From a virus, in the IMG/VR virus record IMGVR_UViG_3300046780_000444, positions 1 to 50,319 of that record: a stretch of DNA of 50,319 bases; one strand, 5' to 3'. The notes beneath the pieces were generated by a model. It made no database searches. It was not told the DNA's origin and saw only the letters and a program-made list of their open reading frames with translations. Below are positions 1 through 50,319 of this stretch, piece by piece. Position numbers and translations under genes: made by a program. Numbering within the stretch: the first letter of the stretch is position 1; each line of letters begins with the position of its first letter.

Positions 1-699
1 CAGCACCAGGTCTCGCTCGATCTCGGCCGGGTCCGGCATCGAGGTGTCGCTCGTCGTCGACGAAACCACCGGGACCACGGCACCGACGCGCTGCTCGATC
101 TCGATCCAGTCGATGTGCTGAATGCGCGCGCCGGGTTGCCAGTGAACCAGCTTGACCTTGAAGCCCGCAGCGCCGCCGACGCAATGCTCGGCCTTGCCGT
201 TGGTCCCGACGGGTAATCTCACCAGCGTCGTCGGCTTGACGAGGTTATCGCCCGCGCCCAAAGCCCTATACAAGCTCCGCAGCAGGCCCAGGACCCAAGC
301 GCGATCGCTCAGCGGCTCGATGAACCAGCCCGCGTGATAGTTGCCGGGCGAAGTCTCGATGACGTAGTTTGGTCCCACCCCCAGCAGCTGCTCGATCTTC
401 GCTGGATCGACCTTCACGCCGTAGTCGTCGAGCACGATCGCATAGAGCGCATCGAAGTCCGCGCCAGCGCGTCCCCCTCCGGCGCGGGGCAAGCTCAGAT
501 CATAGTAGTTGTTCATTCCGGCGTGCATCACGCCGAGCACGCTCGCTGCGGGGTAGCTCTGCCAGTTGGCGGCCCTCTTGGGGTCTCCCAGGAAGTAGCT
601 CACCAAGGCGTCCACCCAGCGCGCTCCGAATACTGCCCTTAAAAACTGCTCGTTGGTGATCGGAAAAGGCAAAATTCGGGTGTCCACGGGTAGGACCAT
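1..699 (-). CDS. Primase-helicase, N-terminal part (open at left edge)
   Basis: The first 233 codons of a gene run off the left edge with no internal stop. The ATG at 699 gives a protein beginning MVLPVDTRILPFPITNEQFL. It aligns without gaps over long stretches to the N-terminus of the complete primase at 47361-49739, including DYGVKVDPAK, GPNYVIETSPGNYHAGWF and GDNLVKPTTLVRLPVG, at roughly four identical residues in five. This part corresponds to the RepB/prim-pol-like primase domain; the helicase domain lies outside the window. If the genome is circular, this is a second strain's version of the same gene rather than a paralogue. No strong Shine-Dalgarno precedes the ATG; the start is supported by alignment with the other copy. 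Confidence 0.85.
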   Translation of the reverse strand, partial: MVLPVDTRILPFPITNEQFLRAVFGARWVDALVSYFLGDPKRAANWQSYPAASVLGVMHAGMNNYYDLSLPRAGGGRAGADFDALYAIVLDDYGVKVDPAKIEQLLGVGPNYVIETSPGNYHAGWFIEPLSDRAWVLGLLRSLYRALGAGDNLVKPTTLVRLPVGTNGKAEHCVGGAAGFKVKLVHWQPGARIQHIDWIEIEQRVGAVVPVVSSTTSDTSMPDPAEIERDLVL

Positions 700-1034
700 G
701 TTTTTGGCTTTCGATCGGTTGGATGAAACGTCTGTGTCGCGTCGGCGGCGACCCGCGCATCCGCGCATTTTGTTGTGCGCGAGGGTCGCATGACAAAGCT
801 TGCGCCCGGCCCCGGTCGCAGCGCAAGCAGATTTATGGCGATACCGTGGCGTTCCTGTGAAAGCACGGGGAAGCTTGTATCAGCCCGGGTAATCCATCAT
901 ATTTGTTTCCGGCACTGGCTGTCCCGTCCTCTGGCGGACGGCGAGTTCCTTCTTCGCGGTTGGGGTGGTGCCCGGCCGCGGGGTGTCTAGGTTTTTGCGG
1001 TTTGTGTCGCAGCAACGCAAAGCGAGAAGGCGCG
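700..1034. other. Intergenic leader between zinc-ribbon gene and primase (left copy)
   Basis: I find no convincing gene here. The stretch is homologous to 49740-50123. It keeps a TTTTTGCGGTTTGTGTCGCA block (992-1011), the segments CGGCACTGG and GAGTTCCTTCTTCGCGG on either side of a hairpin (924-929 pairing with 936-941), and a minus-strand CATAAATCTGCTTGC motif around 826-840. Since primase reads on the minus strand, this is its leader and probable promoter region. Short minus-strand reading frames exist, but they are broken differently in the two copies, which argues against a conserved peptide. Confidence 0.6.
924..941 (-). promoter_or_regulatory. Covarying hairpin in primase leader (left copy)
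   Basis: CCGTCC at 924-929 pairs with GGACGG at 936-941 around a six-base loop. At the matching place in the right-hand copy the stem is GCCGCC/GGCGGC (50010-50025). The stem sequence has changed while pairing is kept, and the flanks are nearly unchanged. That is direct evidence of selection on structure. The role (attenuation, RNA stability or protein binding) is unknown. Confidence 0.5.
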
Positions 1035-1062
1035 CTAACCCCGACGGGCTGGCGCGCCTTTT
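1027..1062. terminator. Intrinsic terminator overlapping the zinc-ribbon stop codon
   Basis: AAGGCGCGC (1027-1035) pairs with GCGCGCCTT (1052-1060), followed by TT on the plus strand and by TCTCGCTTT on the minus strand, so it could work in both directions. The minus-strand zinc-ribbon gene ends inside it (stop at 1035-1037). The other copy has AAAGGCGTC/GACGCCTTT (50108-50140) at the same place, so the stem is conserved by compensatory change. Confidence 0.7.
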
Positions 1063-1262
1063 AGCTTCATGTGGCGGCGGATCATCGCGGTTGACCGACG
1101 ATTGCGCGTGCATCGAAATTCGATGCGCCCGCGCTTCACCCGGAAATCGAAATTATGGACGAGGCCGCAGTCGCAGCACGCCATCTTATAGCCGCGACGG
1201 ATTGGCCGCACCCAACGCGACCACCCATCATCGCCCGCAACCTCCTTTATAAAACCAGTCAC
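1035..1262 (-). CDS. Small zinc-ribbon phage protein
   Basis: A 75-residue protein if the GTG at 1262 is used. It carries DDGWSRWVRPIRRGYKMACC followed by DCGLVHNFDFRV and, further on, FRCTRNRRSTAMIRRHM. The GYKMACCDCGLVHNFDF signature is a widely found small phage protein with a Cys-rich, ribbon-like core; its function is not established. A longer frame back to 1346 is possible, but it runs through a separate small gene, and AGGAG lies suitably upstream of the GTG at 1262. The last ten residues are encoded by the terminator stem and differ completely from those of the right-hand copy. Confidence 0.75.
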   Translation of the reverse strand: MTGFIKEVAGDDGWSRWVRPIRRGYKMACCDCGLVHNFDFRVKRGRIEFRCTRNRRSTAMIRRHMKLKGAPARRG

Positions 1263-1288
1263 GGCGTTCCCTTGCTCCTTCTGCCATG

Positions 1289-1432
1289 TCACGGCCGCTT
1301 CGCGCGCTTGCGCTGGGCTGACGGCTTCTTCGGCGAGAAGAAGCACTCCTTGATGAGAAAAGCGATTGCGCCGATGACGAGGGTGGCGATGAAAAGCCCG
1401 AAAGTCGGCCCGGCTGTCTCGTACCCGTGCAT
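1289..1432 (-). CDS. Small single-pass membrane protein (47 aa)
   Basis: An ATG at 1432 sits behind an ideal AGGAGG (spacing about 5) and opens a 47-codon frame beginning MHGYETAGPTFGLF. Residues about 10-28 form one hydrophobic segment (FGLFIATLVIGAIAFLI), followed by a strongly basic tail (KKPSAQRKRAKRP). The topology suggests an inner-membrane protein with a cytoplasmic positive tail. It lies between integrase and the zinc-ribbon gene on the same strand. No family is recognised. A small holin-like or regulatory membrane peptide is possible, but the location next to lysogeny genes argues against lysis. Confidence 0.65.
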   Translation of the reverse strand: MHGYETAGPTFGLFIATLVIGAIAFLIKECFFSPKKPSAQRKRAKRP

Positions 1433-1440
1433 GATGCCTC

Positions 1441-2541
1441 CTATAGGTTGATGACGCTGCGCAGGTGGTCCGGCGTCAGGTGTAGATAATATTTCTCGAT
1501 GGTCTCGATCTTGTCCCCCATCACCTTCGCGATGTCATACAAGCTCGCGCCCTTCATCGCCTTGAGGCTTCCCCAGGTGTGGCGCAGCACATGCGGCGTC
1601 ACCCACGGCGTCTTGCTGGCTTCGACGAAAGCGGCCAAGGGCTTGCTGATGTCGGTCATGCCGACCACTTTGCCCGCGCCGGTACCGCCGTTGCCCCGCT
1701 TATGCGCCGCCTGATGCGCGGCGACGAGCACCGGCATAAGACGATCCGAGATCGGCACACGCACACGGCGCTTCTTCGTGATGCGCTTGCCCGGCACGCG
1801 GTAATCGATTTGCTTCAAGCCCAGATCGACGCGGTCCCAGGTGAGATCGAGGATCGCCTCGCGGCGGGCGGCGGTCTCCAAGCCCAGCGCGATGAACAGC
1901 TTGATGCGCTCGTCGGGCCATGCCATGGCTTGGTCCCAGAGCGCTTGCTCTTGCTTGGTATCGAGGAACTTATCCCGCGGCGGGCCGTCTTGCGGCAGCA
2001 CGCTTTCATCGATCGAAGGCATGTCGTCGCGCGAGAACAGCTTTTGCTTGCCCGCCCAGATGAGAACCGTTCTAAGGGCGCCAAGCTCGCGCCGCACCGT
2101 GCCGCTCTTGACCGGCCGTTGCTGCATATAAGCTTGCAGCGTTTGCGCGTCGATCTGCCCCGGCGTCAGATGCCCCAGCTCGCGCCGCACCGGGACCAGC
2201 ACATAGCCGCCGGTCTTGTCCTTGCCTTGCAGCGCGACATGGTTGAGCCAGCGCTGGCATAGCGCGTCGACGGTCGGCGCTTGCGCTACTTTTGCGGCGG
2301 TTTGCGCGTGTTTGAGGTTTCCGACGAAACCGGCCAGATAAGCTCTAGCCTCGTCCTCGATCTTCGTGCGGCAGCTTTCGCGTTTGGTGAGGTAACTCCC
2401 GCCGGTCCCGTCCCCTTGAAGGACCCCCCGGCGTTCGGTCCACCAGATTTCGTAATATCCTTGTCGGTTGGCCTTGAGCCGGATCTTGCGATAGGAGCCG
2501 ATATCGACGGCATCGAGCGTATGGTTCTGTGGTGCAGCCAT
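1441..2541 (-). CDS. int: Tyrosine recombinase / phage integrase
   Basis: A 366-residue integrase. The N-terminal region (about 1-85) resembles an arm-type DNA-binding part (YRKIRLKANRQGYYEIWW). Residues about 90-165 fit the core-binding SAM-like fold, followed by the catalytic domain. Visible catalytic elements are the first Arg in GLETAARREAILDLTW, the HxxRH box TPHVLRHTWGSL (H317, R320, H321) and the nucleophile Tyr352 in EKYYLHL. It would integrate the phage at an attP that I could not locate. The ATG at 2541 overlaps the upstream HTH gene in another frame, with GAGGA about 12 nt upstream. It is the last member of a repressor-HTH-int operon. Confidence 0.95.
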   Translation of the reverse strand: MAAPQNHTLDAVDIGSYRKIRLKANRQGYYEIWWTERRGVLQGDGTGGSYLTKRESCRTKIEDEARAYLAGFVGNLKHAQTAAKVAQAPTVDALCQRWLNHVALQGKDKTGGYVLVPVRRELGHLTPGQIDAQTLQAYMQQRPVKSGTVRRELGALRTVLIWAGKQKLFSRDDMPSIDESVLPQDGPPRDKFLDTKQEQALWDQAMAWPDERIKLFIALGLETAARREAILDLTWDRVDLGLKQIDYRVPGKRITKKRRVRVPISDRLMPVLVAAHQAAHKRGNGGTGAGKVVGMTDISKPLAAFVEASKTPWVTPHVLRHTWGSLKAMKGASLYDIAKVMGDKIETIEKYYLHLTPDHLRSVINL

Positions 2542-2678
2542 CTCAAAAATTCTTCCTCTGGAATAAGCACGGGCCGTCCCGGCAACCAGGGCAGCCCCGC
2601 GGTGTATCGCAGCCTTGTGATCTTGGCGACGGAGCAGCGCAGCATAAGCGCGGCTTCGTCTTGGGTGATGTACTTCAT
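2286..2678 (-). CDS. Excisionase-like HTH protein (AlpA/HTH_17 type)
   Basis: The first 50 or so residues, beginning MKYITQDEAALMLRCSVAKI and continuing with LRYTAGLPWLPGRPVLIPEEEFLRWL, form a typical winged HTH_17/excisionase domain: a helix-turn-helix followed by a GRPVLIPxxEFxRWL wing. This could be the recombination directionality factor. The remaining 80 codons lie in another frame over the integrase start (2286-2541), are of low quality and may be an accidental extension. Overlaps of 256 nt are unusual for phage genes. The gene starts one base after the stop of the upstream small gene (TGAGATG), so it is translationally coupled. Confidence 0.7.
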   Translation of the reverse strand: MKYITQDEAALMLRCSVAKITRLRYTAGLPWLPGRPVLIPEEEFLRWLHHRTIRSMPSISAPIARSGSRPTDKDITKSGGPNAGGSFKGTGPAGVTSPNAKAAARRSRTRLELIWPVSSETSNTRKPPQK

Positions 2679-2679
2679 C

Positions 2680-2883
2680 TCATGAAAGGTTGAAGACGCG
2701 CTTCAATTTCTCGCTGTCCGCCGCCTCCCGCGCTTTTTCCTCATGGAGCAGCATTTGGTTAATTTGGATTGCTAGTTCTACGCTGATCATGCGATCGCAT
2801 TGAAAGCGGGCCAAGCCCGTATCCAAGGTGATCTGAAGGAGGCCCGGGGCTTTCTCTTGTCTTTGCATTTGGGTGCGCTTCAT
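2680..2883 (-). CDS. Small protein repeating the repressor C-terminal domain
   Basis: A 67-residue protein starting at 2883 with MKRTQMQRQEKAPGLLQITL. Its core GLARFQCDRMISVELAIQIN matches GLARFQCDRMISPELAIEFQ at the C-terminus of the upstream repressor, followed in both by a Met-Leu, Glu/Lys-rich helix. It has no HTH of its own. ATG and the repressor stop share one base (TGATG), so it is made together with the repressor. The shared part is probably the oligomerisation domain. If so, this protein could form mixed oligomers with the repressor and modulate it. That role is inference; the duplication is seen directly. Confidence 0.75.
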   Translation of the reverse strand: MKRTQMQRQEKAPGLLQITLDTGLARFQCDRMISVELAIQINQMLLHEEKAREAADSEKLKRVFNLS

Positions 2884-3677
2884 CAATCGCCCCCGCCACG
2901 GCCGCCGACAATCGAGCCTACTTTGTGCGCTTTGTGCGGCGGATCGCCATTGCCATTGTTCTTGTCTACCGAGCCGCCCGCTTGTTTTTTCTCGTCCTCG
3001 GCGAGCATGTGCTGGAACTCGATTGCGAGTTCCGGGCTGATCATGCGGTCGCATTGAAAGCGCGCCAGCCCCAGCAGTCCTGGGGATAAGGTTATGTGTA
3101 CCACGCCGGGGGCGAGGGCGGTGCGGGATGCGCCCGGCTCTACGCGGGCCGGACTGAGCTGGGTCTGCGGTGCGCCGCTCGGCGGCCGCTCGATCGCCAG
3201 GGTCTCGACCGGAACGCCGAGCACATCGGCAAGCTTTTTGAGGTTTATTTCGCCCGGGTAGCTGGTCCCGGCGAGATAATGCCCGATGCGGTCCCGGTTG
3301 CGCGCGACGCTGTAGCCGCGGCTGTCGGTGTTGCTGCCCCAGGTCCGTCTTGCGACTTCGGAAGGGGAGAGATCACGTTCACGCATGAGGGCGTTCAGCT
3401 TTTCAGCGAACGCTTGATACTCAGGCCGAGGCTGAGGTCGATATCTTGTTGTGTGTCGCCTCGTGCGCGCATAATGTTGTGTCTCCCGTTTGCGGCTGTC
3501 CTGCGGGGGAGGTTCTTGCTGTGTTCGTTCGGCTTGGGAGATGTCATTCTGATGAAACACAACGTCTAAGTCTAGCGCTGATTTGTTGTCAGGGGCGTTA
3601 TAATTCCCTATATCAGACTTAGTATCAGGCTTAGTGTCGGTCTTGGTGTCGGCCTTAGTGTCGCGATGCCGGATCAT
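2883..3677 (-). CDS. CI-like lysogeny repressor with HTH domain
   Basis: A 264-residue protein from the ATG at 3677, chosen because AAGGAG lies 6 nt upstream. The N-terminus has four DTK-type tandem units (DTKADTKTDTKPDTK). A helix-turn-helix of the XRE kind lies at about 105-165 (YQAFAEKLNALMRERDLSPS through LKKLADVLGVPVETL), and the C-terminus is GLARFQCDRMISPELAIEFQ. No Ser-Lys LexA/CI-type peptidase motif is visible, so induction is probably not by RecA-stimulated self-cleavage. It is divergent from the Cro-like gene across 3678-3869, which should hold the operators, and heads the operon with the domain-copy gene, HTH protein and integrase. Confidence 0.85.
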   Translation of the reverse strand: MIRHRDTKADTKTDTKPDTKSDIGNYNAPDNKSALDLDVVFHQNDISQAERTQQEPPPQDSRKRETQHYARTRRHTTRYRPQPRPEYQAFAEKLNALMRERDLSPSEVARRTWGSNTDSRGYSVARNRDRIGHYLAGTSYPGEINLKKLADVLGVPVETLAIERPPSGAPQTQLSPARVEPGASRTALAPGVVHITLSPGLLGLARFQCDRMISPELAIEFQHMLAEDEKKQAGGSVDKNNGNGDPPHKAHKVGSIVGGRGGGD

Positions 3678-3869
3678 AACAAGCTCCTTAAAGCCTACTT
3701 CGGTTTTGTAATGTGGCGTACCGAGCGGTGTAGGCAGATCGGGTATAGCCCTGATTAGAGATAAACACAACAACTTGTTAAGGGCTGGTGTCAAGCACTA
3801 GTGCGCACAAAGCGGCCGCGACTAGAGCGAGCCTTAGTGCTGAAACCGCGGCAAAGGGGTGTCGAAGTC
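3678..3869. promoter_or_regulatory. Divergent control region of the lysogeny switch
   Basis: This is the space between the repressor (minus) and Cro-like gene (plus), richer in AT than its surroundings. Two short perfect palindromes stand out: AACAACTTGTT (3769-3779) and GCACTAGTGC (3795-3804), with a related half-site CCTTAGTGCT near 3833-3842. They are plausible operators for the repressor and Cro-like protein. No single -35/-10 pair is clear enough to name. The palindromes are seen directly; their operator role is inferred from position. Confidence 0.55.
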
Positions 3870-4109
3870 ATGGTTGTTATAGATGTCCAGCATGTTTTTC
3901 GCGTCTGCGGCGGTCCTCGCGGATTGCTGGACGCACTAGACGAGTACCAGCCTGGTCATGGACTAGCTTACGCGACCGTTCAGATGTGGAGCGTGCGGCA
4001 CCAGATCCCGAGCCGCTATATCGGCGCGGTCTTGTATTGCCTTGAGCGCGATGGTCATCGTTGCAGCGAATTTCTAGTCGACCAGGACGAGTTCGAGAAA
4101 AGCCTTTAG
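3870..4109 (+). CDS. Cro-like small regulator
   Basis: A 79-residue protein starting MVVIDVQHVFRVCGGPRGLL, followed by DALDEYQPGHGLAYATVQMW and ending DQDEFEKSL. The CGGP...YATVQMW...IPSRYI layout matches a family of short phage proteins placed first in the early operon, with an HTH reading from CGGPRGLLDAL to VQMWSVRHQIPSRYI. By position, opposite the repressor, it is a Cro-type candidate. A GTG at 3801 would give a longer form, but that codon falls inside the operator-like palindrome; AAGGGG about 11 nt before 3870 favours the shorter form. Confidence 0.7.
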   Translation: MVVIDVQHVFRVCGGPRGLLDALDEYQPGHGLAYATVQMWSVRHQIPSRYIGAVLYCLERDGHRCSEFLVDQDEFEKSL

Positions 4110-4122
4110 GCATGCGCACATT

Positions 4123-4611
4123 ATGCGCATCCTAGGGATCGATCCTGGCGCGACCGGAGCCTTTGCCCTTTATGACACCAGCCTTGAAGCGCTGTGGGTT
4201 GATGACATGCCGAGCGCGCGGGTCCTTGTCGGCAAAGCCAAGCGCTTGCAGCTCAACGAGGTCGCGCTGGCGCAGGCGATCGCGTCCGGCGAGCCTGACG
4301 TTGCCTGGATCGAGCGCGTCCATGCGCTGCCCAAGCAAGGCGTGACCAGCTCGTTCTCGTTCGGTCTCGCTTACGGCATCGTGCGCGGCATTCTCGCCAG
4401 CACGGGCGTCCCGTACTTTTTAATTACGCCCCAGGAATGGAAGCGCTCTTTCCGTCTAGGACCAGATAAGAGCGAGGCCCGGCTGGTGGCGTCGAGAATG
4501 TTCCCGGCCAACGTCGCCAGCTTCGCTCGCGCCAAGGATGACGGCCGCGCCGAGGCTGCTTTGCTCGCGCTTTTTGGCTCGCAGCAGCAGAGTGGGCTTA
4601 GTATCACTTAG
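4123..4611 (+). CDS. RuvC-like Holliday junction resolvase
   Basis: A 162-residue RNase H-fold nuclease. It opens with MRILGIDPGATGAFALYD (Asp7 of the DPG motif), has Glu64 in AWIERVHALP, and ends with the acidic pair D139/D140 in AKDDGRAEAALLALFG, the usual order of RuvC catalytic residues. TSSFSFGLAYGIVRGIL is the central helix seen in phage members. It would cut four-way junctions and branched DNA made during replication and recombination before packaging. It starts 13 bases after the Cro-like gene, so it is likely in the same transcript. The Shine-Dalgarno is weak. Confidence 0.9.
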   Translation: MRILGIDPGATGAFALYDTSLEALWVDDMPSARVLVGKAKRLQLNEVALAQAIASGEPDVAWIERVHALPKQGVTSSFSFGLAYGIVRGILASTGVPYFLITPQEWKRSFRLGPDKSEARLVASRMFPANVASFARAKDDGRAEAALLALFGSQQQSGLSIT

Positions 4612-4736
4612 CGCTTGACACGAGACACAACGTCGAGACAAAGTAGCCCCTCGCACCAAGACCTAAGCACGCATCTTCCTGCTCTGGAACTCGGCCCTGA
4701 ACCAACAAAGTGTTGTCGTGGGGAGGCAGCGAACCT

Positions 4737-6218
4737 GTGCGCGAAGCTCCAGCTCCGCTCCGAGACTATCAACGACAGGGCGTGCGCTGGCTGGTCGATA
4801 GCTTTGCCCGGCACCGGGCGCTGCTGAATGCGGACGAGGCGGGGCTTGGCAAGACCCGGGAAGCTTTGGCCGTGGCGCAGCAGCTCAACGTCCAGCGCCT
4901 TCTTATTATCTGCCCCGCGGGAGCCCGCCGCGTGTGGCAGAACGAAATCAACGCCTGGGCCCCGGACTGGTCCTCGCGCGTGGTCCTGGTCGAGCCGCGG
5001 CCGCTGAACGGCGAGATCCAGGCTTTCGAACGGCGCTACCCCATCGATCGGCCCCAGCTGGTCCTGGTCATCAGCTACGACGAGATGTCCAACCGCAACC
5101 GCAAGACGGCGTTCCATTTGCGCCGCCTGCGCTGGGACCTGCTGATCCTCGATGAGGCGCATTACCTCAAGAACCCTTCCAACCGGACCCAGGCGATTTA
5201 CGGCGGCGGGTCGCATACGACGCCGAGCGTGGAGAGCGCGGCAGATAAGGTGCTGCTCCTGACCGGCACACCCTCGCCCAATCACGCGGGCGAGCTATGG
5301 CAGCATTACCGGACCTTTTGGCCGGGAGCGCTCGGGAAGCCGGAGGCGCTCTCTCAGGGCCAGTTCGAGGACCGCTTCACGCGCTACCGCGACACCGTCT
5401 ATGGGCGGCAGATCACCGGCAGCCAAAACCAGGGCGAGCTGCGCAAGGCGCTGGGCCCCATGATCCTGCGCCGCCGCAAGCTTGAAGTGCTGACGGAGCT
5501 GCCGCCTTTGCAAATCCAAGACATCCCGCTCGATCTGGCGGCGCGCATCGATTTCGGCAGCCACACCGTGCGCGCGGCGCAGATCAACGCGGCGCTGGGC
5601 ACGGCAGGCTCCACGGCTGAGGCGATGCACATGCTGCACGCCGCGCCGGACGCGTCCACCGCGGCGCTGCGCCAGATCTTGGGGCTCGCCAAGGTCCCGG
5701 CGACCTTGCTTTGGGTGCAAGAGCGCATGGCGTCGACCAAGAAGCTGCTCGTCTTCGCCTGGCATCACGCGGTGATCGAGCATTTGCGCCGCGGCTTGCT
5801 GGAATACGGTCCCGTGGTCATCACCGGCGAGACCAGCCCCGCGCTGCGCGCCGCGGCGATCGAGCGCTTTCAGACCGACCCCAACACGCGGATCTTCATC
5901 GGCCAGATCCTTGCGGCTGGGACCGCCATCACCCTCACCGCGGCCAGCGAGGTCGCGATCGTCGAGCCGTCATGGGTGCCCGGCGAGAACGTGCAAGCCA
6001 TCTGCCGCGCGCATCGCTTGGGCCAGCGCGACAGCGTGCTGGCGAGCTTCCTCTATCTGCCCGGCACGCTCGATCAACGGATCATGCGGGTCTTTCGACG
6101 GAAGGCCGTCGAGATCGCCGCATTACAAGGAGACGATTTCAATGCAAGTGACGCTCACTTTCGATCTGAACACGGTGGTCGGGGAGCAGCTGCTCCAACA
6201 GCTGCAGGCGCTGCTTAA
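4737..6218 (+). CDS. SNF2-family DNA helicase/translocase
   Basis: A 493-residue superfamily 2 ATPase when started at the GTG at 4737, which has GGGGAGG about 10 nt upstream; an earlier GTG at 4710 has no such site. Motifs in order: Q-like region LRDYQRQGVRWLV, Walker A ADEAGLGKT (Lys39), DEAH box LILDEAHYLKN (139-142), motif III LLLTGTPSPN, and the C-terminal RecA-like lobe with ITGETS and motif VI QAICRAHRLGQRDSV. The arrangement is that of single-polypeptide SNF2/annealing-helicase relatives common in phages. Its likely job is remodelling replication forks or strand annealing with the neighbouring SSB and nucleases. The end overlaps the next gene by 77 nt. Confidence 0.92.
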   Translation: MREAPAPLRDYQRQGVRWLVDSFARHRALLNADEAGLGKTREALAVAQQLNVQRLLIICPAGARRVWQNEINAWAPDWSSRVVLVEPRPLNGEIQAFERRYPIDRPQLVLVISYDEMSNRNRKTAFHLRRLRWDLLILDEAHYLKNPSNRTQAIYGGGSHTTPSVESAADKVLLLTGTPSPNHAGELWQHYRTFWPGALGKPEALSQGQFEDRFTRYRDTVYGRQITGSQNQGELRKALGPMILRRRKLEVLTELPPLQIQDIPLDLAARIDFGSHTVRAAQINAALGTAGSTAEAMHMLHAAPDASTAALRQILGLAKVPATLLWVQERMASTKKLLVFAWHHAVIEHLRRGLLEYGPVVITGETSPALRAAAIERFQTDPNTRIFIGQILAAGTAITLTAASEVAIVEPSWVPGENVQAICRAHRLGQRDSVLASFLYLPGTLDQRIMRVFRRKAVEIAALQGDDFNASDAHFRSEHGGRGAAAPTAAGAA

Positions 6219-6696
6219 ACCGGGCCCTACGCTGGGACCAATTCCGCTGGGACCGGCGATCGCCGCGACCCCCGTGGTCCCCGTGGTCCCCGTGGTCCCG
6301 GATCTTCCGGCGGACAAAACCAAAGCCGACACGGTCCTGGCAAATCGCCAGGCTGCAGCCGCCAAAGCACGCGCGGCGAAGGACGCGAAGAAAGCCGCGG
6401 GACCGCAAGTGCAGTCTGCGACCGGGACCGCCGAACTCAACGGCGTGCTCAAGGATGCGCTCGCCGACGATGATCCGCTTGAGTTTCCCGAGGCCGCCAG
6501 CATGAGCCCCGGTGAGGCTCGCGATGCTGGCCTCGCGCTGGTCCGGCAAGCTTATGCCGCGGGCCGTGTCGCCGAGGTCAAGGCGCTGCAGAAGCAATGG
6601 CAGGTCGCGAAGTTCTACGACATCGCGGTCGAGCAGGGCCACGCGTTCTACGCCCAAGCCATGAAGCTCGCTCAAGCCGCGGGGCTGCAGCGATGA
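6142..6696 (+). CDS. Unknown early protein with Ala/Lys-rich linker
   Basis: A 184-residue protein from the ATG at 6142, set by AAGGAGA (6127-6133); it lies in another frame over the end of the helicase gene. The N-terminus MQVTLTFDLNTVVGEQLLQQ is followed by a Pro/Val run made from three 9-nt repeats (VVPVVPVVP), a coiled Ala/Lys-rich stretch (RQAAAAKARAAKDAKKAAG) and a helical C-terminal part (ALVRQAYAAGRVAEVKALQK through YAQAMKLAQAAGL). The C-terminal part resembles proteins near SSB/nuclease genes in other phages; no function is assigned. The next gene starts within its stop codon (ATGA). Confidence 0.8.
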   Translation: MQVTLTFDLNTVVGEQLLQQLQALLKPGPTLGPIPLGPAIAATPVVPVVPVVPDLPADKTKADTVLANRQAAAAKARAAKDAKKAAGPQVQSATGTAELNGVLKDALADDDPLEFPEAASMSPGEARDAGLALVRQAYAAGRVAEVKALQKQWQVAKFYDIAVEQGHAFYAQAMKLAQAAGLQR

Positions 6697-6911
6697 CCGG
6701 GCGCGTCATGCAGATCGCGGCAGTCGCGACGACAACGCGCGAAGTGCTGTTCGCGTTGACGACTGACGGCGAGGTCTGGGCGCGCGCTGGCTTCGACGGG
6801 ACCTGGCGGCGCTTGCCGGATATCGATCCCCGTAAACCTGAGCCGACGCCGACGACAACAGGTTCCCCACCAACAGCGTATCAAGCCGCGGGTCACGATC
6901 ACGATGGGTGA
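6693..6911 (+). CDS. Small early hypothetical protein
   Basis: A 72-residue protein starting MTGRVMQIAAVATTTREVLF, followed by ALTTDGEVWARAGFDGTWRR and a Pro/Thr-rich tail. ATG overlaps the previous stop (ATGA), which fixes the start. The first 45 residues read like one small beta domain (a beta-propeller-blade-like TDGEVW...GTWRRL pattern). The family is not recognised with confidence. The 3' end overlaps the next gene by 8 nt, in keeping with the tightly coupled early operon. Confidence 0.7.
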   Translation: MTGRVMQIAAVATTTREVLFALTTDGEVWARAGFDGTWRRLPDIDPRKPEPTPTTTGSPPTAYQAAGHDHDG

Positions 6912-8052
6912 GCACTCGCTCTTAGGCGCTTCCGGCGACTATCGTTGGCTGGCTTGTCCCGGCAGCTACGCTTTGAGCAAGACCGCGCCGCCGCGGCCGT
7001 CCTCGATCTACGCCGCGACCGGGACCTTGGCGCACTCTTATATCGAGAACGCGGTCAAGGCAGGCAAGAGCGAGCTTGATCCCGGCATGCTCGGTGAGAT
7101 GTGGCAGGCCGAGGGCCATATCGGCGTCATCGATCAGGACTTCATCGATGGCGTCAACGTGATGCTCGCTTATATCAACGTCCCCGCCGAGTGGAAGCGG
7201 GTCGAGTTCCGCGTCGACCTCGATCGGTATTTCCAGCGCAGTCCCCCGCCGGAGCCGCTGTTCGGCACGGTCGACGCCGCGCTGCTGCACGATCGCGAGA
7301 CCTTGGAGATCGTCGATTACAAGAACGGCGCGGGCGTCGTGGTCTCGCCGGTCGAGAACCCGCAGCTGCTCTATTATGCGGCCGGTGTGATGCTGCATCT
7401 GCCGCCCGCGCAGCGCGAGATGGTGCAGGTCATAAAACTTACCATCGTGCAGCCGCATGTGCCGCGCGCCGCGCCGGTCTGGTCCTGGGAGACGACGCCC
7501 TTGGACCTGCTGATGTGGATCGACGATGTGCTGGTCCCGGGCGTTGAAGCTTGCGCGCAGCCCGATGCGCCTTTGCATAGCGGCGCGTGGTGCAGGTTCT
7601 GTCCCGTGGCGCATGCTTGTCCCAAGCTCTACGAGGCGGCGGTTGCGATGGCGCAGCATGAGTTCGAGCCTTTCATCGAGGCCGCGGTCACAACGGGATC
7701 GCCTCTGCCGCAGCTCGCTTCGGCGCTCGATATCGCCGAGCTGGCGCAGCTATGGATCGATCGCATTCAGGAGTTCGCGCTCGATCGGCTCAAGCACCAG
7801 GAGCGTATCCCCGGCTGGGGACTGGTCCCGACGCGGCCGATGCGCCAGTGGAAGGATGAGAACGAAGCCGCCGCGGTCCTGCTCAGTAGGTTCGGCCCGA
7901 CGGTATGGGAGAGCAGGCTGCGCTCGCCTGCTCAGGTCGAGAAAGCCTACAGCGCGCGCGCGCTCGTCGCGACGCTTGTCGAAAGCGTCTCGTCGGGCGT
8001 GAAGATCGCCAGGACCACCCCGGCGCAAGAGGATTTCAGCGATGTCGAGTAA
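6904..8052 (+). CDS. DUF2800 RecB/Cas4-like nuclease
   Basis: A 382-residue protein of the DUF2800 type. The PD-(D/E)XK core is visible as GTVDAALLHD (Asp124) and LEIVDYKNGAG (Asp138, Lys140 of the D-x-K element), with AHSYIE (His44, Glu48) ahead of it and QLLYYA as the QxxxY helix. Four cysteines are placed as in Fe-S cluster nucleases of the AddB/Cas4 group: Cys18 (LACPGS), and Cys230, Cys233 and Cys239 (WCRFCPVAHACP). It is expected to resect DNA ends for recombination with the SSB encoded downstream. Cluster binding is inferred from spacing only. Confidence 0.88.
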   Translation: MGEHSLLGASGDYRWLACPGSYALSKTAPPRPSSIYAATGTLAHSYIENAVKAGKSELDPGMLGEMWQAEGHIGVIDQDFIDGVNVMLAYINVPAEWKRVEFRVDLDRYFQRSPPPEPLFGTVDAALLHDRETLEIVDYKNGAGVVVSPVENPQLLYYAAGVMLHLPPAQREMVQVIKLTIVQPHVPRAAPVWSWETTPLDLLMWIDDVLVPGVEACAQPDAPLHSGAWCRFCPVAHACPKLYEAAVAMAQHEFEPFIEAAVTTGSPLPQLASALDIAELAQLWIDRIQEFALDRLKHQERIPGWGLVPTRPMRQWKDENEAAAVLLSRFGPTVWESRLRSPAQVEKAYSARALVATLVESVSSGVKIARTTPAQEDFSDVE

Positions 8053-8221
8053 CAAGCCTGAACTACGCGAGCGGCTGACCAAGATACTCGCGTTGACCGA
8101 GCGCGCCCGCGATGAGCTTGCGCGGCCTCTGCTCTGGGGCGAGCCCCCGCCCTGGGTTCCGGAAGAACTCGATGAGGCGATCCTTGAGATGAAGCGCTTA
8201 TTCGATCTGGGCCGCGTGTGA
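8042..8221 (+). CDS. Small early protein (59 aa)
   Basis: This 59-codon frame starts MSSNKPELRERLTKILALTE and ends MKRLFDLGRV. Its ATG at 8042 lies 11 nt inside the nuclease gene, with AGAGGA about 9 nt upstream. The predicted product is mostly helical, with a PPPWVPEELDEAI turn in the middle. No family is recognised. Its start site, position and the fact that it fills an otherwise empty space in a packed operon support it as real. Confidence 0.65.
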   Translation: MSSNKPELRERLTKILALTERARDELARPLLWGEPPPWVPEELDEAILEMKRLFDLGRV

Positions 8222-8224
8222 AAA

Positions 8225-8383
8225 ATGGATTTCATACTCCCTAAGAACAAGAAATATCCCTTTTCTCTAGAACGGATGCCTCCGTGCATCTGCGCTTATT
8301 GGGACGGGGAACGGTGGCACCGATACCCCCGCTGTCCGCGATTTACTGATCGTTGTGATCGCCCATCATTGGAACGCGTCTGA
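8225..8383 (+). CDS. Small Cys-rich early protein (52 aa)
   Basis: A 52-codon frame starting MDFILPKNKKYPFSLERMPP, followed by CICAYWDGERWHRYPRCPRF and TDRCDRPSLERV. Four cysteines and a histidine (CIC...H...C...C) in 25 residues suggest a small metal-binding knuckle. It starts three bases after the previous stop and its own stop shares a base with the next ATG (TGATG). The local sequence is noticeably less GC-rich than its neighbours, which may mark a recent acquisition. Function unknown. Confidence 0.6.
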   Translation: MDFILPKNKKYPFSLERMPPCICAYWDGERWHRYPRCPRFTDRCDRPSLERV

Positions 8384-8562
8384 TGAGGCTGCACTTGTCG
8401 GTGACTAGCACACAAGAGTTCAACGTCGGTTCGTGGTGCGCGACAGCACCGGACTTCGTGATTACCACGCTGCAAGAGCAGCTTGATGCTGCATCGGCGG
8501 TGTGGCCGGAGCTGAAGGGCTACCGCATCAAGCCCCGCAGGAGCATGAAAGATGCCGATTAA
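8383..8562 (+). CDS. Small early protein (59 aa)
   Basis: A 59-codon frame starting MRLHLSVTSTQEFNVGSWCA, followed by a helix (FVITTLQEQLDAASAVWPEL) and a basic end (KGYRIKPRRSMKDAD). The start is fixed by a TGATG overlap with the preceding gene, and the end overlaps the next gene by 11 nt. Nothing known is recognised. Coupling at both ends supports expression. Confidence 0.6.
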   Translation: MRLHLSVTSTQEFNVGSWCATAPDFVITTLQEQLDAASAVWPELKGYRIKPRRSMKDAD

Positions 8563-8737
8563 TCCTCTGCTGCTTGAAGTCTCGAACGGCTGGCACCGGG
8601 AACATACCATGCGCAGGCCGTCCCCTTGGAGGACCATCCGGCCGCGGCCGTGGGGCCCGCTCGCATCGGTCCTCGCCTTCATGCTGCTGGCGTTCGCGAT
8701 CGCGATGTTTCTTTTGACCGTGGCGGGACTGTTCTGA
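8552..8737 (+). CDS. Small membrane protein (61 aa)
   Basis: A 61-residue protein starting MPINPLLLEVSNGWHREHTM, with a basic, Pro-rich middle (RRPSPWRTIRPRPWGP) and one C-terminal membrane segment (LASVLAFMLLAFAIAMFLLTVAGLF). AGGAG about 9 nt upstream supports the start. The arrangement predicts an N-terminus inside the cell. An early-expressed membrane peptide could act in superinfection exclusion or host takeover, but this is only a guess from topology. Its stop overlaps the next start (TGATG). Confidence 0.65.
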   Translation: MPINPLLLEVSNGWHREHTMRRPSPWRTIRPRPWGPLASVLAFMLLAFAIAMFLLTVAGLF

Positions 8738-9078
8738 TGCCCGCGGCGCAGGCCAGTTCGATCTGCGAGACAGCTGCGGCGCTTGTGAGCGGCGAGCGCG
8801 CCAAGCAATACGGCGACGCGCTCGTCTGCTTGCAGGCGATCGCCGAGCTGTGGAACGCGATCATCGTGGTGAAGTACCGCGCCATGCCGCTGGCGCCGTC
8901 GCTGACCGCGCTCGATGTCGCGAACATGCTTGAGGCCCTGAAGATCGCCCGCCGCTACGGCGGTATCCACAACCTGGATAACTACGTCGACGGCGCAGGA
9001 TACGCCGCGCTCGCCGGTGAGATCGCCGAGACGATGCACAAACCTATCCACAAGTCCACCAATGGAGTGACCCCATGA
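8737..9078 (+). CDS. DUF6378-like phage protein
   Basis: A 113-residue protein starting MPAAQASSICETAAALVSGE, with RAKQYGDALVCLQAIAELWN and LDVANMLEALKIARRYGGIHNLDNYVD (given in two parts in the gene at about residues 58-85). The RAKQYG...IAxLW...DVANMLxxLKIAR...NLDNYVD pattern is that of DUF6378, a small helical phage family often beside nucleotide or DNA metabolism genes and distantly like MazG-type helices. The start is set by the TGATG overlap. Its end overlaps the SSB gene by 4 nt. Confidence 0.8.
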   Translation: MPAAQASSICETAAALVSGERAKQYGDALVCLQAIAELWNAIIVVKYRAMPLAPSLTALDVANMLEALKIARRYGGIHNLDNYVDGAGYAALAGEIAETMHKPIHKSTNGVTP

Positions 9079-9647
9079 CGAGCGTTCAAACCCCGGTCGG
9101 TATCCTCTCCTTCCCGAACCTGTTCACGCCGCGCCCGCGCGCGCCCGGCGGCGAGCCGGTCTATCAATGCTCGCTGCTATTCGACCAAGCCGCGCAAAAG
9201 GATCCCGCCTATCAGGCGCTGCGCAAGGCCGTGGCCGAGTGCATCGATCAGACCTGGGGCCCGGGCAAGAGCCAGGACCGGGCCTTCCTCGCCACCCTCA
9301 AGACGCCGTTCCGCGATACCGCGGAGAAGAAATACAAAGGCTACGAGATGCCCGGCGGCAAGTTCATCAGCCCGTGGACCAAGAAGCGCCCCGGCGTGAT
9401 CGACGCGCGCAAGAATGAGATCACCACGCCCGAGGACGTATGGCCGGGACAAGGCGTGCGCGCGATGGTGTCGGTCTTCTCGTACACGACGCCGCGGCTG
9501 GGCGTGAGCTTCGGGCTCGACAGCATCCAGGTGTGCCGCGTCGACGGCGAGCGGCTTGATGGCCGCGTCGACGCCAAGGACGCGTTCAGCGAGTACACGG
9601 GACCAGGCGCGGCGGCGGTGATGGCCGACGAAGACGTGCCTTTTTGA
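9075..9647 (+). CDS. Single-stranded DNA-binding protein (DUF2815, gp2.5-like)
   Basis: A 190-residue OB-fold protein of the DUF2815/T7 gp2.5 group. It starts MTSVQTPVGILSFPNLFTPR, has the family's YQCSLLFD strand, FRDTAEKKYKGYEMPGG, and WPGQGVRAMVSVFSYTTPRL strands, and ends in the acidic, aromatic tail MADEDVPF. In gp2.5 and bacterial SSBs such a tail recruits polymerase and helicase. It would coat single strands at the fork and in recombination. The start overlaps the previous gene (ATGA). It sits between the nuclease and polymerase genes, as in many phage replication operons. Confidence 0.92.
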   Translation: MTSVQTPVGILSFPNLFTPRPRAPGGEPVYQCSLLFDQAAQKDPAYQALRKAVAECIDQTWGPGKSQDRAFLATLKTPFRDTAEKKYKGYEMPGGKFISPWTKKRPGVIDARKNEITTPEDVWPGQGVRAMVSVFSYTTPRLGVSFGLDSIQVCRVDGERLDGRVDAKDAFSEYTGPGAAAVMADEDVPF

Positions 9648-9687
9648 GCCGATAAAGTGGCTGCGACACATAACCAGGAGAGCACTT

Positions 9688-10299
9688 ATGGAAATGGAAA
9701 CGCCTTACATTCGCTGCTGGGCACGAAGCCAGAGCGGGCTGCGCGTATATTTCGCGTCGACATCGCTTGTCGGCCAGCGCTTTCGCTTCGCGCTTGAAGG
9801 CAACAACTTGCTGCTCGATCAAGTGCCCGAGGACGACAGGACCGGCAATCTGGTGCGGGAAAGCACGTCGGTTAATACCAGCGAGTGGCGGACGTATGCG
9901 CTGTGCGGCGCGAGGATGCTGCAGCCGGTCAAGATCATGCCGGAAGGCGGTCAGGGACGGTTGGCTTACGTCATTCCGGATATTCCGGACCTTCACATGC
10001 GCACGCGCAGCGAGGCTTTACGTGAGATGCCCATGTCACCACAACGCCTCGTGGGGCCGTCGGGATCACGACATGCGCCGCCGCTGTACGTGCCCGCGTC
10101 CTCGCCTCCCGTGGTGCCTTCGCCTGAGAGCTTAGGGCTGGTCGGCAAGAACGGCTCTGGTCAGCTCGCCAGCATGCACGACTATATGTGCAACGTCATC
10201 ACGGCTATCGATAAGATGGAGGGGACCAGCCCTTATCGTCTGGTCAAGGGCGGGAACGGCTGGGCTTGGCGCGCTCCCGATATCCGGCCCAAGGAATGA
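9688..10299 (+). CDS. Unknown early protein (203 aa)
   Basis: A 203-residue protein whose ATG at 9688 follows AGGAGA by 7 nt. The N-terminal half, starting MEMETPYIRCWARSQSGLRV, looks like a beta-rich domain; a Pro/Ser-rich linker (PPLYVPASSPPVVPSPES) joins it to a short C-terminal helical part (LASMHDYMCNVITAIDKMEG) and a WAWRAPDIR end. I do not recognise it. A 40-nt gap precedes it containing TGCGACACATAACC, a version of the TTGTGTCGC motif found in other intergenic sites, so a secondary promoter may lie there. Confidence 0.75.
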   Translation: MEMETPYIRCWARSQSGLRVYFASTSLVGQRFRFALEGNNLLLDQVPEDDRTGNLVRESTSVNTSEWRTYALCGARMLQPVKIMPEGGQGRLAYVIPDIPDLHMRTRSEALREMPMSPQRLVGPSGSRHAPPLYVPASSPPVVPSPESLGLVGKNGSGQLASMHDYMCNVITAIDKMEGTSPYRLVKGGNGWAWRAPDIRPKE

Positions 10300-10308
10300 C
10301 GAGCCAAA

Positions 10309-10674
10309 ATGGTCTCGGTGTTTGACCCGGTTGCCGCGAAAGCCGCGCGTGATGATGCGATGTATCGTGTCGATCGCGCGGCGTCCGCTGCATGGAAAGC
10401 TTATGTCACCGAGCTGATTGTCGAGATCGCCAGGACCATGACCGAGTTCACGACGGACGATGTCGAGATGCTGCGTCTTCGTCGTCGCGGGCCTTCAACG
10501 CACGAGCCGCGCGCGTTGGGCCCGTTGATGCGCGCCGCGGCAAGAGCAGGGGTCTGCGCGCCCACCGGCATTGTTCGCGCGTCCGTTCAGGTCAGCAATC
10601 ATAACAGGCCCATGCAAGTCTGGCGCAGCCTGATCTATCGCAAGCCGAGTACGCCCGACGATTATCCCTTCTGA
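10309..10674 (+). CDS. Conserved phage protein beside polymerase
   Basis: A 121-residue protein starting MVSVFDPVAAKAARDDAMYR, with TTDDVEMLRLRRRGPSTHEPRALGPLM (residues about 51-77), ARAGVCAPTGIVRAS and an ending LIYRKPSTPDDYPF. The pattern TxDDVxxL...PREPRALGxxMRxAAxxG...VWRSLxY is recurrent in phages of several hosts near replication genes and looks like a small winged-helix-like DNA-binding fold. The family has no assigned function that I can name. It shares one base with the polymerase start (TGATG). Confidence 0.75.
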   Translation: MVSVFDPVAAKAARDDAMYRVDRAASAAWKAYVTELIVEIARTMTEFTTDDVEMLRLRRRGPSTHEPRALGPLMRAAARAGVCAPTGIVRASVQVSNHNRPMQVWRSLIYRKPSTPDDYPF

Positions 10675-12581
10675 TGCGGCTGGTCCTCGATCTTGAGACC
10701 ACGTCGACCGCGGATCTGCGCAAGACCGGCAGCCACGCTTATGCCGAGCATCCCGACACCAGGATCACGGTGCTTTGCTTCGCGATCGATGACGGCTTCG
10801 TCGAGACCTGGCTCTCGGGACCGCCGCCGCTGAAGTTTCTCTTGGCGTTGTCGGCAGACGCAACGATCGTCGCGCATAACTACCTTTTCGAGTTCAACCT
10901 TTATCACGCGAAGCTGGTCCCGCAGGGCTGGCCCGCGATCCCCTTGTCCCGCTGGTCCTGCACGATGGCCCGGGCGATGGTCGCGGGCTGGCCCGCCTCG
11001 TTGGAGCTGGCAGGCCGCGCGCTGGGGCTCAGCCATCAGAAGGATCCCACCGCGCGGGACCTGATGCTGCGCTTTGCCCGGCCGCGCAGCCACAGCCCGC
11101 TAACGTGGTGGCACGAGACCGATCCCGTGCGCTTCAAGGCGCTGCAGGATTACTGCGCGCAAGACGTCGAGACCGAGCGCGCCCTCGATCGCCGCGTCCC
11201 GGAGCTATCGCCGCGCGAGCGGGCGGTATTCGAGCTGGATCACCAGATTAATCAGCGCGGCCTGGGCATCGATCACGCGCTCGTCAACCAGCTGGCGGCG
11301 TTGACCGCTATCGCGCAGCATGATCTGACCCGTGAGATCATCCGGCTGACCAGCGGGCAAGTATGCTCGCTGAACCAGGTCGAGAAGCTGCGCCACTGGC
11401 TCAAATTCCAGGGCGTCGACATCCTGGATTTGCGCCGCGGCACGGTGCAGAAGCTGCTCGCCAATCAAGCCCTCGTGGGAGCGCCGCGCAAGGCGCTGCA
11501 GGCGCGTCTCGATGCGTCCCGCTCGTCGACCGCCAAGCTCGCCGCGATCACCGGCGCGCGGTCTCTGGACGGCCGGTTGCGCGGGACGTTCCAGTATTAC
11601 GGCGCGCAAAGGACCGGCCGCTGGGCCGGGCGTCGGCTGCAGCCGCAGAATTTGTTTAGGGGGTCGATCAAGGACGTGAACGGCGCGCTTGCCGTGATCG
11701 AGGCCGGGGCTGGTCCCGGGGACCTGGATCTCATGTTCGAGGATAGCGCTTTGGGCGTCGTCGCGAGCTGCTTGCGCTCGACCATCATTGCCCGGGCAGG
11801 CTGCATGCTGCCGATCGCGGATTTCTCGCAGATCGAGGCGCGGGTCCTGGCGTGGCTGGCGGGGCAGCGCGATGCGCTCGATGTCTTTGCCCGCGGCGAG
11901 GATATCTACACGGCGACCGCCAAGGCCGTCGGCTCATCCAGCCGCCAGCTCGGCAAGGTGCTGGTCCTGGCCTGCGGCTTCGGCATGGGACCGGACCGCT
12001 TCATGCAGACCGCGCTGAGCTATGGCATCGTCCTCGATGTGGTTGAGGCCATCAACGCCGTGATGGCGTGGCGCGAGGTCAACGATCATATCGTGACGTT
12101 CTGGTGGGAAGCGCATCGGGCCTTGATGCGTGTGATGCGGGCAGGCCCGGGCGCGCAAGAACGGGTCGGTTTTTGTGCCATTATTCACCGGCAGGGCATG
12201 ATCCTGGTCCGGCTCCCCAGCGGGCGGCACCTGATCTATCGGCACCCGCGGATCGAGACCAACGATCAGGGCTTTGCCGAGTTCACTTATCTCGGCAGCT
12301 TGGGCGGCGGCTGGACCCGGCTGCGGGCATGGCCCGGCAAGCTCGCCGAAAATATCACCCAGGCTGTGGCGCGCGATGTCATGGTCGAAGCGATGCTGCG
12401 TCTGGCCGGCGTGCCGCTCATCGCCACGATCCACGATGAGCTGATCGCTGAGGTTCCCGCGGCCGCCGCCGATGCGACCCTCGATCGCATGCTGGGAGCG
12501 ATGCGCGCGCCCCCGCCTTGGGCGCTGGGCCTGCCGGTCAACGCCGCGGGCTTCATCGTTCGGCGCTATCAGAAAGGGTAA
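10674..12581 (+). CDS. Family A DNA polymerase with 3'-5' exonuclease
   Basis: A 635-residue replicative polymerase. The exonuclease domain (about 1-180) has ExoI VLDLETTS (D6, E8), ExoII VAHNYLFEFN, in which Glu replaces the usual Asp, and ExoIII YCAQDVETE (Y160, D164). The polymerase domain has motif A IADFSQIEARVLAWLAG (D383), motif B QLGKVLVLACGFGMG (K428) and motif C TIHDELIAEV (H587, D588, E589). There is no 5' nuclease domain. The ExoII Glu matches a variant common in phage enzymes. It should copy the genome together with the primase-helicase encoded at 47361-49739 and the SSB. Confidence 0.95.
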   Translation: MRLVLDLETTSTADLRKTGSHAYAEHPDTRITVLCFAIDDGFVETWLSGPPPLKFLLALSADATIVAHNYLFEFNLYHAKLVPQGWPAIPLSRWSCTMARAMVAGWPASLELAGRALGLSHQKDPTARDLMLRFARPRSHSPLTWWHETDPVRFKALQDYCAQDVETERALDRRVPELSPRERAVFELDHQINQRGLGIDHALVNQLAALTAIAQHDLTREIIRLTSGQVCSLNQVEKLRHWLKFQGVDILDLRRGTVQKLLANQALVGAPRKALQARLDASRSSTAKLAAITGARSLDGRLRGTFQYYGAQRTGRWAGRRLQPQNLFRGSIKDVNGALAVIEAGAGPGDLDLMFEDSALGVVASCLRSTIIARAGCMLPIADFSQIEARVLAWLAGQRDALDVFARGEDIYTATAKAVGSSSRQLGKVLVLACGFGMGPDRFMQTALSYGIVLDVVEAINAVMAWREVNDHIVTFWWEAHRALMRVMRAGPGAQERVGFCAIIHRQGMILVRLPSGRHLIYRHPRIETNDQGFAEFTYLGSLGGGWTRLRAWPGKLAENITQAVARDVMVEAMLRLAGVPLIATIHDELIAEVPAAAADATLDRMLGAMRAPPPWALGLPVNAAGFIVRRYQKG

Positions 12582-12586
12582 CGGTC

Positions 12587-13099
12587 ATGCTGGCGGCGCA
12601 TCGTTTCGACAACGCCAAAAGGCGGCGGCCGGACGCTCACGCGCGTCAAGCCATGCTGACACCCGATTACGTTTTGGAGCCGGTTAGAACGCTACTCGAC
12701 GGCATAGGGCTTGACCCGTGTACCGAGCCGGACAACCCGTGCCACGCGGATCGGTTTTACTGCCTTCCTCAAGATGGCGCAGCGCTGCCGTGGGATGCGC
12801 TTACGGTGTTCTGCAATCCGCCTTACGGAGAAGCGCGCAACCGCTGGGTCGAGCGCTGCATCGTGGAGGGCGCGCGACGTAAAGTCGTCTTGCTCATGCC
12901 TGCGCACACCGAGACTAAAATATTTCAACGAGGGATGGGCGCTTGCTGCGATCTGGTTTTCGTAAACGCTCGGCTCCGGTTCGGGGTGTTACGCGAAAAT
13001 CGGAGGCAAGAGGCGGCGAGCCACGGCTCTGCTATTTTCGGCTTTGGCGTGAGCGTTGAGCTGATTGGATTTCTAGGAACACTGGTGCGAAGGGCTTGA
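12587..13099 (+). CDS. Phage DNA N6-adenine methyltransferase (Dam-like)
   Basis: A 170-residue protein from the ATG at 12587, five bases after the polymerase. It has LTPDYVLEPVRTLL, GLDPCTEP (the DPC element), LPWDALTVFCNPPYGEARNR with the catalytic NPPY at 77-80, and a final strand pattern LLMPAHTETKIFQRGM. This is the phage Dam family (PF05869 type). It would methylate adenines in phage DNA, probably to evade restriction or time packaging. It is last in the early operon. Confidence 0.88.
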   Translation: MLAAHRFDNAKRRRPDAHARQAMLTPDYVLEPVRTLLDGIGLDPCTEPDNPCHADRFYCLPQDGAALPWDALTVFCNPPYGEARNRWVERCIVEGARRKVVLLMPAHTETKIFQRGMGACCDLVFVNARLRFGVLRENRRQEAASHGSAIFGFGVSVELIGFLGTLVRRA

Positions 13100-13215
13100 G
13101 TTGTGCGGGGCTTTGTCTTCCGGGACAAAGCTGAACAAGCCCGGCTTTCAAGGGGCCTGAGCGCGAGACCTTTCCCTTATCGAATAAAAAGCCCTGTGGC
13201 GCAGCTATAACCGCC

Positions 13216-13249
13216 ATTTGAACACCCGTTTGCACAGCGATTTGCACAC
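13216..13249 (+). repeat. Three direct repeats at 12-nt phase
   Basis: ATTTGAACAC (13216), GTTTGCACAG (13228) and ATTTGCACAC (13240) start exactly 12 nt apart and share the core RTTTGMACAS. AGTTGCACAC at 13361 and ATTTGAACAC at 13561 are further copies. The even spacing resembles iterons or a cooperative operator array. Position between convergent operons gives no obvious promoter to regulate. Confidence 0.55.
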
Positions 13250-13541
13250 TGGTTTTTCGCGGGCGACAACGCTGCTTTTTCCACCTTTCCCCCTTCGTGG
13301 GAATAGTCTCCCTTATCGAAAAAAGCGGCATTCACGCAAGACAAAGTGTAAAACTGTGCGAGTTGCACACCGATCTGCGCAACAACGGCCTACAATGTCT
13401 CGCTAAAAACAGGATAAAATGAGCTAAGCTATTGAGATTGCTTGTGTCTCTTGTTGTTTGTCGTGTCCCTAGCCATGGGAAAGGTCAACATTACAATCCT
13501 TCCAAATATCGCTGCTATAACAAAGGCTTAGCGTTTTGTTG

Positions 13542-13594
13542 GTGTCTTGCAAGGTGTTCGATTTGAACACTCCGCAACAAATGTCGCAAGACAC
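13542..13594. repeat. Nested inverted repeat near the end of the late operon
   Basis: The outer arms GTGTCTTGC (13542-13550) and GCAAGACAC (13586-13594) enclose a second perfect pair, GTGTTC (13554-13559) and GAACAC (13565-13570). The two pairs are compatible in one folded RNA, with a large one-sided internal loop. Lying 90 nt past the stop of the last late gene, it may be a processing or termination structure for late mRNA, or a regulator site. The inner part is also a copy of the phased-repeat motif. Confidence 0.5.
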
Positions 13595-13682
13595 GACGAG
13601 ACAGCACTGATTTCATTGGGTTTTTTGACATCAGTATTTGTGCCGGTGTTGTGTGCGAAAGACACGGGGGAGTTCTCAACCT

Positions 13683-16600
13683 CTAGTGGTGCTGCGGATG
13701 CTCCGGCGCGGGCTGGTCGACGAAGGGCGCGCGGGCTTGCGCCGCCTTGTGGACACCATAGCCGAGCCCGGCGGCGACGCCGAGCGCTTTGACCGGCCAG
13801 GGCAAGCCCGACGCGTAACGCGCGACCGGCGCCGCGCCATAGCGCGCGGCCGGGACGGCGATGTCGTCGGCGATGCCCCAGCCAAAGCCAGCGCCGCCGG
13901 GGCCGACGCCGGGACCGCTGCCGTCGCGGCCGCCGGAGCCGGTATCGGCGTTCTCTTTCGCCATCTCGTCGAGCGATTTGAGCCCCGCGGTCTTGCGCTC
14001 GTCGTCGAGCGATTTGAGCCCGCCCTCGCCGGTATCGGGGGGCGCTGCCTTGGTCCCTTTGGGGCCGCCCGCCAGGTACGTAGCCGCGACGTTCGCGGCG
14101 TGCGGCGAGGTCCCGAGCTGCAGCGCTGCCCCGGCGGCGACGCGCGTGATGGGGCCGCCGACGGTGCCGAGCGCGGTCAGCCCATAAGCGGCGAGCGGCA
14201 CGCCGATCAGGTTGAAGGCGCCGCGCCACGCATTGTAGAGCCGCGTATTGGTGTCGGTCTCGGGACCAATGAAGCCCTGCACGATGGCATTCATGTTCGA
14301 CAGCGCCCAGGTCAACGAAGGACCGTTGATCAGCGAGGCGATATCGGCGTTGTAGCGAAGATGGGTAGCGACCTGGACCAGCGGATCGAGGGGCCCGTTG
14401 AGACCCGAACGCCCAAACCCAAGGTTGAGCAGATAGCTGGGAAGATCGCCGTCTTCGAGATGCTGCTTGACCTGGTCCGGGGCAAAGAGCAGCTGCCGCA
14501 CGGTCGACGCCATGACGTTCGCGCCGACGATGGCCCCCACCGCCATCCCGGTGTGGATGCTGGTCCCGGCGGCGCCGAACGCGCCGCGGCCCAGCGCGCC
14601 GATCGTGCCGCGGCCGGCGTCGAGCGCCTCTTGCTGCGAGCGCCCGAAATCGTGCTTGATGCGCTCCATCGTCGGCATCAGCACGTTGCGGTTGAACTGG
14701 TAATTAAACGACATCAGCTGGAACATGAGGCCGATGATCGGTCTCGACGCGCCGATCGCGCGGTCGACCTTGTAAGGATCCTGGATCGAGCGGTCGACCA
14801 GCCGCCGGATCGCCAGCCCATAGGTGCTGCGCATCGGATCGTTCTCGATGGCGCGCGCATTGGGAGCGGTGTCGTGCTGCAGGAGCCAGTCGGCAAACTC
14901 GGGATGGCCGCCGCCCGCGACGCCCAGCTCGTTGAACCAGCGCGCCGCGTCCTCGCGCGCGTGCTTGGCATGGGTGCTGATCTCGGTGCTGGTGTAGTCC
15001 CGCGCCAGCTTGGTCAGGAACCAGTGATTGGCCCCCATGCTCGCGACGCGCTGCGCGTTGGTCAGCCAGGTCAGGCCCGAGACCCGATAGTATTTCGTCA
15101 TGAAGCGCTGGATGTTGGGGCTGTCGCTGTAATCGGCGCCCATGCGCGACAGCATCACGCTGTCATGCATCGGCGTCGTGATCACGTTGAGGAATTGCGC
15201 CAGCTCGGTGCGCTCGCGCGCCGATGCGCTTCTCGTCAGCGCCTCCATCTGAAGGGCGAAAGACTTGAAGCCGGTGCGCATGTCGCCGGTGGCGAGCGCC
15301 GCATTCATCGGCTCGGCCCATGACGCCCACATCGCGCGCGGCATCAGCGCGATCGAGCCGAGCGCGTGCGCGATCTGGTGCAGCGATTGCAGCTGGCTGC
15401 TGCCGCGCTCCTGATTGCGCCCCATGACGTTGTTCGCCATCTCGCGAAAGAGATTGGCGTCGGCATCGCTCACGCCCTCGGCTTTCGCCATTCTGAGCTG
15501 CTGTTCGAGCAGCTTGCCGTCGGCGCCGAACAGATTGGCTTGCGCGACGCGGCGCGCGACGCCGTCGAAATAATGCGGCAGCGCCACGGCGGGGTCGGTC
15601 CACATCCAGTCGCGCATGATGCGATCGGCTTCCGGCGGGAGAACGCGCGCGTTGAGGAAGCGACCGGAAGGGCCGCTCTTGTCGAAGCTGGTCGGCTCGC
15701 CCGACGTCATCCGGTTGCGCCAGTCATCGGCGTTCAGCTCGGCAAGATGCTCGCTCAGCTTGGGATGCAGCGTTGTCGCGAGATCGGTGGCATCGCGCTG
15801 CAGCTGCTTTAGCTCGGCCTGCTCGACGGGTGTCCTGGGACCACCGGCAGCCTCGATCTCGCGTTGACGCGCGAGGTTCCTGCCGAGCGCGGCGAAGGGG
15901 GCGCGCAGCTGAGCACCGCCCGTCAGGCGCTTGTCCTCGGCCTTGACGCCGTTGCTCCACTTCTCGAACAGCGCTTCGGGATTGCTGCCCGCTGGTCCCA
16001 GCTCCTGGTCGAACATGAGCTGGTGTAGTTCCTTGGCCGATGCGTGAAACCCATTGCCGTCGGCCATGATCTTCGCGAGGTCGTAGACCCGCGGGAAATA
16101 GCCGCTTTTGGCGAAGCCGATATCGAGCCCGGCCTTGCGCGACATCGCCCAGGCTTCGTTGAGCAGGTCGCGCATGTTGCCCGCGGCGGCGAGGATATTG
16201 CCCGGGATCGGCTTGGTCCCGGCGGCCGGGTTGTTGGGATCGATCGGAAAGTCCGGCGTGCCGACGGTCAGCACATGATGCAGCATCTGGCTTTCCTCGA
16301 TGCTCATCTTGCCGGGGACGAGACCGCTCGCTTGCATGATGTTGCCCATGCGGCGCGTGAACTCGCGCCCGACATTGCGGACCCGTTCCTCGAAATTCTC
16401 GACGGTGTAGCGGCCCTCGCCGGGTGCTGAGGCCAGGCTATCGAGGATGCTCTGCAGGTAGGCTCTGGCCTTCTCGGGCGAGCGCTCGATGATCGCCTTC
16501 ATGAAGCCGTGCGATGAGCCCATATGCGCGCGGAACACCTTGTCCTGGATGCGGGTGACGAGGCTCTGGGGGTTCTTCGGCCGGGTCTTGTCCCGCGGGT

Positions 16601-19600
16601 CCAGCTCCTTCAAGACGCGGCTCTGGAAATCGATCGCGCGCGCGATGCCTCTGCCCACCGGCGTCTTCATCGCGTTGGGCGCGGTCACGGGCCAGTGATG
16701 CTTATCGGACTTGCCGTAATCGGTCCAATCACCGGGCGGCTTGCCGTTGTTAAAGATCTGCTCGTTGGCGATCGCCTCGTTGAGGTCGTCCAGCGCCTTG
16801 AAGATCTGCGCGCGGTCGTCCTCTTTGGGGTAGATCATCTTGAGGATCTTGACGTTTTCTTCGAGGTAGGCCGCATTCGGCATGACGATGCCGCGGGGGT
16901 CTTGTCCCGCCTGCTCCATCTTTTCCGACATATGCGCCTCGCCCGCGCGCGCCATCATCTCGTGCGCGCTGGCGAAGTAGCGCACCCCTTTGGGCCGCGG
17001 GTCGTAGCTCGCGCTCTGCTCGCGGTACTTGCTGAGCTGGATCGGCAGCTTGGTGCCGCCCTTGTCGAGCAATTCCAGCTCGCGCTGCGCGTCCCGGGCG
17101 GCTTTGGTCGGGTTGCCCTTGGCGTCGATCTCTTGCGCCTTGTTCTCCAAGCCGAGCCGCGCCGCGACCAGGGCGGGCTTGTCGAAGAACATCGTGTTGA
17201 TGAGCCGCGCGAACGCGCCTTCGACCGGATCCTTCGGCCGCAGCTCGCCGCCGCGCGCGTATTGCGTCAAGAGCCGGTTCATGACGCTGGGGTTGCCGGT
17301 CAGCCGCTCCGACAGCGCGTGGTCCCGCGCATGGATCCACTCGTGACCGAAGCTGTTGGCTCCGGCCATGACCTCGATCTCGCCGCTGCGCCGCCCCAGC
17401 CGATAGAGCCCGTAATAGGGCCGCTTGCCTTGCGGGACCAAGGTCAGCGACAGCTTGCCGTTGAGGCTGGCCTGCTCCGGCGGCAGGTTGAGCGCCTTCA
17501 TGCCGTCGTGCATGGCCCGCACCATGTCGAGCATCGCTTGCTGCGCGATATGCCGGTCGACTGGCGACGGGTTATCCGAGCCTTCCTTCCCGCCTTCAAG
17601 GCGCACGTCCTTGAAGCCGAATTTGTCCTTCAGGTGCTGCAGGATGATGTTGTTCTGGCGCTCGATCGGCAGGCTCGCCGCCGTGTCGGGATCGATGGGC
17701 TTGCCGGTCTTCTTGTCGGTTACGTCTTTGAAGATCGAGCGCCAGACGCTGGTCCCGTCGTTGAAATGGTAATCGTCCGTGGTCCGCGCGCGGTTGACCG
17801 GGAGCGGCCCGATGAACGGCTCCTTGATGCCGCCCTGACGCTCGCCCTTGCCGGGGGTCATGCCGCGCATCCGCCCGATCTGGGCGCTGACCTTGGTGAG
17901 CTTGTTCTGTAGCTGGACCAGCTCCGCGGGCTTGCCGCGCGCCTGATCGAGTTTTGCCGTCAGCGCATCGCGGGTGGCCGTGAGCTTGGAAAGCTGAGCT
18001 TGCGCCTCTTTGGTGCCGCCGAGCGGCGCGGCCGCGATATCGGGGTGGGGCTCCGGCGCGTTGGGATCGCCGTAGAGCGCGTGCTGCCGGTTCGCCTCTG
18101 CAGCTGAGTGCTCGGCTGCGAGGTCGCTCTGCAGCTTTGCCTGCTGATCCTTGAAGCCCTGGATCGTGTCGCGGTGCGCGAGCAGCTTTGCGGATGGCTT
18201 GATCGCTTGGTTCTTGCGCGCGGCCATCTTCCGCTCGACCGCTTCGGCTTTGGCGATCTTCTCGTTGATCTGATCGAGCTGCGCCTGCCGGATGGCGACG
18301 CGGCCCCCGGTGCGCTGCTGGATCGCGTCGCGCTGCTGGTGGAGATCCTGCATCTCCCGGGTCTGCTCGGGCGTGCGGTCTTGGCCGAGCGCTTCGAGCT
18401 TATCGAGGCGCGCGCCGATGCTCTCGGGGTGAGGATTGGTCCCGTCGTATTTGGGACCAGGCTCAGCGCCGGGACCAGGCTCAGCGCCGGGACCAGCGCC
18501 GGGACCAGGCTCAGCGCTGGGACCAGCTTCTCGACCAGGCGGGACCACTTCAGCGCCTGGTCCCAGCTCATGGTCCCCTTTAGCGGGCTCCTTAGGGTGT
18601 TCATCCGTGCCAATTGCCACGGGCTTCGTGCCAATTGCCTCGGGGCCAGGGGCCGTAATTGGCTCGGATTTCGGCCCCTCGGCATTACGCCGGTTAAGGC
18701 GTTCTTCGGCAAGGGCGCGCGCCTGCTCCGGGGTATCCCCGACCGCCACCACATGCCCTTGCTCGTTCTTGGCGACGTATTGGCCTGGGACTTCGTGATC
18801 GGCCTCGATCTTCAGCGCCTCGGAGCGGATCGCGGGACCTTTGGGGGCGGGACCTTCGGTAGCCCCTACGCGGGGGGCGGCTCCTTCGGCTGGCGCAGAA
18901 GCGCCCTTAGCTCCTTGATCTCCGCGCGCGCCATCTCCCTGATCTCCGGGGCTGACACCGCGTCCGAGTTCCGGCCGCTGAACTCCTTCAGCAGGCGCCG
19001 CGCCTGGCGCAGCCTCTGGACCGGGTCGTCCGGGAGCGGTACGAGTGAGGTCATCGGCGGGCGTTCTAGCCCCTTCAGATGGAGGTGTCGATGGTGCACG
19101 AGGTTCAGCCCCTGGGACCCCTGCTGTTTCACGGGGAGCGCCTGCTGGGGGCGTTGGCGGAAGCTCCCCTGTCGGCATGGGACGCCCCGGTGCTTGGGGC
19201 TCTGGCGGCGGTGCTGGTGTCGCTCCGGCAGGCTCTATACTCGGAGACGTTTCCGACGGCCGGGGGACCGCGCTGGGCTCGGCCGTCACTGGCGCAGGTG
19301 TCGCGGGCGCAGCTTCTCCTGCACCGGCTGGCGGGGCACCTTCGGCGCTGGCTGGACGAGGCTCCGGCTGATCCGGCTGCGGCGCAGCAGCGCCAGGAAC
19401 GGCAATCGCGATGGGCACTGGCATCGTCTCAGGTCGAGGCGCTGGCGGTGCAGCCGCTGGCGGGGCTTCGATCGGCGGTGCCGCAGTCCCGGGCATAACC
19501 CGCTCCTGCGGGAGCGGTGGACTGCCGAACTGGCTCGGCTGCGGGCTGTTGATGTCCATGCCTTGCGGGGAGCCCGGAAGCGGCAACCGCTCAGGTCCGG

Positions 19601-20630
19601 TCGTGGTCAGGCCGCTGGCGCCGGGCGCCTTGATCGCGGCTTCTCTTTCCACGTCAGCGGGTGACTGGAACTTGCCGGGCGGGGCAAAGGGCGCGGGCTC
19701 GCGCTTGAGGGCGCCATGCGCCCCGGCAAAGCCAGCGCCGGTGATGGCGCTTTGCGAAGCTTGCTCCAAGACATCCCCCAGCGAGGGCGGCTTCTCGCCC
19801 AGCGCCAGGGGCACGCCGACCTGCGTGGCCGCGCCCGAGACGGCCTGCGCGCCCGCCTGAAAGAGCATTTTGCTGATGATGTTCTTGAGCGGAATGCCGA
19901 TCCAGGGCGCGGCCTCGAACAAGGGCGCCGTCGCCGCGACGATCGCGCTGGTGGCCGCGGCGTGCTTCCAGGCGTAAGCGACGGCGTCGTCGTGGCTCAG
20001 TCCTTGAGCGCTCGCCTGCAGGAAGGCGGGCTTCAAATCGTAGGCCAGGGACGTCAAGCCCATGCCACCGGCGCCGCCTATGGCGGCACCGATGGGCCCA
20101 CCCACCGCAAAGCCCGCGCCCGCGCCGCCTAAGCCAGCCGCCAGCATCGGGCCCGAGCCGCCGATGCCCTGGCCGAGCTGGTGCATATAGCTCTGCTCGG
20201 GCTCCGGCTGCGCGCCTGGGGCTGGCGGCGTAAAGATATTCCCCGTCGCGATGTTCTTGGTCTCTTGCACGCTTCCGGTGAAGCCGGAGCCGACCCCGCT
20301 GAAGAAGCCGGTCTCTTTGGACGGCGCCGCCGCGGGGTCGGTGCTCTGGTCCTGACTTGCTGGCGCAGACGCAGGCGCTTTTAGGATGGCATAGCCATTG
20401 GCGTCGACCAGGGGGACTGAAGCAGGCGCATCTGCAAGCGCGACAGACGACGTTGATGCAGGCGCAGGCGCGGGCGCAGGCGTCGCTTTTAGGATGGCAT
20501 AACCATTGGCGTCGACCAGGGGGACTGAAGCCGCCGCAGGCGTTGGCGCAGGCGCAGGCGCAGGCGCAGGCGTTTTTAGGATGGCATAGCCGTTGGCATC
20601 GATGAGAGGCACACCGCCGCTATCGGGCAT
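13683..20630 (-). CDS. Giant virion/ejection protein with zincin motif (2,315 aa)
   Basis: The start is the ATG at 20630, five bases past the transglycosylase stop; the open frame further upstream is an antisense-like extension over that gene. The N-terminus has three VPLxDANGYAILK units in Pro/Ala linkers, then a Gly/Ala-rich hydrophobic region (GSGPMLAAGLGGAGAGFAVG). A very long Pro/Ala/Gly/Glu low-complexity stretch and a charged helical region follow. HEWIHARDH at 1096-1104 has the HExxH zinc-protease signature. The rest is long helical sequence with motifs such as SGYFPRVYD and FNYQFNRNVLMPTMERIKHD. Size, place at the end of the late operon and the membrane-active N-terminus suggest an internal protein injected with the DNA, comparable to T7 gp16 or other polyvalent proteins. 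The C-terminus is Gly/Ser-rich. Confidence 0.85.
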   Translation of the reverse strand: MPDSGGVPLIDANGYAILKTPAPAPAPAPTPAAASVPLVDANGYAILKATPAPAPAPASTSSVALADAPASVPLVDANGYAILKAPASAPASQDQSTDPAAAPSKETGFFSGVGSGFTGSVQETKNIATGNIFTPPAPGAQPEPEQSYMHQLGQGIGGSGPMLAAGLGGAGAGFAVGGPIGAAIGGAGGMGLTSLAYDLKPAFLQASAQGLSHDDAVAYAWKHAAATSAIVAATAPLFEAAPWIGIPLKNIISKMLFQAGAQAVSGAATQVGVPLALGEKPPSLGDVLEQASQSAITGAGFAGAHGALKREPAPFAPPGKFQSPADVEREAAIKAPGASGLTTTGPERLPLPGSPQGMDINSPQPSQFGSPPLPQERVMPGTAAPPIEAPPAAAPPAPRPETMPVPIAIAVPGAAAPQPDQPEPRPASAEGAPPAGAGEAAPATPAPVTAEPSAVPRPSETSPSIEPAGATPAPPPEPQAPGRPMPTGELPPTPPAGAPRETAGVPGAEPRAPSTPPSEGARTPADDLTRTAPGRPGPEAAPGAAPAEGVQRPELGRGVSPGDQGDGARGDQGAKGASAPAEGAAPRVGATEGPAPKGPAIRSEALKIEADHEVPGQYVAKNEQGHVVAVGDTPEQARALAEERLNRRNAEGPKSEPITAPGPEAIGTKPVAIGTDEHPKEPAKGDHELGPGAEVVPPGREAGPSAEPGPGAGPGAEPGPGAEPGPKYDGTNPHPESIGARLDKLEALGQDRTPEQTREMQDLHQQRDAIQQRTGGRVAIRQAQLDQINEKIAKAEAVERKMAARKNQAIKPSAKLLAHRDTIQGFKDQQAKLQSDLAAEHSAAEANRQHALYGDPNAPEPHPDIAAAPLGGTKEAQAQLSKLTATRDALTAKLDQARGKPAELVQLQNKLTKVSAQIGRMRGMTPGKGERQGGIKEPFIGPLPVNRARTTDDYHFNDGTSVWRSIFKDVTDKKTGKPIDPDTAASLPIERQNNIILQHLKDKFGFKDVRLEGGKEGSDNPSPVDRHIAQQAMLDMVRAMHDGMKALNLPPEQASLNGKLSLTLVPQGKRPYYGLYRLGRRSGEIEVMAGANSFGHEWIHARDHALSERLTGNPSVMNRLLTQYARGGELRPKDPVEGAFARLINTMFFDKPALVAARLGLENKAQEIDAKGNPTKAARDAQRELELLDKGGTKLPIQLSKYREQSASYDPRPKGVRYFASAHEMMARAGEAHMSEKMEQAGQDPRGIVMPNAAYLEENVKILKMIYPKEDDRAQIFKALDDLNEAIANEQIFNNGKPPGDWTDYGKSDKHHWPVTAPNAMKTPVGRGIARAIDFQSRVLKELDPRDKTRPKNPQSLVTRIQDKVFRAHMGSSHGFMKAIIERSPEKARAYLQSILDSLASAPGEGRYTVENFEERVRNVGREFTRRMGNIMQASGLVPGKMSIEESQMLHHVLTVGTPDFPIDPNNPAAGTKPIPGNILAAAGNMRDLLNEAWAMSRKAGLDIGFAKSGYFPRVYDLAKIMADGNGFHASAKELHQLMFDQELGPAGSNPEALFEKWSNGVKAEDKRLTGGAQLRAPFAALGRNLARQREIEAAGGPRTPVEQAELKQLQRDATDLATTLHPKLSEHLAELNADDWRNRMTSGEPTSFDKSGPSGRFLNARVLPPEADRIMRDWMWTDPAVALPHYFDGVARRVAQANLFGADGKLLEQQLRMAKAEGVSDADANLFREMANNVMGRNQERGSSQLQSLHQIAHALGSIALMPRAMWASWAEPMNAALATGDMRTGFKSFALQMEALTRSASARERTELAQFLNVITTPMHDSVMLSRMGADYSDSPNIQRFMTKYYRVSGLTWLTNAQRVASMGANHWFLTKLARDYTSTEISTHAKHAREDAARWFNELGVAGGGHPEFADWLLQHDTAPNARAIENDPMRSTYGLAIRRLVDRSIQDPYKVDRAIGASRPIIGLMFQLMSFNYQFNRNVLMPTMERIKHDFGRSQQEALDAGRGTIGALGRGAFGAAGTSIHTGMAVGAIVGANVMASTVRQLLFAPDQVKQHLEDGDLPSYLLNLGFGRSGLNGPLDPLVQVATHLRYNADIASLINGPSLTWALSNMNAIVQGFIGPETDTNTRLYNAWRGAFNLIGVPLAAYGLTALGTVGGPITRVAAGAALQLGTSPHAANVAATYLAGGPKGTKAAPPDTGEGGLKSLDDERKTAGLKSLDEMAKENADTGSGGRDGSGPGVGPGGAGFGWGIADDIAVPAARYGAAPVARYASGLPWPVKALGVAAGLGYGVHKAAQARAPFVDQPAPEHPQHH

Positions 20631-20635
20631 GGATC

Positions 20636-21199
20636 TCAGCCCCCCAGCCGCCGGGCCAGCATGAGCTGCGCCCCCGGCATCAGCGGCACGCGCATAGGCG
20701 TGGCGGGCCCAGGCTCGGGAATGGCCTGGGACAAGGCGCCCATGCCGGGCGGGCTCCACGCGCTCTCTCGCATCGCGGCGAAGGCTCGTGGATCCATGCT
20801 TGGCGCGGCAAGGGCGGCCGGAGTTGCAGCGGGCGGCTGCGGAATTGAGACCGGGGCGTCTTGGGTCGCTCCCGATAGCGCTGGTCCGGGACCAGTCTGC
20901 TGCCCTTGGTTGCCCGATAGATACGCCGACAACCTTGGATTGCAGCCGGGGCAAGTCCAGTCGCCGAGCCCTCGCTTCGATACCGCTTGGGCAAAGACCT
21001 GGTCCTGGACCTCGGGCGGCGCCGATGCCGCCGTCGGATACTGCCCGGTATCGACGCCGATTTGCGAGGCGTACTGCCGCCAGGTCGGCGTGATGAACTG
21101 ATACGCGCCCGACGCCGACGTATTCGGGTTCTGCGCGCCGTAATCGCCGCCGCTCTCGAAGCGCTTAACGACGGCGGCCATGTCGGCGACGGAAGCCAT
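20636..21199 (-). CDS. Virion-associated lytic transglycosylase
   Basis: A 187-residue protein starting MASVADMAAVVKRFESGGDY, with Glu15 in FESGGDYGA as the likely catalytic acid, then SASGAYQFITPTWRQYASQIG and QAVSKRGLGDWTCPG. This is the lysozyme-like/SLT fold of virion peptidoglycan hydrolases. The second half is a Pro/Ala-rich tail. It probably opens the cell wall locally during DNA ejection and is adjacent to the giant protein, much as the lytic domain is part of gp16 in T7. It is also the only muralytic enzyme I can recognise in the window. It shares a base with the preceding gene's stop. Confidence 0.85.
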   Translation of the reverse strand: MASVADMAAVVKRFESGGDYGAQNPNTSASGAYQFITPTWRQYASQIGVDTGQYPTAASAPPEVQDQVFAQAVSKRGLGDWTCPGCNPRLSAYLSGNQGQQTGPGPALSGATQDAPVSIPQPPAATPAALAAPSMDPRAFAAMRESAWSPPGMGALSQAIPEPGPATPMRVPLMPGAQLMLARRLGG

Positions 21200-23520
21200 T
21201 AGCGTCCTGTCGGGTAGACAAACCCGTTAATAACAAGCGCTGGGCTGTCGTCATTAAGTGTTGTGGGACCGTCCCTTGTGCCCGGCGGCGCCTGCGCGAT
21301 AGCCCCTGCTGGCAGCCGCGGGGCTGCCTTCGGAGCCGCCGCAGAGGCGGCTGCGATCGACCGCTGTCTCGCGTCGAGTAGGGAGCCAAACACGGATTGG
21401 TTCCCAAGCGGCGCCACGGTGGGATCGCCGGGCGCTTGCTGTCTTTCCTGAAAGATACTGCTGACCCCGGAGCCGACAGCGCTGGCAGCGGAACCGACAG
21501 CAGACTGACCGCTGGGTTCCGCGGCGGCGGGCGCTGCAGCGCCCGTCACCACGGGCGGCGTCGGCGTCGCCGTCTGCGCTGGCGTCGCCGTCTGCGCTGG
21601 CGTCGCCGTCTGCGCTGGCGTCGCCGTCTGCGCTGGCGTCGCCGTCTGCGCTGGTGTCGCCGTCTGCGCTGGCGTCGCCGTCTGCGCTGGCGTCGCCGTC
21701 TGCGCTGGCGTCGTCTGGGATGTCGGCGTGCCGCTGGTCTTGGTTCCGGAAGCGCCGGGCTCCTTCTGGATCAAGCCGATCATCAAATGCTGCTCGGACT
21801 TGCCGCCGGTCGGCTGGAAAAGGCTCAGCTTGGGGTTGCCGAACAAAGCGCCTGTGACCTTGGGGCCCCAATTACCGCGCATCTCGTTGACCTGATCGAC
21901 GCTCGGCACTAGGCCCTTGTCCTGCAGCATCTGGATCGCGACCTCGTGCGCCCGTCCTGGATTGTTGCGGTAGGCGAGGCTCTTGGATTGCAGCTCCTCG
22001 ACGAGATCGTCGATCGCCTTCTGCGCATCCGGCTTGAACGCGATCGGGTTGGTGAGGCCGGTCGGTGCTTTGCCCGGGTCTGGCCTCGGAAAGAGCCGCT
22101 GGTCGGTGATGTAATCGTTCTGCTGCTGCTTGTGATAAGCGTCCTGGTCGATCGGCTTCGGCACGGACGCGACGGCGGTATACCGCTCGATCAGATCCTT
22201 CCGCCGCGCCTCGTTCGTCTCGGCGCCGATCGCCGCCTGCATCGCCGCGGTCCATTGCTCCGTCGTCTTGGGCATCTCGATATAATTGTTGGCTTTGGCA
22301 GTATCGGCATCGGTGTTGATCGGCACTCCCGGGTTTTTATAATCCATGTAGGTGCCGCGGGCGCCGCCTTGCGTCTGCTTGGTCTGCGCGACGCCCGCAT
22401 CGTAGGCGGTGGCGCCTTGCGGCATCGGATCGCCGTGACGATGATCGACCACGGTCCCGTCCGCCAGCTGGATCTTATCGTATGCGTTATCCGCGTTCGC
22501 TCGGCTGACATCGAGCGCGCTTTTCGCTGTCGTGTCGGCAACGGCTTGCCTGCCTGCGACTTCAGTGGTGGCGACGCCTTGCCTGCCCGCGACGTCGATA
22601 TTGGCGACGGTCTGCGCGCTCTGGTTCGCCAGCCTCTGATTGTGGGATGAGGCTTCCCCCGCGCTGGCCAAAAGATCATCCGCCATCGATTGCGTGATCC
22701 GGCCGGTCGCGACGGCTTGCATGATCACGGCTTTGTTCTGTGCATAGATCTGATCGGCGGGGACGTGCGCCTGGATCTGCATCGCCGTCAGCTTTGCCAT
22801 GTCGAGCCCGAGCGGCGACTGCGAGCCGTTATGCGCGGCAGGCGGGGCATGGATCGTGCCGCCGCCGCCCGTGGAAATGCTGGCCGGGCTGATGACCCCG
22901 CTCAGGCTACCCTGCTGGCCCGTCGCCGTGCCGCCATTGGTCAGCGTTGTATTCGGCGCCGGGGCCGCGCCCTCGGTCGGGGGCGAAGCGGGCGGCAGCG
23001 GCGCTCCTGGCGAGTTCTCCACCTTCGTCGCAAAGTTTTGCATCGTCTGCGCAGGCGTTGCCGTAGGCTGCACCCAATGCCCCGGGACCGTCTGGCCAGT
23101 AGGTGCGACTTGGACGTTGATCGAAGCACGCGGATCTCCTGGCGGTGCTCCTTGCCCTGGTATCGGCATCGGCGCCACCGCAGCCGCGAGGCTCGGCGTC
23201 GCAGGCGCTGCGCCGGGTGCCGCGGCTGGCGCCGCCGCAGGCCCGGGATACCGCGCAGCGACATCGTTCTGAATATACATGCCCGTGGCCGGGTCTTGCT
23301 TATAAGTCGGAGCTGACTGGTCCTGGGTATAAACTTGGTTCACCACGTCATGTCCGGCCGCCGATTGATCGCGGATCTGAGCCGCATCGGTCAGGTTCTT
23401 ACGCGCCTGCGTGCCGTAGTAATACGCCTCAGCCTGCTTGCTTGGATCCGGGATCGCGCCGAACACCGAGCTGAGCGCCTGGTCCCATTGCGGACTGCCG
23501 GTGTTGAATTGCTGGGGCAT
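21199..23520 (-). CDS. Internal virion protein with TPAQTA repeats (773 aa)
   Basis: A 773-residue protein starting MPQQFNTGSPQWDQALSSVF. It is rich in Gln, Ala and Pro, with predicted helical middle regions (AGRQGVATTEVAGRQAVADT; INTDADTAKANNYIEMPKTT) and an array of eight TPAQTA units at about 605-655. The C-terminal part is Ser/Ala/Pro-rich and ends VINGFVYPTGR. Composition and location between gp14-like and transglycosylase genes suggest an ejection protein in the gp15 position. No sequence family is named with confidence. Confidence 0.75.
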   Translation of the reverse strand: MPQQFNTGSPQWDQALSSVFGAIPDPSKQAEAYYYGTQARKNLTDAAQIRDQSAAGHDVVNQVYTQDQSAPTYKQDPATGMYIQNDVAARYPGPAAAPAAAPGAAPATPSLAAAVAPMPIPGQGAPPGDPRASINVQVAPTGQTVPGHWVQPTATPAQTMQNFATKVENSPGAPLPPASPPTEGAAPAPNTTLTNGGTATGQQGSLSGVISPASISTGGGGTIHAPPAAHNGSQSPLGLDMAKLTAMQIQAHVPADQIYAQNKAVIMQAVATGRITQSMADDLLASAGEASSHNQRLANQSAQTVANIDVAGRQGVATTEVAGRQAVADTTAKSALDVSRANADNAYDKIQLADGTVVDHRHGDPMPQGATAYDAGVAQTKQTQGGARGTYMDYKNPGVPINTDADTAKANNYIEMPKTTEQWTAAMQAAIGAETNEARRKDLIERYTAVASVPKPIDQDAYHKQQQNDYITDQRLFPRPDPGKAPTGLTNPIAFKPDAQKAIDDLVEELQSKSLAYRNNPGRAHEVAIQMLQDKGLVPSVDQVNEMRGNWGPKVTGALFGNPKLSLFQPTGGKSEQHLMIGLIQKEPGASGTKTSGTPTSQTTPAQTATPAQTATPAQTATPAQTATPAQTATPAQTATPAQTATPAQTATPTPPVVTGAAAPAAAEPSGQSAVGSAASAVGSGVSSIFQERQQAPGDPTVAPLGNQSVFGSLLDARQRSIAAASAAAPKAAPRLPAGAIAQAPPGTRDGPTTLNDDSPALVINGFVYPTGR
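21563..21706 (-). repeat. Eight 18-nt tandem repeats encoding TPAQTA
   Basis: The plus-strand unit GGCGTCGCCGTCTGCGCT is repeated eight times with a single visible silent change (GGTGTC in one unit). It is coding, in frame with the 773-residue virion protein. Near-perfect identity implies recent expansion by slippage, so copy number may vary among isolates. Confidence 0.9.
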
Positions 23521-23531
23521 GATGCAGAAAC

Positions 23532-24590
23532 CTAATATGCGGTTGCAGGGTCGGGCTTCGACGTAAAGAGCGAGCCGAGATTGGTCACGCTCGGATCGGC
23601 GCTGCTGGGGCCGCCGAGATAGCGCGCGCCGCCATACGCGGCGAGCTGACCGATGCCGCCGATGATGCCCGCTTGCGATTTCTGATAGGCGATATCGGCC
23701 TGCGTCTGCGCCAGCTTGTTTGCGGCTATCGTGCTCGCGTCGCTCTGCTTTAGGTTGGCAAGATCGGTGGCGTTGCCGTAGCTGAGGCCCGCGGCATCGA
23801 GCGCGCTCTGGCCCTTCGACTGCAGCAAGATGTCCTGCGCATTGCCGGTCCCGGTCGCGGCCTGATAGGCGACTTGGCTCGGCAGCAATCGCGTCGCGCT
23901 GCCTTGGCGCAGCAAATTTTCGGCCGACTGCGCGGGCATGATCCCGACCCGGTTGGCGGCGATCGCCTGATTGACGGCTTGTCCCGGCTGCTCGTAGCTC
24001 TGGACCGCCGCGATCTTCGAGCCGTAATTGCGGATATTGGTCGCGGCCTCGGCCATCCGCCGCGTCGTCGCGCCTTGCGCGACCGTGTCGCTGGTGACAG
24101 CGTTATTACCGCCCGATGGATCCGACGCCTCGGGACCTTGCGGCGCGGTCGACGCGTTGAGCAATGCCGCGGCTTGCTGCTGCGATCCGCTCTGCGCATC
24201 GGCAAGCTTCTGCTGCGTGGTCGCGTCAAGCAGCTGCTGCGCCTGCGTATCGCCGGTCTGGCGCAAGCTCTCGGCCTGCTGGTTCTCGGCCGCGAGCGTA
24301 TCCTGATAATTCTTGAGCGCGCTCATCTGGCTGGTGCGCATCTGATTGGCTGCGGCAGCACGCGTGTTGAGCGTTTCTTGCTGCGCCGCGGTCTGCGCTG
24401 AAGTCTGCTGCAGCTGAGCGTTGAGACGCTGGCCGAAAGCCTCATTCTGCGCGTTCTGCGTTGCCAGATTTGACTGGCTAATCGCGTTTGCGCTCTCCTG
24501 CGCGGCTTTCGTCTGCTGCTGCGAGGAATACAGCGTCGTAGCGGCACCGAGCGCCGCAGCTCCAATCGAGACCGAGATAGCGTCACACAT
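23532..24590 (-). CDS. Internal virion protein, gp14-like
   Basis: A 352-residue protein starting MCDAISVSIGAAALGAATTL, with GAGGA 8 nt upstream. The MCD start, a short hydrophobic N-terminal stretch and a very Gln/Ala-rich helical body (QQQTKAAQESANAISQSNLA) are typical of T7 gp14-type ejection proteins, which enter the host envelope with the DNA. A second Ala/Gly-rich stretch near the C-terminus (AGIIGGIGQLAAYGGARYLG) could insert in a membrane. It pairs with the next upstream gene, which has a similar layout. Confidence 0.8.
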   Translation of the reverse strand: MCDAISVSIGAAALGAATTLYSSQQQTKAAQESANAISQSNLATQNAQNEAFGQRLNAQLQQTSAQTAAQQETLNTRAAAANQMRTSQMSALKNYQDTLAAENQQAESLRQTGDTQAQQLLDATTQQKLADAQSGSQQQAAALLNASTAPQGPEASDPSGGNNAVTSDTVAQGATTRRMAEAATNIRNYGSKIAAVQSYEQPGQAVNQAIAANRVGIMPAQSAENLLRQGSATRLLPSQVAYQAATGTGNAQDILLQSKGQSALDAAGLSYGNATDLANLKQSDASTIAANKLAQTQADIAYQKSQAGIIGGIGQLAAYGGARYLGGPSSADPSVTNLGSLFTSKPDPATAY

Positions 24591-24609
24591 GGCGTGATCC
24601 TCGTGTCAC

Positions 24610-25560
24610 TTACTTGGCGCTTTTTGCGTTGGGGTCGCCCGCCGACGGGCTGCCCGCCCGGCCGAGCGCGGCTTGCTGCGCGATCCCTCCGGCATTGAGC
24701 CCGCCATAGAGACTGCTGCCGGTGTTGATCAGCCCCGCGAAGATATCGCCGATCGAGTTGACTTGCGGCACACCCTGCAGGCTGGACACGGTGTCGCCCG
24801 CCGTGCTGGTCAAGCCGGTGATCGCCGAGCGCTGCGTCTGCAGCGCGTTGTTCACGTCCTCGATGTTGCTGCCCGCGATCGGCGAGCCGATGCTCTCGGA
24901 ACTCTGCACCTGGCCGAGCAGGTTTTGCTTGGTCTGCGCGACGTTGGACTGCAGCTGATTGGCGGCCTGCTGCGCCTGGGCGGTTTGCTCGGCGGTGGCG
25001 CGGCCCGCCGTCTCTTGCAGCTGCCCCGCCTGATTGATCCCGGCCTGGCTCGACGAAATACCTTGCCGCGCCAAGCCGAAAGCCAGCGCCTTTTGCGCGA
25101 TCTGCTTTTGATAGTCGATCTGGTCCTGCGCCTTCGACATATAGTCGTTGGCGTATTTCTGGAAGTAATCCGGGCTGAACGATGCGAAAGCATCGTTGAC
25201 CTTTTGCGTGCCTTCGCCGAGCAGCTGCGAGCGGCCGGTATCGTAAGCCGTCTGCCGCTCGGCCTGGTCCTGCACCTGCTTCTGCTGCTGCGCGTATTGG
25301 TCCTGCTGCGCCTGGAATTGCTGCACATTGAGCGCGTTCTGCTGATCGGCGATCTCCCTCTGCGCCGCGATCTGCTTGTCGCTGAGATCCGCCGCCGCCA
25401 TCTGCTGATATTGCGGAACCGTGATCGCGCCCCGGAGCGCATACTCGTCGGGAACACCATCTTGGACGCTTCTCGTTCCCCGGTTCCCCTGCGCGTCGAT
25501 ATAAGGTGCATCGTGTGTCGTGGGAGCGCTGCTGCCGCCACCGCCGCCGCCCATGCACAT
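24610..25560 (-). CDS. Internal virion protein, Gln-rich (316 aa)
   Basis: A 316-residue protein starting MCMGGGGGGSSAPTTHDAPY, with AGGAG 9 nt upstream. The MCxGGGGG N-terminus, strong Gln content and long helical stretches (QQFQAQQDQYAQQQKQVQDQ) are common in ejection proteins of podoviruses near gp14. Its end contains GDIFAGLINTGSSLYGGLNAG, similar in kind to the C-terminus of the downstream protein. The two may form a hetero-oligomeric channel, which is inference from composition. Confidence 0.75.
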   Translation of the reverse strand: MCMGGGGGGSSAPTTHDAPYIDAQGNRGTRSVQDGVPDEYALRGAITVPQYQQMAAADLSDKQIAAQREIADQQNALNVQQFQAQQDQYAQQQKQVQDQAERQTAYDTGRSQLLGEGTQKVNDAFASFSPDYFQKYANDYMSKAQDQIDYQKQIAQKALAFGLARQGISSSQAGINQAGQLQETAGRATAEQTAQAQQAANQLQSNVAQTKQNLLGQVQSSESIGSPIAGSNIEDVNNALQTQRSAITGLTSTAGDTVSSLQGVPQVNSIGDIFAGLINTGSSLYGGLNAGGIAQQAALGRAGSPSAGDPNAKSAK

Positions 25561-25561
25561 C

Positions 25562-26113
25562 TCATTGCACTCCTATGCTTGCCGTGAAGCCACGGCGCGG
25601 CTTCAAGTGCCGTGTCACGCGGGAAGCGCGACGATCCCGGGTCAGGTCCCAGGCGTACAAAAGAAAATCTTCATGCTGTCGGCCGTAGCCTTTGAGCACG
25701 CTCTCGATCTCACCGCCGAGCATTTCGATCCAGCGTCGGCTGTCGGTGTTCGCGGCCAACACATAAGCCTCGCCGCGGTGATAGTTCGCGTTCTTCAGGA
25801 CCGGGATGACGAAGTCCAAGGACCAGCGCGTCATTGAACGGACCACATGCCGCCACTTCGTTGTGCCGAACGCGCCCGCGACCACGACGCCGGGACGTAT
25901 CGGGACCACACCGTTGATCGCGACAGGTTCGTCATCGAGCGTCCAGATCCGCCACAGCTCGCCAGCGACGGGGAGAAGACTATCGAGGAACGTGTCTTCG
26001 TTATCGTCCCAGCGTAGAGCGAAGATCTCGGCGCGATCGCGGGGGCGCAAGTTGCGCACGATATAAGCAAGAGCTGGCCGCGTGACATGATGCGAAGCAA
26101 CGACGCTTGCCAT
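25562..26113 (-). CDS. GNAT-like internal virion protein (DUF2833 type)
   Basis: A 183-residue protein starting MASVVASHHVTRPALAYIVR. The pattern LRPRDRAEIFALRWDD...ELWRIWTLDDEPVAINGVVP...PGVVVAGAFGTTKWRHVVR...WIEMLGGEIESVLKGYGRQHEDFLLYAW is that of acetyltransferase-like internal proteins next to tail/ejection genes (T7 gp13 group). The acetyl-CoA loop is not clearly intact, so it may be structural. The start overlaps the preceding stop (TAATG). Confidence 0.75.
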   Translation of the reverse strand: MASVVASHHVTRPALAYIVRNLRPRDRAEIFALRWDDNEDTFLDSLLPVAGELWRIWTLDDEPVAINGVVPIRPGVVVAGAFGTTKWRHVVRSMTRWSLDFVIPVLKNANYHRGEAYVLAANTDSRRWIEMLGGEIESVLKGYGRQHEDFLLYAWDLTRDRRASRVTRHLKPRRGFTASIGVQ

Positions 26114-27537
26114 TATTTTGTGACGCCTTCTTGCAGGTTGAAATGCAGCGCCGCCATGATCGCCTCGCCCGGGGCCTGGTGCTCCATGTGGACGCCGATA
26201 TGCGTGCCGTAGCCCGCGAACGGGATGCTCTGCAGCCCATAGGTGTTGTCCTGGATCGTGGCGCACAGCTCGAATAGATCGGTGCGGTTCGGCAGCATGC
26301 CGATGCTGACGGACCATTGGCCCTGGCACATCACGTCGACGCTCTTGATGCGCTTCCACTCGGTCGGGCTGTCGGCGCTCATATGCGGCGTGCGTATCGT
26401 GATCTTGCAGCTGTCGAACTCCGTGCGCGATGCGCCGCCATAAAGATAGATGTTGCCGGAGTTGTCGTCGCAAAAGACCATGTTGCCGATCAGGGCAAAG
26501 GTGCGCACGTTGAAGCCGGGGCTAAGGGTCGACCACGCCGTGATATGCCCCGCGGGGAAATACGACAGCACATAAATCGTCGGACCCAACGCCAGCCAGT
26601 AGCGGCCTTGAATTGGCTGCACCGTCGCCACCGCATGCGTCACGCCAGCCGGGTCGGCCCGGATCTGCGGGATCAGCGCCAGATCGATCGGCGAGCCGAC
26701 ATCGTTGACCGAAGCCGCCAGATTGATGACGTTCGACTTGAGGCTGCGCACGCCGCTATCGGAGAGGAACAAGATATCGCCGGTACCGAACTGCAGCACC
26801 GACTGCGGGGCGATCACGCCGACGCGCAGCAGCTGCCCCAGCGTGTCTTTGGTCGGGTCGGGATCGAGCGCCCAGATCTGCGTCTGCAGCTGCGACATCA
26901 GCGCCATGTTGCTGTAGTAGACTTCCATCGATATCAGCGGCTCGCCGAGCGGATCGTTGAGCGCCGTGTTGATGAAGCCCGCGCCGGGCTCGTCGGTCGA
27001 GTTCGGATCGTTTTGCGCCGGGTTGTTGACGCCGCTGAAGCGAAGATATTTGCCGTCGAGGCGATACATCTTCGACTTCCAGGTCCGCGCGTAAGTGCCG
27101 TGCGAATAGCTGCTGTCGACTTCCAGCACCATCGCGCCGTTGTACCAGCAATAGGTGATGCCGGTGCCGAGATCCTGGAAGCAGACGAAGAACAGCTCGT
27201 CGAACGGCTCGACATCGAGGATGTCGTAAGGGCCGGTTCCCGCGAAGACGATGTTATGCGCGACGATCGGCACCGGGCACACGCCTTGCGGGATCGGCGC
27301 CCCGCCGGTGTTGACGCCGAAAGCATGCAGCGTGTCGCGATGACCGAGCAGATAGCCATAGACCGGCGGCATCGTCGTCATCGGGACGAAGGCGTAGCGC
27401 TTCTCGATCTCGCCGCCCTGATTGAGAACGGCATTCTCCAAGATGCGCAGCGAGCCGCCCGGCGCGGTCAGCGGTGTCTTGCGGACATCGAAGCCTTCCT
27501 TGAAATCGGTGACACTGAAGACCCGCTGATCCGGCAT
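26113..27537 (-). CDS. Tail hub/stabilisation protein (474 aa)
   Basis: A 474-residue protein starting MPDQRVFSVTDFKEGFDVRK, followed by TPLTAPGGSLRILENAVLNQ and GGEIEKRYAFVP. The opening 'F..G.D.R...APGGSL..LENAxxxxGGEIxKR' and the repetitive beta-strand body (GRYWLALGPTIYVLSYFP, GNIYLYGG) match podovirus tail proteins placed between connector and ejection genes, comparable to P22 gp10 or T7 gp12 by position. It probably forms part of the tail tube or its tip. Confidence 0.78.
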   Translation of the reverse strand: MPDQRVFSVTDFKEGFDVRKTPLTAPGGSLRILENAVLNQGGEIEKRYAFVPMTTMPPVYGYLLGHRDTLHAFGVNTGGAPIPQGVCPVPIVAHNIVFAGTGPYDILDVEPFDELFFVCFQDLGTGITYCWYNGAMVLEVDSSYSHGTYARTWKSKMYRLDGKYLRFSGVNNPAQNDPNSTDEPGAGFINTALNDPLGEPLISMEVYYSNMALMSQLQTQIWALDPDPTKDTLGQLLRVGVIAPQSVLQFGTGDILFLSDSGVRSLKSNVINLAASVNDVGSPIDLALIPQIRADPAGVTHAVATVQPIQGRYWLALGPTIYVLSYFPAGHITAWSTLSPGFNVRTFALIGNMVFCDDNSGNIYLYGGASRTEFDSCKITIRTPHMSADSPTEWKRIKSVDVMCQGQWSVSIGMLPNRTDLFELCATIQDNTYGLQSIPFAGYGTHIGVHMEHQAPGEAIMAALHFNLQEGVTK

Positions 27538-27989
27538 TAGCGCTGCACGCTACCGGGAAGCCGGTTAGCCTTCCGGCTATTGTCTTCGCGTGTGAGCAGC
27601 TGCAAATTCTGCGGCGCATGCAAGCCCCACACCGTCTCGCCATAAAGCGGGATAATATGGTCGACCGTCAGCCGTTGCTCTGCAGCCCGCGCGTAGATCG
27701 CCTCGATCTCTGCACGATGACTTAGGTGCATACGCGGGATGAGTGCCGCTCTACGTCGTTTCGCTTTAATTGCGAGCTTAACCAGGTTCTCCGGCTGTTT
27801 TGCACGTTCGCGCGCAAGCTCGTTCTCGCGCTCACGATACGCAGCTTTATAGGCCCGCTCTTTAGCTTTGCCTTCAGCAGACTGCCGATATTTTGCTTTG
27901 GCTTCAGCGGTTATCCGCTTGCCTTCAAGTGACTTGCGCCACTCGGCCATCTTCTGCTTGCCATGTGCCGTGCTATGCCACTTACTCAT
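27537..27989 (-). CDS. HNH endonuclease inserted in late operon
   Basis: A 150-residue protein starting MSKWHSTAHGKQKMAEWRKS. The N-terminal half is Lys/Arg/Ala-rich, with short repeats (EAKAKYRQSAEGKAKER) that should bind DNA. The C-terminal part is a HNH domain: LTVDHIIPLYG (D110, H111), GLHAPQNLQLL (H124, N128) and REDNSRKANR (N137, K140). It sits between connector and tail genes, overlapping both ends by a few bases. A free-standing homing endonuclease is the best reading. A packaging HNH would be expected beside terminase, 7 kb away. Confidence 0.88.
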   Translation of the reverse strand: MSKWHSTAHGKQKMAEWRKSLEGKRITAEAKAKYRQSAEGKAKERAYKAAYRERENELARERAKQPENLVKLAIKAKRRRAALIPRMHLSHRAEIEAIYARAAEQRLTVDHIIPLYGETVWGLHAPQNLQLLTREDNSRKANRLPGSVQR

Positions 27990-28729
27990 CGTTGTACAGA
28001 CCCCGGTCCACTCCCGTAACCCGGGGGTACGAAGTCGAGCCCCAGCACCGGCTGATGCCCCGGCCGGGACTGCGCGTCGCCGCCGCCCGCGCCGATCGCG
28101 GTGGGCCGGACTTGCTTATGGCTGAACTGCCGCACGCGATGGCGGCGCAGCGCCTCGTTGGCTTTGTTGAGCTTGAGGCTCGCATCCTTGGCGTTGTCGC
28201 GCTGCAGGATCTCGACCGCCGAGAACAGCACGATGATATTATCCGGCAGCGTCGCCTCGTCGCTGTCCTCGATCATCTTGGTGACGGTCTTGGTCCCGCG
28301 CAGGCGGACGATCGCGTTCGGGTCCATCGCGGTCCCGTCCGGGATCGGCCACAGCTCGATCATGTTGGTGTCGGCGTGGTGCATCCATTTGCGCAACGGC
28401 CAGGACTTGAAGCCGTCGTCCGAGTTCCACAGCACCATGTCATAGGGGCCGATGCCGTAGGCCAGCTCGCTATAGACCGTATTGATCAGCACCCAGATAT
28501 GCGTGATGTCGTCGAAGGCGAGATCGACGGGGTAGGGGTAGTAGCGCTGGCCGTCGACGAGCTTGATGTCGCGATCGATGATGAGCTGCGGCCAGTCGTA
28601 ATCCTGGTACAGCTGGACCTGCGTGCGGTTGAGATAATAGAGCAGCGTGTCGCGGTCGTTGATGCCATGCGCGACGTTGGTGCTGTGACCGACCTCGGCC
28701 CGGAGATCGGTCAGCATGTCGGAAAGCAT
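27986..28729 (-). CDS. Head-to-tail connector/adaptor protein
   Basis: A 247-residue protein whose ATG at 28729 lies just after the preceding stop (TAAGATG). It starts MLSDMLTDLRAEVGHSTNVA, with LLYYLNRTQVQLYQDYDWPQ, DITHIWVLINTVYSELAYGI and LPDNIIVLFSAVEILQRDNA. The 'LR.E.G.S.....G...RDxLxYxLNRxQxxLYxDYDWP' motif is a familiar phage adaptor signature (P22 gp4-like position). It would sit under the portal and bind the tail hub. The reading frame is open far upstream (to 29347), but that part is antisense-like sequence over other genes. Confidence 0.8.
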   Translation of the reverse strand: MLSDMLTDLRAEVGHSTNVAHGINDRDTLLYYLNRTQVQLYQDYDWPQLIIDRDIKLVDGQRYYPYPVDLAFDDITHIWVLINTVYSELAYGIGPYDMVLWNSDDGFKSWPLRKWMHHADTNMIELWPIPDGTAMDPNAIVRLRGTKTVTKMIEDSDEATLPDNIIVLFSAVEILQRDNAKDASLKLNKANEALRRHRVRQFSHKQVRPTAIGAGGGDAQSRPGHQPVLGLDFVPPGYGSGPGSVQR

Positions 28730-28730
28730 C

Positions 28731-29384
28731 TTACCCACGAGGGAGAACCTTCGAGGTGTAGTCCTCGAACCCCGGCGCGTGGCTGCCGCCCGCGTTGACG
28801 TCCGGCAAGGTCGCGGCGACGCGCGCGGCGCTGGCGCGACGCGAGGATCCGCGGCCGCTGGTGTCGCGCACGATACGCGGCTGGTCCCCGGCTTGGGGCC
28901 CCAGCCCCAGCGCGTCGTCCTCGATCTCGTCCTCGTCCTGCGCATGCGCCGCGATCTCGTCCGGCGTCGGCTCGGTCTCGCGCGGGACCGCTGGTCCCTC
29001 GGGCGCATCCTCCGGCATCGTGAACTGATCGAGCGGACGCAGCTTCGGATCGGGGCTATCCGGCTCGACCGGGCGCGGCTTGTAGACCTTTTGCGTGCAG
29101 CGCGGGATGCTCGCATCCGACAGCGGCAGCCGCGGGCGCGCGCCGGGGAAGACCTTCTCGATCGTTTCCGGCGCGTAGATCGACTGCAGCCGCTGCAGCA
29201 CTTCATCGTTGGGCGCATCCCAAGCACCCACGACATAGACGTCGGTGATCGCTTCCTCGCCGTGCAGGAATTGCAGGATCGGCAGCTCGGGAAAGACGAT
29301 CGGCCGCGAGCGATCGCGATAGACGATCGTGCTGTCGTCGCCGCCAAGGTTCACCATGCAGCGCAAAAGATGAAAAGCGGGCAT
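28731..29384 (-). CDS. Unknown late protein (217 aa)
   Basis: A 217-residue protein starting MPAFHLLRCMVNLGGDDSTI, with VYRDRSRPIVFPELPILQFL and ITDVYVVGAWDAPNDEVLQR. A Pro/Glu/Asp-rich tail follows. The HGEEAITDVYVVG element recurs in proteins next to coat genes in related phages. It could be a head decoration or completion protein, which is inferred from position only. Both ends are coupled to neighbours. Confidence 0.65.
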   Translation of the reverse strand: MPAFHLLRCMVNLGGDDSTIVYRDRSRPIVFPELPILQFLHGEEAITDVYVVGAWDAPNDEVLQRLQSIYAPETIEKVFPGARPRLPLSDASIPRCTQKVYKPRPVEPDSPDPKLRPLDQFTMPEDAPEGPAVPRETEPTPDEIAAHAQDEDEIEDDALGLGPQAGDQPRIVRDTSGRGSSRRASAARVAATLPDVNAGGSHAPGFEDYTSKVLPRG

Positions 29385-29623
29385 CAGACGCCACCCCGCT
29401 TCATCATCCCGGGCGACGGCGGCATCGAGGGCGGCATCACCGTATCGGCCATGCTGGGCCCCGCCGCGAGCGGGACTTTACGCGCGGGCAGCTTGGCCTG
29501 GCTCTTGCCCTTATCGGCGGCGACGAAATCCTTCGCGACTTTCTTCGGCACGCCGCTGCCTTTAATGCCGCCCGACGCAACCCCGTGCATTAGACGGCTT
29601 TGAGCCTTGGATGTGCTCGGCAT
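29384..29623 (-). CDS. Small basic late protein (DUF3008-like)
   Basis: A 79-residue protein from the ATG at 29623, set by AAGGAG 6 nt upstream. It starts MPSTSKAQSRLMHGVASGGI, then GSGVPKKVAKDFVAADKGKS. The 'P.SKAQ.RLM....G....VPK.VAKDFVAADKGK' pattern is a common short phage protein found close to head genes. The C-terminus is Pro/Met-rich. Function unknown; its strong basic charge suggests contact with DNA. Confidence 0.75.
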   Translation of the reverse strand: MPSTSKAQSRLMHGVASGGIKGSGVPKKVAKDFVAADKGKSQAKLPARKVPLAAGPSMADTVMPPSMPPSPGMMKRGGV

Positions 29624-29648
29624 GAAATCTCCTTTGCTAAAGAGAGGA

Positions 29649-29685
29649 CCAGCCCGCTTCGGGGTAGAGGGGTGGAACGGGCTGG
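29649..29685 (-). terminator. Hairpin after the coat gene
   Basis: CCAGCCCG (29649-29656) pairs with CGGGCTGG (29678-29685). On the minus strand it is followed by TCCTCTCTTT. It lies 33 nt past the coat stop and may partially terminate transcription there, raising coat over downstream late products. Pairing is seen directly; the terminator role is inferred from position. Confidence 0.5.
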
Positions 29686-29717
29686 CCCCCAAGTTTGTCG
29701 CCTACGGGGAAAAGGCG

Positions 29718-30800
29718 TCAGGCGATTTCGACAACAAGAGCGGAGTTGACCTGCTGCGCAACGATTTGCCCGGTATGCGTCATGCTCTTGTACATGACGA
29801 ACTGGTTGTAAGGCCGCGCGGGCGTGAACTTGTGATCCCACTCGCCGTCTTGCTTCATCAAGTAGATGTGCCGTGGATCCCACCAATAAGCGCGCTTGGT
29901 GAAGCCGAGATCATCGAGCGTCGGGTCGTATTCGATCACCGTGTTCATGAACTTCACCTGCCCCATCGAGCCGTCCTGGGGCCCCGTGAAGCCGGTCATC
30001 GTGTAATTGCCGTTCGCGCGCAGCTCGATTTCCATCGCGCCGATGAATGCGCTGCCCGCCAGCATCTTCGATGGCTTGCCGCCGTAGCGGATGAGCTGGC
30101 GATATTCCGACTGCAGGAATTGCAAGAGCGCGCCGCCGTTGGTCGTCGCCGACGTCACCGCGCCGCGGCCGCCCGCGGTGCCGAACGCCGCCGTCGCCGC
30201 GCGGTTCTGCCACCAGGTGTTGGTCGAGCGCGCAAGACCGCCCAAGCTGCCCGCATTCGGGACCGCCGCGATGATCGACTGCATGCCCGCCAAGGCTTTC
30301 GCATCGCCGGTGCCGTCGCCCCACATCAGTGCGTTCATGCTGCGCGCGTATTGCTCGCCGAAATCTTCGAGCTTGTCCTGCAGCAAGTTCACGAGGACCG
30401 TGACGTCGCGATCGCTGTGGTTCGAGGTCGAGCTGCCGTCGCCTTCCTCGTCGGTGACGCTGATGCCGTCGATCTTCAGCTCGGTATGGGTGAGCGTCAG
30501 ACCCATGTGATGCTCACGCCACGGGTAGTTGACGCGCTTGATATTGGCGGGCGTGTAGAAGCTGACCGTGTCGTTGTGGGTGTAGCCGACAACGTGATCG
30601 TTCACGCCGCCTGCGCCGTAATCGCCTTTCACCGCAAGGCTGATATTGCCCTTGCCGCCGGGGAAAGACTTCGCGCTGCTCTCGAACAAGCGCAGCAGAG
30701 GCTTGGCCTGGATGCTTTGCTTGAAGGTGTCGCCCTTGTTGTAATAGAAATCCAATGCCGCGTTGGCGATATTGGAAAGTTCACCAGCGGTGAACGCCAT
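29718..30800 (-). CDS. Major capsid protein
   Basis: A 360-residue protein starting MAFTAGELSNIANAALDFYY, with GKGNISLAVKGDYGAGGVND, YTPANIKRVNYPWREHHMGL and GFTGPQDGSMGQVKFMNTVI. Length, the KxNYPWREHHMGLTLTHTELK segment and a position right after the scaffold gene identify it as the coat protein of podovirus/P22-coat-like phages. It would form the HK97-fold shell. GAGGA about 11 nt upstream supports the start. It is isolated from downstream genes by a hairpin. Confidence 0.9.
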   Translation of the reverse strand: MAFTAGELSNIANAALDFYYNKGDTFKQSIQAKPLLRLFESSAKSFPGGKGNISLAVKGDYGAGGVNDHVVGYTHNDTVSFYTPANIKRVNYPWREHHMGLTLTHTELKIDGISVTDEEGDGSSTSNHSDRDVTVLVNLLQDKLEDFGEQYARSMNALMWGDGTGDAKALAGMQSIIAAVPNAGSLGGLARSTNTWWQNRAATAAFGTAGGRGAVTSATTNGGALLQFLQSEYRQLIRYGGKPSKMLAGSAFIGAMEIELRANGNYTMTGFTGPQDGSMGQVKFMNTVIEYDPTLDDLGFTKRAYWWDPRHIYLMKQDGEWDHKFTPARPYNQFVMYKSMTHTGQIVAQQVNSALVVEIA

Positions 30801-30817
30801 GATGCTTCGTCCTCATG

Positions 30818-31930
30818 TCAAGATGGCCGCCGCGAGTTCGCGATCGCCATGACCACCGCCTCTCTGAGGTCGCGTGGTTGAGCGTTCGGCGTGCCGGTTG
30901 AGACATGGATGCTGGACGGACTTGATCGCGTCGGCCGCGGGGCAGGACGCACCGCTGCGAACGTAGCCTTGACCTCGTCATACGCCGTCTGCGTCAGCGC
31001 GACGGCCTCTTGCGGGGTGCGCGGCGTACCGCGCTCTTGCAACAGACCCTGGGCATAGCGGCGAACAGCACCCGCCATTTGGCCGTAGTCGGGGTCTCGT
31101 CGCTGGATGCCTGCTTCCCAGGTGTCGACCGCAGCACGGATATTGCCGACGTGCTGGACCTGCTGAGTTGTCGCCACTTCCCGATTAGCGTCTTGCAGCC
31201 TGGCTTCGGCTTGCGCGGCGCGATGCCGCGTGCGCGTCAGCTCCTTGGCCGTGTCTTCGTCGATCGTCCCGTCGTCGACCTGCTTCTGCAGATCCGGGTT
31301 GATGCGAAGACCCAATGCTTCCTGCGCCGCCATGACGTAAGGCGTCACACCGGCAAGAAAGCCTTGGTAGTCGCCGCGACGGAGCGAGGCGCCGACGCCC
31401 AAGAGCATGTTGACGTCTTCCGGCGCCAGCTGGTGCTCTTTGAGATAGCCCTGCAGCTGCCGGTGCGTTTGCAGCTCCGGTTGCAGGTTCTCGACGGCTT
31501 GACGGGCTTCGTTGCGTTGACTGAGAAGACGCTCAAAGCGCCGACGCGTCTCCGGCCTGAGCTTCTTTAGCTCGGCCTCGCTCGGGTCGGCTTCGGTCGT
31601 GGTTGCATCCGGCGGGGGAGTTCCCGCTTGGGCCGTAGCCGCTGCCTGGTCCTGAGAGGCTGGTCCCGAAGGCTCGGCGTCCGCGTCCTGGTCCTGGGAC
31701 AAGGAGGGGAGCGCTGTCTTTTCGGGCGTGGTCTCTACGACGCGTTTGACTGCGGCAAGCAATCCATCGCGATCTGACTGGCGGCTGTCGCCTGACGAGG
31801 GCGAAGTGCTGTCGGGTGCGCTTGACGAAGGCGCGGGAGAGCTGTCGGCCGGTGCCGGTGACGGCGCCGGTGTAGTTTCGGGTGCGCTCGACGAGGGCGC
31901 AATTACGTCATTTGTCTCGGTATCTGCCAC
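30818..31930 (-). CDS. Scaffolding protein
   Basis: A 370-residue, very charged protein opened by a GTG at 31930. The first 120 residues are Ser/Pro/Ala low complexity; the rest is helical and rich in Arg, Gln and Glu (LRPETRRRFERLLSQRNEAR, HRAAQAEARLQDANREVATT). The basic C-terminus (LREAVVMAIANSRRPS) should bind coat. Composition and the location directly before the coat gene match phage scaffolding proteins. A good promoter candidate lies just upstream (31964-31992). Confidence 0.85.
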   Translation of the reverse strand: MADTETNDVIAPSSSAPETTPAPSPAPADSSPAPSSSAPDSTSPSSGDSRQSDRDGLLAAVKRVVETTPEKTALPSLSQDQDADAEPSGPASQDQAAATAQAGTPPPDATTTEADPSEAELKKLRPETRRRFERLLSQRNEARQAVENLQPELQTHRQLQGYLKEHQLAPEDVNMLLGVGASLRRGDYQGFLAGVTPYVMAAQEALGLRINPDLQKQVDDGTIDEDTAKELTRTRHRAAQAEARLQDANREVATTQQVQHVGNIRAAVDTWEAGIQRRDPDYGQMAGAVRRYAQGLLQERGTPRTPQEAVALTQTAYDEVKATFAAVRPAPRPTRSSPSSIHVSTGTPNAQPRDLREAVVMAIANSRRPS

Positions 31931-31963
31931 AGGGCTCTTGCCGATCCGCTGGGACCAGCAAGA

Positions 31964-31992
31964 TTTATGCGCTCAAGTGTAGGTTTTGTCTA
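31964..31992 (-). promoter_or_regulatory. Promoter candidate for scaffold-coat
   Basis: On the minus strand TAGACA (31992-31987) and CATAAA (31969-31964) are exactly 17 nt apart, close to the sigma-70 pattern. The -10 part is inside CATAAATCTTGCT, which recurs upstream of both primase copies. Position just ahead of the scaffold gene supports an internal late promoter. Confidence 0.5.
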
Positions 31993-31999
31993 GCGGTTG

Positions 32000-32029
32000 T
32001 GTCTCGCGCGGGACAAATGCCGCGAGACA
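32000..32029. terminator. Perfect 9-bp hairpin upstream of the scaffold promoter
   Basis: TGTCTCGCG (32000-32008) pairs with CGCGAGACA (32021-32029) across a 12-nt loop. It lies between the stop of the small membrane gene (32036) and the scaffold promoter candidate. It may terminate or process the upstream late mRNA, or be an operator; its TTGTGTCTCGCG arm is one of the recurrent intergenic motifs. Confidence 0.5.
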
Positions 32030-32035
32030 AGAGCC

Positions 32036-32236
32036 CTAGTCCTTGGGCAGGCAGGTCATCAGGATTTGGGTCAAAAGCTCGGTGCGGCGCTCAAGCTGGC
32101 GCTCAAGGAACCACATCGTGGAGCCGAGAAAGATCGCGTTGATGAACAAAAGCATGATGAAAACGGCGGGAAGGCTGGCGACAATGCCGCCGCCCACGTC
32201 GATCGCTTTGTGCAGGACGCCCTTGTCGTCCGTCAC
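32036..32236 (-). CDS. Small membrane protein, holin candidate
   Basis: A 66-residue protein starting MTDDKGVLHKAIDVGGGIVA, with one strong membrane segment (SLPAVFIMLLFINAIFLGSTMWF) and a charged tail (LERQLERRTELLTQILMTCL). Phage genes of this form, often next to portal/scaffold, are recurrent; a class III-type holin is possible. The start overlaps the upstream stop (ATGA). There is no adjacent endolysin, so the lysis role is uncertain. Confidence 0.7.
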   Translation of the reverse strand: MTDDKGVLHKAIDVGGGIVASLPAVFIMLLFINAIFLGSTMWFLERQLERRTELLTQILMTCLPKD

Positions 32237-32484
32237 AACGGCCTCGCTAGATGACGGATTTGACTGGCTATGTCGCTCAGAAGCGCATCGACCTCCAAGC
32301 CGTCACGATGCCCGATCTGATTATCGAGTACCAACTCAGCCACCTCCAAGAGAGTGGATCGGCGCGCTTCTTCGGCCGTGCATTCGATGATCTGCTGGAC
32401 CTTGATAGCAGCGGCCTGCGTCACGCCACGCATAAGACGCTCACACGCCTCTCGCGGGTCTAGTGGTTTGGCAGTCACTTTCAT
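32233..32484 (-). CDS. Small late helical protein (83 aa)
   Basis: An 83-residue protein started at the ATG at 32484, which overlaps the upstream stop (ATGA); an ATG 12 nt earlier is possible. It begins MKVTAKPLDPREACERLMRG and is mostly helical (TAEEARRSTLLEVAELVLDN). No recognised family. It is tied by overlaps to the Tad2-like gene before it and the membrane-protein gene after it. Confidence 0.65.
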   Translation of the reverse strand: MKVTAKPLDPREACERLMRGVTQAAAIKVQQIIECTAEEARRSTLLEVAELVLDNQIGHRDGLEVDALLSDIASQIRHLARPL

Positions 32485-32657
32485 GCAAGTTCCCAATCGG
32501 TCATCGCCTTGTCGATGTTATCAATCGCGCAAGTTACGCCGTTGAGCTTCTGACAAATCTCGCCATCGATAAGAACGGCGCGACATTCGCGGTGCCAAAC
32601 CACGCGGCGCACTTGCCGACCGGCCTTCAGCTTGGAGAGAACTTCAGCGTAGGTCAC
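32481..32657 (-). CDS. Tad2/DUF2829-like small protein (possible anti-Thoeris)
   Basis: A 58-residue frame opened by a GTG at 32657, two bases past the portal stop. It starts MTYAEVLSKLKAGRQVRRVV, then WHRECRAVLIDGEICQKLNG, and ends IDKAMTDWELA. The layout 'M.(F/Y)xExLxxLKxGxxVxRxxW...DWE(L/V)' is that of the DUF2829 family, which includes Tad2, a phage protein that binds the cyclic nucleotide signal of Thoeris defence. It is shorter than most members. Family membership is judged by pattern only and function by analogy. There is no separate Shine-Dalgarno; reinitiation after the portal is likely. Confidence 0.6.
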   Translation of the reverse strand: MTYAEVLSKLKAGRQVRRVVWHRECRAVLIDGEICQKLNGVTCAIDNIDKAMTDWELA

Positions 32658-32659
32658 AA

Positions 32660-35074
32660 TCAAGGCGTCGGCGTCTGGTTGATCGCACCGCGCGGCATGC
32701 CGCCGCCGGTGCCGGGACGATTGCCGTTGCGGCCGTAAATCTGCAGCGGCGGCACTCTGGGCCCCAACGGACCGGCGGTGCCGGGACCAGTCATCGCATT
32801 GGTTGCCGCTGCGGGATTGGCCCCAGCCGGTCCTTGCGCGTTCGGGTCCGAACCCGGTCCCGGCGGCCGCGGCGGACCGCGACCGGCGCCGGTAGGACCC
32901 TCTGGTCCCGGCGGTCCACCGGGCGCTCCAGGCGCGACCGGCGGCTTCGACATTAGCTGGTTCAACGCTTCCATGCTGGGCACGCCTTCGGCGAAAGCCT
33001 CGCTGATATCGATGTCGTCGCCCATGCGGCGGATCAGCTGCCGCGCCAGCCACTCGGGCGAGATCCCGGGAATGCGCTGCAGGAGCGGCACCAGCTGCGT
33101 CAAGACTTGCACGTCTTGCTGCCGGTTCGGCGGGCCATTGGCGCCGACGTCGACCTCAAGCCAGATGTTATCCGCGACCATCTGTTTATTGAGCTGCGGC
33201 CACACCGCGCCGGGACCGACCACGCGGACCACGGTCTGCTGGCTGACGTTGAGGACCAGGACCTGAGAAGCGGCTTGGGCCAGCTCCGTCATCACGTCGT
33301 TGATGTCATCGATGGTCGAGCTGAGATCGGTGTTCTGCGAGAACTGCGCGACCGAGACCTCGGTCGCGGTCGCGCTCGACGTGGTCCCCTGATCGGCCTG
33401 GTCCGAGCCCAGGACCCGCAAGACGTCCTCGAAGACCGGCTGCGTGTCGTAGACCGCGCTGTCGATCCCCGGCATCTTGATGACCTGCAGCACGTCGTCG
33501 ATCTTCTGGCCGGGGGCCAGCGCGTTGAGTTCGAGCAAGGCGTTGGCGGGATGCGTGCGCAGCTTGTCGAGATCGGCTTCCTCAAGGAGCCCCGCCGCGA
33601 CCGCGACCTTGGGCCGGTTGGCGCGGCGATGCTCGCGCAAGCCCTGGCGCGCGCGGTTGAGTTCCAGCTGCATGTCGCGGATCAGATCGATATCGCTCTG
33701 CGGAAAGAGCGTCTTCTCGTCATAGCCCTCGTTGAGCGTGACCGCGAACCACGGCCAGAAGCGCGTGATCTCGGCCTCGGGCGGGTTCGGCTCCTGCAAG
33801 AAATCGGGATAGCCGTCGCAGACGATGTAAACCGAGCCGTCCTTGCGATTGTAGATCTCCCACACGCAAGCCAGCGAGGCCGGGCCGTCGCTGTCGCGGC
33901 CGCCGCTATGCGGATCGCCCGCCGCGTAACTGCGCTGCTCGGAGCCGGGCTCGTAGCCGCGGCTCTGGCCGTCCTCGTTATAGGCGGTGTAGCTGGTCCC
34001 GATATCGACCATGTAGATTTCTTCGATCTCGTCCTCGGTCAGCAGGTATTCCTGCGCCACCCAATCGGCGCCGAGAAATCCCCGCAAGGTCCGGCACCGC
34101 GTATCGGGAATGATCGCCGTGCTATCCGGGTAGTCGAAGGTCAGGCCCTCGCGCACGATCAGCTGCGCCTCTGCCGTGAGGCTTTGGATCGCGAGCTTCA
34201 ATTCCTCGGCGTCGGCGCTGTCCTTGTCGATTTCCTCGTCGCTGAGATCGGCGGCCAGGCGCTCGATATTGGCAAGGCGCTCGCTCATATCGGCGATGCG
34301 ATGCTCGATCTCCGGGCTGAGCTTCATCGCGCGCTGGAAGCCGAGCTTCACATAGCCGACGCCGGTGACGATCGCGCGCCGGATCGTCATCTTCATCGAG
34401 CCTTTGAAGCTGTGCGTCTGCTCGCCGATGTTGTACTCGTATAGCAGCTCAAGGGTCTTGCCGACCCGCGTCATCATCTCGTGCCATTGCTTGACCTGCG
34501 CGGCGTCCTGCATGATGGCCGCGCTCTCGGGATCGGGCGGGACGCCCGCCTGCATCGCCATCGCCATCTTCTGCTGCGCTTGCCCGAGTTGCTGGCTGCT
34601 GCCGTCCCAATTCTGCGCGAGCAGCTTCTCCTTGATCTTGGCCTGCATCGTCGGGTTGTTGGGGTAGAGTTCCGCGGTGCGCTGCAGCACATGCCGGATG
34701 CAGATGTTGGCGACATAGCGATCGTCGCGCTTCTCCGATTTCTGCAGCTCCGGCCATTGGCGGCCTTCACAAAATTCCTCGTTCTCGCGCATGCGCCGGA
34801 AGGGCACGCGCCAATGCTTGCGCGCGCGCTTGACGCGGTCCTGCCAGCGCTTGACCAGCTTGCGCCGGGGCTCGTCGGGCTCCGGCGCATCGCGCTGGAT
34901 GAATTTGTTCTGCGGCTGAGCCAGCGCCGGGTTGATCGTCGCCGGCGTCGGATCGAGCGGCGGCATGCCCGGCGGCATTCCACCAGGTTGCTGCGGCGGC
35001 GGGCCGCCCATGCCGGGCGGGGCCGCACCGGCTGCGCCCAGATTGGAAGGTGGCGGAACTCCTACTTTTGGCAT
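32660..35074 (-). CDS. Portal protein
   Basis: An 804-residue protein with a Pro/Gly-rich N-terminus (MPKVGVPPPSNLGAAGAAPP), then LVKRWQDRVKRARKHWRVPF, ENEEFCEGRQWPELQKSEKR, VANICIRHVLQRTAELYPNN, GDSDGPASLACVWEIYNRKD-like strands, FWPWFAVTLNEGYDEKTLFPQSDIDL (residues about 433-458) and a Pro/Gly-rich tail. WEIYNRKDGSVYIVCDGYPD and the IDLIRDMQLELNRARQGLRE helix are typical of large podovirus portals. The dodecamer would occupy the capsid vertex and receive the terminase. It follows TerL and a membrane-protein gene. Confidence 0.88.
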   Translation of the reverse strand: MPKVGVPPPSNLGAAGAAPPGMGGPPPQQPGGMPPGMPPLDPTPATINPALAQPQNKFIQRDAPEPDEPRRKLVKRWQDRVKRARKHWRVPFRRMRENEEFCEGRQWPELQKSEKRDDRYVANICIRHVLQRTAELYPNNPTMQAKIKEKLLAQNWDGSSQQLGQAQQKMAMAMQAGVPPDPESAAIMQDAAQVKQWHEMMTRVGKTLELLYEYNIGEQTHSFKGSMKMTIRRAIVTGVGYVKLGFQRAMKLSPEIEHRIADMSERLANIERLAADLSDEEIDKDSADAEELKLAIQSLTAEAQLIVREGLTFDYPDSTAIIPDTRCRTLRGFLGADWVAQEYLLTEDEIEEIYMVDIGTSYTAYNEDGQSRGYEPGSEQRSYAAGDPHSGGRDSDGPASLACVWEIYNRKDGSVYIVCDGYPDFLQEPNPPEAEITRFWPWFAVTLNEGYDEKTLFPQSDIDLIRDMQLELNRARQGLREHRRANRPKVAVAAGLLEEADLDKLRTHPANALLELNALAPGQKIDDVLQVIKMPGIDSAVYDTQPVFEDVLRVLGSDQADQGTTSSATATEVSVAQFSQNTDLSSTIDDINDVMTELAQAASQVLVLNVSQQTVVRVVGPGAVWPQLNKQMVADNIWLEVDVGANGPPNRQQDVQVLTQLVPLLQRIPGISPEWLARQLIRRMGDDIDISEAFAEGVPSMEALNQLMSKPPVAPGAPGGPPGPEGPTGAGRGPPRPPGPGSDPNAQGPAGANPAAATNAMTGPGTAGPLGPRVPPLQIYGRNGNRPGTGGGMPRGAINQTPTP

Positions 35075-35077
35075 GCG

Positions 35078-35320
35078 CTAAGCCCGCGGCGCAAACGCAT
35101 GCGGCATGGCGCAAACGTAAAGGTCGTAGCAGAACCAGATAATGCTCACGATTACGATCACCGCGACCACGATACGGATCACTTGCATCGCCACGGTCCC
35201 GGCCCAGCCAAGCCAACCGAGCACGATCGGCAAAAGGATCATGAGGATCGCAACAATGCCGCAGACCACGACGAGCCAGACCAGCGTTTGCACGAGCCAG
35301 AGCACGCTGAAGCACATCAC
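35078..35320 (-). CDS. Small membrane protein between TerL and portal
   Basis: An 80-residue protein starting MMCFSVLWLVQTLVWLVVVC. Two long hydrophobic stretches (about 4-38 and 42-68) give two membrane helices, with a short polar tail ending FAPRA. Its start overlaps the TerL stop (ATGA). It could be a holin or pinholin, or a virion-assembly accessory. The location away from a lysozyme gene leaves the lysis role open. Confidence 0.7.
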   Translation of the reverse strand: MMCFSVLWLVQTLVWLVVVCGIVAILMILLPIVLGWLGWAGTVAMQVIRIVVAVIVIVSIIWFCYDLYVCAMPHAFAPRA

Positions 35321-36891
35321 CAGCCTCCACTACCAAAGCCGAGTTTCACGCTCTTTTCGGCCTGGTCCCGCTGCATCTTGAGCCAGCCATAGGTGTTCTC
35401 CAGCGGCTTGTTGTCCTGGTCCCCTTTGCGCGCCTCGCTTGCCGAGACCTGCAAGGTGAGCCCGAGCCCGATATAGGCCAGCGTGTCGACGAAATCGTCA
35501 TGCGCGTCGTAAGGGAACTTCAAGAGCTGGTCCCGCGCCGCAGGCCACCACGGCGCGCGCTCCGGGAAGCGCACGCGGTTCATGCTGAGGCGGCCCTGAA
35601 TGGACTGCGCGCGCGTTTGCTTATCGGCGATCGGCTGCATCTCGATGAGACTGCAGAAGGTGTGCGTCTCAAGCATGCGCTTGCGGAGGAAGGGACCGAG
35701 CGATTTCGAGATATGACCGCGCTCGGCCCACCAAAAGAGGGGCTTATGCAGCTTCATCATGCGCAGCATGCTCTCGACCGTTTGCTCGGCAGTCATCTGC
35801 CGCCACACGAGATCGGGCAGCACCCAGATCGTATCTTCCTTGTCGACGCCGATCATCATCAAGCAGGTCTTGTCCGAGCCTTGCTTCAACGCGACGGCGT
35901 GATCGGATGCGGCGTAGCAGCGAAGGTTGGCGGGCAGATCGTTGGGGCGATACGTGTGCAGCCAATCGACGCTAAAAAAGGTCCCGCCTGCCGGGCTCGG
36001 CCGCCCTTGATAGAGCGCGCTGAAGCCACGCACGTCGCGACGCTGCAGCGATTGCAGATAGGATTTGCCGAAACGGCCAGGCCATAAGGGCTCGTTGACT
36101 TGGCGATGCAAAGGGTCCTTGCCGTCATCGAAAGCCAAGGCGGGAAGGTCGATAATATGCCATTCGGCCGCTTCCTCGGGGTCGTAGTAGGTATTATGCG
36201 GATCGGTGAGCCGACCGATCAGATCGTCCTGATGCCAGCGCGTCTGGATCAGCATGATACGGCCGGTCTCGTCCATGAGCCGCGACGCGATAACCTGCGT
36301 GAACCACGTCCACAGCGTGTCGCGGATGGTCGGGCTGTCGGCTTCCATGCGGTCTTTGATCGGGTCATCGATGCACAGAAGATCGCCGCCGCGGCCGGTG
36401 GTGGTCCCGCCGCGGCCGACAAAGGCGAGAATACCGCCCGCATTGGTCTCCAAGCGGTCGCTGGCTTTGCTGTCGCTTTTGAGCGCGGTTTGCGGGAAGA
36501 CCTGCGCATAGGCGGGGCTCAGCATGATGTCGCGCACGGCGCGGCCGATGTCCTGCGAGAATTTCTCGTTGTAGGTCCCGAAGATGACACTCAGCTCGGG
36601 ATGCTTGCCCGCAAACCACGCCGTGAACATTTTCGAGGCGAGCTGCGTCTTGCCGTGTCTTGGGGGCAGGTTGATGATCAAGCGCCGGATGCGCCCGGCT
36701 TCGAGTTCTTCGAGCGCGGCGCAGATCACTTCGTGAAAGCGCTGCACCTCGTAGCGCGAGAAGTCGGGATCGTCGGCGTGGTTCGGGTTGGGCATCATCA
36801 GCTTGGTGAACGCAAGCATCGAGGTCTCGGCATCCGTCACCGCAATGAGGCGCTTTAGGGTGGTTTCGTAACGGACGAGATCCGGCGTCAT
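35317..36891 (-). CDS. terL: Terminase large subunit
   Basis: A 524-residue packaging motor. The ATPase has Walker A NLPPRHGKTQLA (Lys81), an adenine-region motif before it (PDFSRYEVQRFHEVI) and Walker B DLLCIDDPIKD (171-180). The nuclease domain shows the first Asp in CYAASDHAVALKQGSDKTCL and the last acidic pair in YDAHDDFVDTLAYIGLG. The FVGRGGTTTGRGGD loop before Walker B is common in phage TerL. It would cut and pump concatemeric DNA; imperfectly overlapping contig ends would fit headful packaging. Confidence 0.95.
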   Translation of the reverse strand: MTPDLVRYETTLKRLIAVTDAETSMLAFTKLMMPNPNHADDPDFSRYEVQRFHEVICAALEELEAGRIRRLIINLPPRHGKTQLASKMFTAWFAGKHPELSVIFGTYNEKFSQDIGRAVRDIMLSPAYAQVFPQTALKSDSKASDRLETNAGGILAFVGRGGTTTGRGGDLLCIDDPIKDRMEADSPTIRDTLWTWFTQVIASRLMDETGRIMLIQTRWHQDDLIGRLTDPHNTYYDPEEAAEWHIIDLPALAFDDGKDPLHRQVNEPLWPGRFGKSYLQSLQRRDVRGFSALYQGRPSPAGGTFFSVDWLHTYRPNDLPANLRCYAASDHAVALKQGSDKTCLMMIGVDKEDTIWVLPDLVWRQMTAEQTVESMLRMMKLHKPLFWWAERGHISKSLGPFLRKRMLETHTFCSLIEMQPIADKQTRAQSIQGRLSMNRVRFPERAPWWPAARDQLLKFPYDAHDDFVDTLAYIGLGLTLQVSASEARKGDQDNKPLENTYGWLKMQRDQAEKSVKLGFGSGGW

Positions 36892-36894
36892 GCG

Positions 36895-37125
36895 TTAGAT
36901 CGGTGTGCCCCCTGCAAGGATGTAGTCGCGATAAGCCTGGCGATGAACGCGCATCAAGGCCGGGGTTGCGTAAGGCAACGGCGGCGCGGCAAGAGGCTCT
37001 GGCGTCTCTTGCGGCGCTGGCGTTGGCGGCTCAGGCGCTGGCGTTGGCGGCGCTGGCTCGGGCGTTGGCTCGGGCGCTTGTGCGGCGGCGGCATGGTGCG
37101 GCTTGGAGCGGGGATGATTGCGCAT
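36895..37125 (-). CDS. Pro/Ala-rich small protein (76 aa)
   Basis: A 76-residue protein starting MRNHPRSKPHHAAAAQAPEP, a run of Pro/Glu/Thr/Ala, then a conserved-looking end PYATPALMRVHRQAYRDYIL AGGTPI. The C-terminal YRDYILAGGTPI reads like a short binding peptide. It lies three bases before TerL on the same strand. A structural or small-terminase role is possible but unsupported. The low complexity makes homology judgments unsafe. Confidence 0.6.
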   Translation of the reverse strand: MRNHPRSKPHHAAAAQAPEPTPEPAPPTPAPEPPTPAPQETPEPLAAPPLPYATPALMRVHRQAYRDYILAGGTPI

Positions 37126-37139
37126 CTGCTGGCACTCCT

Positions 37140-37646
37140 TTAAGGCGCGTTGACAGTGACGGTGTTGGACGGCGGCGCTGCGGTGCTGCCGCGTACGTTC
37201 TCGGCCGTGACCGTGCAGGTCACGAAGTGGCCCTCGTCCTCAACCACGGTGATGTAATCCGGGCTGTCCTCGCCGATCGGATCGACATCATCGCGCAGCC
37301 AGGCGTAGTGATAGGCGGTCGGCTCGCCTTGCCAGTTGCCCATCGTGCAGTTGAGCGCGTCGCCCGTGACGACGGGGCCGATCGGCAAGAGCGCCGGAAC
37401 GTCAACATTGACCGGGGCCGTCTGCGGCAACGGCGGCGGCAGCTCGATGCCGCCCGGGATCAACGACGCGACGTTGCCCCCGAAGCTGTCATCCTTAATC
37501 GCGCCCACCCAGACTTGCGGCGCGGCGCCAGCCGTTGTTCCCAGCTCGATATAAAGCTCGCCAGCGGAAAGGCTATCCGGCCGCGGCGGGAGAAAGCCGA
37601 CGCGATAGGACGCCATCATCGTGACGGTTTCTGGATCGACGCTCAT
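37140..37646 (-). CDS. Tail protein with Ig-like domain
   Basis: A 168-residue protein starting MSVDPETVTMMASYRVGFLP. After an N-terminal strand region (AGELYIELGTTAGAAPQVWV) comes a domain with LNCTMGNWQGEPTAYHYAWL and GHFVTCTVTAENVRGSTAAP, the 'C..G.W.G.P..Y.Y.W......C.VTA.N..G' pattern of bacterial/phage Ig-like repeats. Such domains decorate tails or capsids and aid weak carbohydrate binding. Start and stop overlap neighbours, placing it in the fibre operon. Confidence 0.75.
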   Translation of the reverse strand: MSVDPETVTMMASYRVGFLPPRPDSLSAGELYIELGTTAGAAPQVWVGAIKDDSFGGNVASLIPGGIELPPPLPQTAPVNVDVPALLPIGPVVTGDALNCTMGNWQGEPTAYHYAWLRDDVDPIGEDSPDYITVVEDEGHFVTCTVTAENVRGSTAAPPSNTVTVNAP

Positions 37647-37876
37647 TGACCGGCCTCCATCGAAAAGACGTTATCGCTGCGCTGTATGGGTTCGGCTTGC
37701 TTCGCACAGAGCTGTTCATATTCGGCTTGCTGCGCATAGAGCTGATCGTGCAGCGCCTGGATGATCGGATTGACGACGCGGAAAGGCCCCTCGCCGAGCG
37801 CCGCGAGCACCTGGTTCCATTGCTGCGCTTCCAGCGTGACGGTCAGGCGATCGGTCGGGTTGAAAGGCTGGGTCAT
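37643..37876 (-). CDS. Small late protein (77 aa)
   Basis: A 77-residue protein from the ATG at 37876, which overlaps the upstream stop (ATGA). It begins MTQPFNPTDRLTVTLEAQQW, with NQVLAALGEGPFRVVNPIIQ and a helical Glu/Gln end (YAQQAEYEQLCAKQAEP). The TVTLEAQQWNQVLAALGEGPFR pattern is seen in short phage tail-region proteins. Perhaps a trimer-forming chaperone or fibre-attachment factor; not established. Confidence 0.7.
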   Translation of the reverse strand: MTQPFNPTDRLTVTLEAQQWNQVLAALGEGPFRVVNPIIQALHDQLYAQQAEYEQLCAKQAEPIQRSDNVFSMEAGQ

Positions 37877-38421
37877 GGCCCGATGCGGCACCCTTGCATC
37901 CACGTCACGGGATTGGGGAGGGGCGATCCCACGATGCTCAAGGGTGCCGTGCCTTGCACGCGGATAAACCCTTCGATGTAATCTGTCGTACCGTTGAGCT
38001 TCGCCAAAGCGGTGACGTTAATAGAGCAAGCGCCGGCGACGGTATCGCCCGTGCGTCGCCACTCGGCACCGTTCAGATAGATCATCGCATTGATGAGCAA
38101 GATCGGCGTGCCGTTGCCATAGGCCGTGAGCATAATCTGATAGGTGCCCGCCACCGTCGGCTGAAAGCGCGACAGTCCCGCGTTCCAAAAGCTCCCGGTA
38201 TCCCAATCGACATGATCGAAGGGGATTTTCGTTGTCGAGAAGTTGGCCAGTCCGCCGACGGCGGCGGTAAGCCCGACGCTGAAGTTTGGACTACCCGGGG
38301 TTACGGCGGTTACGGCGGTTACACCGCTGACCCACTTCGCGCCGTCCCATATCCACGTCGTGCCGTCGGAGCCGGTGTAGGTCTGGCCGGTGGCCGGGGA
38401 GCTGGGGAAATCGAGGGCCAT
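37873..38421 (-). CDS. Tail-fibre protein with C1q/TNF-like jelly roll
   Basis: A 182-residue protein from the ATG at 38421. The N-terminus MALDFPSSPATGQTYTGSDG with TTWIWDGAKWVSG is the short adapter repeat common in phage fibre proteins. The rest has FDHVDWDTGSFWNAGLSRFQ, VAGTYQIMLTAYGNGTPILL and AMIYLNGAEWRR, the strand order of C1q-like trimeric heads. It probably binds a host surface sugar. Three GGTTAC repeats in the linker give VTAVTAV. Confidence 0.78.
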   Translation of the reverse strand: MALDFPSSPATGQTYTGSDGTTWIWDGAKWVSGVTAVTAVTPGSPNFSVGLTAAVGGLANFSTTKIPFDHVDWDTGSFWNAGLSRFQPTVAGTYQIMLTAYGNGTPILLINAMIYLNGAEWRRTGDTVAGACSINVTALAKLNGTTDYIEGFIRVQGTAPLSIVGSPLPNPVTWMQGCRIGP

Positions 38422-38422
38422 C

Positions 38423-38611
38423 TTATGGCTTCTCCTTCGCGACCGGCGTCGGCGCGGGGTCCGGCTCGTTGCCGTCCTCAAGCCACGAAACATAATCCTG
38501 ATAATCGCGGTTGCCGGGATCGAAGGGGATGAACGCGCCGTCGCCGAGGCGCTGCACGATGCTCGGCTCTTGGCCGGGAAGTGCTGCGACGAGTTGATAT
38601 GCGTTCGCCAT
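38423..38611 (-). CDS. Small late protein (62 aa)
   Basis: A 62-residue protein starting MANAYQLVAALPGQEPSIVQ, with RLGDGAFIPFDPGNRDYQDY and VSWLEDGNEPDPAPTPV. 'IPxDPxNxDYxxYxxWLxxGNxPxPA' is a short phage motif seen both as free proteins and at fibre ends. It may be a fibre chaperone. It lies two bases after the 532-residue fibre gene and two before the C1q-like gene. Confidence 0.75.
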   Translation of the reverse strand: MANAYQLVAALPGQEPSIVQRLGDGAFIPFDPGNRDYQDYVSWLEDGNEPDPAPTPVAKEKP

Positions 38612-38613
38612 AA

Positions 38614-40212
38614 TCAGAGGTCCGCCGACAGCGTTAGGTCAAAGAGAACGTAGTTTGGGCCTGCTGCCGGTGAGTTCGCCGAGACCCGCAAATGCGATGG
38701 CGCAGGTATGAACGCGGTTACGCCGCTTGCGTTGCCGTAGCTGACATTAGCGAAAGCAGCGGTAGGCGCAGCCCGCATACACACCGGCAATATAAAGTCG
38801 TTGTACATAGCCCCCGGGCCGTAAGTCGATGCTGTCATATTGATATAGCTTTGATAAAACCGCTGGCAGTTGGCGAGATCGTAGCGCGGGTCGGGCTTCT
38901 CAAGCGGCGTCGCGACGCTGCCGACCTCAAGCTGCACGCCCGCCAGCGAGATCGTGCCGCTCTGCACGCCGATACCAGTCGCCGCAGCGTAGTTTGATCC
39001 AGCCGAGTACCAAAAACTGATTTGAAAGCTGTTGAGGCCGCCGGTGCCGATCGTCTTGCCCGCCACTGATGGGATCGCTGCCGTCAGCGTGTAGCGTGTC
39101 AATGTGCTGCTCAGCGTCACTGTGCCCAGCGAAACCGGACCAACAGCGGTGCTACCACCCGTGCCGAAATTTTGACTGTAAGTAACGCCCAGCTTTGACC
39201 CACCGGGGGAAGCATTAGCCCAAAACGACAGCGTGACCGTCAGGCCGGATGTGCGCTGCACACCTTCGATGTGCTGATACGCGATCACATAATCGCCTGC
39301 GCCGGAGCCGCCCGTAAAACCGTTGGCATAATAGTTCGTTACGCCGTCTAGCCCGGGGAGCGATCCAGCAGGAAGCGCGGCAGTGGAAACGCTCATCGTG
39401 CTGCCAGAGATCGCGGCGGCCCAGCGATCAGCCGTGTATCCGGTTGCCGTAAATGGCCCCGCGCCGCGCTGCTGGATGTTGAACAGCGGATTATGAAGAA
39501 GATTACGGCCGATGTTATTTGTGCTTGCCGTGTTGCCCGGCACGCTCGATGCCGTCACCCATTGCTGGCTTGTGCCGTCATTATAATAAACATAAAGCTG
39601 ACCCCCGGTGCTGTCCCACCACAGCTGCCCCGCCACCGGCGAGGCGGGCGCAGTCGCGAGGATCGTCGCACCGGACGGCTTGGCGTCGACGTATTGCCGG
39701 GTCGCGGCTTGCAGCGGCGCAGCGGGATCGGCCGCAAGCGTGAGCGCGCCGGTGAGGGTGCCGCCCGCCAGCGGCAAATACGTGCTGCGTATCGCCGTAT
39801 CCGCCGCCGCCAACGTCGTGTTGATGGCGTCGACGTACTGCTTCGTCGCGGGCTGCAGCGCCGCTGCTGGGTCCGCCGCAAGCGTGAGCGGTCCTGTGAG
39901 CGTGCCGCCGGTAAGGAGCAAGCGCAGCGCATCCTTGGCGTCCGTGTATTGCTTCGTCGCTGCGCCGAGCGCGAGAGAAGGATCGGCCGCCAGCGTGAGC
40001 GCGCCGGTGAGGGTGCCGCCCGCGAGCTTCAAATACGCGCCGCCCGCTGCGCCGCTGTCGGCCGGGTCCGATGAAAGCAATAAACGATTGCCGCTGCCCG
40101 ATCCGATCCATAGCTTCGTCTGCGGCCCCAGCTCGGCCGAAAGCGCGCCGGGCAGGAGCGTCGTCGGCGCGACATTGGTATTCGTGCGAAGAATTTGGAT
40201 CGTCTGCGCCAT
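38614..40212 (-). CDS. Tail fibre with repeated shaft motif (532 aa)
   Basis: A 532-residue protein starting MAQTIQILRTNTNVAPTTLL. The shaft has three copies of a motif GGTLTGxLTLAADPxxxLxxATKQYVDA (residues about 65-185), each followed by a short spacer. After a TILATAPASPVAGQLWWDST hinge comes NIGRNLLHNPLFNIQQRGAG and a large beta-rich head ending FDLTLSADL. It is the probable receptor-binding fibre. Its start overlaps the preceding gene's stop (TGATG), and that gene holds a fourth copy of the repeat. Confidence 0.85.
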   Translation of the reverse strand: MAQTIQILRTNTNVAPTTLLPGALSAELGPQTKLWIGSGSGNRLLLSSDPADSGAAGGAYLKLAGGTLTGALTLAADPSLALGAATKQYTDAKDALRLLLTGGTLTGPLTLAADPAAALQPATKQYVDAINTTLAAADTAIRSTYLPLAGGTLTGALTLAADPAAPLQAATRQYVDAKPSGATILATAPASPVAGQLWWDSTGGQLYVYYNDGTSQQWVTASSVPGNTASTNNIGRNLLHNPLFNIQQRGAGPFTATGYTADRWAAAISGSTMSVSTAALPAGSLPGLDGVTNYYANGFTGGSGAGDYVIAYQHIEGVQRTSGLTVTLSFWANASPGGSKLGVTYSQNFGTGGSTAVGPVSLGTVTLSSTLTRYTLTAAIPSVAGKTIGTGGLNSFQISFWYSAGSNYAAATGIGVQSGTISLAGVQLEVGSVATPLEKPDPRYDLANCQRFYQSYINMTASTYGPGAMYNDFILPVCMRAAPTAAFANVSYGNASGVTAFIPAPSHLRVSANSPAAGPNYVLFDLTLSADL

Positions 40213-40652
40213 CAGTATGACCCTGCATCGATTGCGCTGACATTCAGCGGCGTGGTCGTGCCATTTCCTTTGATCGACGTTCCATCAACCGACACCGGCG
40301 AGACTTGCGCGTCGACATAAGCCTTCGTTACGGCATGCAGCGGCGCAGTCGGCGGCCCGCTCAGCGTAAGCAAGCCGGTCAAGATACCGCCCGTCATGGG
40401 CAGGACGTTCACCCACACCGCGTTGCTGCGGCCGTAGCTCGTGCTATCGAGCGGCGCATCCGAGATGCCCGCGCCGCCGACCGGCACGCGCCAGGTGATA
40501 TGCGAGCTGCCGTCCGTCGTCAGCGCCGCGCCGTTGCTGCCGCCCGCGATGGCGAGATATTGCGGGTCGCTCATCGTGATCTTGCCGCCCGCCGCCGTCA
40601 CGATGGTCGGGGTGTTGATGCCGTTCGCGAGCTGCCAGGCGTTCGTCGCCAT
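40212..40652 (-). CDS. Short tail-fibre component (146 aa)
   Basis: A 146-residue protein from the ATG at 40652, fixed by the TGATG overlap. It starts MATNAWQLANGINTPTIVTA, has GSSHITWRVPVGGAGISDAP, and one MTGGILTGLLTLSGPPTAPLHAVTKAYVDA-type unit (about 86-115), the same repeat as in the next gene. A long open frame further upstream is antisense-like. It could be an alternate shaft segment or a linker between the 450-residue and 532-residue fibre proteins. Confidence 0.78.
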   Translation of the reverse strand: MATNAWQLANGINTPTIVTAAGGKITMSDPQYLAIAGGSNGAALTTDGSSHITWRVPVGGAGISDAPLDSTSYGRSNAVWVNVLPMTGGILTGLLTLSGPPTAPLHAVTKAYVDAQVSPVSVDGTSIKGNGTTTPLNVSAIDAGSY

Positions 40653-42004
40653 CAGGGACCACCCCCGGGAAGGCCGACCACCATCCACTTGTCGGCGTCG
40701 GCTTCGGGCGCGACGATGAAATCGATGAAGCCCGCGCGTGTCGTGTAATCGCCGCCCGCTTCCTGGATGATGCCGTTGAGTGAGACAATGCAATCGACCG
40801 AGCCCGGCGGCGTGATCGTGCCGCCTGTCGAGTTCTGCAGCGGGAACGTCTTCGCGACGCCGTCGAACACCCAAAGCGAGGTGTTCACCTTGACGCCGGA
40901 GGGCGGCACCGAGACCGGGCTCACCTTCTTGAGGCCGATGATCTCGACCGTGCTGGGCGTGGTCACGGTAGACGTGAGCGTCACGCTGCTCGATGCAATC
41001 GTGTAATCGAGCACGGCAAGCAGCTTCACGCCGTTGAGATAGACCGCGATCTCGGAATTGACCGCGTCGAGAACCATCGTGTTGCCGTGATAATCGACGC
41101 CGGTGAAGACCGTCGTGGGCGTGGCCGGAAGATAGAGATATTCGCTGACCGTCGCGGGCGCGGGCTGCACCACGTCGTGCCAGAGCACGCCGTCGTAGAC
41201 CTGCGTCGTCTGCGACGTCGTATTCCAATACATCGCCCCGGGCGAGACCGGATCGCCGCATGTCGTATGCGTCGGCGGGTTGGCGTAAGCGCCGAGCCAA
41301 TAGCTTTGGATCGCGCACACCGCTTCGCCGGATGCATCGGTGACGATCTGGGCGGCGTTGTTCGCCCACCACCGGGAACTCCAATGGTCCCCGGTCACGT
41401 CCATCACCGCCAAGATATTCGGCGGGATCGTATCCGGCATGTGCTCGGCCCAGGCTTGCGTCAAGACGCCATAATCCGCGCACACCGCTTCGGAGCCGTC
41501 CGCGTCGTTCGCGGCATTCTCGGCGTCCGTCGCCGAGGCCGCGGCTTCGAGCGCCGACTGCGCGGCTTCCGCCGCCGAGTTCGCCGCATCAAGCGTATCT
41601 TGATCCGCGCGGGTAGCAGCATCTTGAATGACAGCATGCTGCGTGACGGCTGCGCGCACGGCAGCTTGCGCGATCTCGGCCGCGCCGCTTGCAAGTTGTG
41701 CCTGCGCCGCAGCGGTTTCTGCAAAGGGCGTGAGCTTTGCGACCGCGTCGCTGGCGATAAATTCAAACAAAGCATTCACGAGCTGCGGCTTTCCGACCGC
41801 GCCCGGGCGCAGCGTGCCATCCGAGTTGAGCGAGGTCCCAACCCATGCGATGATTGCGCTGATGACTTTGCGCAGGCGGGCAAGCTCGGCGTCGAGCCGA
41901 TCGCCGGGCGGCGGTGACGCGGGATGGTTTACCTGGAAGTCGGTAAATGAATATTGCTTATCGGGCGCCACCGGCATGGGCGCGCGCGAGGGCGTTCCAT
42001 CCAT
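40652..42004 (-). CDS. Tail fibre/adapter protein (450 aa)
   Basis: A 450-residue protein using the ATG at 42004 with AAGGA about 11 nt upstream; the frame is open 75 nt further. It starts MDGTPSRAPMPVAPDKQYSF, with TDFQVNHPASPPPGDRLDAE and LARLRKVISAIIAWVGTSLN, a common N-terminal tail-attachment block. A long Ala-rich coiled coil (DAANSAAEAAQSALEAAASA) follows, then beta-rich modules (VFTGVDYHGNTMVLDAVNSE, IAVYLNGVKLLAVLDYTIAS). It likely anchors the fibres to the tail and heads the fibre operon. Confidence 0.85.
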   Translation of the reverse strand: MDGTPSRAPMPVAPDKQYSFTDFQVNHPASPPPGDRLDAELARLRKVISAIIAWVGTSLNSDGTLRPGAVGKPQLVNALFEFIASDAVAKLTPFAETAAAQAQLASGAAEIAQAAVRAAVTQHAVIQDAATRADQDTLDAANSAAEAAQSALEAAASATDAENAANDADGSEAVCADYGVLTQAWAEHMPDTIPPNILAVMDVTGDHWSSRWWANNAAQIVTDASGEAVCAIQSYWLGAYANPPTHTTCGDPVSPGAMYWNTTSQTTQVYDGVLWHDVVQPAPATVSEYLYLPATPTTVFTGVDYHGNTMVLDAVNSEIAVYLNGVKLLAVLDYTIASSSVTLTSTVTTPSTVEIIGLKKVSPVSVPPSGVKVNTSLWVFDGVAKTFPLQNSTGGTITPPGSVDCIVSLNGIIQEAGGDYTTRAGFIDFIVAPEADADKWMVVGLPGGGP

Positions 42005-42364
42005 CGCAGGTTTTGTCCTTCCGCCGCGCACGTTACACGTGAAACACGCCAGACAAAAGACAAAATCAAGGGGTGGCATGCCCAGAGCCGCAGAAACCCA
42101 AGGCTTAGGGGATCGTTAGCTAAGACAAATCAATTTTAAAACCACAGAAATTTGGCCGAAAGGCCAGACGTCGTTAGCTAGAGCCAATGAAAGTTAAAAA
42201 GTGGCGGATTTCCTCGCGAGGTCATCATGTGGGGAGCGCGCGGGCGGCGGGATCCCCCCAGGGGTGGCGGAAGCCCTGGCGGCCGGTCCCGGGACCGCCG
42301 GGACCGCTCGGGACCGCGCCCTTCCCCTCAGATAGGGAAGGGACAAGTCAACGGGACCAATGGC
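42005..42364. other. Intergenic stretch upstream of the fibre genes
   Basis: No gene is supported in these 360 bases. They contain a 9-nt direct repeat CGTTAGCTA (42114-42122 and 42172-42180), a GGCC-gaaa-GGCC hairpin (42154-42165), a GC block rich in GGTCCC/GGGACC, and the hairpin at 42319-42342. A fibre-operon promoter on the minus strand is expected here; the AT-rich part around 42120-42200 is the best place, but I cannot fix -35 and -10 boxes. Confidence 0.5.
42319..42342 (-). terminator. Hairpin after the 117-residue gene
   Basis: CCCTTCCC (42319-42326) pairs with GGGAAGGG (42335-42342) across an 8-nt loop, 22 nt past the stop of the minus-strand gene ending at 42365. No clear U-run follows. 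It may be a weak terminator that separates the two leading late genes from the fibre operon. Confidence 0.4.
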
Positions 42365-42718
42365 TTAGCTGATTAGTCCCATGCCGATCAGCGACCGAAG
42401 CCGTTCCAACTCAGCCACCAGCTCGGCCCGGGACAAGGTTGCAAGCGCCGCACCACTACGTTCCGGTGCAGCTTGGTGCCTGCCAATCAACCCTTCTATC
42501 TCTGCTAGAGTACGCGCTGCAATCACTCGCGCCGATGCTGGAATGTCGTTTGAATTCAATAGCTTAGTTAAAGTTTCAGCGACCTGATAACCCTCACGTT
42601 TTGTAATGTCCTGCCCTACAACCTTAGTCGGGACAAGCCTAGTCCCGGGCTTGGTCCCGTTGGTCCCGGGCTTGTCCCGCAGCTTGCCCGGGACAAGCAC
42701 GCGTTTAGCGATTTTCAT
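42365..42718 (-). CDS. Possible terminase small subunit (117 aa)
   Basis: A 117-residue protein starting MKIAKRVLVPGKLRDKPGTN, with a Gly/Thr/Pro linker made from repeated GGTCCCG-like DNA. The second half is helical: QVAETLTKLLNSNDIPASAR, VIAARTLAEIEGLIGRHQAA and LSRAELVAELERLRSLIGMG. The 'IPASARVxAARTLAEIxGxIGRHQ' pattern is seen in small proteins near packaging genes. A TerS role is possible; terminase large lies 5.5 kb downstream in the same direction. It overlaps the upstream gene by 14 nt. Confidence 0.6.
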   Translation of the reverse strand: MKIAKRVLVPGKLRDKPGTNGTKPGTRLVPTKVVGQDITKREGYQVAETLTKLLNSNDIPASARVIAARTLAEIEGLIGRHQAAPERSGAALATLSRAELVAELERLRSLIGMGLIS

Positions 42719-43163
42719 ACCACCATGCCGTTGTTGAGCGGCGGCCGGGCGCCGCTGCTAGATCGATCGCTTGCCGCTGCACTTGGGACCAATGCAACGG
42801 CGCCGTGAAGCGCCTGTCCCATGCCAGGACAAGCGCCAAGCGCTGCGGCGCGCGCTTGCTTGTCTCAATTCCGTTCAAGTTTCGCCAGACAGGCAATGCC
42901 AGCAATTCAAGCGGCAGCAAGCCTGCCGTTTCGAGCCTCGCCAGCATGCGAGTTTCGCCCCGACCATATGCAGCCGACTGTCGGGACAACCGGCCGCTAT
43001 GCCGGACGCAATGCTTTTGCCCCTTCAACGCAAGTTGAGTGCAGCGCTTGCACTTGGGTTGCTGATCGATCGGGATCTGACAGCGCAGCAATGCCGCAAT
43101 GCTGTTCGGCGAGCCTCGCCAGCCACCGACCCTTTTCACTTCACCTAGCTGCACTTGTCGCAT
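42705..43163 (-). CDS. Zinc-binding late protein, first late gene (152 aa)
   Basis: A 152-residue protein taken from the ATG at 43163 (an open frame reaches 43235). It starts MRQVQLGEVKRVGGWRGSPN. The cluster CKRCTQLALKGQKHCVRHSG (three Cys, His) resembles the short zinc-binding motif of HGGxSTG-type phage proteins. The rest is helical and basic. It is the first gene of the minus-strand late region, divergent from the AAA/VWA operon, so it could be a late regulator or a packaging factor. Neither is proven. Confidence 0.65.
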   Translation of the reverse strand: MRQVQLGEVKRVGGWRGSPNSIAALLRCQIPIDQQPKCKRCTQLALKGQKHCVRHSGRLSRQSAAYGRGETRMLARLETAGLLPLELLALPVWRNLNGIETSKRAPQRLALVLAWDRRFTAPLHWSQVQRQAIDLAAAPGRRSTTAWWYENR

Positions 43164-43182
43164 TGGTCCCGCTTTTCGCTTG

Positions 43183-43211
43183 TCTTGGTTGTGTCTTGCG
43201 ATTATACCTTT
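43183..43211 (+). promoter_or_regulatory. Promoter of the AAA-VWA operon
   Basis: TTGTCT and TATACC are separated by 17 nt, in a locally AT-rich stretch, 60-80 nt before the GTG start at 43267. A TTGTGTCTTGCGA motif, one of the recurrent intergenic words, lies within the spacer. A sigma-70-like promoter is the simple reading; box positions may be off by a base or two. Confidence 0.55.
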
Positions 43212-43266
43212 TGTTGCGACACCTAACCACACCAACCTACACCAAGCGAAAGAAGGAACTAAATCA

Positions 43267-44697
43267 GTGGCTTATCCATCTCACATTGCGCGCGCGGCAT
43301 TGCGCCGTGCGCTTCGCGACAGCAAGGGTGACGTTACAGGCGTGCTTCATGGCCGTCTTGTGAACGATCTCACGATCGCTGAATTGAATGCTGCGCTTAT
43401 CGCGCTAGGGCAAGACCCCGACGCGATCGCGCGCGCTGCACTCAATCCGCTTTACGCTCCAATGCAAGCGCAAGCGATCGAGGCTCCTGCGATCGAGGAC
43501 GAGCCGCAAGCGGTCGAGGCTCCTGCGATCGAGAACGAGCCGACGCCCGACGAAGACCCTCACGGTGATGCGGCCGCGATCGAAGCTGAGATGCAATCGA
43601 TCCGAGGCTTGATCGCAACGGGCGGGTTCAGCGCTTTCGACGATAAGCTTCGCGCGCTTGTCATCGAAGCACGCAAGCCTGCGGTGGAAATACGCGTTGA
43701 AGTGCCGATCGATGGCGGCGGCACCGCAATCGCGCATGCGAGCAAACCCACAGGCAAGCATGCAACGTGGCGCGCGCTGTTCGGTATCACCGGACCGCTT
43801 GGCAAGCGCGAGACTGCGTTGTGGGACGGCATGCATCCTCACACTCCTGCGATCGATGATCGCTATGCGTGGCCTGCCTGCACCGCTGCGGTCCTCACTC
43901 AAATCGCGCGCGGGAAGAACATCATGCTCTTTGGTCCTGCAGGGACGGGCAAGACGCAATTCATGGCTCAGCTTGCAGCACGCACCGGCCGTCCCTATGC
44001 GCTCATAAGCTGCGACAACGGGACCGAAGCGGCCGCGCTGAAAGGCATGACCGTACCCGATGCAAGCGGAGGCGTGACATGGCAGGACGGGCAATTGACG
44101 CGCGCCATCAAGACGCCCGGATGCATCATATGCCTGGACGAGCCGAGCGTTGCGCGCTCTGGCGCGCTGTTCGTCCTGCAAAATGTGCTGGAGGATCGCA
44201 AGCTGTTTCTTGATGAGACAGGCGAGCGAGTGACAGTCGCGCCCAGCGTGATTTTTGCCGCAACCGACAACACCAACGGGACAGGCGGAGGGAGCCGCAA
44301 AGGCTACACCGACACCAATCGTCTTAATCACGCGTTCCTCGATCGCTTGAGCGTACGCGTGAAGTTCGATTATATGTCCCCCGACAGCGAGGCGCGCGTA
44401 ATCGTGGCGAAAACAGGTTGCACGCTCGCACTGGCAAGCTTGCTGGTATCCGCTGCGACTGTGACACGCGCCGCAGCCAACGATGCGACGCTATCGCATG
44501 GCATTGGGCTTCGACGCCTGTTCGCATGGGCCGAATTGCTGACCGATGGCATTGGCGCGGCCGATGCTTTTGAAATGGCAATTCTGAATTGCGCCGCCGA
44601 GCAAGACGTTGAAGCCCTGCGCGAACAATGCTTGCTTGCTTACGACGCTGGCAACGTGAAGCGCGCGCTCGAAGCCGTTGCGCAAGGGGGGAACTGA
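43267..44697 (+). CDS. MoxR/CobS-type AAA+ ATPase
   Basis: A 476-residue protein from the GTG at 43267, with AAGGA 9 nt upstream. Residues 1-160 are accessory: a short helical part, then repeated EAPAIEDEP/EAPAIENEP units. The AAA+ module has Walker A LFGPAGTGKT (223-230 region), Walker B CIICLDEPSVA (D291, E292) and sensor 1 IFAATDNTNGTG (N335). This is the MoxR/CobS group that works with a VWA partner, here encoded next. Such pairs act as metal-chelatase-like or assembly chaperones. The target in phages is unknown. It reads opposite to the late operon, with its own promoter. Confidence 0.9.
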   Translation: MAYPSHIARAALRRALRDSKGDVTGVLHGRLVNDLTIAELNAALIALGQDPDAIARAALNPLYAPMQAQAIEAPAIEDEPQAVEAPAIENEPTPDEDPHGDAAAIEAEMQSIRGLIATGGFSAFDDKLRALVIEARKPAVEIRVEVPIDGGGTAIAHASKPTGKHATWRALFGITGPLGKRETALWDGMHPHTPAIDDRYAWPACTAAVLTQIARGKNIMLFGPAGTGKTQFMAQLAARTGRPYALISCDNGTEAAALKGMTVPDASGGVTWQDGQLTRAIKTPGCIICLDEPSVARSGALFVLQNVLEDRKLFLDETGERVTVAPSVIFAATDNTNGTGGGSRKGYTDTNRLNHAFLDRLSVRVKFDYMSPDSEARVIVAKTGCTLALASLLVSAATVTRAAANDATLSHGIGLRRLFAWAELLTDGIGAADAFEMAILNCAAEQDVEALREQCLLAYDAGNVKRALEAVAQGGN

Positions 44698-44701
44698 ACC
44701 C

Positions 44702-46552
44702 ATGCCGCGCTACATCGAAGTAACTGCAGCCGCGCGTGAGACAGCCACCAAGCTGCTCGCGTTGCGCAGCGCCAATGCGCACAAGGTTGCCATCACGACG
44801 CGCGGCGGAAAAACCGCCTCCGTTGATTGGTCCAGCAACCATGCGACTATCAACATGCCGAGCCTTCCGCCCGACGCGTCATTGACGCGTGCAGAAGCGG
44901 ATCGCTTGGTGGCTTTCATCGCGCATGAATGCTGCCACGTCCTGCACTCGGATCGAAGCCAGTGGCAGCGCGCATGCGCTGCAGGCGCACGCGTGCAAGC
45001 TTGGACCAACGCACTGGAAGATGTGCGGATCGAAGCACGCGAAATCAAAGCCGGGAACTTTCCAGCTTTGCGCACCGTGCTTTCAAGCATGGCCAACCAC
45101 CTGCACTATGAAGCCATGACAGCGGCCGCAACGCATGGCCGCATCATTGGCGCAAGCGTTGCGGATGCCCCTTATGTCGCATGCATCCTGGGGCGCGTTG
45201 CCAATGGCTATGCGATACCCGCAAGCGAGAACCTTGCTGCAAGCTTGAGCCCGCAAACCCGCAAGCTTGTTGACCATGCGCTGGCACGCATCGGCCGTTG
45301 CAAGAACACTTCGGACGTTGTGGAGCTTGCGCTTGAACTTGTCGCGATGGAGCAAGCGCTGCAGCCGCAAGGCAAGCCCAACGCTCAGGGCGATGACAGC
45401 GCTCGGGGCAAGGGCGATGATGCGAGCAAGCCCGATGCAAGCAAGGGCGATGACAGCGCTCAGGGCGATGACAGCGCTCAGGGCGATGACAGCGCTCAGG
45501 GCGATGACAGCGCTCAGGGCGACGAGGCTCAGGGCGACGAGGCTCAGGGCGACGAGGCTCAGGGCGACGAGGCTCAGGGCGATACCAGGCCCGGAGATGG
45601 TTCCGGCAATGAGATTGCTTCGGACGTCGATCTTACGGACGCAATCGATGCAATCGCCAAGCGCGCGGGCATTGCCGATCTAAACGAGCACAACGTGACT
45701 GATAAAAGCTATCTCCTGCCAACCCTCGCCACCAAGGTCACGCAAGCATGGCAAGGGCATGCCAACGGCAATAGAGGCAGCGCAGACATGCTCGCCGAGC
45801 GCATGCCGCGCAATTCGGTCCTGCATGGTCAAATCGCGCGCTTGCTTGTCACCGACGAGCAACGCCGTGTCACGCACCATGAAAGCAGCGGCAGGCTCGA
45901 TCGGCGCGCGCTTGCCCGCATGCGGACTGGTGCGACCGATGTCTATTCGCGCCGCTCCGACACGCCCGGGATCGATACCGCGCTGTTGATCCTCATCGAT
46001 GCATCCTCATCGATGCGGCTTTCGACGCCGAGCGGCCATACCCGCATGCAACTTGCCCAGACCACCGCATGGCACATTGGCCGCGCGGCGGAAAGCGCCA
46101 ATGCCAAGCTTGGCATTGCCAGCTTTCATTGGCGCGATGGTGTCACGGGGTCATCCTACACGGAGCTTGAAATGGTGAAGCCCTGGACCATGCCGATGGC
46201 CGCATGCGCTACGACCATTGCCGATATCGGCCCGGGCGGCCAAACCCCGCTTTCGCCTGCCATTGTCGAAGCAGCCAACATGCTCGCCGGGATCGATGCC
46301 TCGCGCCGTATCATCATGGTCCTGACCGATGGCGACTGCGATCTCGGCCCTGCGACCGTGACAGCCGCTTGTCGCTTGGCCGCAGCGCGAGGCGTCGAAA
46401 CCGTCGGTATCGGTCTTAACGCCCCGCGCGTCATTGCCGCTTTCCCCCCGCAGTACAGCGTCAACGTGGATGACCTAGCCCAACTATCGGCCAAGGGCTT
46501 AGGCGTTCTCGCCGACATGCTGGAGGACGCCAACCCTGTCGCAGCGGAATAG
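44702..46552 (+). CDS. CobT-like VWA protein with zincin motif
   Basis: A 616-residue protein starting MPRYIEVTAAARETATKLLA. The N-terminal part has FIAHECCHVLHSD (H75, E76, H79: HExxH), with NALEDVRIEARE downstream as a plausible third-ligand helix. An acidic linker follows, built from four GDDSAQ and four GDEAQ repeats. The C-terminal VWA domain has the MIDAS motif LIDASSSMRLS (D433, S435, S437), TPLSPAIVEAANM for the Thr position, and LTDGDCD. It lies four bases after the AAA gene: a classical MoxR-VWA pair. Zinc protease activity is unproven. Confidence 0.9.
   Translation: MPRYIEVTAAARETATKLLALRSANAHKVAITTRGGKTASVDWSSNHATINMPSLPPDASLTRAEADRLVAFIAHECCHVLHSDRSQWQRACAAGARVQAWTNALEDVRIEAREIKAGNFPALRTVLSSMANHLHYEAMTAAATHGRIIGASVADAPYVACILGRVANGYAIPASENLAASLSPQTRKLVDHALARIGRCKNTSDVVELALELVAMEQALQPQGKPNAQGDDSARGKGDDASKPDASKGDDSAQGDDSAQGDDSAQGDDSAQGDEAQGDEAQGDEAQGDEAQGDTRPGDGSGNEIASDVDLTDAIDAIAKRAGIADLNEHNVTDKSYLLPTLATKVTQAWQGHANGNRGSADMLAERMPRNSVLHGQIARLLVTDEQRRVTHHESSGRLDRRALARMRTGATDVYSRRSDTPGIDTALLILIDASSSMRLSTPSGHTRMQLAQTTAWHIGRAAESANAKLGIASFHWRDGVTGSSYTELEMVKPWTMPMAACATTIADIGPGGQTPLSPAIVEAANMLAGIDASRRIIMVLTDGDCDLGPATVTAACRLAAARGVETVGIGLNAPRVIAAFPPQYSVNVDDLAQLSAKGLGVLADMLEDANPVAAE
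45445..45576 (+). repeat. Four 18-nt plus four 15-nt tandem repeats in the VWA gene
   Basis: GGGCGATGACAGCGCTCA is repeated four times (45445-45516), followed by four copies of GGGCGACGAGGCTCA (45517-45576). The second unit looks like a shortened form of the first. They encode the acidic GDDSAQ/GDEAQ linker. The DNA copies are identical, so they probably expand and contract readily. Confidence 0.9.
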
Positions 46553-46675
46553 GGAAGCTTGCCTAGCGCCAAGCGGCCGCGCCCCGTCCCCCGACAGGGT
46601 TCCGCCGCTTGGCGCTCAGCAAGCTTCCCTTGTCCCCTTGAGGGACACCCTCTGGCGCTCCTGAAAGCATCCCCA

Positions 46676-46864
46676 ATGGCAAACCCTCTTAACCGCGTGC
46701 ACCTTGCCCGCTCAGCGCTTGGCATGACTGCCTGCGGCCGGATCGCGCGCGGGCTCATCCATCGCTTGCGCTGGAGCGATGCCCCTGCAACGCCTCGCCA
46801 TGCGCGCTGCAGGCATTGCCTACGCGCGATCCTCGCGCGGCCGCGATCCCGTCCTCGCCTCTAG
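46676..46864 (+). CDS. Small zinc-finger-like protein (62 aa)
   Basis: A 62-residue protein starting MANPLNRVHLARSALGMTAC, then GRIARGLIHRLRWSDAPATP and RHARCRHCLRAILARPRSRP. The pattern VHLA...(T)xCGR...W....xxxxCRxCLR is that of short His/Cys3 zinc proteins common in phages and plasmids. It is the third gene of the AAA-VWA operon, 120 nt after the VWA gene. The stop codon is at the start of the iteron array. No clear Shine-Dalgarno, which lowers confidence in the exact start. Confidence 0.6.
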   Translation: MANPLNRVHLARSALGMTACGRIARGLIHRLRWSDAPATPRHARCRHCLRAILARPRSRPRL

Positions 46865-46964
46865 GCTCCGATCGCGCCTGGGCTCCGATCGCGCCTGGGC
46901 TCCGATCGCGCCTGGGCTCCGATCGCGCCTGGGCTCCGATCGCGCCTGGGCTCCGATCGCGCCT
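46863..46964 (+). repeat. Six 17-nt iterons
   Basis: The unit GGGCTCCGATCGCGCCT occurs six times head to tail without a break; only the first base of the first copy differs (A). Each contains the palindrome CGATCG. Equal length, direct orientation and closeness to the primase-helicase gene resemble initiator-binding iterons of plasmid or phage origins. The array begins on the stop codon of the zinc-finger gene. Confidence 0.85.
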
Positions 46965-46979
46965 GCCGGGCGGCCGGAA

Positions 46980-47022
46980 CACCGCATAACGCCGGTTCCT
47001 CGGACACCGCATAACGCCGGTC
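46980..47022 (+). repeat. Two copies of CACCGCATAACGCCGGT
   Basis: CACCGCATAACGCCGGT occurs near 46980-46996 and 47005-47021, 25 nt apart. A related copy, CACCGCATAACGGCGG, lies at about 49910-49925 in the primase leader. The unit is not palindromic overall. It could be a binding site for a phage regulator or initiator, since all copies lie around the primase region. Confidence 0.6.
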
Positions 47023-47184
47023 TCACGCACCGCGGCGCTTTTGCCCCGCCTTTCGCGTCTTTGCTTTCAGCCTTCTAGCCGCACGATTAAGCGGCATATT
47101 TTCCGGCGCTCGCCTGAGTTCCGGATCACCATCGAACTCTGCCCGGAACGACAGATGACGATAACGATTTTGTTTCTTGGTCAT
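47023..47184 (-). CDS. Small basic protein beside the origin-like region (53 aa)
   Basis: A 53-codon frame with ATG at 47184 and GGAGG about 10 nt upstream. It starts MTKKQNRYRHLSFRAEFDGD, then PELRRAPENMPLNRAARRLK, and ends in a strongly basic KAGQKRRGA tail. The high Lys/Arg content fits a nucleic-acid-binding protein. It lies between the iterons and the large palindrome. It may be an initiator accessory or autoregulator of that site, inferred from place and charge only. The stop follows the CACCGCATAACG repeats. Confidence 0.65.
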   Translation of the reverse strand: MTKKQNRYRHLSFRAEFDGDPELRRAPENMPLNRAARRLKAKTRKAGQKRRGA

Positions 47185-47209
47185 GACGAGTTGCCCTCCC
47201 AGCTACTCT

Positions 47210-47334
47210 AGTGACGACCGTGACTTCTTTTCCCGTTCCCCCCTATACATTTCTAAACAGTGTATAGCATATATATATTTACACTGTTTAGTATTGCTAG
47301 GAGCCGAACCGGAAAAGAAGTCACGGTCGTCACT
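47210..47334. promoter_or_regulatory. 125-bp two-tier palindrome with AT-rich centre
   Basis: Outer arms of 24 bp (47210-47233 and 47311-47334) are perfect reverse complements. Inner arms of 12 bp, CTAAACAGTGTA (47253-47264) and TACACTGTTTAG (47280-47291), are also perfect. Both pairs share one centre at 47272. The 15-nt core is TAGCATATATATATT. GTTC/GAAC (47235-47238 and 47306-47309) add four more pairs. It lies between the primase stop and the small basic gene, in the most AT-rich part of the window. Candidates are a replication origin with its unwinding element, an operator complex or a resolution site. Confidence 0.8.
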
Positions 47335-47360
47335 CAATGGCGGATTTCTGCCGTTTTCCT

Positions 47361-49739
47361 TCAGTCGTTAGTAAAGTCCACGCCAACATCTTGTTGTGAA
47401 AGAGCAACACCAGATAAGGCCCAACCACTATTTACGTGTACCTTTCGACAGCAAGGAAACGCTTCCAAAAATTTACGGCTGAAGTCTTGCTTAGTGAGAT
47501 CGGCATGTTCGCCCTGGTCATGGCACCACAATCTGTAATCTTCTAATGCTTTAAGCACGGGCATCTGCTTTCCCGGAGAGAATACGCACCGATCTTTGGC
47601 CCAAGCCTTGAGCGTATCCTGATCGTCGAGGTAGCTCTGCGTCGCTTGAACGGCTGCGTGCGGTATCAAAGCCGACAGCCCGCCCGCCGCCCGGCGCAAA
47701 AGCTCGCCCTCGATCATCCATTGGAGGATGCCCGGATACTCGGCGACGAGCCGGTCCTTGAGCGAGGTATCGGCTTGCGCGGGGACCTGCATGAACGGGA
47801 CCAGGACGATGCGCCGCCGCATCGCTTCGTCGACGTTGGTGAGCCGCGGCTGATTATTGCCGACGAACGTGACCTTGAATTGCGGCACGAACTCGAACGT
47901 GTTCTCCCGCATGAAGCGTCCCGTGATCTTGCCGTCTCGTCCCGTGAAGTCCTTGAGCCGCACGGCATTGAACGTCCGGCCCGCCTCGATCTCGGTCGCG
48001 GTCACAGCGCGCACGCCGGTCAGCCGGGCGATCTCCTCGGGATGAGCGTCATGCTTGCGGACCATGAACATATCCGCGGCCGTGCGCGCGCCGTAGTCGT
48101 TGAGGATGGCGCTGATCGTGTGCAGGAACGTGCCTTTGCCGTTGCCCCCGGGACCATAGATGAAGACGAACTTTTCTTCGGAGGTGTCGCCGCTGAGGTT
48201 GTAGCCCGACCACGCTTGGTTGAAGGCGATCATATCCAGATCGCCGCCGGTGCTGTCCCAGAGGAACTGGTCCCAGATCGGGGTTGGCATTGCTTTCGGC
48301 GTGACGAGCAGCTGCTTGGTGATGAGATGCTCGGGACCGGGCGGCATAATCGCGCCGCTGCGCAGATCGATTGCGCAGCCGGGTGCGCCCGCCAGCCACG
48401 GATTTTGGTCCCAGGCCCGGCCGTCGACCGCCAGGCGCTGATCGGCGCGCGCGGCCAGCTCGATCGCTTTGGCGACAGCGACTTTGCCCCAAGCGCGCAC
48501 TTGTCCCGGCGTCAGGTCCTGCAGCGATCCACGGAACTCCCGTGCCAGGTCTCGCGCCCAGTCGGCGGCATGCTGGGTTTCGTCCTGCCGCCAAAACTCG
48601 CCGGTCCACTGGAACCAGCGTCCGCGCGTATGATCGAAGCGCAGCCGACCCCTATGCCGGTCGGCAAACGCCAGGGCGAGACCGTCCTCGGTGGCCTCGT
48701 ATGCGCCCAGCGGGTTGACGTTATTGCTTTGTCCCGGGACGAGACCTGTGAGACCTGGGACCAGATACGAAGGGAATTCGTCGAACGCCAAGCTCGCCAA
48801 GCACTCCAAGCCGCCGCTGTCTTCGCGGACCACGCCGTCGGCCCATTCCCGGACGTCGGCGATATTGCGGTCCTGGCAATGCCCGTGGTGACATTTGAAG
48901 CGCTCGCGCACCGGCACATACGAGGCCGCTGTGCGCGGATCGGTATGCTCGCTCGCCCACGGGCACTCGACATCGAAGCCCCAGCCGAACGTCATGCTGC
49001 GGCCCAAGCCCAGGACCATGCCGCGGCCGCGAAAGATCTTGAGGATGAGATCGCTCTCGATGTCGGCCGGGTCCGGCATTGCCGCCACGCCGAGATCCAT
49101 GTGCGCGTTGACCGGGACCACGGCTGCGCCGAGCCGCGCCTCGATGTCGATCCAGTCGAGGTGCTGGATCCTCGTCCCGGGCTGCCAATGCACGAGCTTG
49201 ACCTTGAAAGGCGTGATCAGCTCGGCTTTGCCATTGCTCCCGACAGGAAGTCTCACCAGCGTCGTCGGCTTGACGAGGTTATCTCCGGCTCCGAGCGCGC
49301 GATATAAATCCCGCAGCAGGCCCAGGACCCAGGCGCGATCGCATAGCGGCTCGATGAACCAGCCCGCGTGATAATTCCCGGGACTGGTCTCGATCACGTA
49401 GTTTGGTCCCACGCCCAGCAGCTGCTCGACCTTCGCGGGATCGACCTTCACGCCGTAGTCGTCGATCACGATGGCATAGAGCGCATCAAAGCTCGCCCCG
49501 GTCCTGCCGCCCGCAGCGCTCGGAAGACTTACGTCGTAATAGTTGTTGAGCCCGGCATGCATAACGCCGAGCACGGTTGCGGCGGGGTAGCTTTGCCAGT
49601 TGCGCGCGGTCTTGGGATCGCCCTGGAAGTAGCTCACCAGGACCTCGCCCCAGCGGGGACCAAAGATCGCTTTGAGGAACTGCTCGTTGGTGATCGGGAA
49701 GGGCACGACATGCGTGCCCGGACCCCACGGTAACGCCAT
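47361..49739 (-). CDS. Primase-helicase, D5/P4 type
   Basis: A 792-residue protein using the ATG at 49739, equivalent by alignment to the start of the left copy; the frame is open to 49832. The N-terminal part (about 1-250) is a RepB/prim-pol-like primase region: DALYAIVIDDYGVKVDPAKV, TSPGNYHAGWFIEPL and KPTTLVRLPVG. The C-terminal SF3 helicase has Walker A FIYGPGGNGKGTFL (about residue 530), LTGVRAVTATEIEAGRTFNA, KFKVTFVGNNQPRL-type motif C (FKVTFVGNNQPRL) and RRRIVLVPFMQ. Such enzymes open an origin and prime it, like P4 alpha or D5. The palindrome and iterons just downstream are likely targets. Confidence 0.93.
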   Translation of the reverse strand: MALPWGPGTHVVPFPITNEQFLKAIFGPRWGEVLVSYFQGDPKTARNWQSYPAATVLGVMHAGLNNYYDVSLPSAAGGRTGASFDALYAIVIDDYGVKVDPAKVEQLLGVGPNYVIETSPGNYHAGWFIEPLCDRAWVLGLLRDLYRALGAGDNLVKPTTLVRLPVGSNGKAELITPFKVKLVHWQPGTRIQHLDWIDIEARLGAAVVPVNAHMDLGVAAMPDPADIESDLILKIFRGRGMVLGLGRSMTFGWGFDVECPWASEHTDPRTAASYVPVRERFKCHHGHCQDRNIADVREWADGVVREDSGGLECLASLAFDEFPSYLVPGLTGLVPGQSNNVNPLGAYEATEDGLALAFADRHRGRLRFDHTRGRWFQWTGEFWRQDETQHAADWARDLAREFRGSLQDLTPGQVRAWGKVAVAKAIELAARADQRLAVDGRAWDQNPWLAGAPGCAIDLRSGAIMPPGPEHLITKQLLVTPKAMPTPIWDQFLWDSTGGDLDMIAFNQAWSGYNLSGDTSEEKFVFIYGPGGNGKGTFLHTISAILNDYGARTAADMFMVRKHDAHPEEIARLTGVRAVTATEIEAGRTFNAVRLKDFTGRDGKITGRFMRENTFEFVPQFKVTFVGNNQPRLTNVDEAMRRRIVLVPFMQVPAQADTSLKDRLVAEYPGILQWMIEGELLRRAAGGLSALIPHAAVQATQSYLDDQDTLKAWAKDRCVFSPGKQMPVLKALEDYRLWCHDQGEHADLTKQDFSRKFLEAFPCCRKVHVNSGWALSGVALSQQDVGVDFTND

Positions 49740-50123
49740 AGGTTTTTGCCTCGGAAAGCAGGAGGGAAGGGGCTTCGAGAAAGCTTGTGTCGCGTCGGCC
49801 GCGCTTTGTTGTGAGCCCAAAGCGCGAGACAAAATCTTGCGCCTGCGACAGCGCCCTAAGCAAGCAAGATTTATGGCACTACCATGGCAAAGCCGCGAAA
49901 CTCAGGGGCGCACCGCATAACGGCGGGCCCAGGCGGCGTCCCCTGTGAAGGACCCTCCGGGGAGACTTGTATCCGCCCCCAGGATCGATCATATTCAACC
50001 TCGGCACTGGCCGCCTCTAGGCGGCGAGTTCCTTCTTCGCGGCGGGGTGGTGCCCGCCCGCGCGGTGACAGGTTTTTGCGGTTTGTGTCGCAGCAACGCA
50101 AAGAGAGAAAGGCGTCGGCTCCC
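49740..50123. other. Leader between zinc-ribbon gene and primase (right copy)
   Basis: It is homologous to 700-1034, and I see no gene. Kept elements are TTTTTGCGGTTTGTGTCGCA (50073-50092), the hairpin at 50010-50025, the flank GAGTTCCTTCTTCGCGG, and the minus-strand motif GCCATAAATCTTGCTTGC around 49858-49875. An extra CACCGCATAACGGCGG copy (about 49910-49925) and net insertions totalling 40 nt make it differ from the left copy. Confidence 0.6.
50010..50025 (-). promoter_or_regulatory. Covarying hairpin in primase leader (right copy)
   Basis: GCCGCC (50010-50015) pairs with GGCGGC (50020-50025) over a TCTA loop. It replaces the CCGTCC/GGACGG stem found at 924-941 in the other copy, between the same flanking words. 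The change of sequence with retained pairing supports a real structural element. Confidence 0.5.
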
Positions 50124-50142
50124 TCAGGGCTGACGCCTTTTT
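50108..50142. terminator. Intrinsic terminator at the zinc-ribbon stop (right copy)
   Basis: AAAGGCGTC (50108-50116) pairs with GACGCCTTT (50132-50140), followed by TT on the plus strand and by CTCTCTTT on the minus strand. The minus-strand zinc-ribbon gene stops in its loop (50124-50126). Compared with 1027-1062, four stem positions differ and still pair. Confidence 0.7.
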
Positions 50143-50319
50143 CGTGCCATGTGGCGGCGGATCATCGCGGTCGACCGACGATTGCGCGTGCATCGAAATT
50201 CGATGCGCCCGTGCTTCACCCGGAAATCGAAATTATGGACGAGGCCGCAGTCGCAGCACGCCATCTTATAGCCGCGACGGATTGGCCGCACCCAACGCGA
50301 CCACCCATCATCGCCCGCA
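50124..50319 (-). CDS. Zinc-ribbon protein, partial (open at right edge)
   Basis: The frame enters from the right edge and codes for DDGWSRWVRPIRRGYKMACC, then DCGLVHNFDFRVKHGRIEFR, and ends RRHMARKRRQP. It is the same protein as that at 1035-1262 except for Arg to His once in the core and a wholly different C-terminal tail. The first residues lie beyond the window; if the genome is circular, they are those of the left copy. Confidence 0.8.
   Translation of the reverse strand, partial: AGDDGWSRWVRPIRRGYKMACCDCGLVHNFDFRVKHGRIEFRCTRNRRSTAMIRRHMARKRRQP

Follow-up and report, generated by a model that had tools for sequence, protein, structure and literature searches.

The 125-bp interrupted palindrome at positions 47210–47334 of the DNA analysed here is very probably a phage replication origin of the iteron type, read by the adjoining D5_N, P4-family primase-helicase. 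The window, by which we mean the whole 50,319-nt stretch, is an IMG/VR virus record with genes for an integrase, a DNA polymerase, an exonuclease, a terminase and a portal protein. An origin opened by the D5-type helicase had been the first option of a first-pass annotation of this DNA, and it is favoured by the conserved position of the palindrome, the covariation of its arms, the exchange of helicase and origin as a cassette, and the comparison with known origins. The functional units are probably 9–10-bp direct repeats within the arms, rather than the palindrome itself. The features concerned are as follows.

47210–47334, no strand: whole interrupted palindrome, the proposed replication origin, at a position common to 7/7 close relatives
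47210–47233, plus strand: primase-distal outer arm, with inverted copies of GTGACGACC (47211–47219) and GTGACTTCT (47220–47228)
47229–47238, plus strand: TTTCCCGTTC box, immediately inside the iterons; the opposite arm carries TTTCCGGTTC
47244–47303, no strand: AT-rich 60-mer (44/60 A+T), the proposed unwinding zone
47253–47264, plus strand: inner 12-bp arm CTAAACAGTGTA, exact
47280–47291, minus strand: second copy of the inner 12-bp arm, exact
47311–47334, minus strand: primase-proximal outer arm, with the minus-strand 9-bp units GTGACGACC (47333–47325) and GTGACTTCT (47324–47316)
47361–49832, minus strand: primase-helicase of 823 aa, with a primase-like N-terminal half, a D5_N/DUF5906 SF3-type helicase and a C-terminal helix-helix-hairpin domain
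47388–47615, minus strand: C-terminal domain of this protein (about residues 740–815), the proposed iteron reader, which diverges faster than the helicase core
47023–47184, minus strand: 53-aa open reading frame, starting 26 bp beyond the palindrome
47021–48777, minus strand: helicase-plus-origin cassette, exchanged as one unit in loci L005, L006 and L007

The 24-bp outer arms and the 12-bp inner arms are exact reverse complements and both pairs are centred on 47272.0, as the first-pass annotation had stated. It had described them as two nested palindromes whose shared dyad was beyond chance. Both pairs of arms are real, but they belong to a single ungapped structure, of which they form the well-paired ends; its arms of 55 nt show 82% complementarity around a loop of 15 nt, and 46 of 62 positions are paired. 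A shared centre is therefore to be expected and does not represent two independent events. The palindrome as a whole does stand above chance, its inverted-repeat score of 26 exceeding all 60 dinucleotide shuffles of the region (mean 7.6, maximum 13). It is also the strongest inverted repeat in the window, where the median score is 9 and the runner-up scores 21. This runner-up is a long hairpin (46543–46638) at the end of a CobT-like gene, and is conserved in L005 (6850–6923) and L007 (4590–4671).

The TTTCCCGTTC box is identical and in the same place in L010. The inner 12-bp palindrome has no further copy in the window and was rejected as a conserved element, being absent from the relatives; its role is outside what the origin model explains. 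An exact 24-mer search of viral contigs found no second copy of the outer arm, and neither a DNA-level search of phage records nor a first profile search of genome contigs with a narrow alignment gave a match.

The palindrome lies directly 3′ of the primase-helicase gene, with 26 bp between the stop codon and the arm, and the description of it as next to a primase is therefore accurate. The protein scores 220.6 bits against TIGR01613 (P4 family; cut-off 108.7) and 66.4 bits against D5_N (cut-off 22.4), and the RepB_primase model matches the N-terminal primase half in the relative L008. A structural model of the helicase half (pLDDT 87.5) matches the SaPI5 primase-helicase (7OLA; TM 0.65), and also ASFV PrimPol, which has been solved as a hexamer and a dodecamer, and poxvirus D5/E5. 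At the end of the modelled chain two helices are followed by a beta hairpin, an arrangement that may correspond to a winged helix. The AlphaFold model of the N-terminal primase half was unusable (pLDDT 43.6). The left end of the window (1–1282, minus strand), just downstream of the integrase, contains another copy of the N-terminal primase region, in truncated form; it is 98% identical to L007 and 78% identical, as protein, to the right-end copy (48778–50319), and could be read as a strain-mixed assembly, tandem prophages or two primases.

The palindrome was compared across about 70 related loci. The close relatives among these, with 56–75% primase/helicase identity, came from primase-anchored searches. 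Seven of them have a 3′ end that can be read (L003/L004, L008, L011, L012, L014, L015 and L027; 59–75% identical in the D5-type helicase domain and 56–67% in the primase), and every one of the seven carries an inverted repeat of its own sequence no more than about 30 nt from the stop codon of the primase. The arms are GGCTGAAGACCCTGAAGACC in L003/L004, AATGTAGGCCTATGTAGACC in L008, CAGTGCCGCACAGTGCCGG in L011, CGATGACGCATGATGAC in L012 and CAGGGACGCACAGGGACGC in L014/L015, while in L027 the palindrome is weak, with a 15-nt arm that overlaps the gene end. We had looked among these for relatives with an intact primase but no palindrome, the case that would count against an origin at this position, and each of them keeps one, L027 weakly. 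The arm of the window matches that of L003/L004 at only 15–16 of 24 positions, and each palindrome is nevertheless internally well paired. Since the repeats in the same place differ in sequence between relatives, the arms have been kept by compensatory change; the arm covariation that the first-pass annotation had proposed to seek is thus present. In L003/L004, L011 and L012 the N-terminal part of the primase (to about residue 209) and the helicase part are read in different frames, reflecting separate genes, a frameshift or a sequencing error.

Further away, L017 (38% identity) has three GTGACGCTG units per arm, and scattered repeats in both orientations, rather than one clean stem, are seen in L022, L033, L040, L041 and the Lactobacillus phage phi adh (L055). 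A stem-loop has reportedly been published for BIP-1, a near-identical sister of the BPP-1-type phage BMP-1; our scan of BMP-1 (L059) gave an inverted repeat at background level only.

In the relatives the arms are mostly tandem 9–10-bp repeats, with the two sets in inverted orientation on either side of a spacer that is AT-rich or alternates between purines and pyrimidines. The inverted repeat exceeds all 60 dinucleotide shuffles at 32 of 46 primase loci, and the number exceeding every other window of their own locus is likewise 32 of 46. Neither these loci nor the held-out loci below are phylogenetically independent, and separate events are therefore fewer than the counts suggest. A significant tandem direct repeat is present in the arm at 27 of 32 loci, with a period of 9 bp (17 loci), 10 bp (6), 8 bp (3) or 7 bp (1). 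The held-out set comprised 23 chromosomal (prophage) P4-family primases from 150 genomes of one order, drawn afterwards by the family model. Here the palindrome is beyond the shuffles in 16/23 and beyond the background windows in 17/23, and the direct-repeat period is significant in 14 of the 16 palindromes, being 9 bp in 13 of these 14. No such palindrome is found at 14 of the 46 sampled and 7 of the 23 held-out primases, and the rule is therefore not universal. The window's own arm has a period of 9 with p = 0.22 when taken alone, so that the claim of iterons rests on the relatives.

The centre of the palindrome lies in an AT-rich island, as had been noted at the outset: the 60-mer at 47244 is the most AT-rich of all 50,319 bp, with 44/60 A+T compared with 39/60 for the runner-up, and provides an easily unwound spacer between the two repeat sets. 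Within it is an alternating purine-pyrimidine tract, GCATATATATAT (47267–47278), which at 12 nt is not the longest in the window. In many GC-rich relatives the spacer contains a long tract of this kind, with alternating runs of 20–39 nt between the inverted iterons in L010 (39 nt), L027 (31 nt), L033, L022, L041, L011, L044, L012 and L045. Alternating runs of at least 18 nt number 11 in 16.9 kb of these regions, against a single one in the other 316.8 kb of the loci concerned, an enrichment of about 200-fold. These runs may act as unwinding elements, and they suggest a route by which GC-rich replicons could obtain such an element without AT-richness.

Helicase and repeats also change together. 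In L005, L006 and L007 the primase half aligns with that of the window at 79–91%, and all three alignments stop at 48777–48778; similarity resumes only past the palindrome, at 46632, 47020 and 46845. The replacement helicase half is of the DUF3987 type in L005 and VapE-like in L006 and L007, and is followed by repeats of its own, CCGGATA units that are weak as an inverted repeat in L005 and TCTAGTCCC units in L006/L007. Because similarity in the helicase half and in the origin is lost together in each case, we conclude that these two parts are replaced jointly while the primase half stays constant. Between near relatives it is the C-terminal domain that is conserved less well than the helicase core: L011 and L012, whose repeats differ, are 95% identical in the helicase core and 76% in the C-terminal domain. 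From these sequences, the faster divergence of the C-terminal domain fits a changing DNA reader, and could also represent relaxed constraint.

Several other features lie on the far side of the palindrome. The 53-aa open reading frame has no family match in domain searches. Six 17-bp tandem repeats (GGCGCGATCGGAGCCCA, minus strand) occupy 46860–46965, with two copies of GGCGTTATGCGGTG beside them (46978–47020), and both are conserved in L006 (6652–6806). Further on are convergent CobS/CobT-like genes. Elsewhere in the window a 2423-aa open reading frame (13683–20954, minus strand) encodes a large polyvalent protein with an LPD1 domain.

Initiation at the palindrome could proceed as follows. The C-terminal domain of the D5-type helicase would bind the 9-bp repeats GTGACGACC and GTGACTTCT in each arm and, the two repeat sets being inverted, two helicase hexamers would assemble face to face across the dyad. 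Once loaded, the hexamers would open the AT-rich spacer, and initial primers made by the primase fused to the helicase would start two forks; these primers could be extended by the DNA polymerase that the phage itself encodes (10674–12581). Cumulative GC skew, put forward in the first-pass annotation as a check on the origin, has its extremes at 2,999 and 42,273, away from the palindrome; it tracks gene strand, which confounds it, and was set aside as origin evidence.

Other readings of the palindrome have to be weighed against an iteron origin. It might act as a stem-loop, with a cruciform that extrudes and a helicase that recognises this structure, as proposed for pRN1, instead of the duplex repeats. 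Arms that covary while their sequence does not persist are consistent with this, as is the need for an intact stem-loop in pRN1 replication (PMC4234260). A hairpin, however, has no need of arms built from 9–10-bp direct repeats, the scattered repeats of L022, L033, L040, L041 and phi adh offer no single clean stem, and binding by Cch2 depends on direct, not inverted, repeats (PMC7581432); we regard a structure-reading origin as unlikely. A site for a regulator that controls either the replication operon or the 53-aa gene downstream is very unlikely. Dyad symmetry, the start of a small reading frame 26 bp downstream and an inner palindrome that could be a regulator site would all suit an operator, and a regulator complex was among the first-pass options, but the arms change along with the helicase domain and not with a shared regulator, the inner site has no second copy in the window, and in L008 and L004 the palindrome is followed by reading frames that do not, by eye, resemble the 53-aa frame.

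Its position directly after a stop codon, and the stable fold that its RNA would adopt (−75.6 kcal/mol), might point to a transcription terminator or an RNA processing hairpin that ends the primase transcript. We consider this highly improbable: neither strand has a run of T following the stem, no terminator is called there, and the direct repeats are left unexplained. Moreover, in L017 and P4 the primase stop is followed first by a separate terminator and only then by the repeats, the crr type 1 repeats of P4 standing beyond the terminator of alpha. No Rfam family reaches its gathering score; the search returned only miRNA models far below theirs, an artefact of the hairpin. Perfect inverted arms would also be expected of a protelomerase resolution site or of a mobile-element remnant with terminal inverted repeats, which we judge the least probable of these readings, with hardly any chance of being correct. 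The first-pass annotation had listed a telomere-like site and argued against it from the imperfect centre, and that argument holds, the centre not being palindromic. The genome encodes a tyrosine integrase instead, with no protelomerase among the subset of open reading frames scanned; in the relatives the element is internal and fixed behind the primase, and arms that covary at one fixed site would not be expected of a mobile element.

The favoured reading, an iteron-type origin of a P4-family primase-helicase, belongs to a kind already known from SaPI, P4 and pRN1, of which the palindrome is a new example. Annotated or experimentally supported origin elements occupy the same place in three comparators, the phi adh rep_origin, the P4 crr and the pRN1 stem-loop. 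Two proteins that belong to the D5_N kind or stand close to it, SaPI Rep and SCCmec Cch2, use their C-terminal domain to bind repeats immediately downstream of their own gene, and binding by Cch2 is abolished by deletion of the direct repeats and not by deletion of the inverted repeats (PMC7581432). The likeness to the window lies in the D5_N-type helicase, the repeats directly 3′ and the SaPI5 helicase fold, which matches our model; the Cch2 site differs in having direct repeats with a 5-nt core, and inverted repeats that are dispensable for binding.

In P4, the crr type 1 repeats are directly 3′ of the alpha primase-helicase gene, in both orientations and with a 9-bp tandem spacing. P4 differs in its TOPRIM-type primase, in having another site, rep_origin, some 4.5 kb off, and in its low similarity to the protein of the window (26% over 156 aa). 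Phage phi adh (AJ131519) has a homologous primase (E = 1e-46, aligned over 445 residues) and, directly 3′ of it, an annotated rep_origin (13084–13469 in the record) that begins at the end of ORF771. Its 10-bp repeats are inverted around an AT-rich core, but form several scattered pairs rather than one palindrome, and its host is AT-rich.

The Sulfolobus plasmid pRN1 has a palindrome of about 100 bp 3′ of its primase-SF3 helicase-winged helix protein, with 21-bp arms and a 58-nt loop, variable in sequence and conserved in pairing as in the relatives of the window; the window palindrome is of the same description. In contrast, pRN1 is an archaeal plasmid, and its helicase is only weakly similar to that of the window (25% over 162 aa). 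Replication of the plasmid depends on this stem-loop, which is situated downstream of orf904, has to be intact and works when moved (PMC4234260; Berkner et al. 2014). Its authors describe an origin that lacks iterons, and set it against iteron origins (PMC4234260); we find a 9-bp repeat in the stem-loop arms (p ∼0.03).

These comparisons bring us to a broader proposal, for and against which we see about equal chances: that a single code is common to P4-family origins, whether in phages, prophages or plasmids. In this code inverted 9-bp (sometimes 10-bp) iterons would lie 3′ of the gene, on either side of an unwinding tract, and GC-rich genomes would use for that tract an alternating purine-pyrimidine run, prone to form Z-DNA, instead of AT-richness or in addition to it. 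Helicase and origin would move together as a cassette while the primase in front of them stays constant, and the "stem-loop without iterons" of pRN1 would be another case of the same thing. For an uncultured phage group the present palindrome gives a specific, testable origin and initiator. The rule of inverted 9-bp repeats directly behind a P4-family primase would make it possible to predict origins in many phages, prophages and small plasmids by their sequence alone, and it connects three systems that are usually described apart, the SaPI iterons, the P4 crr and the pRN1 stem-loop.
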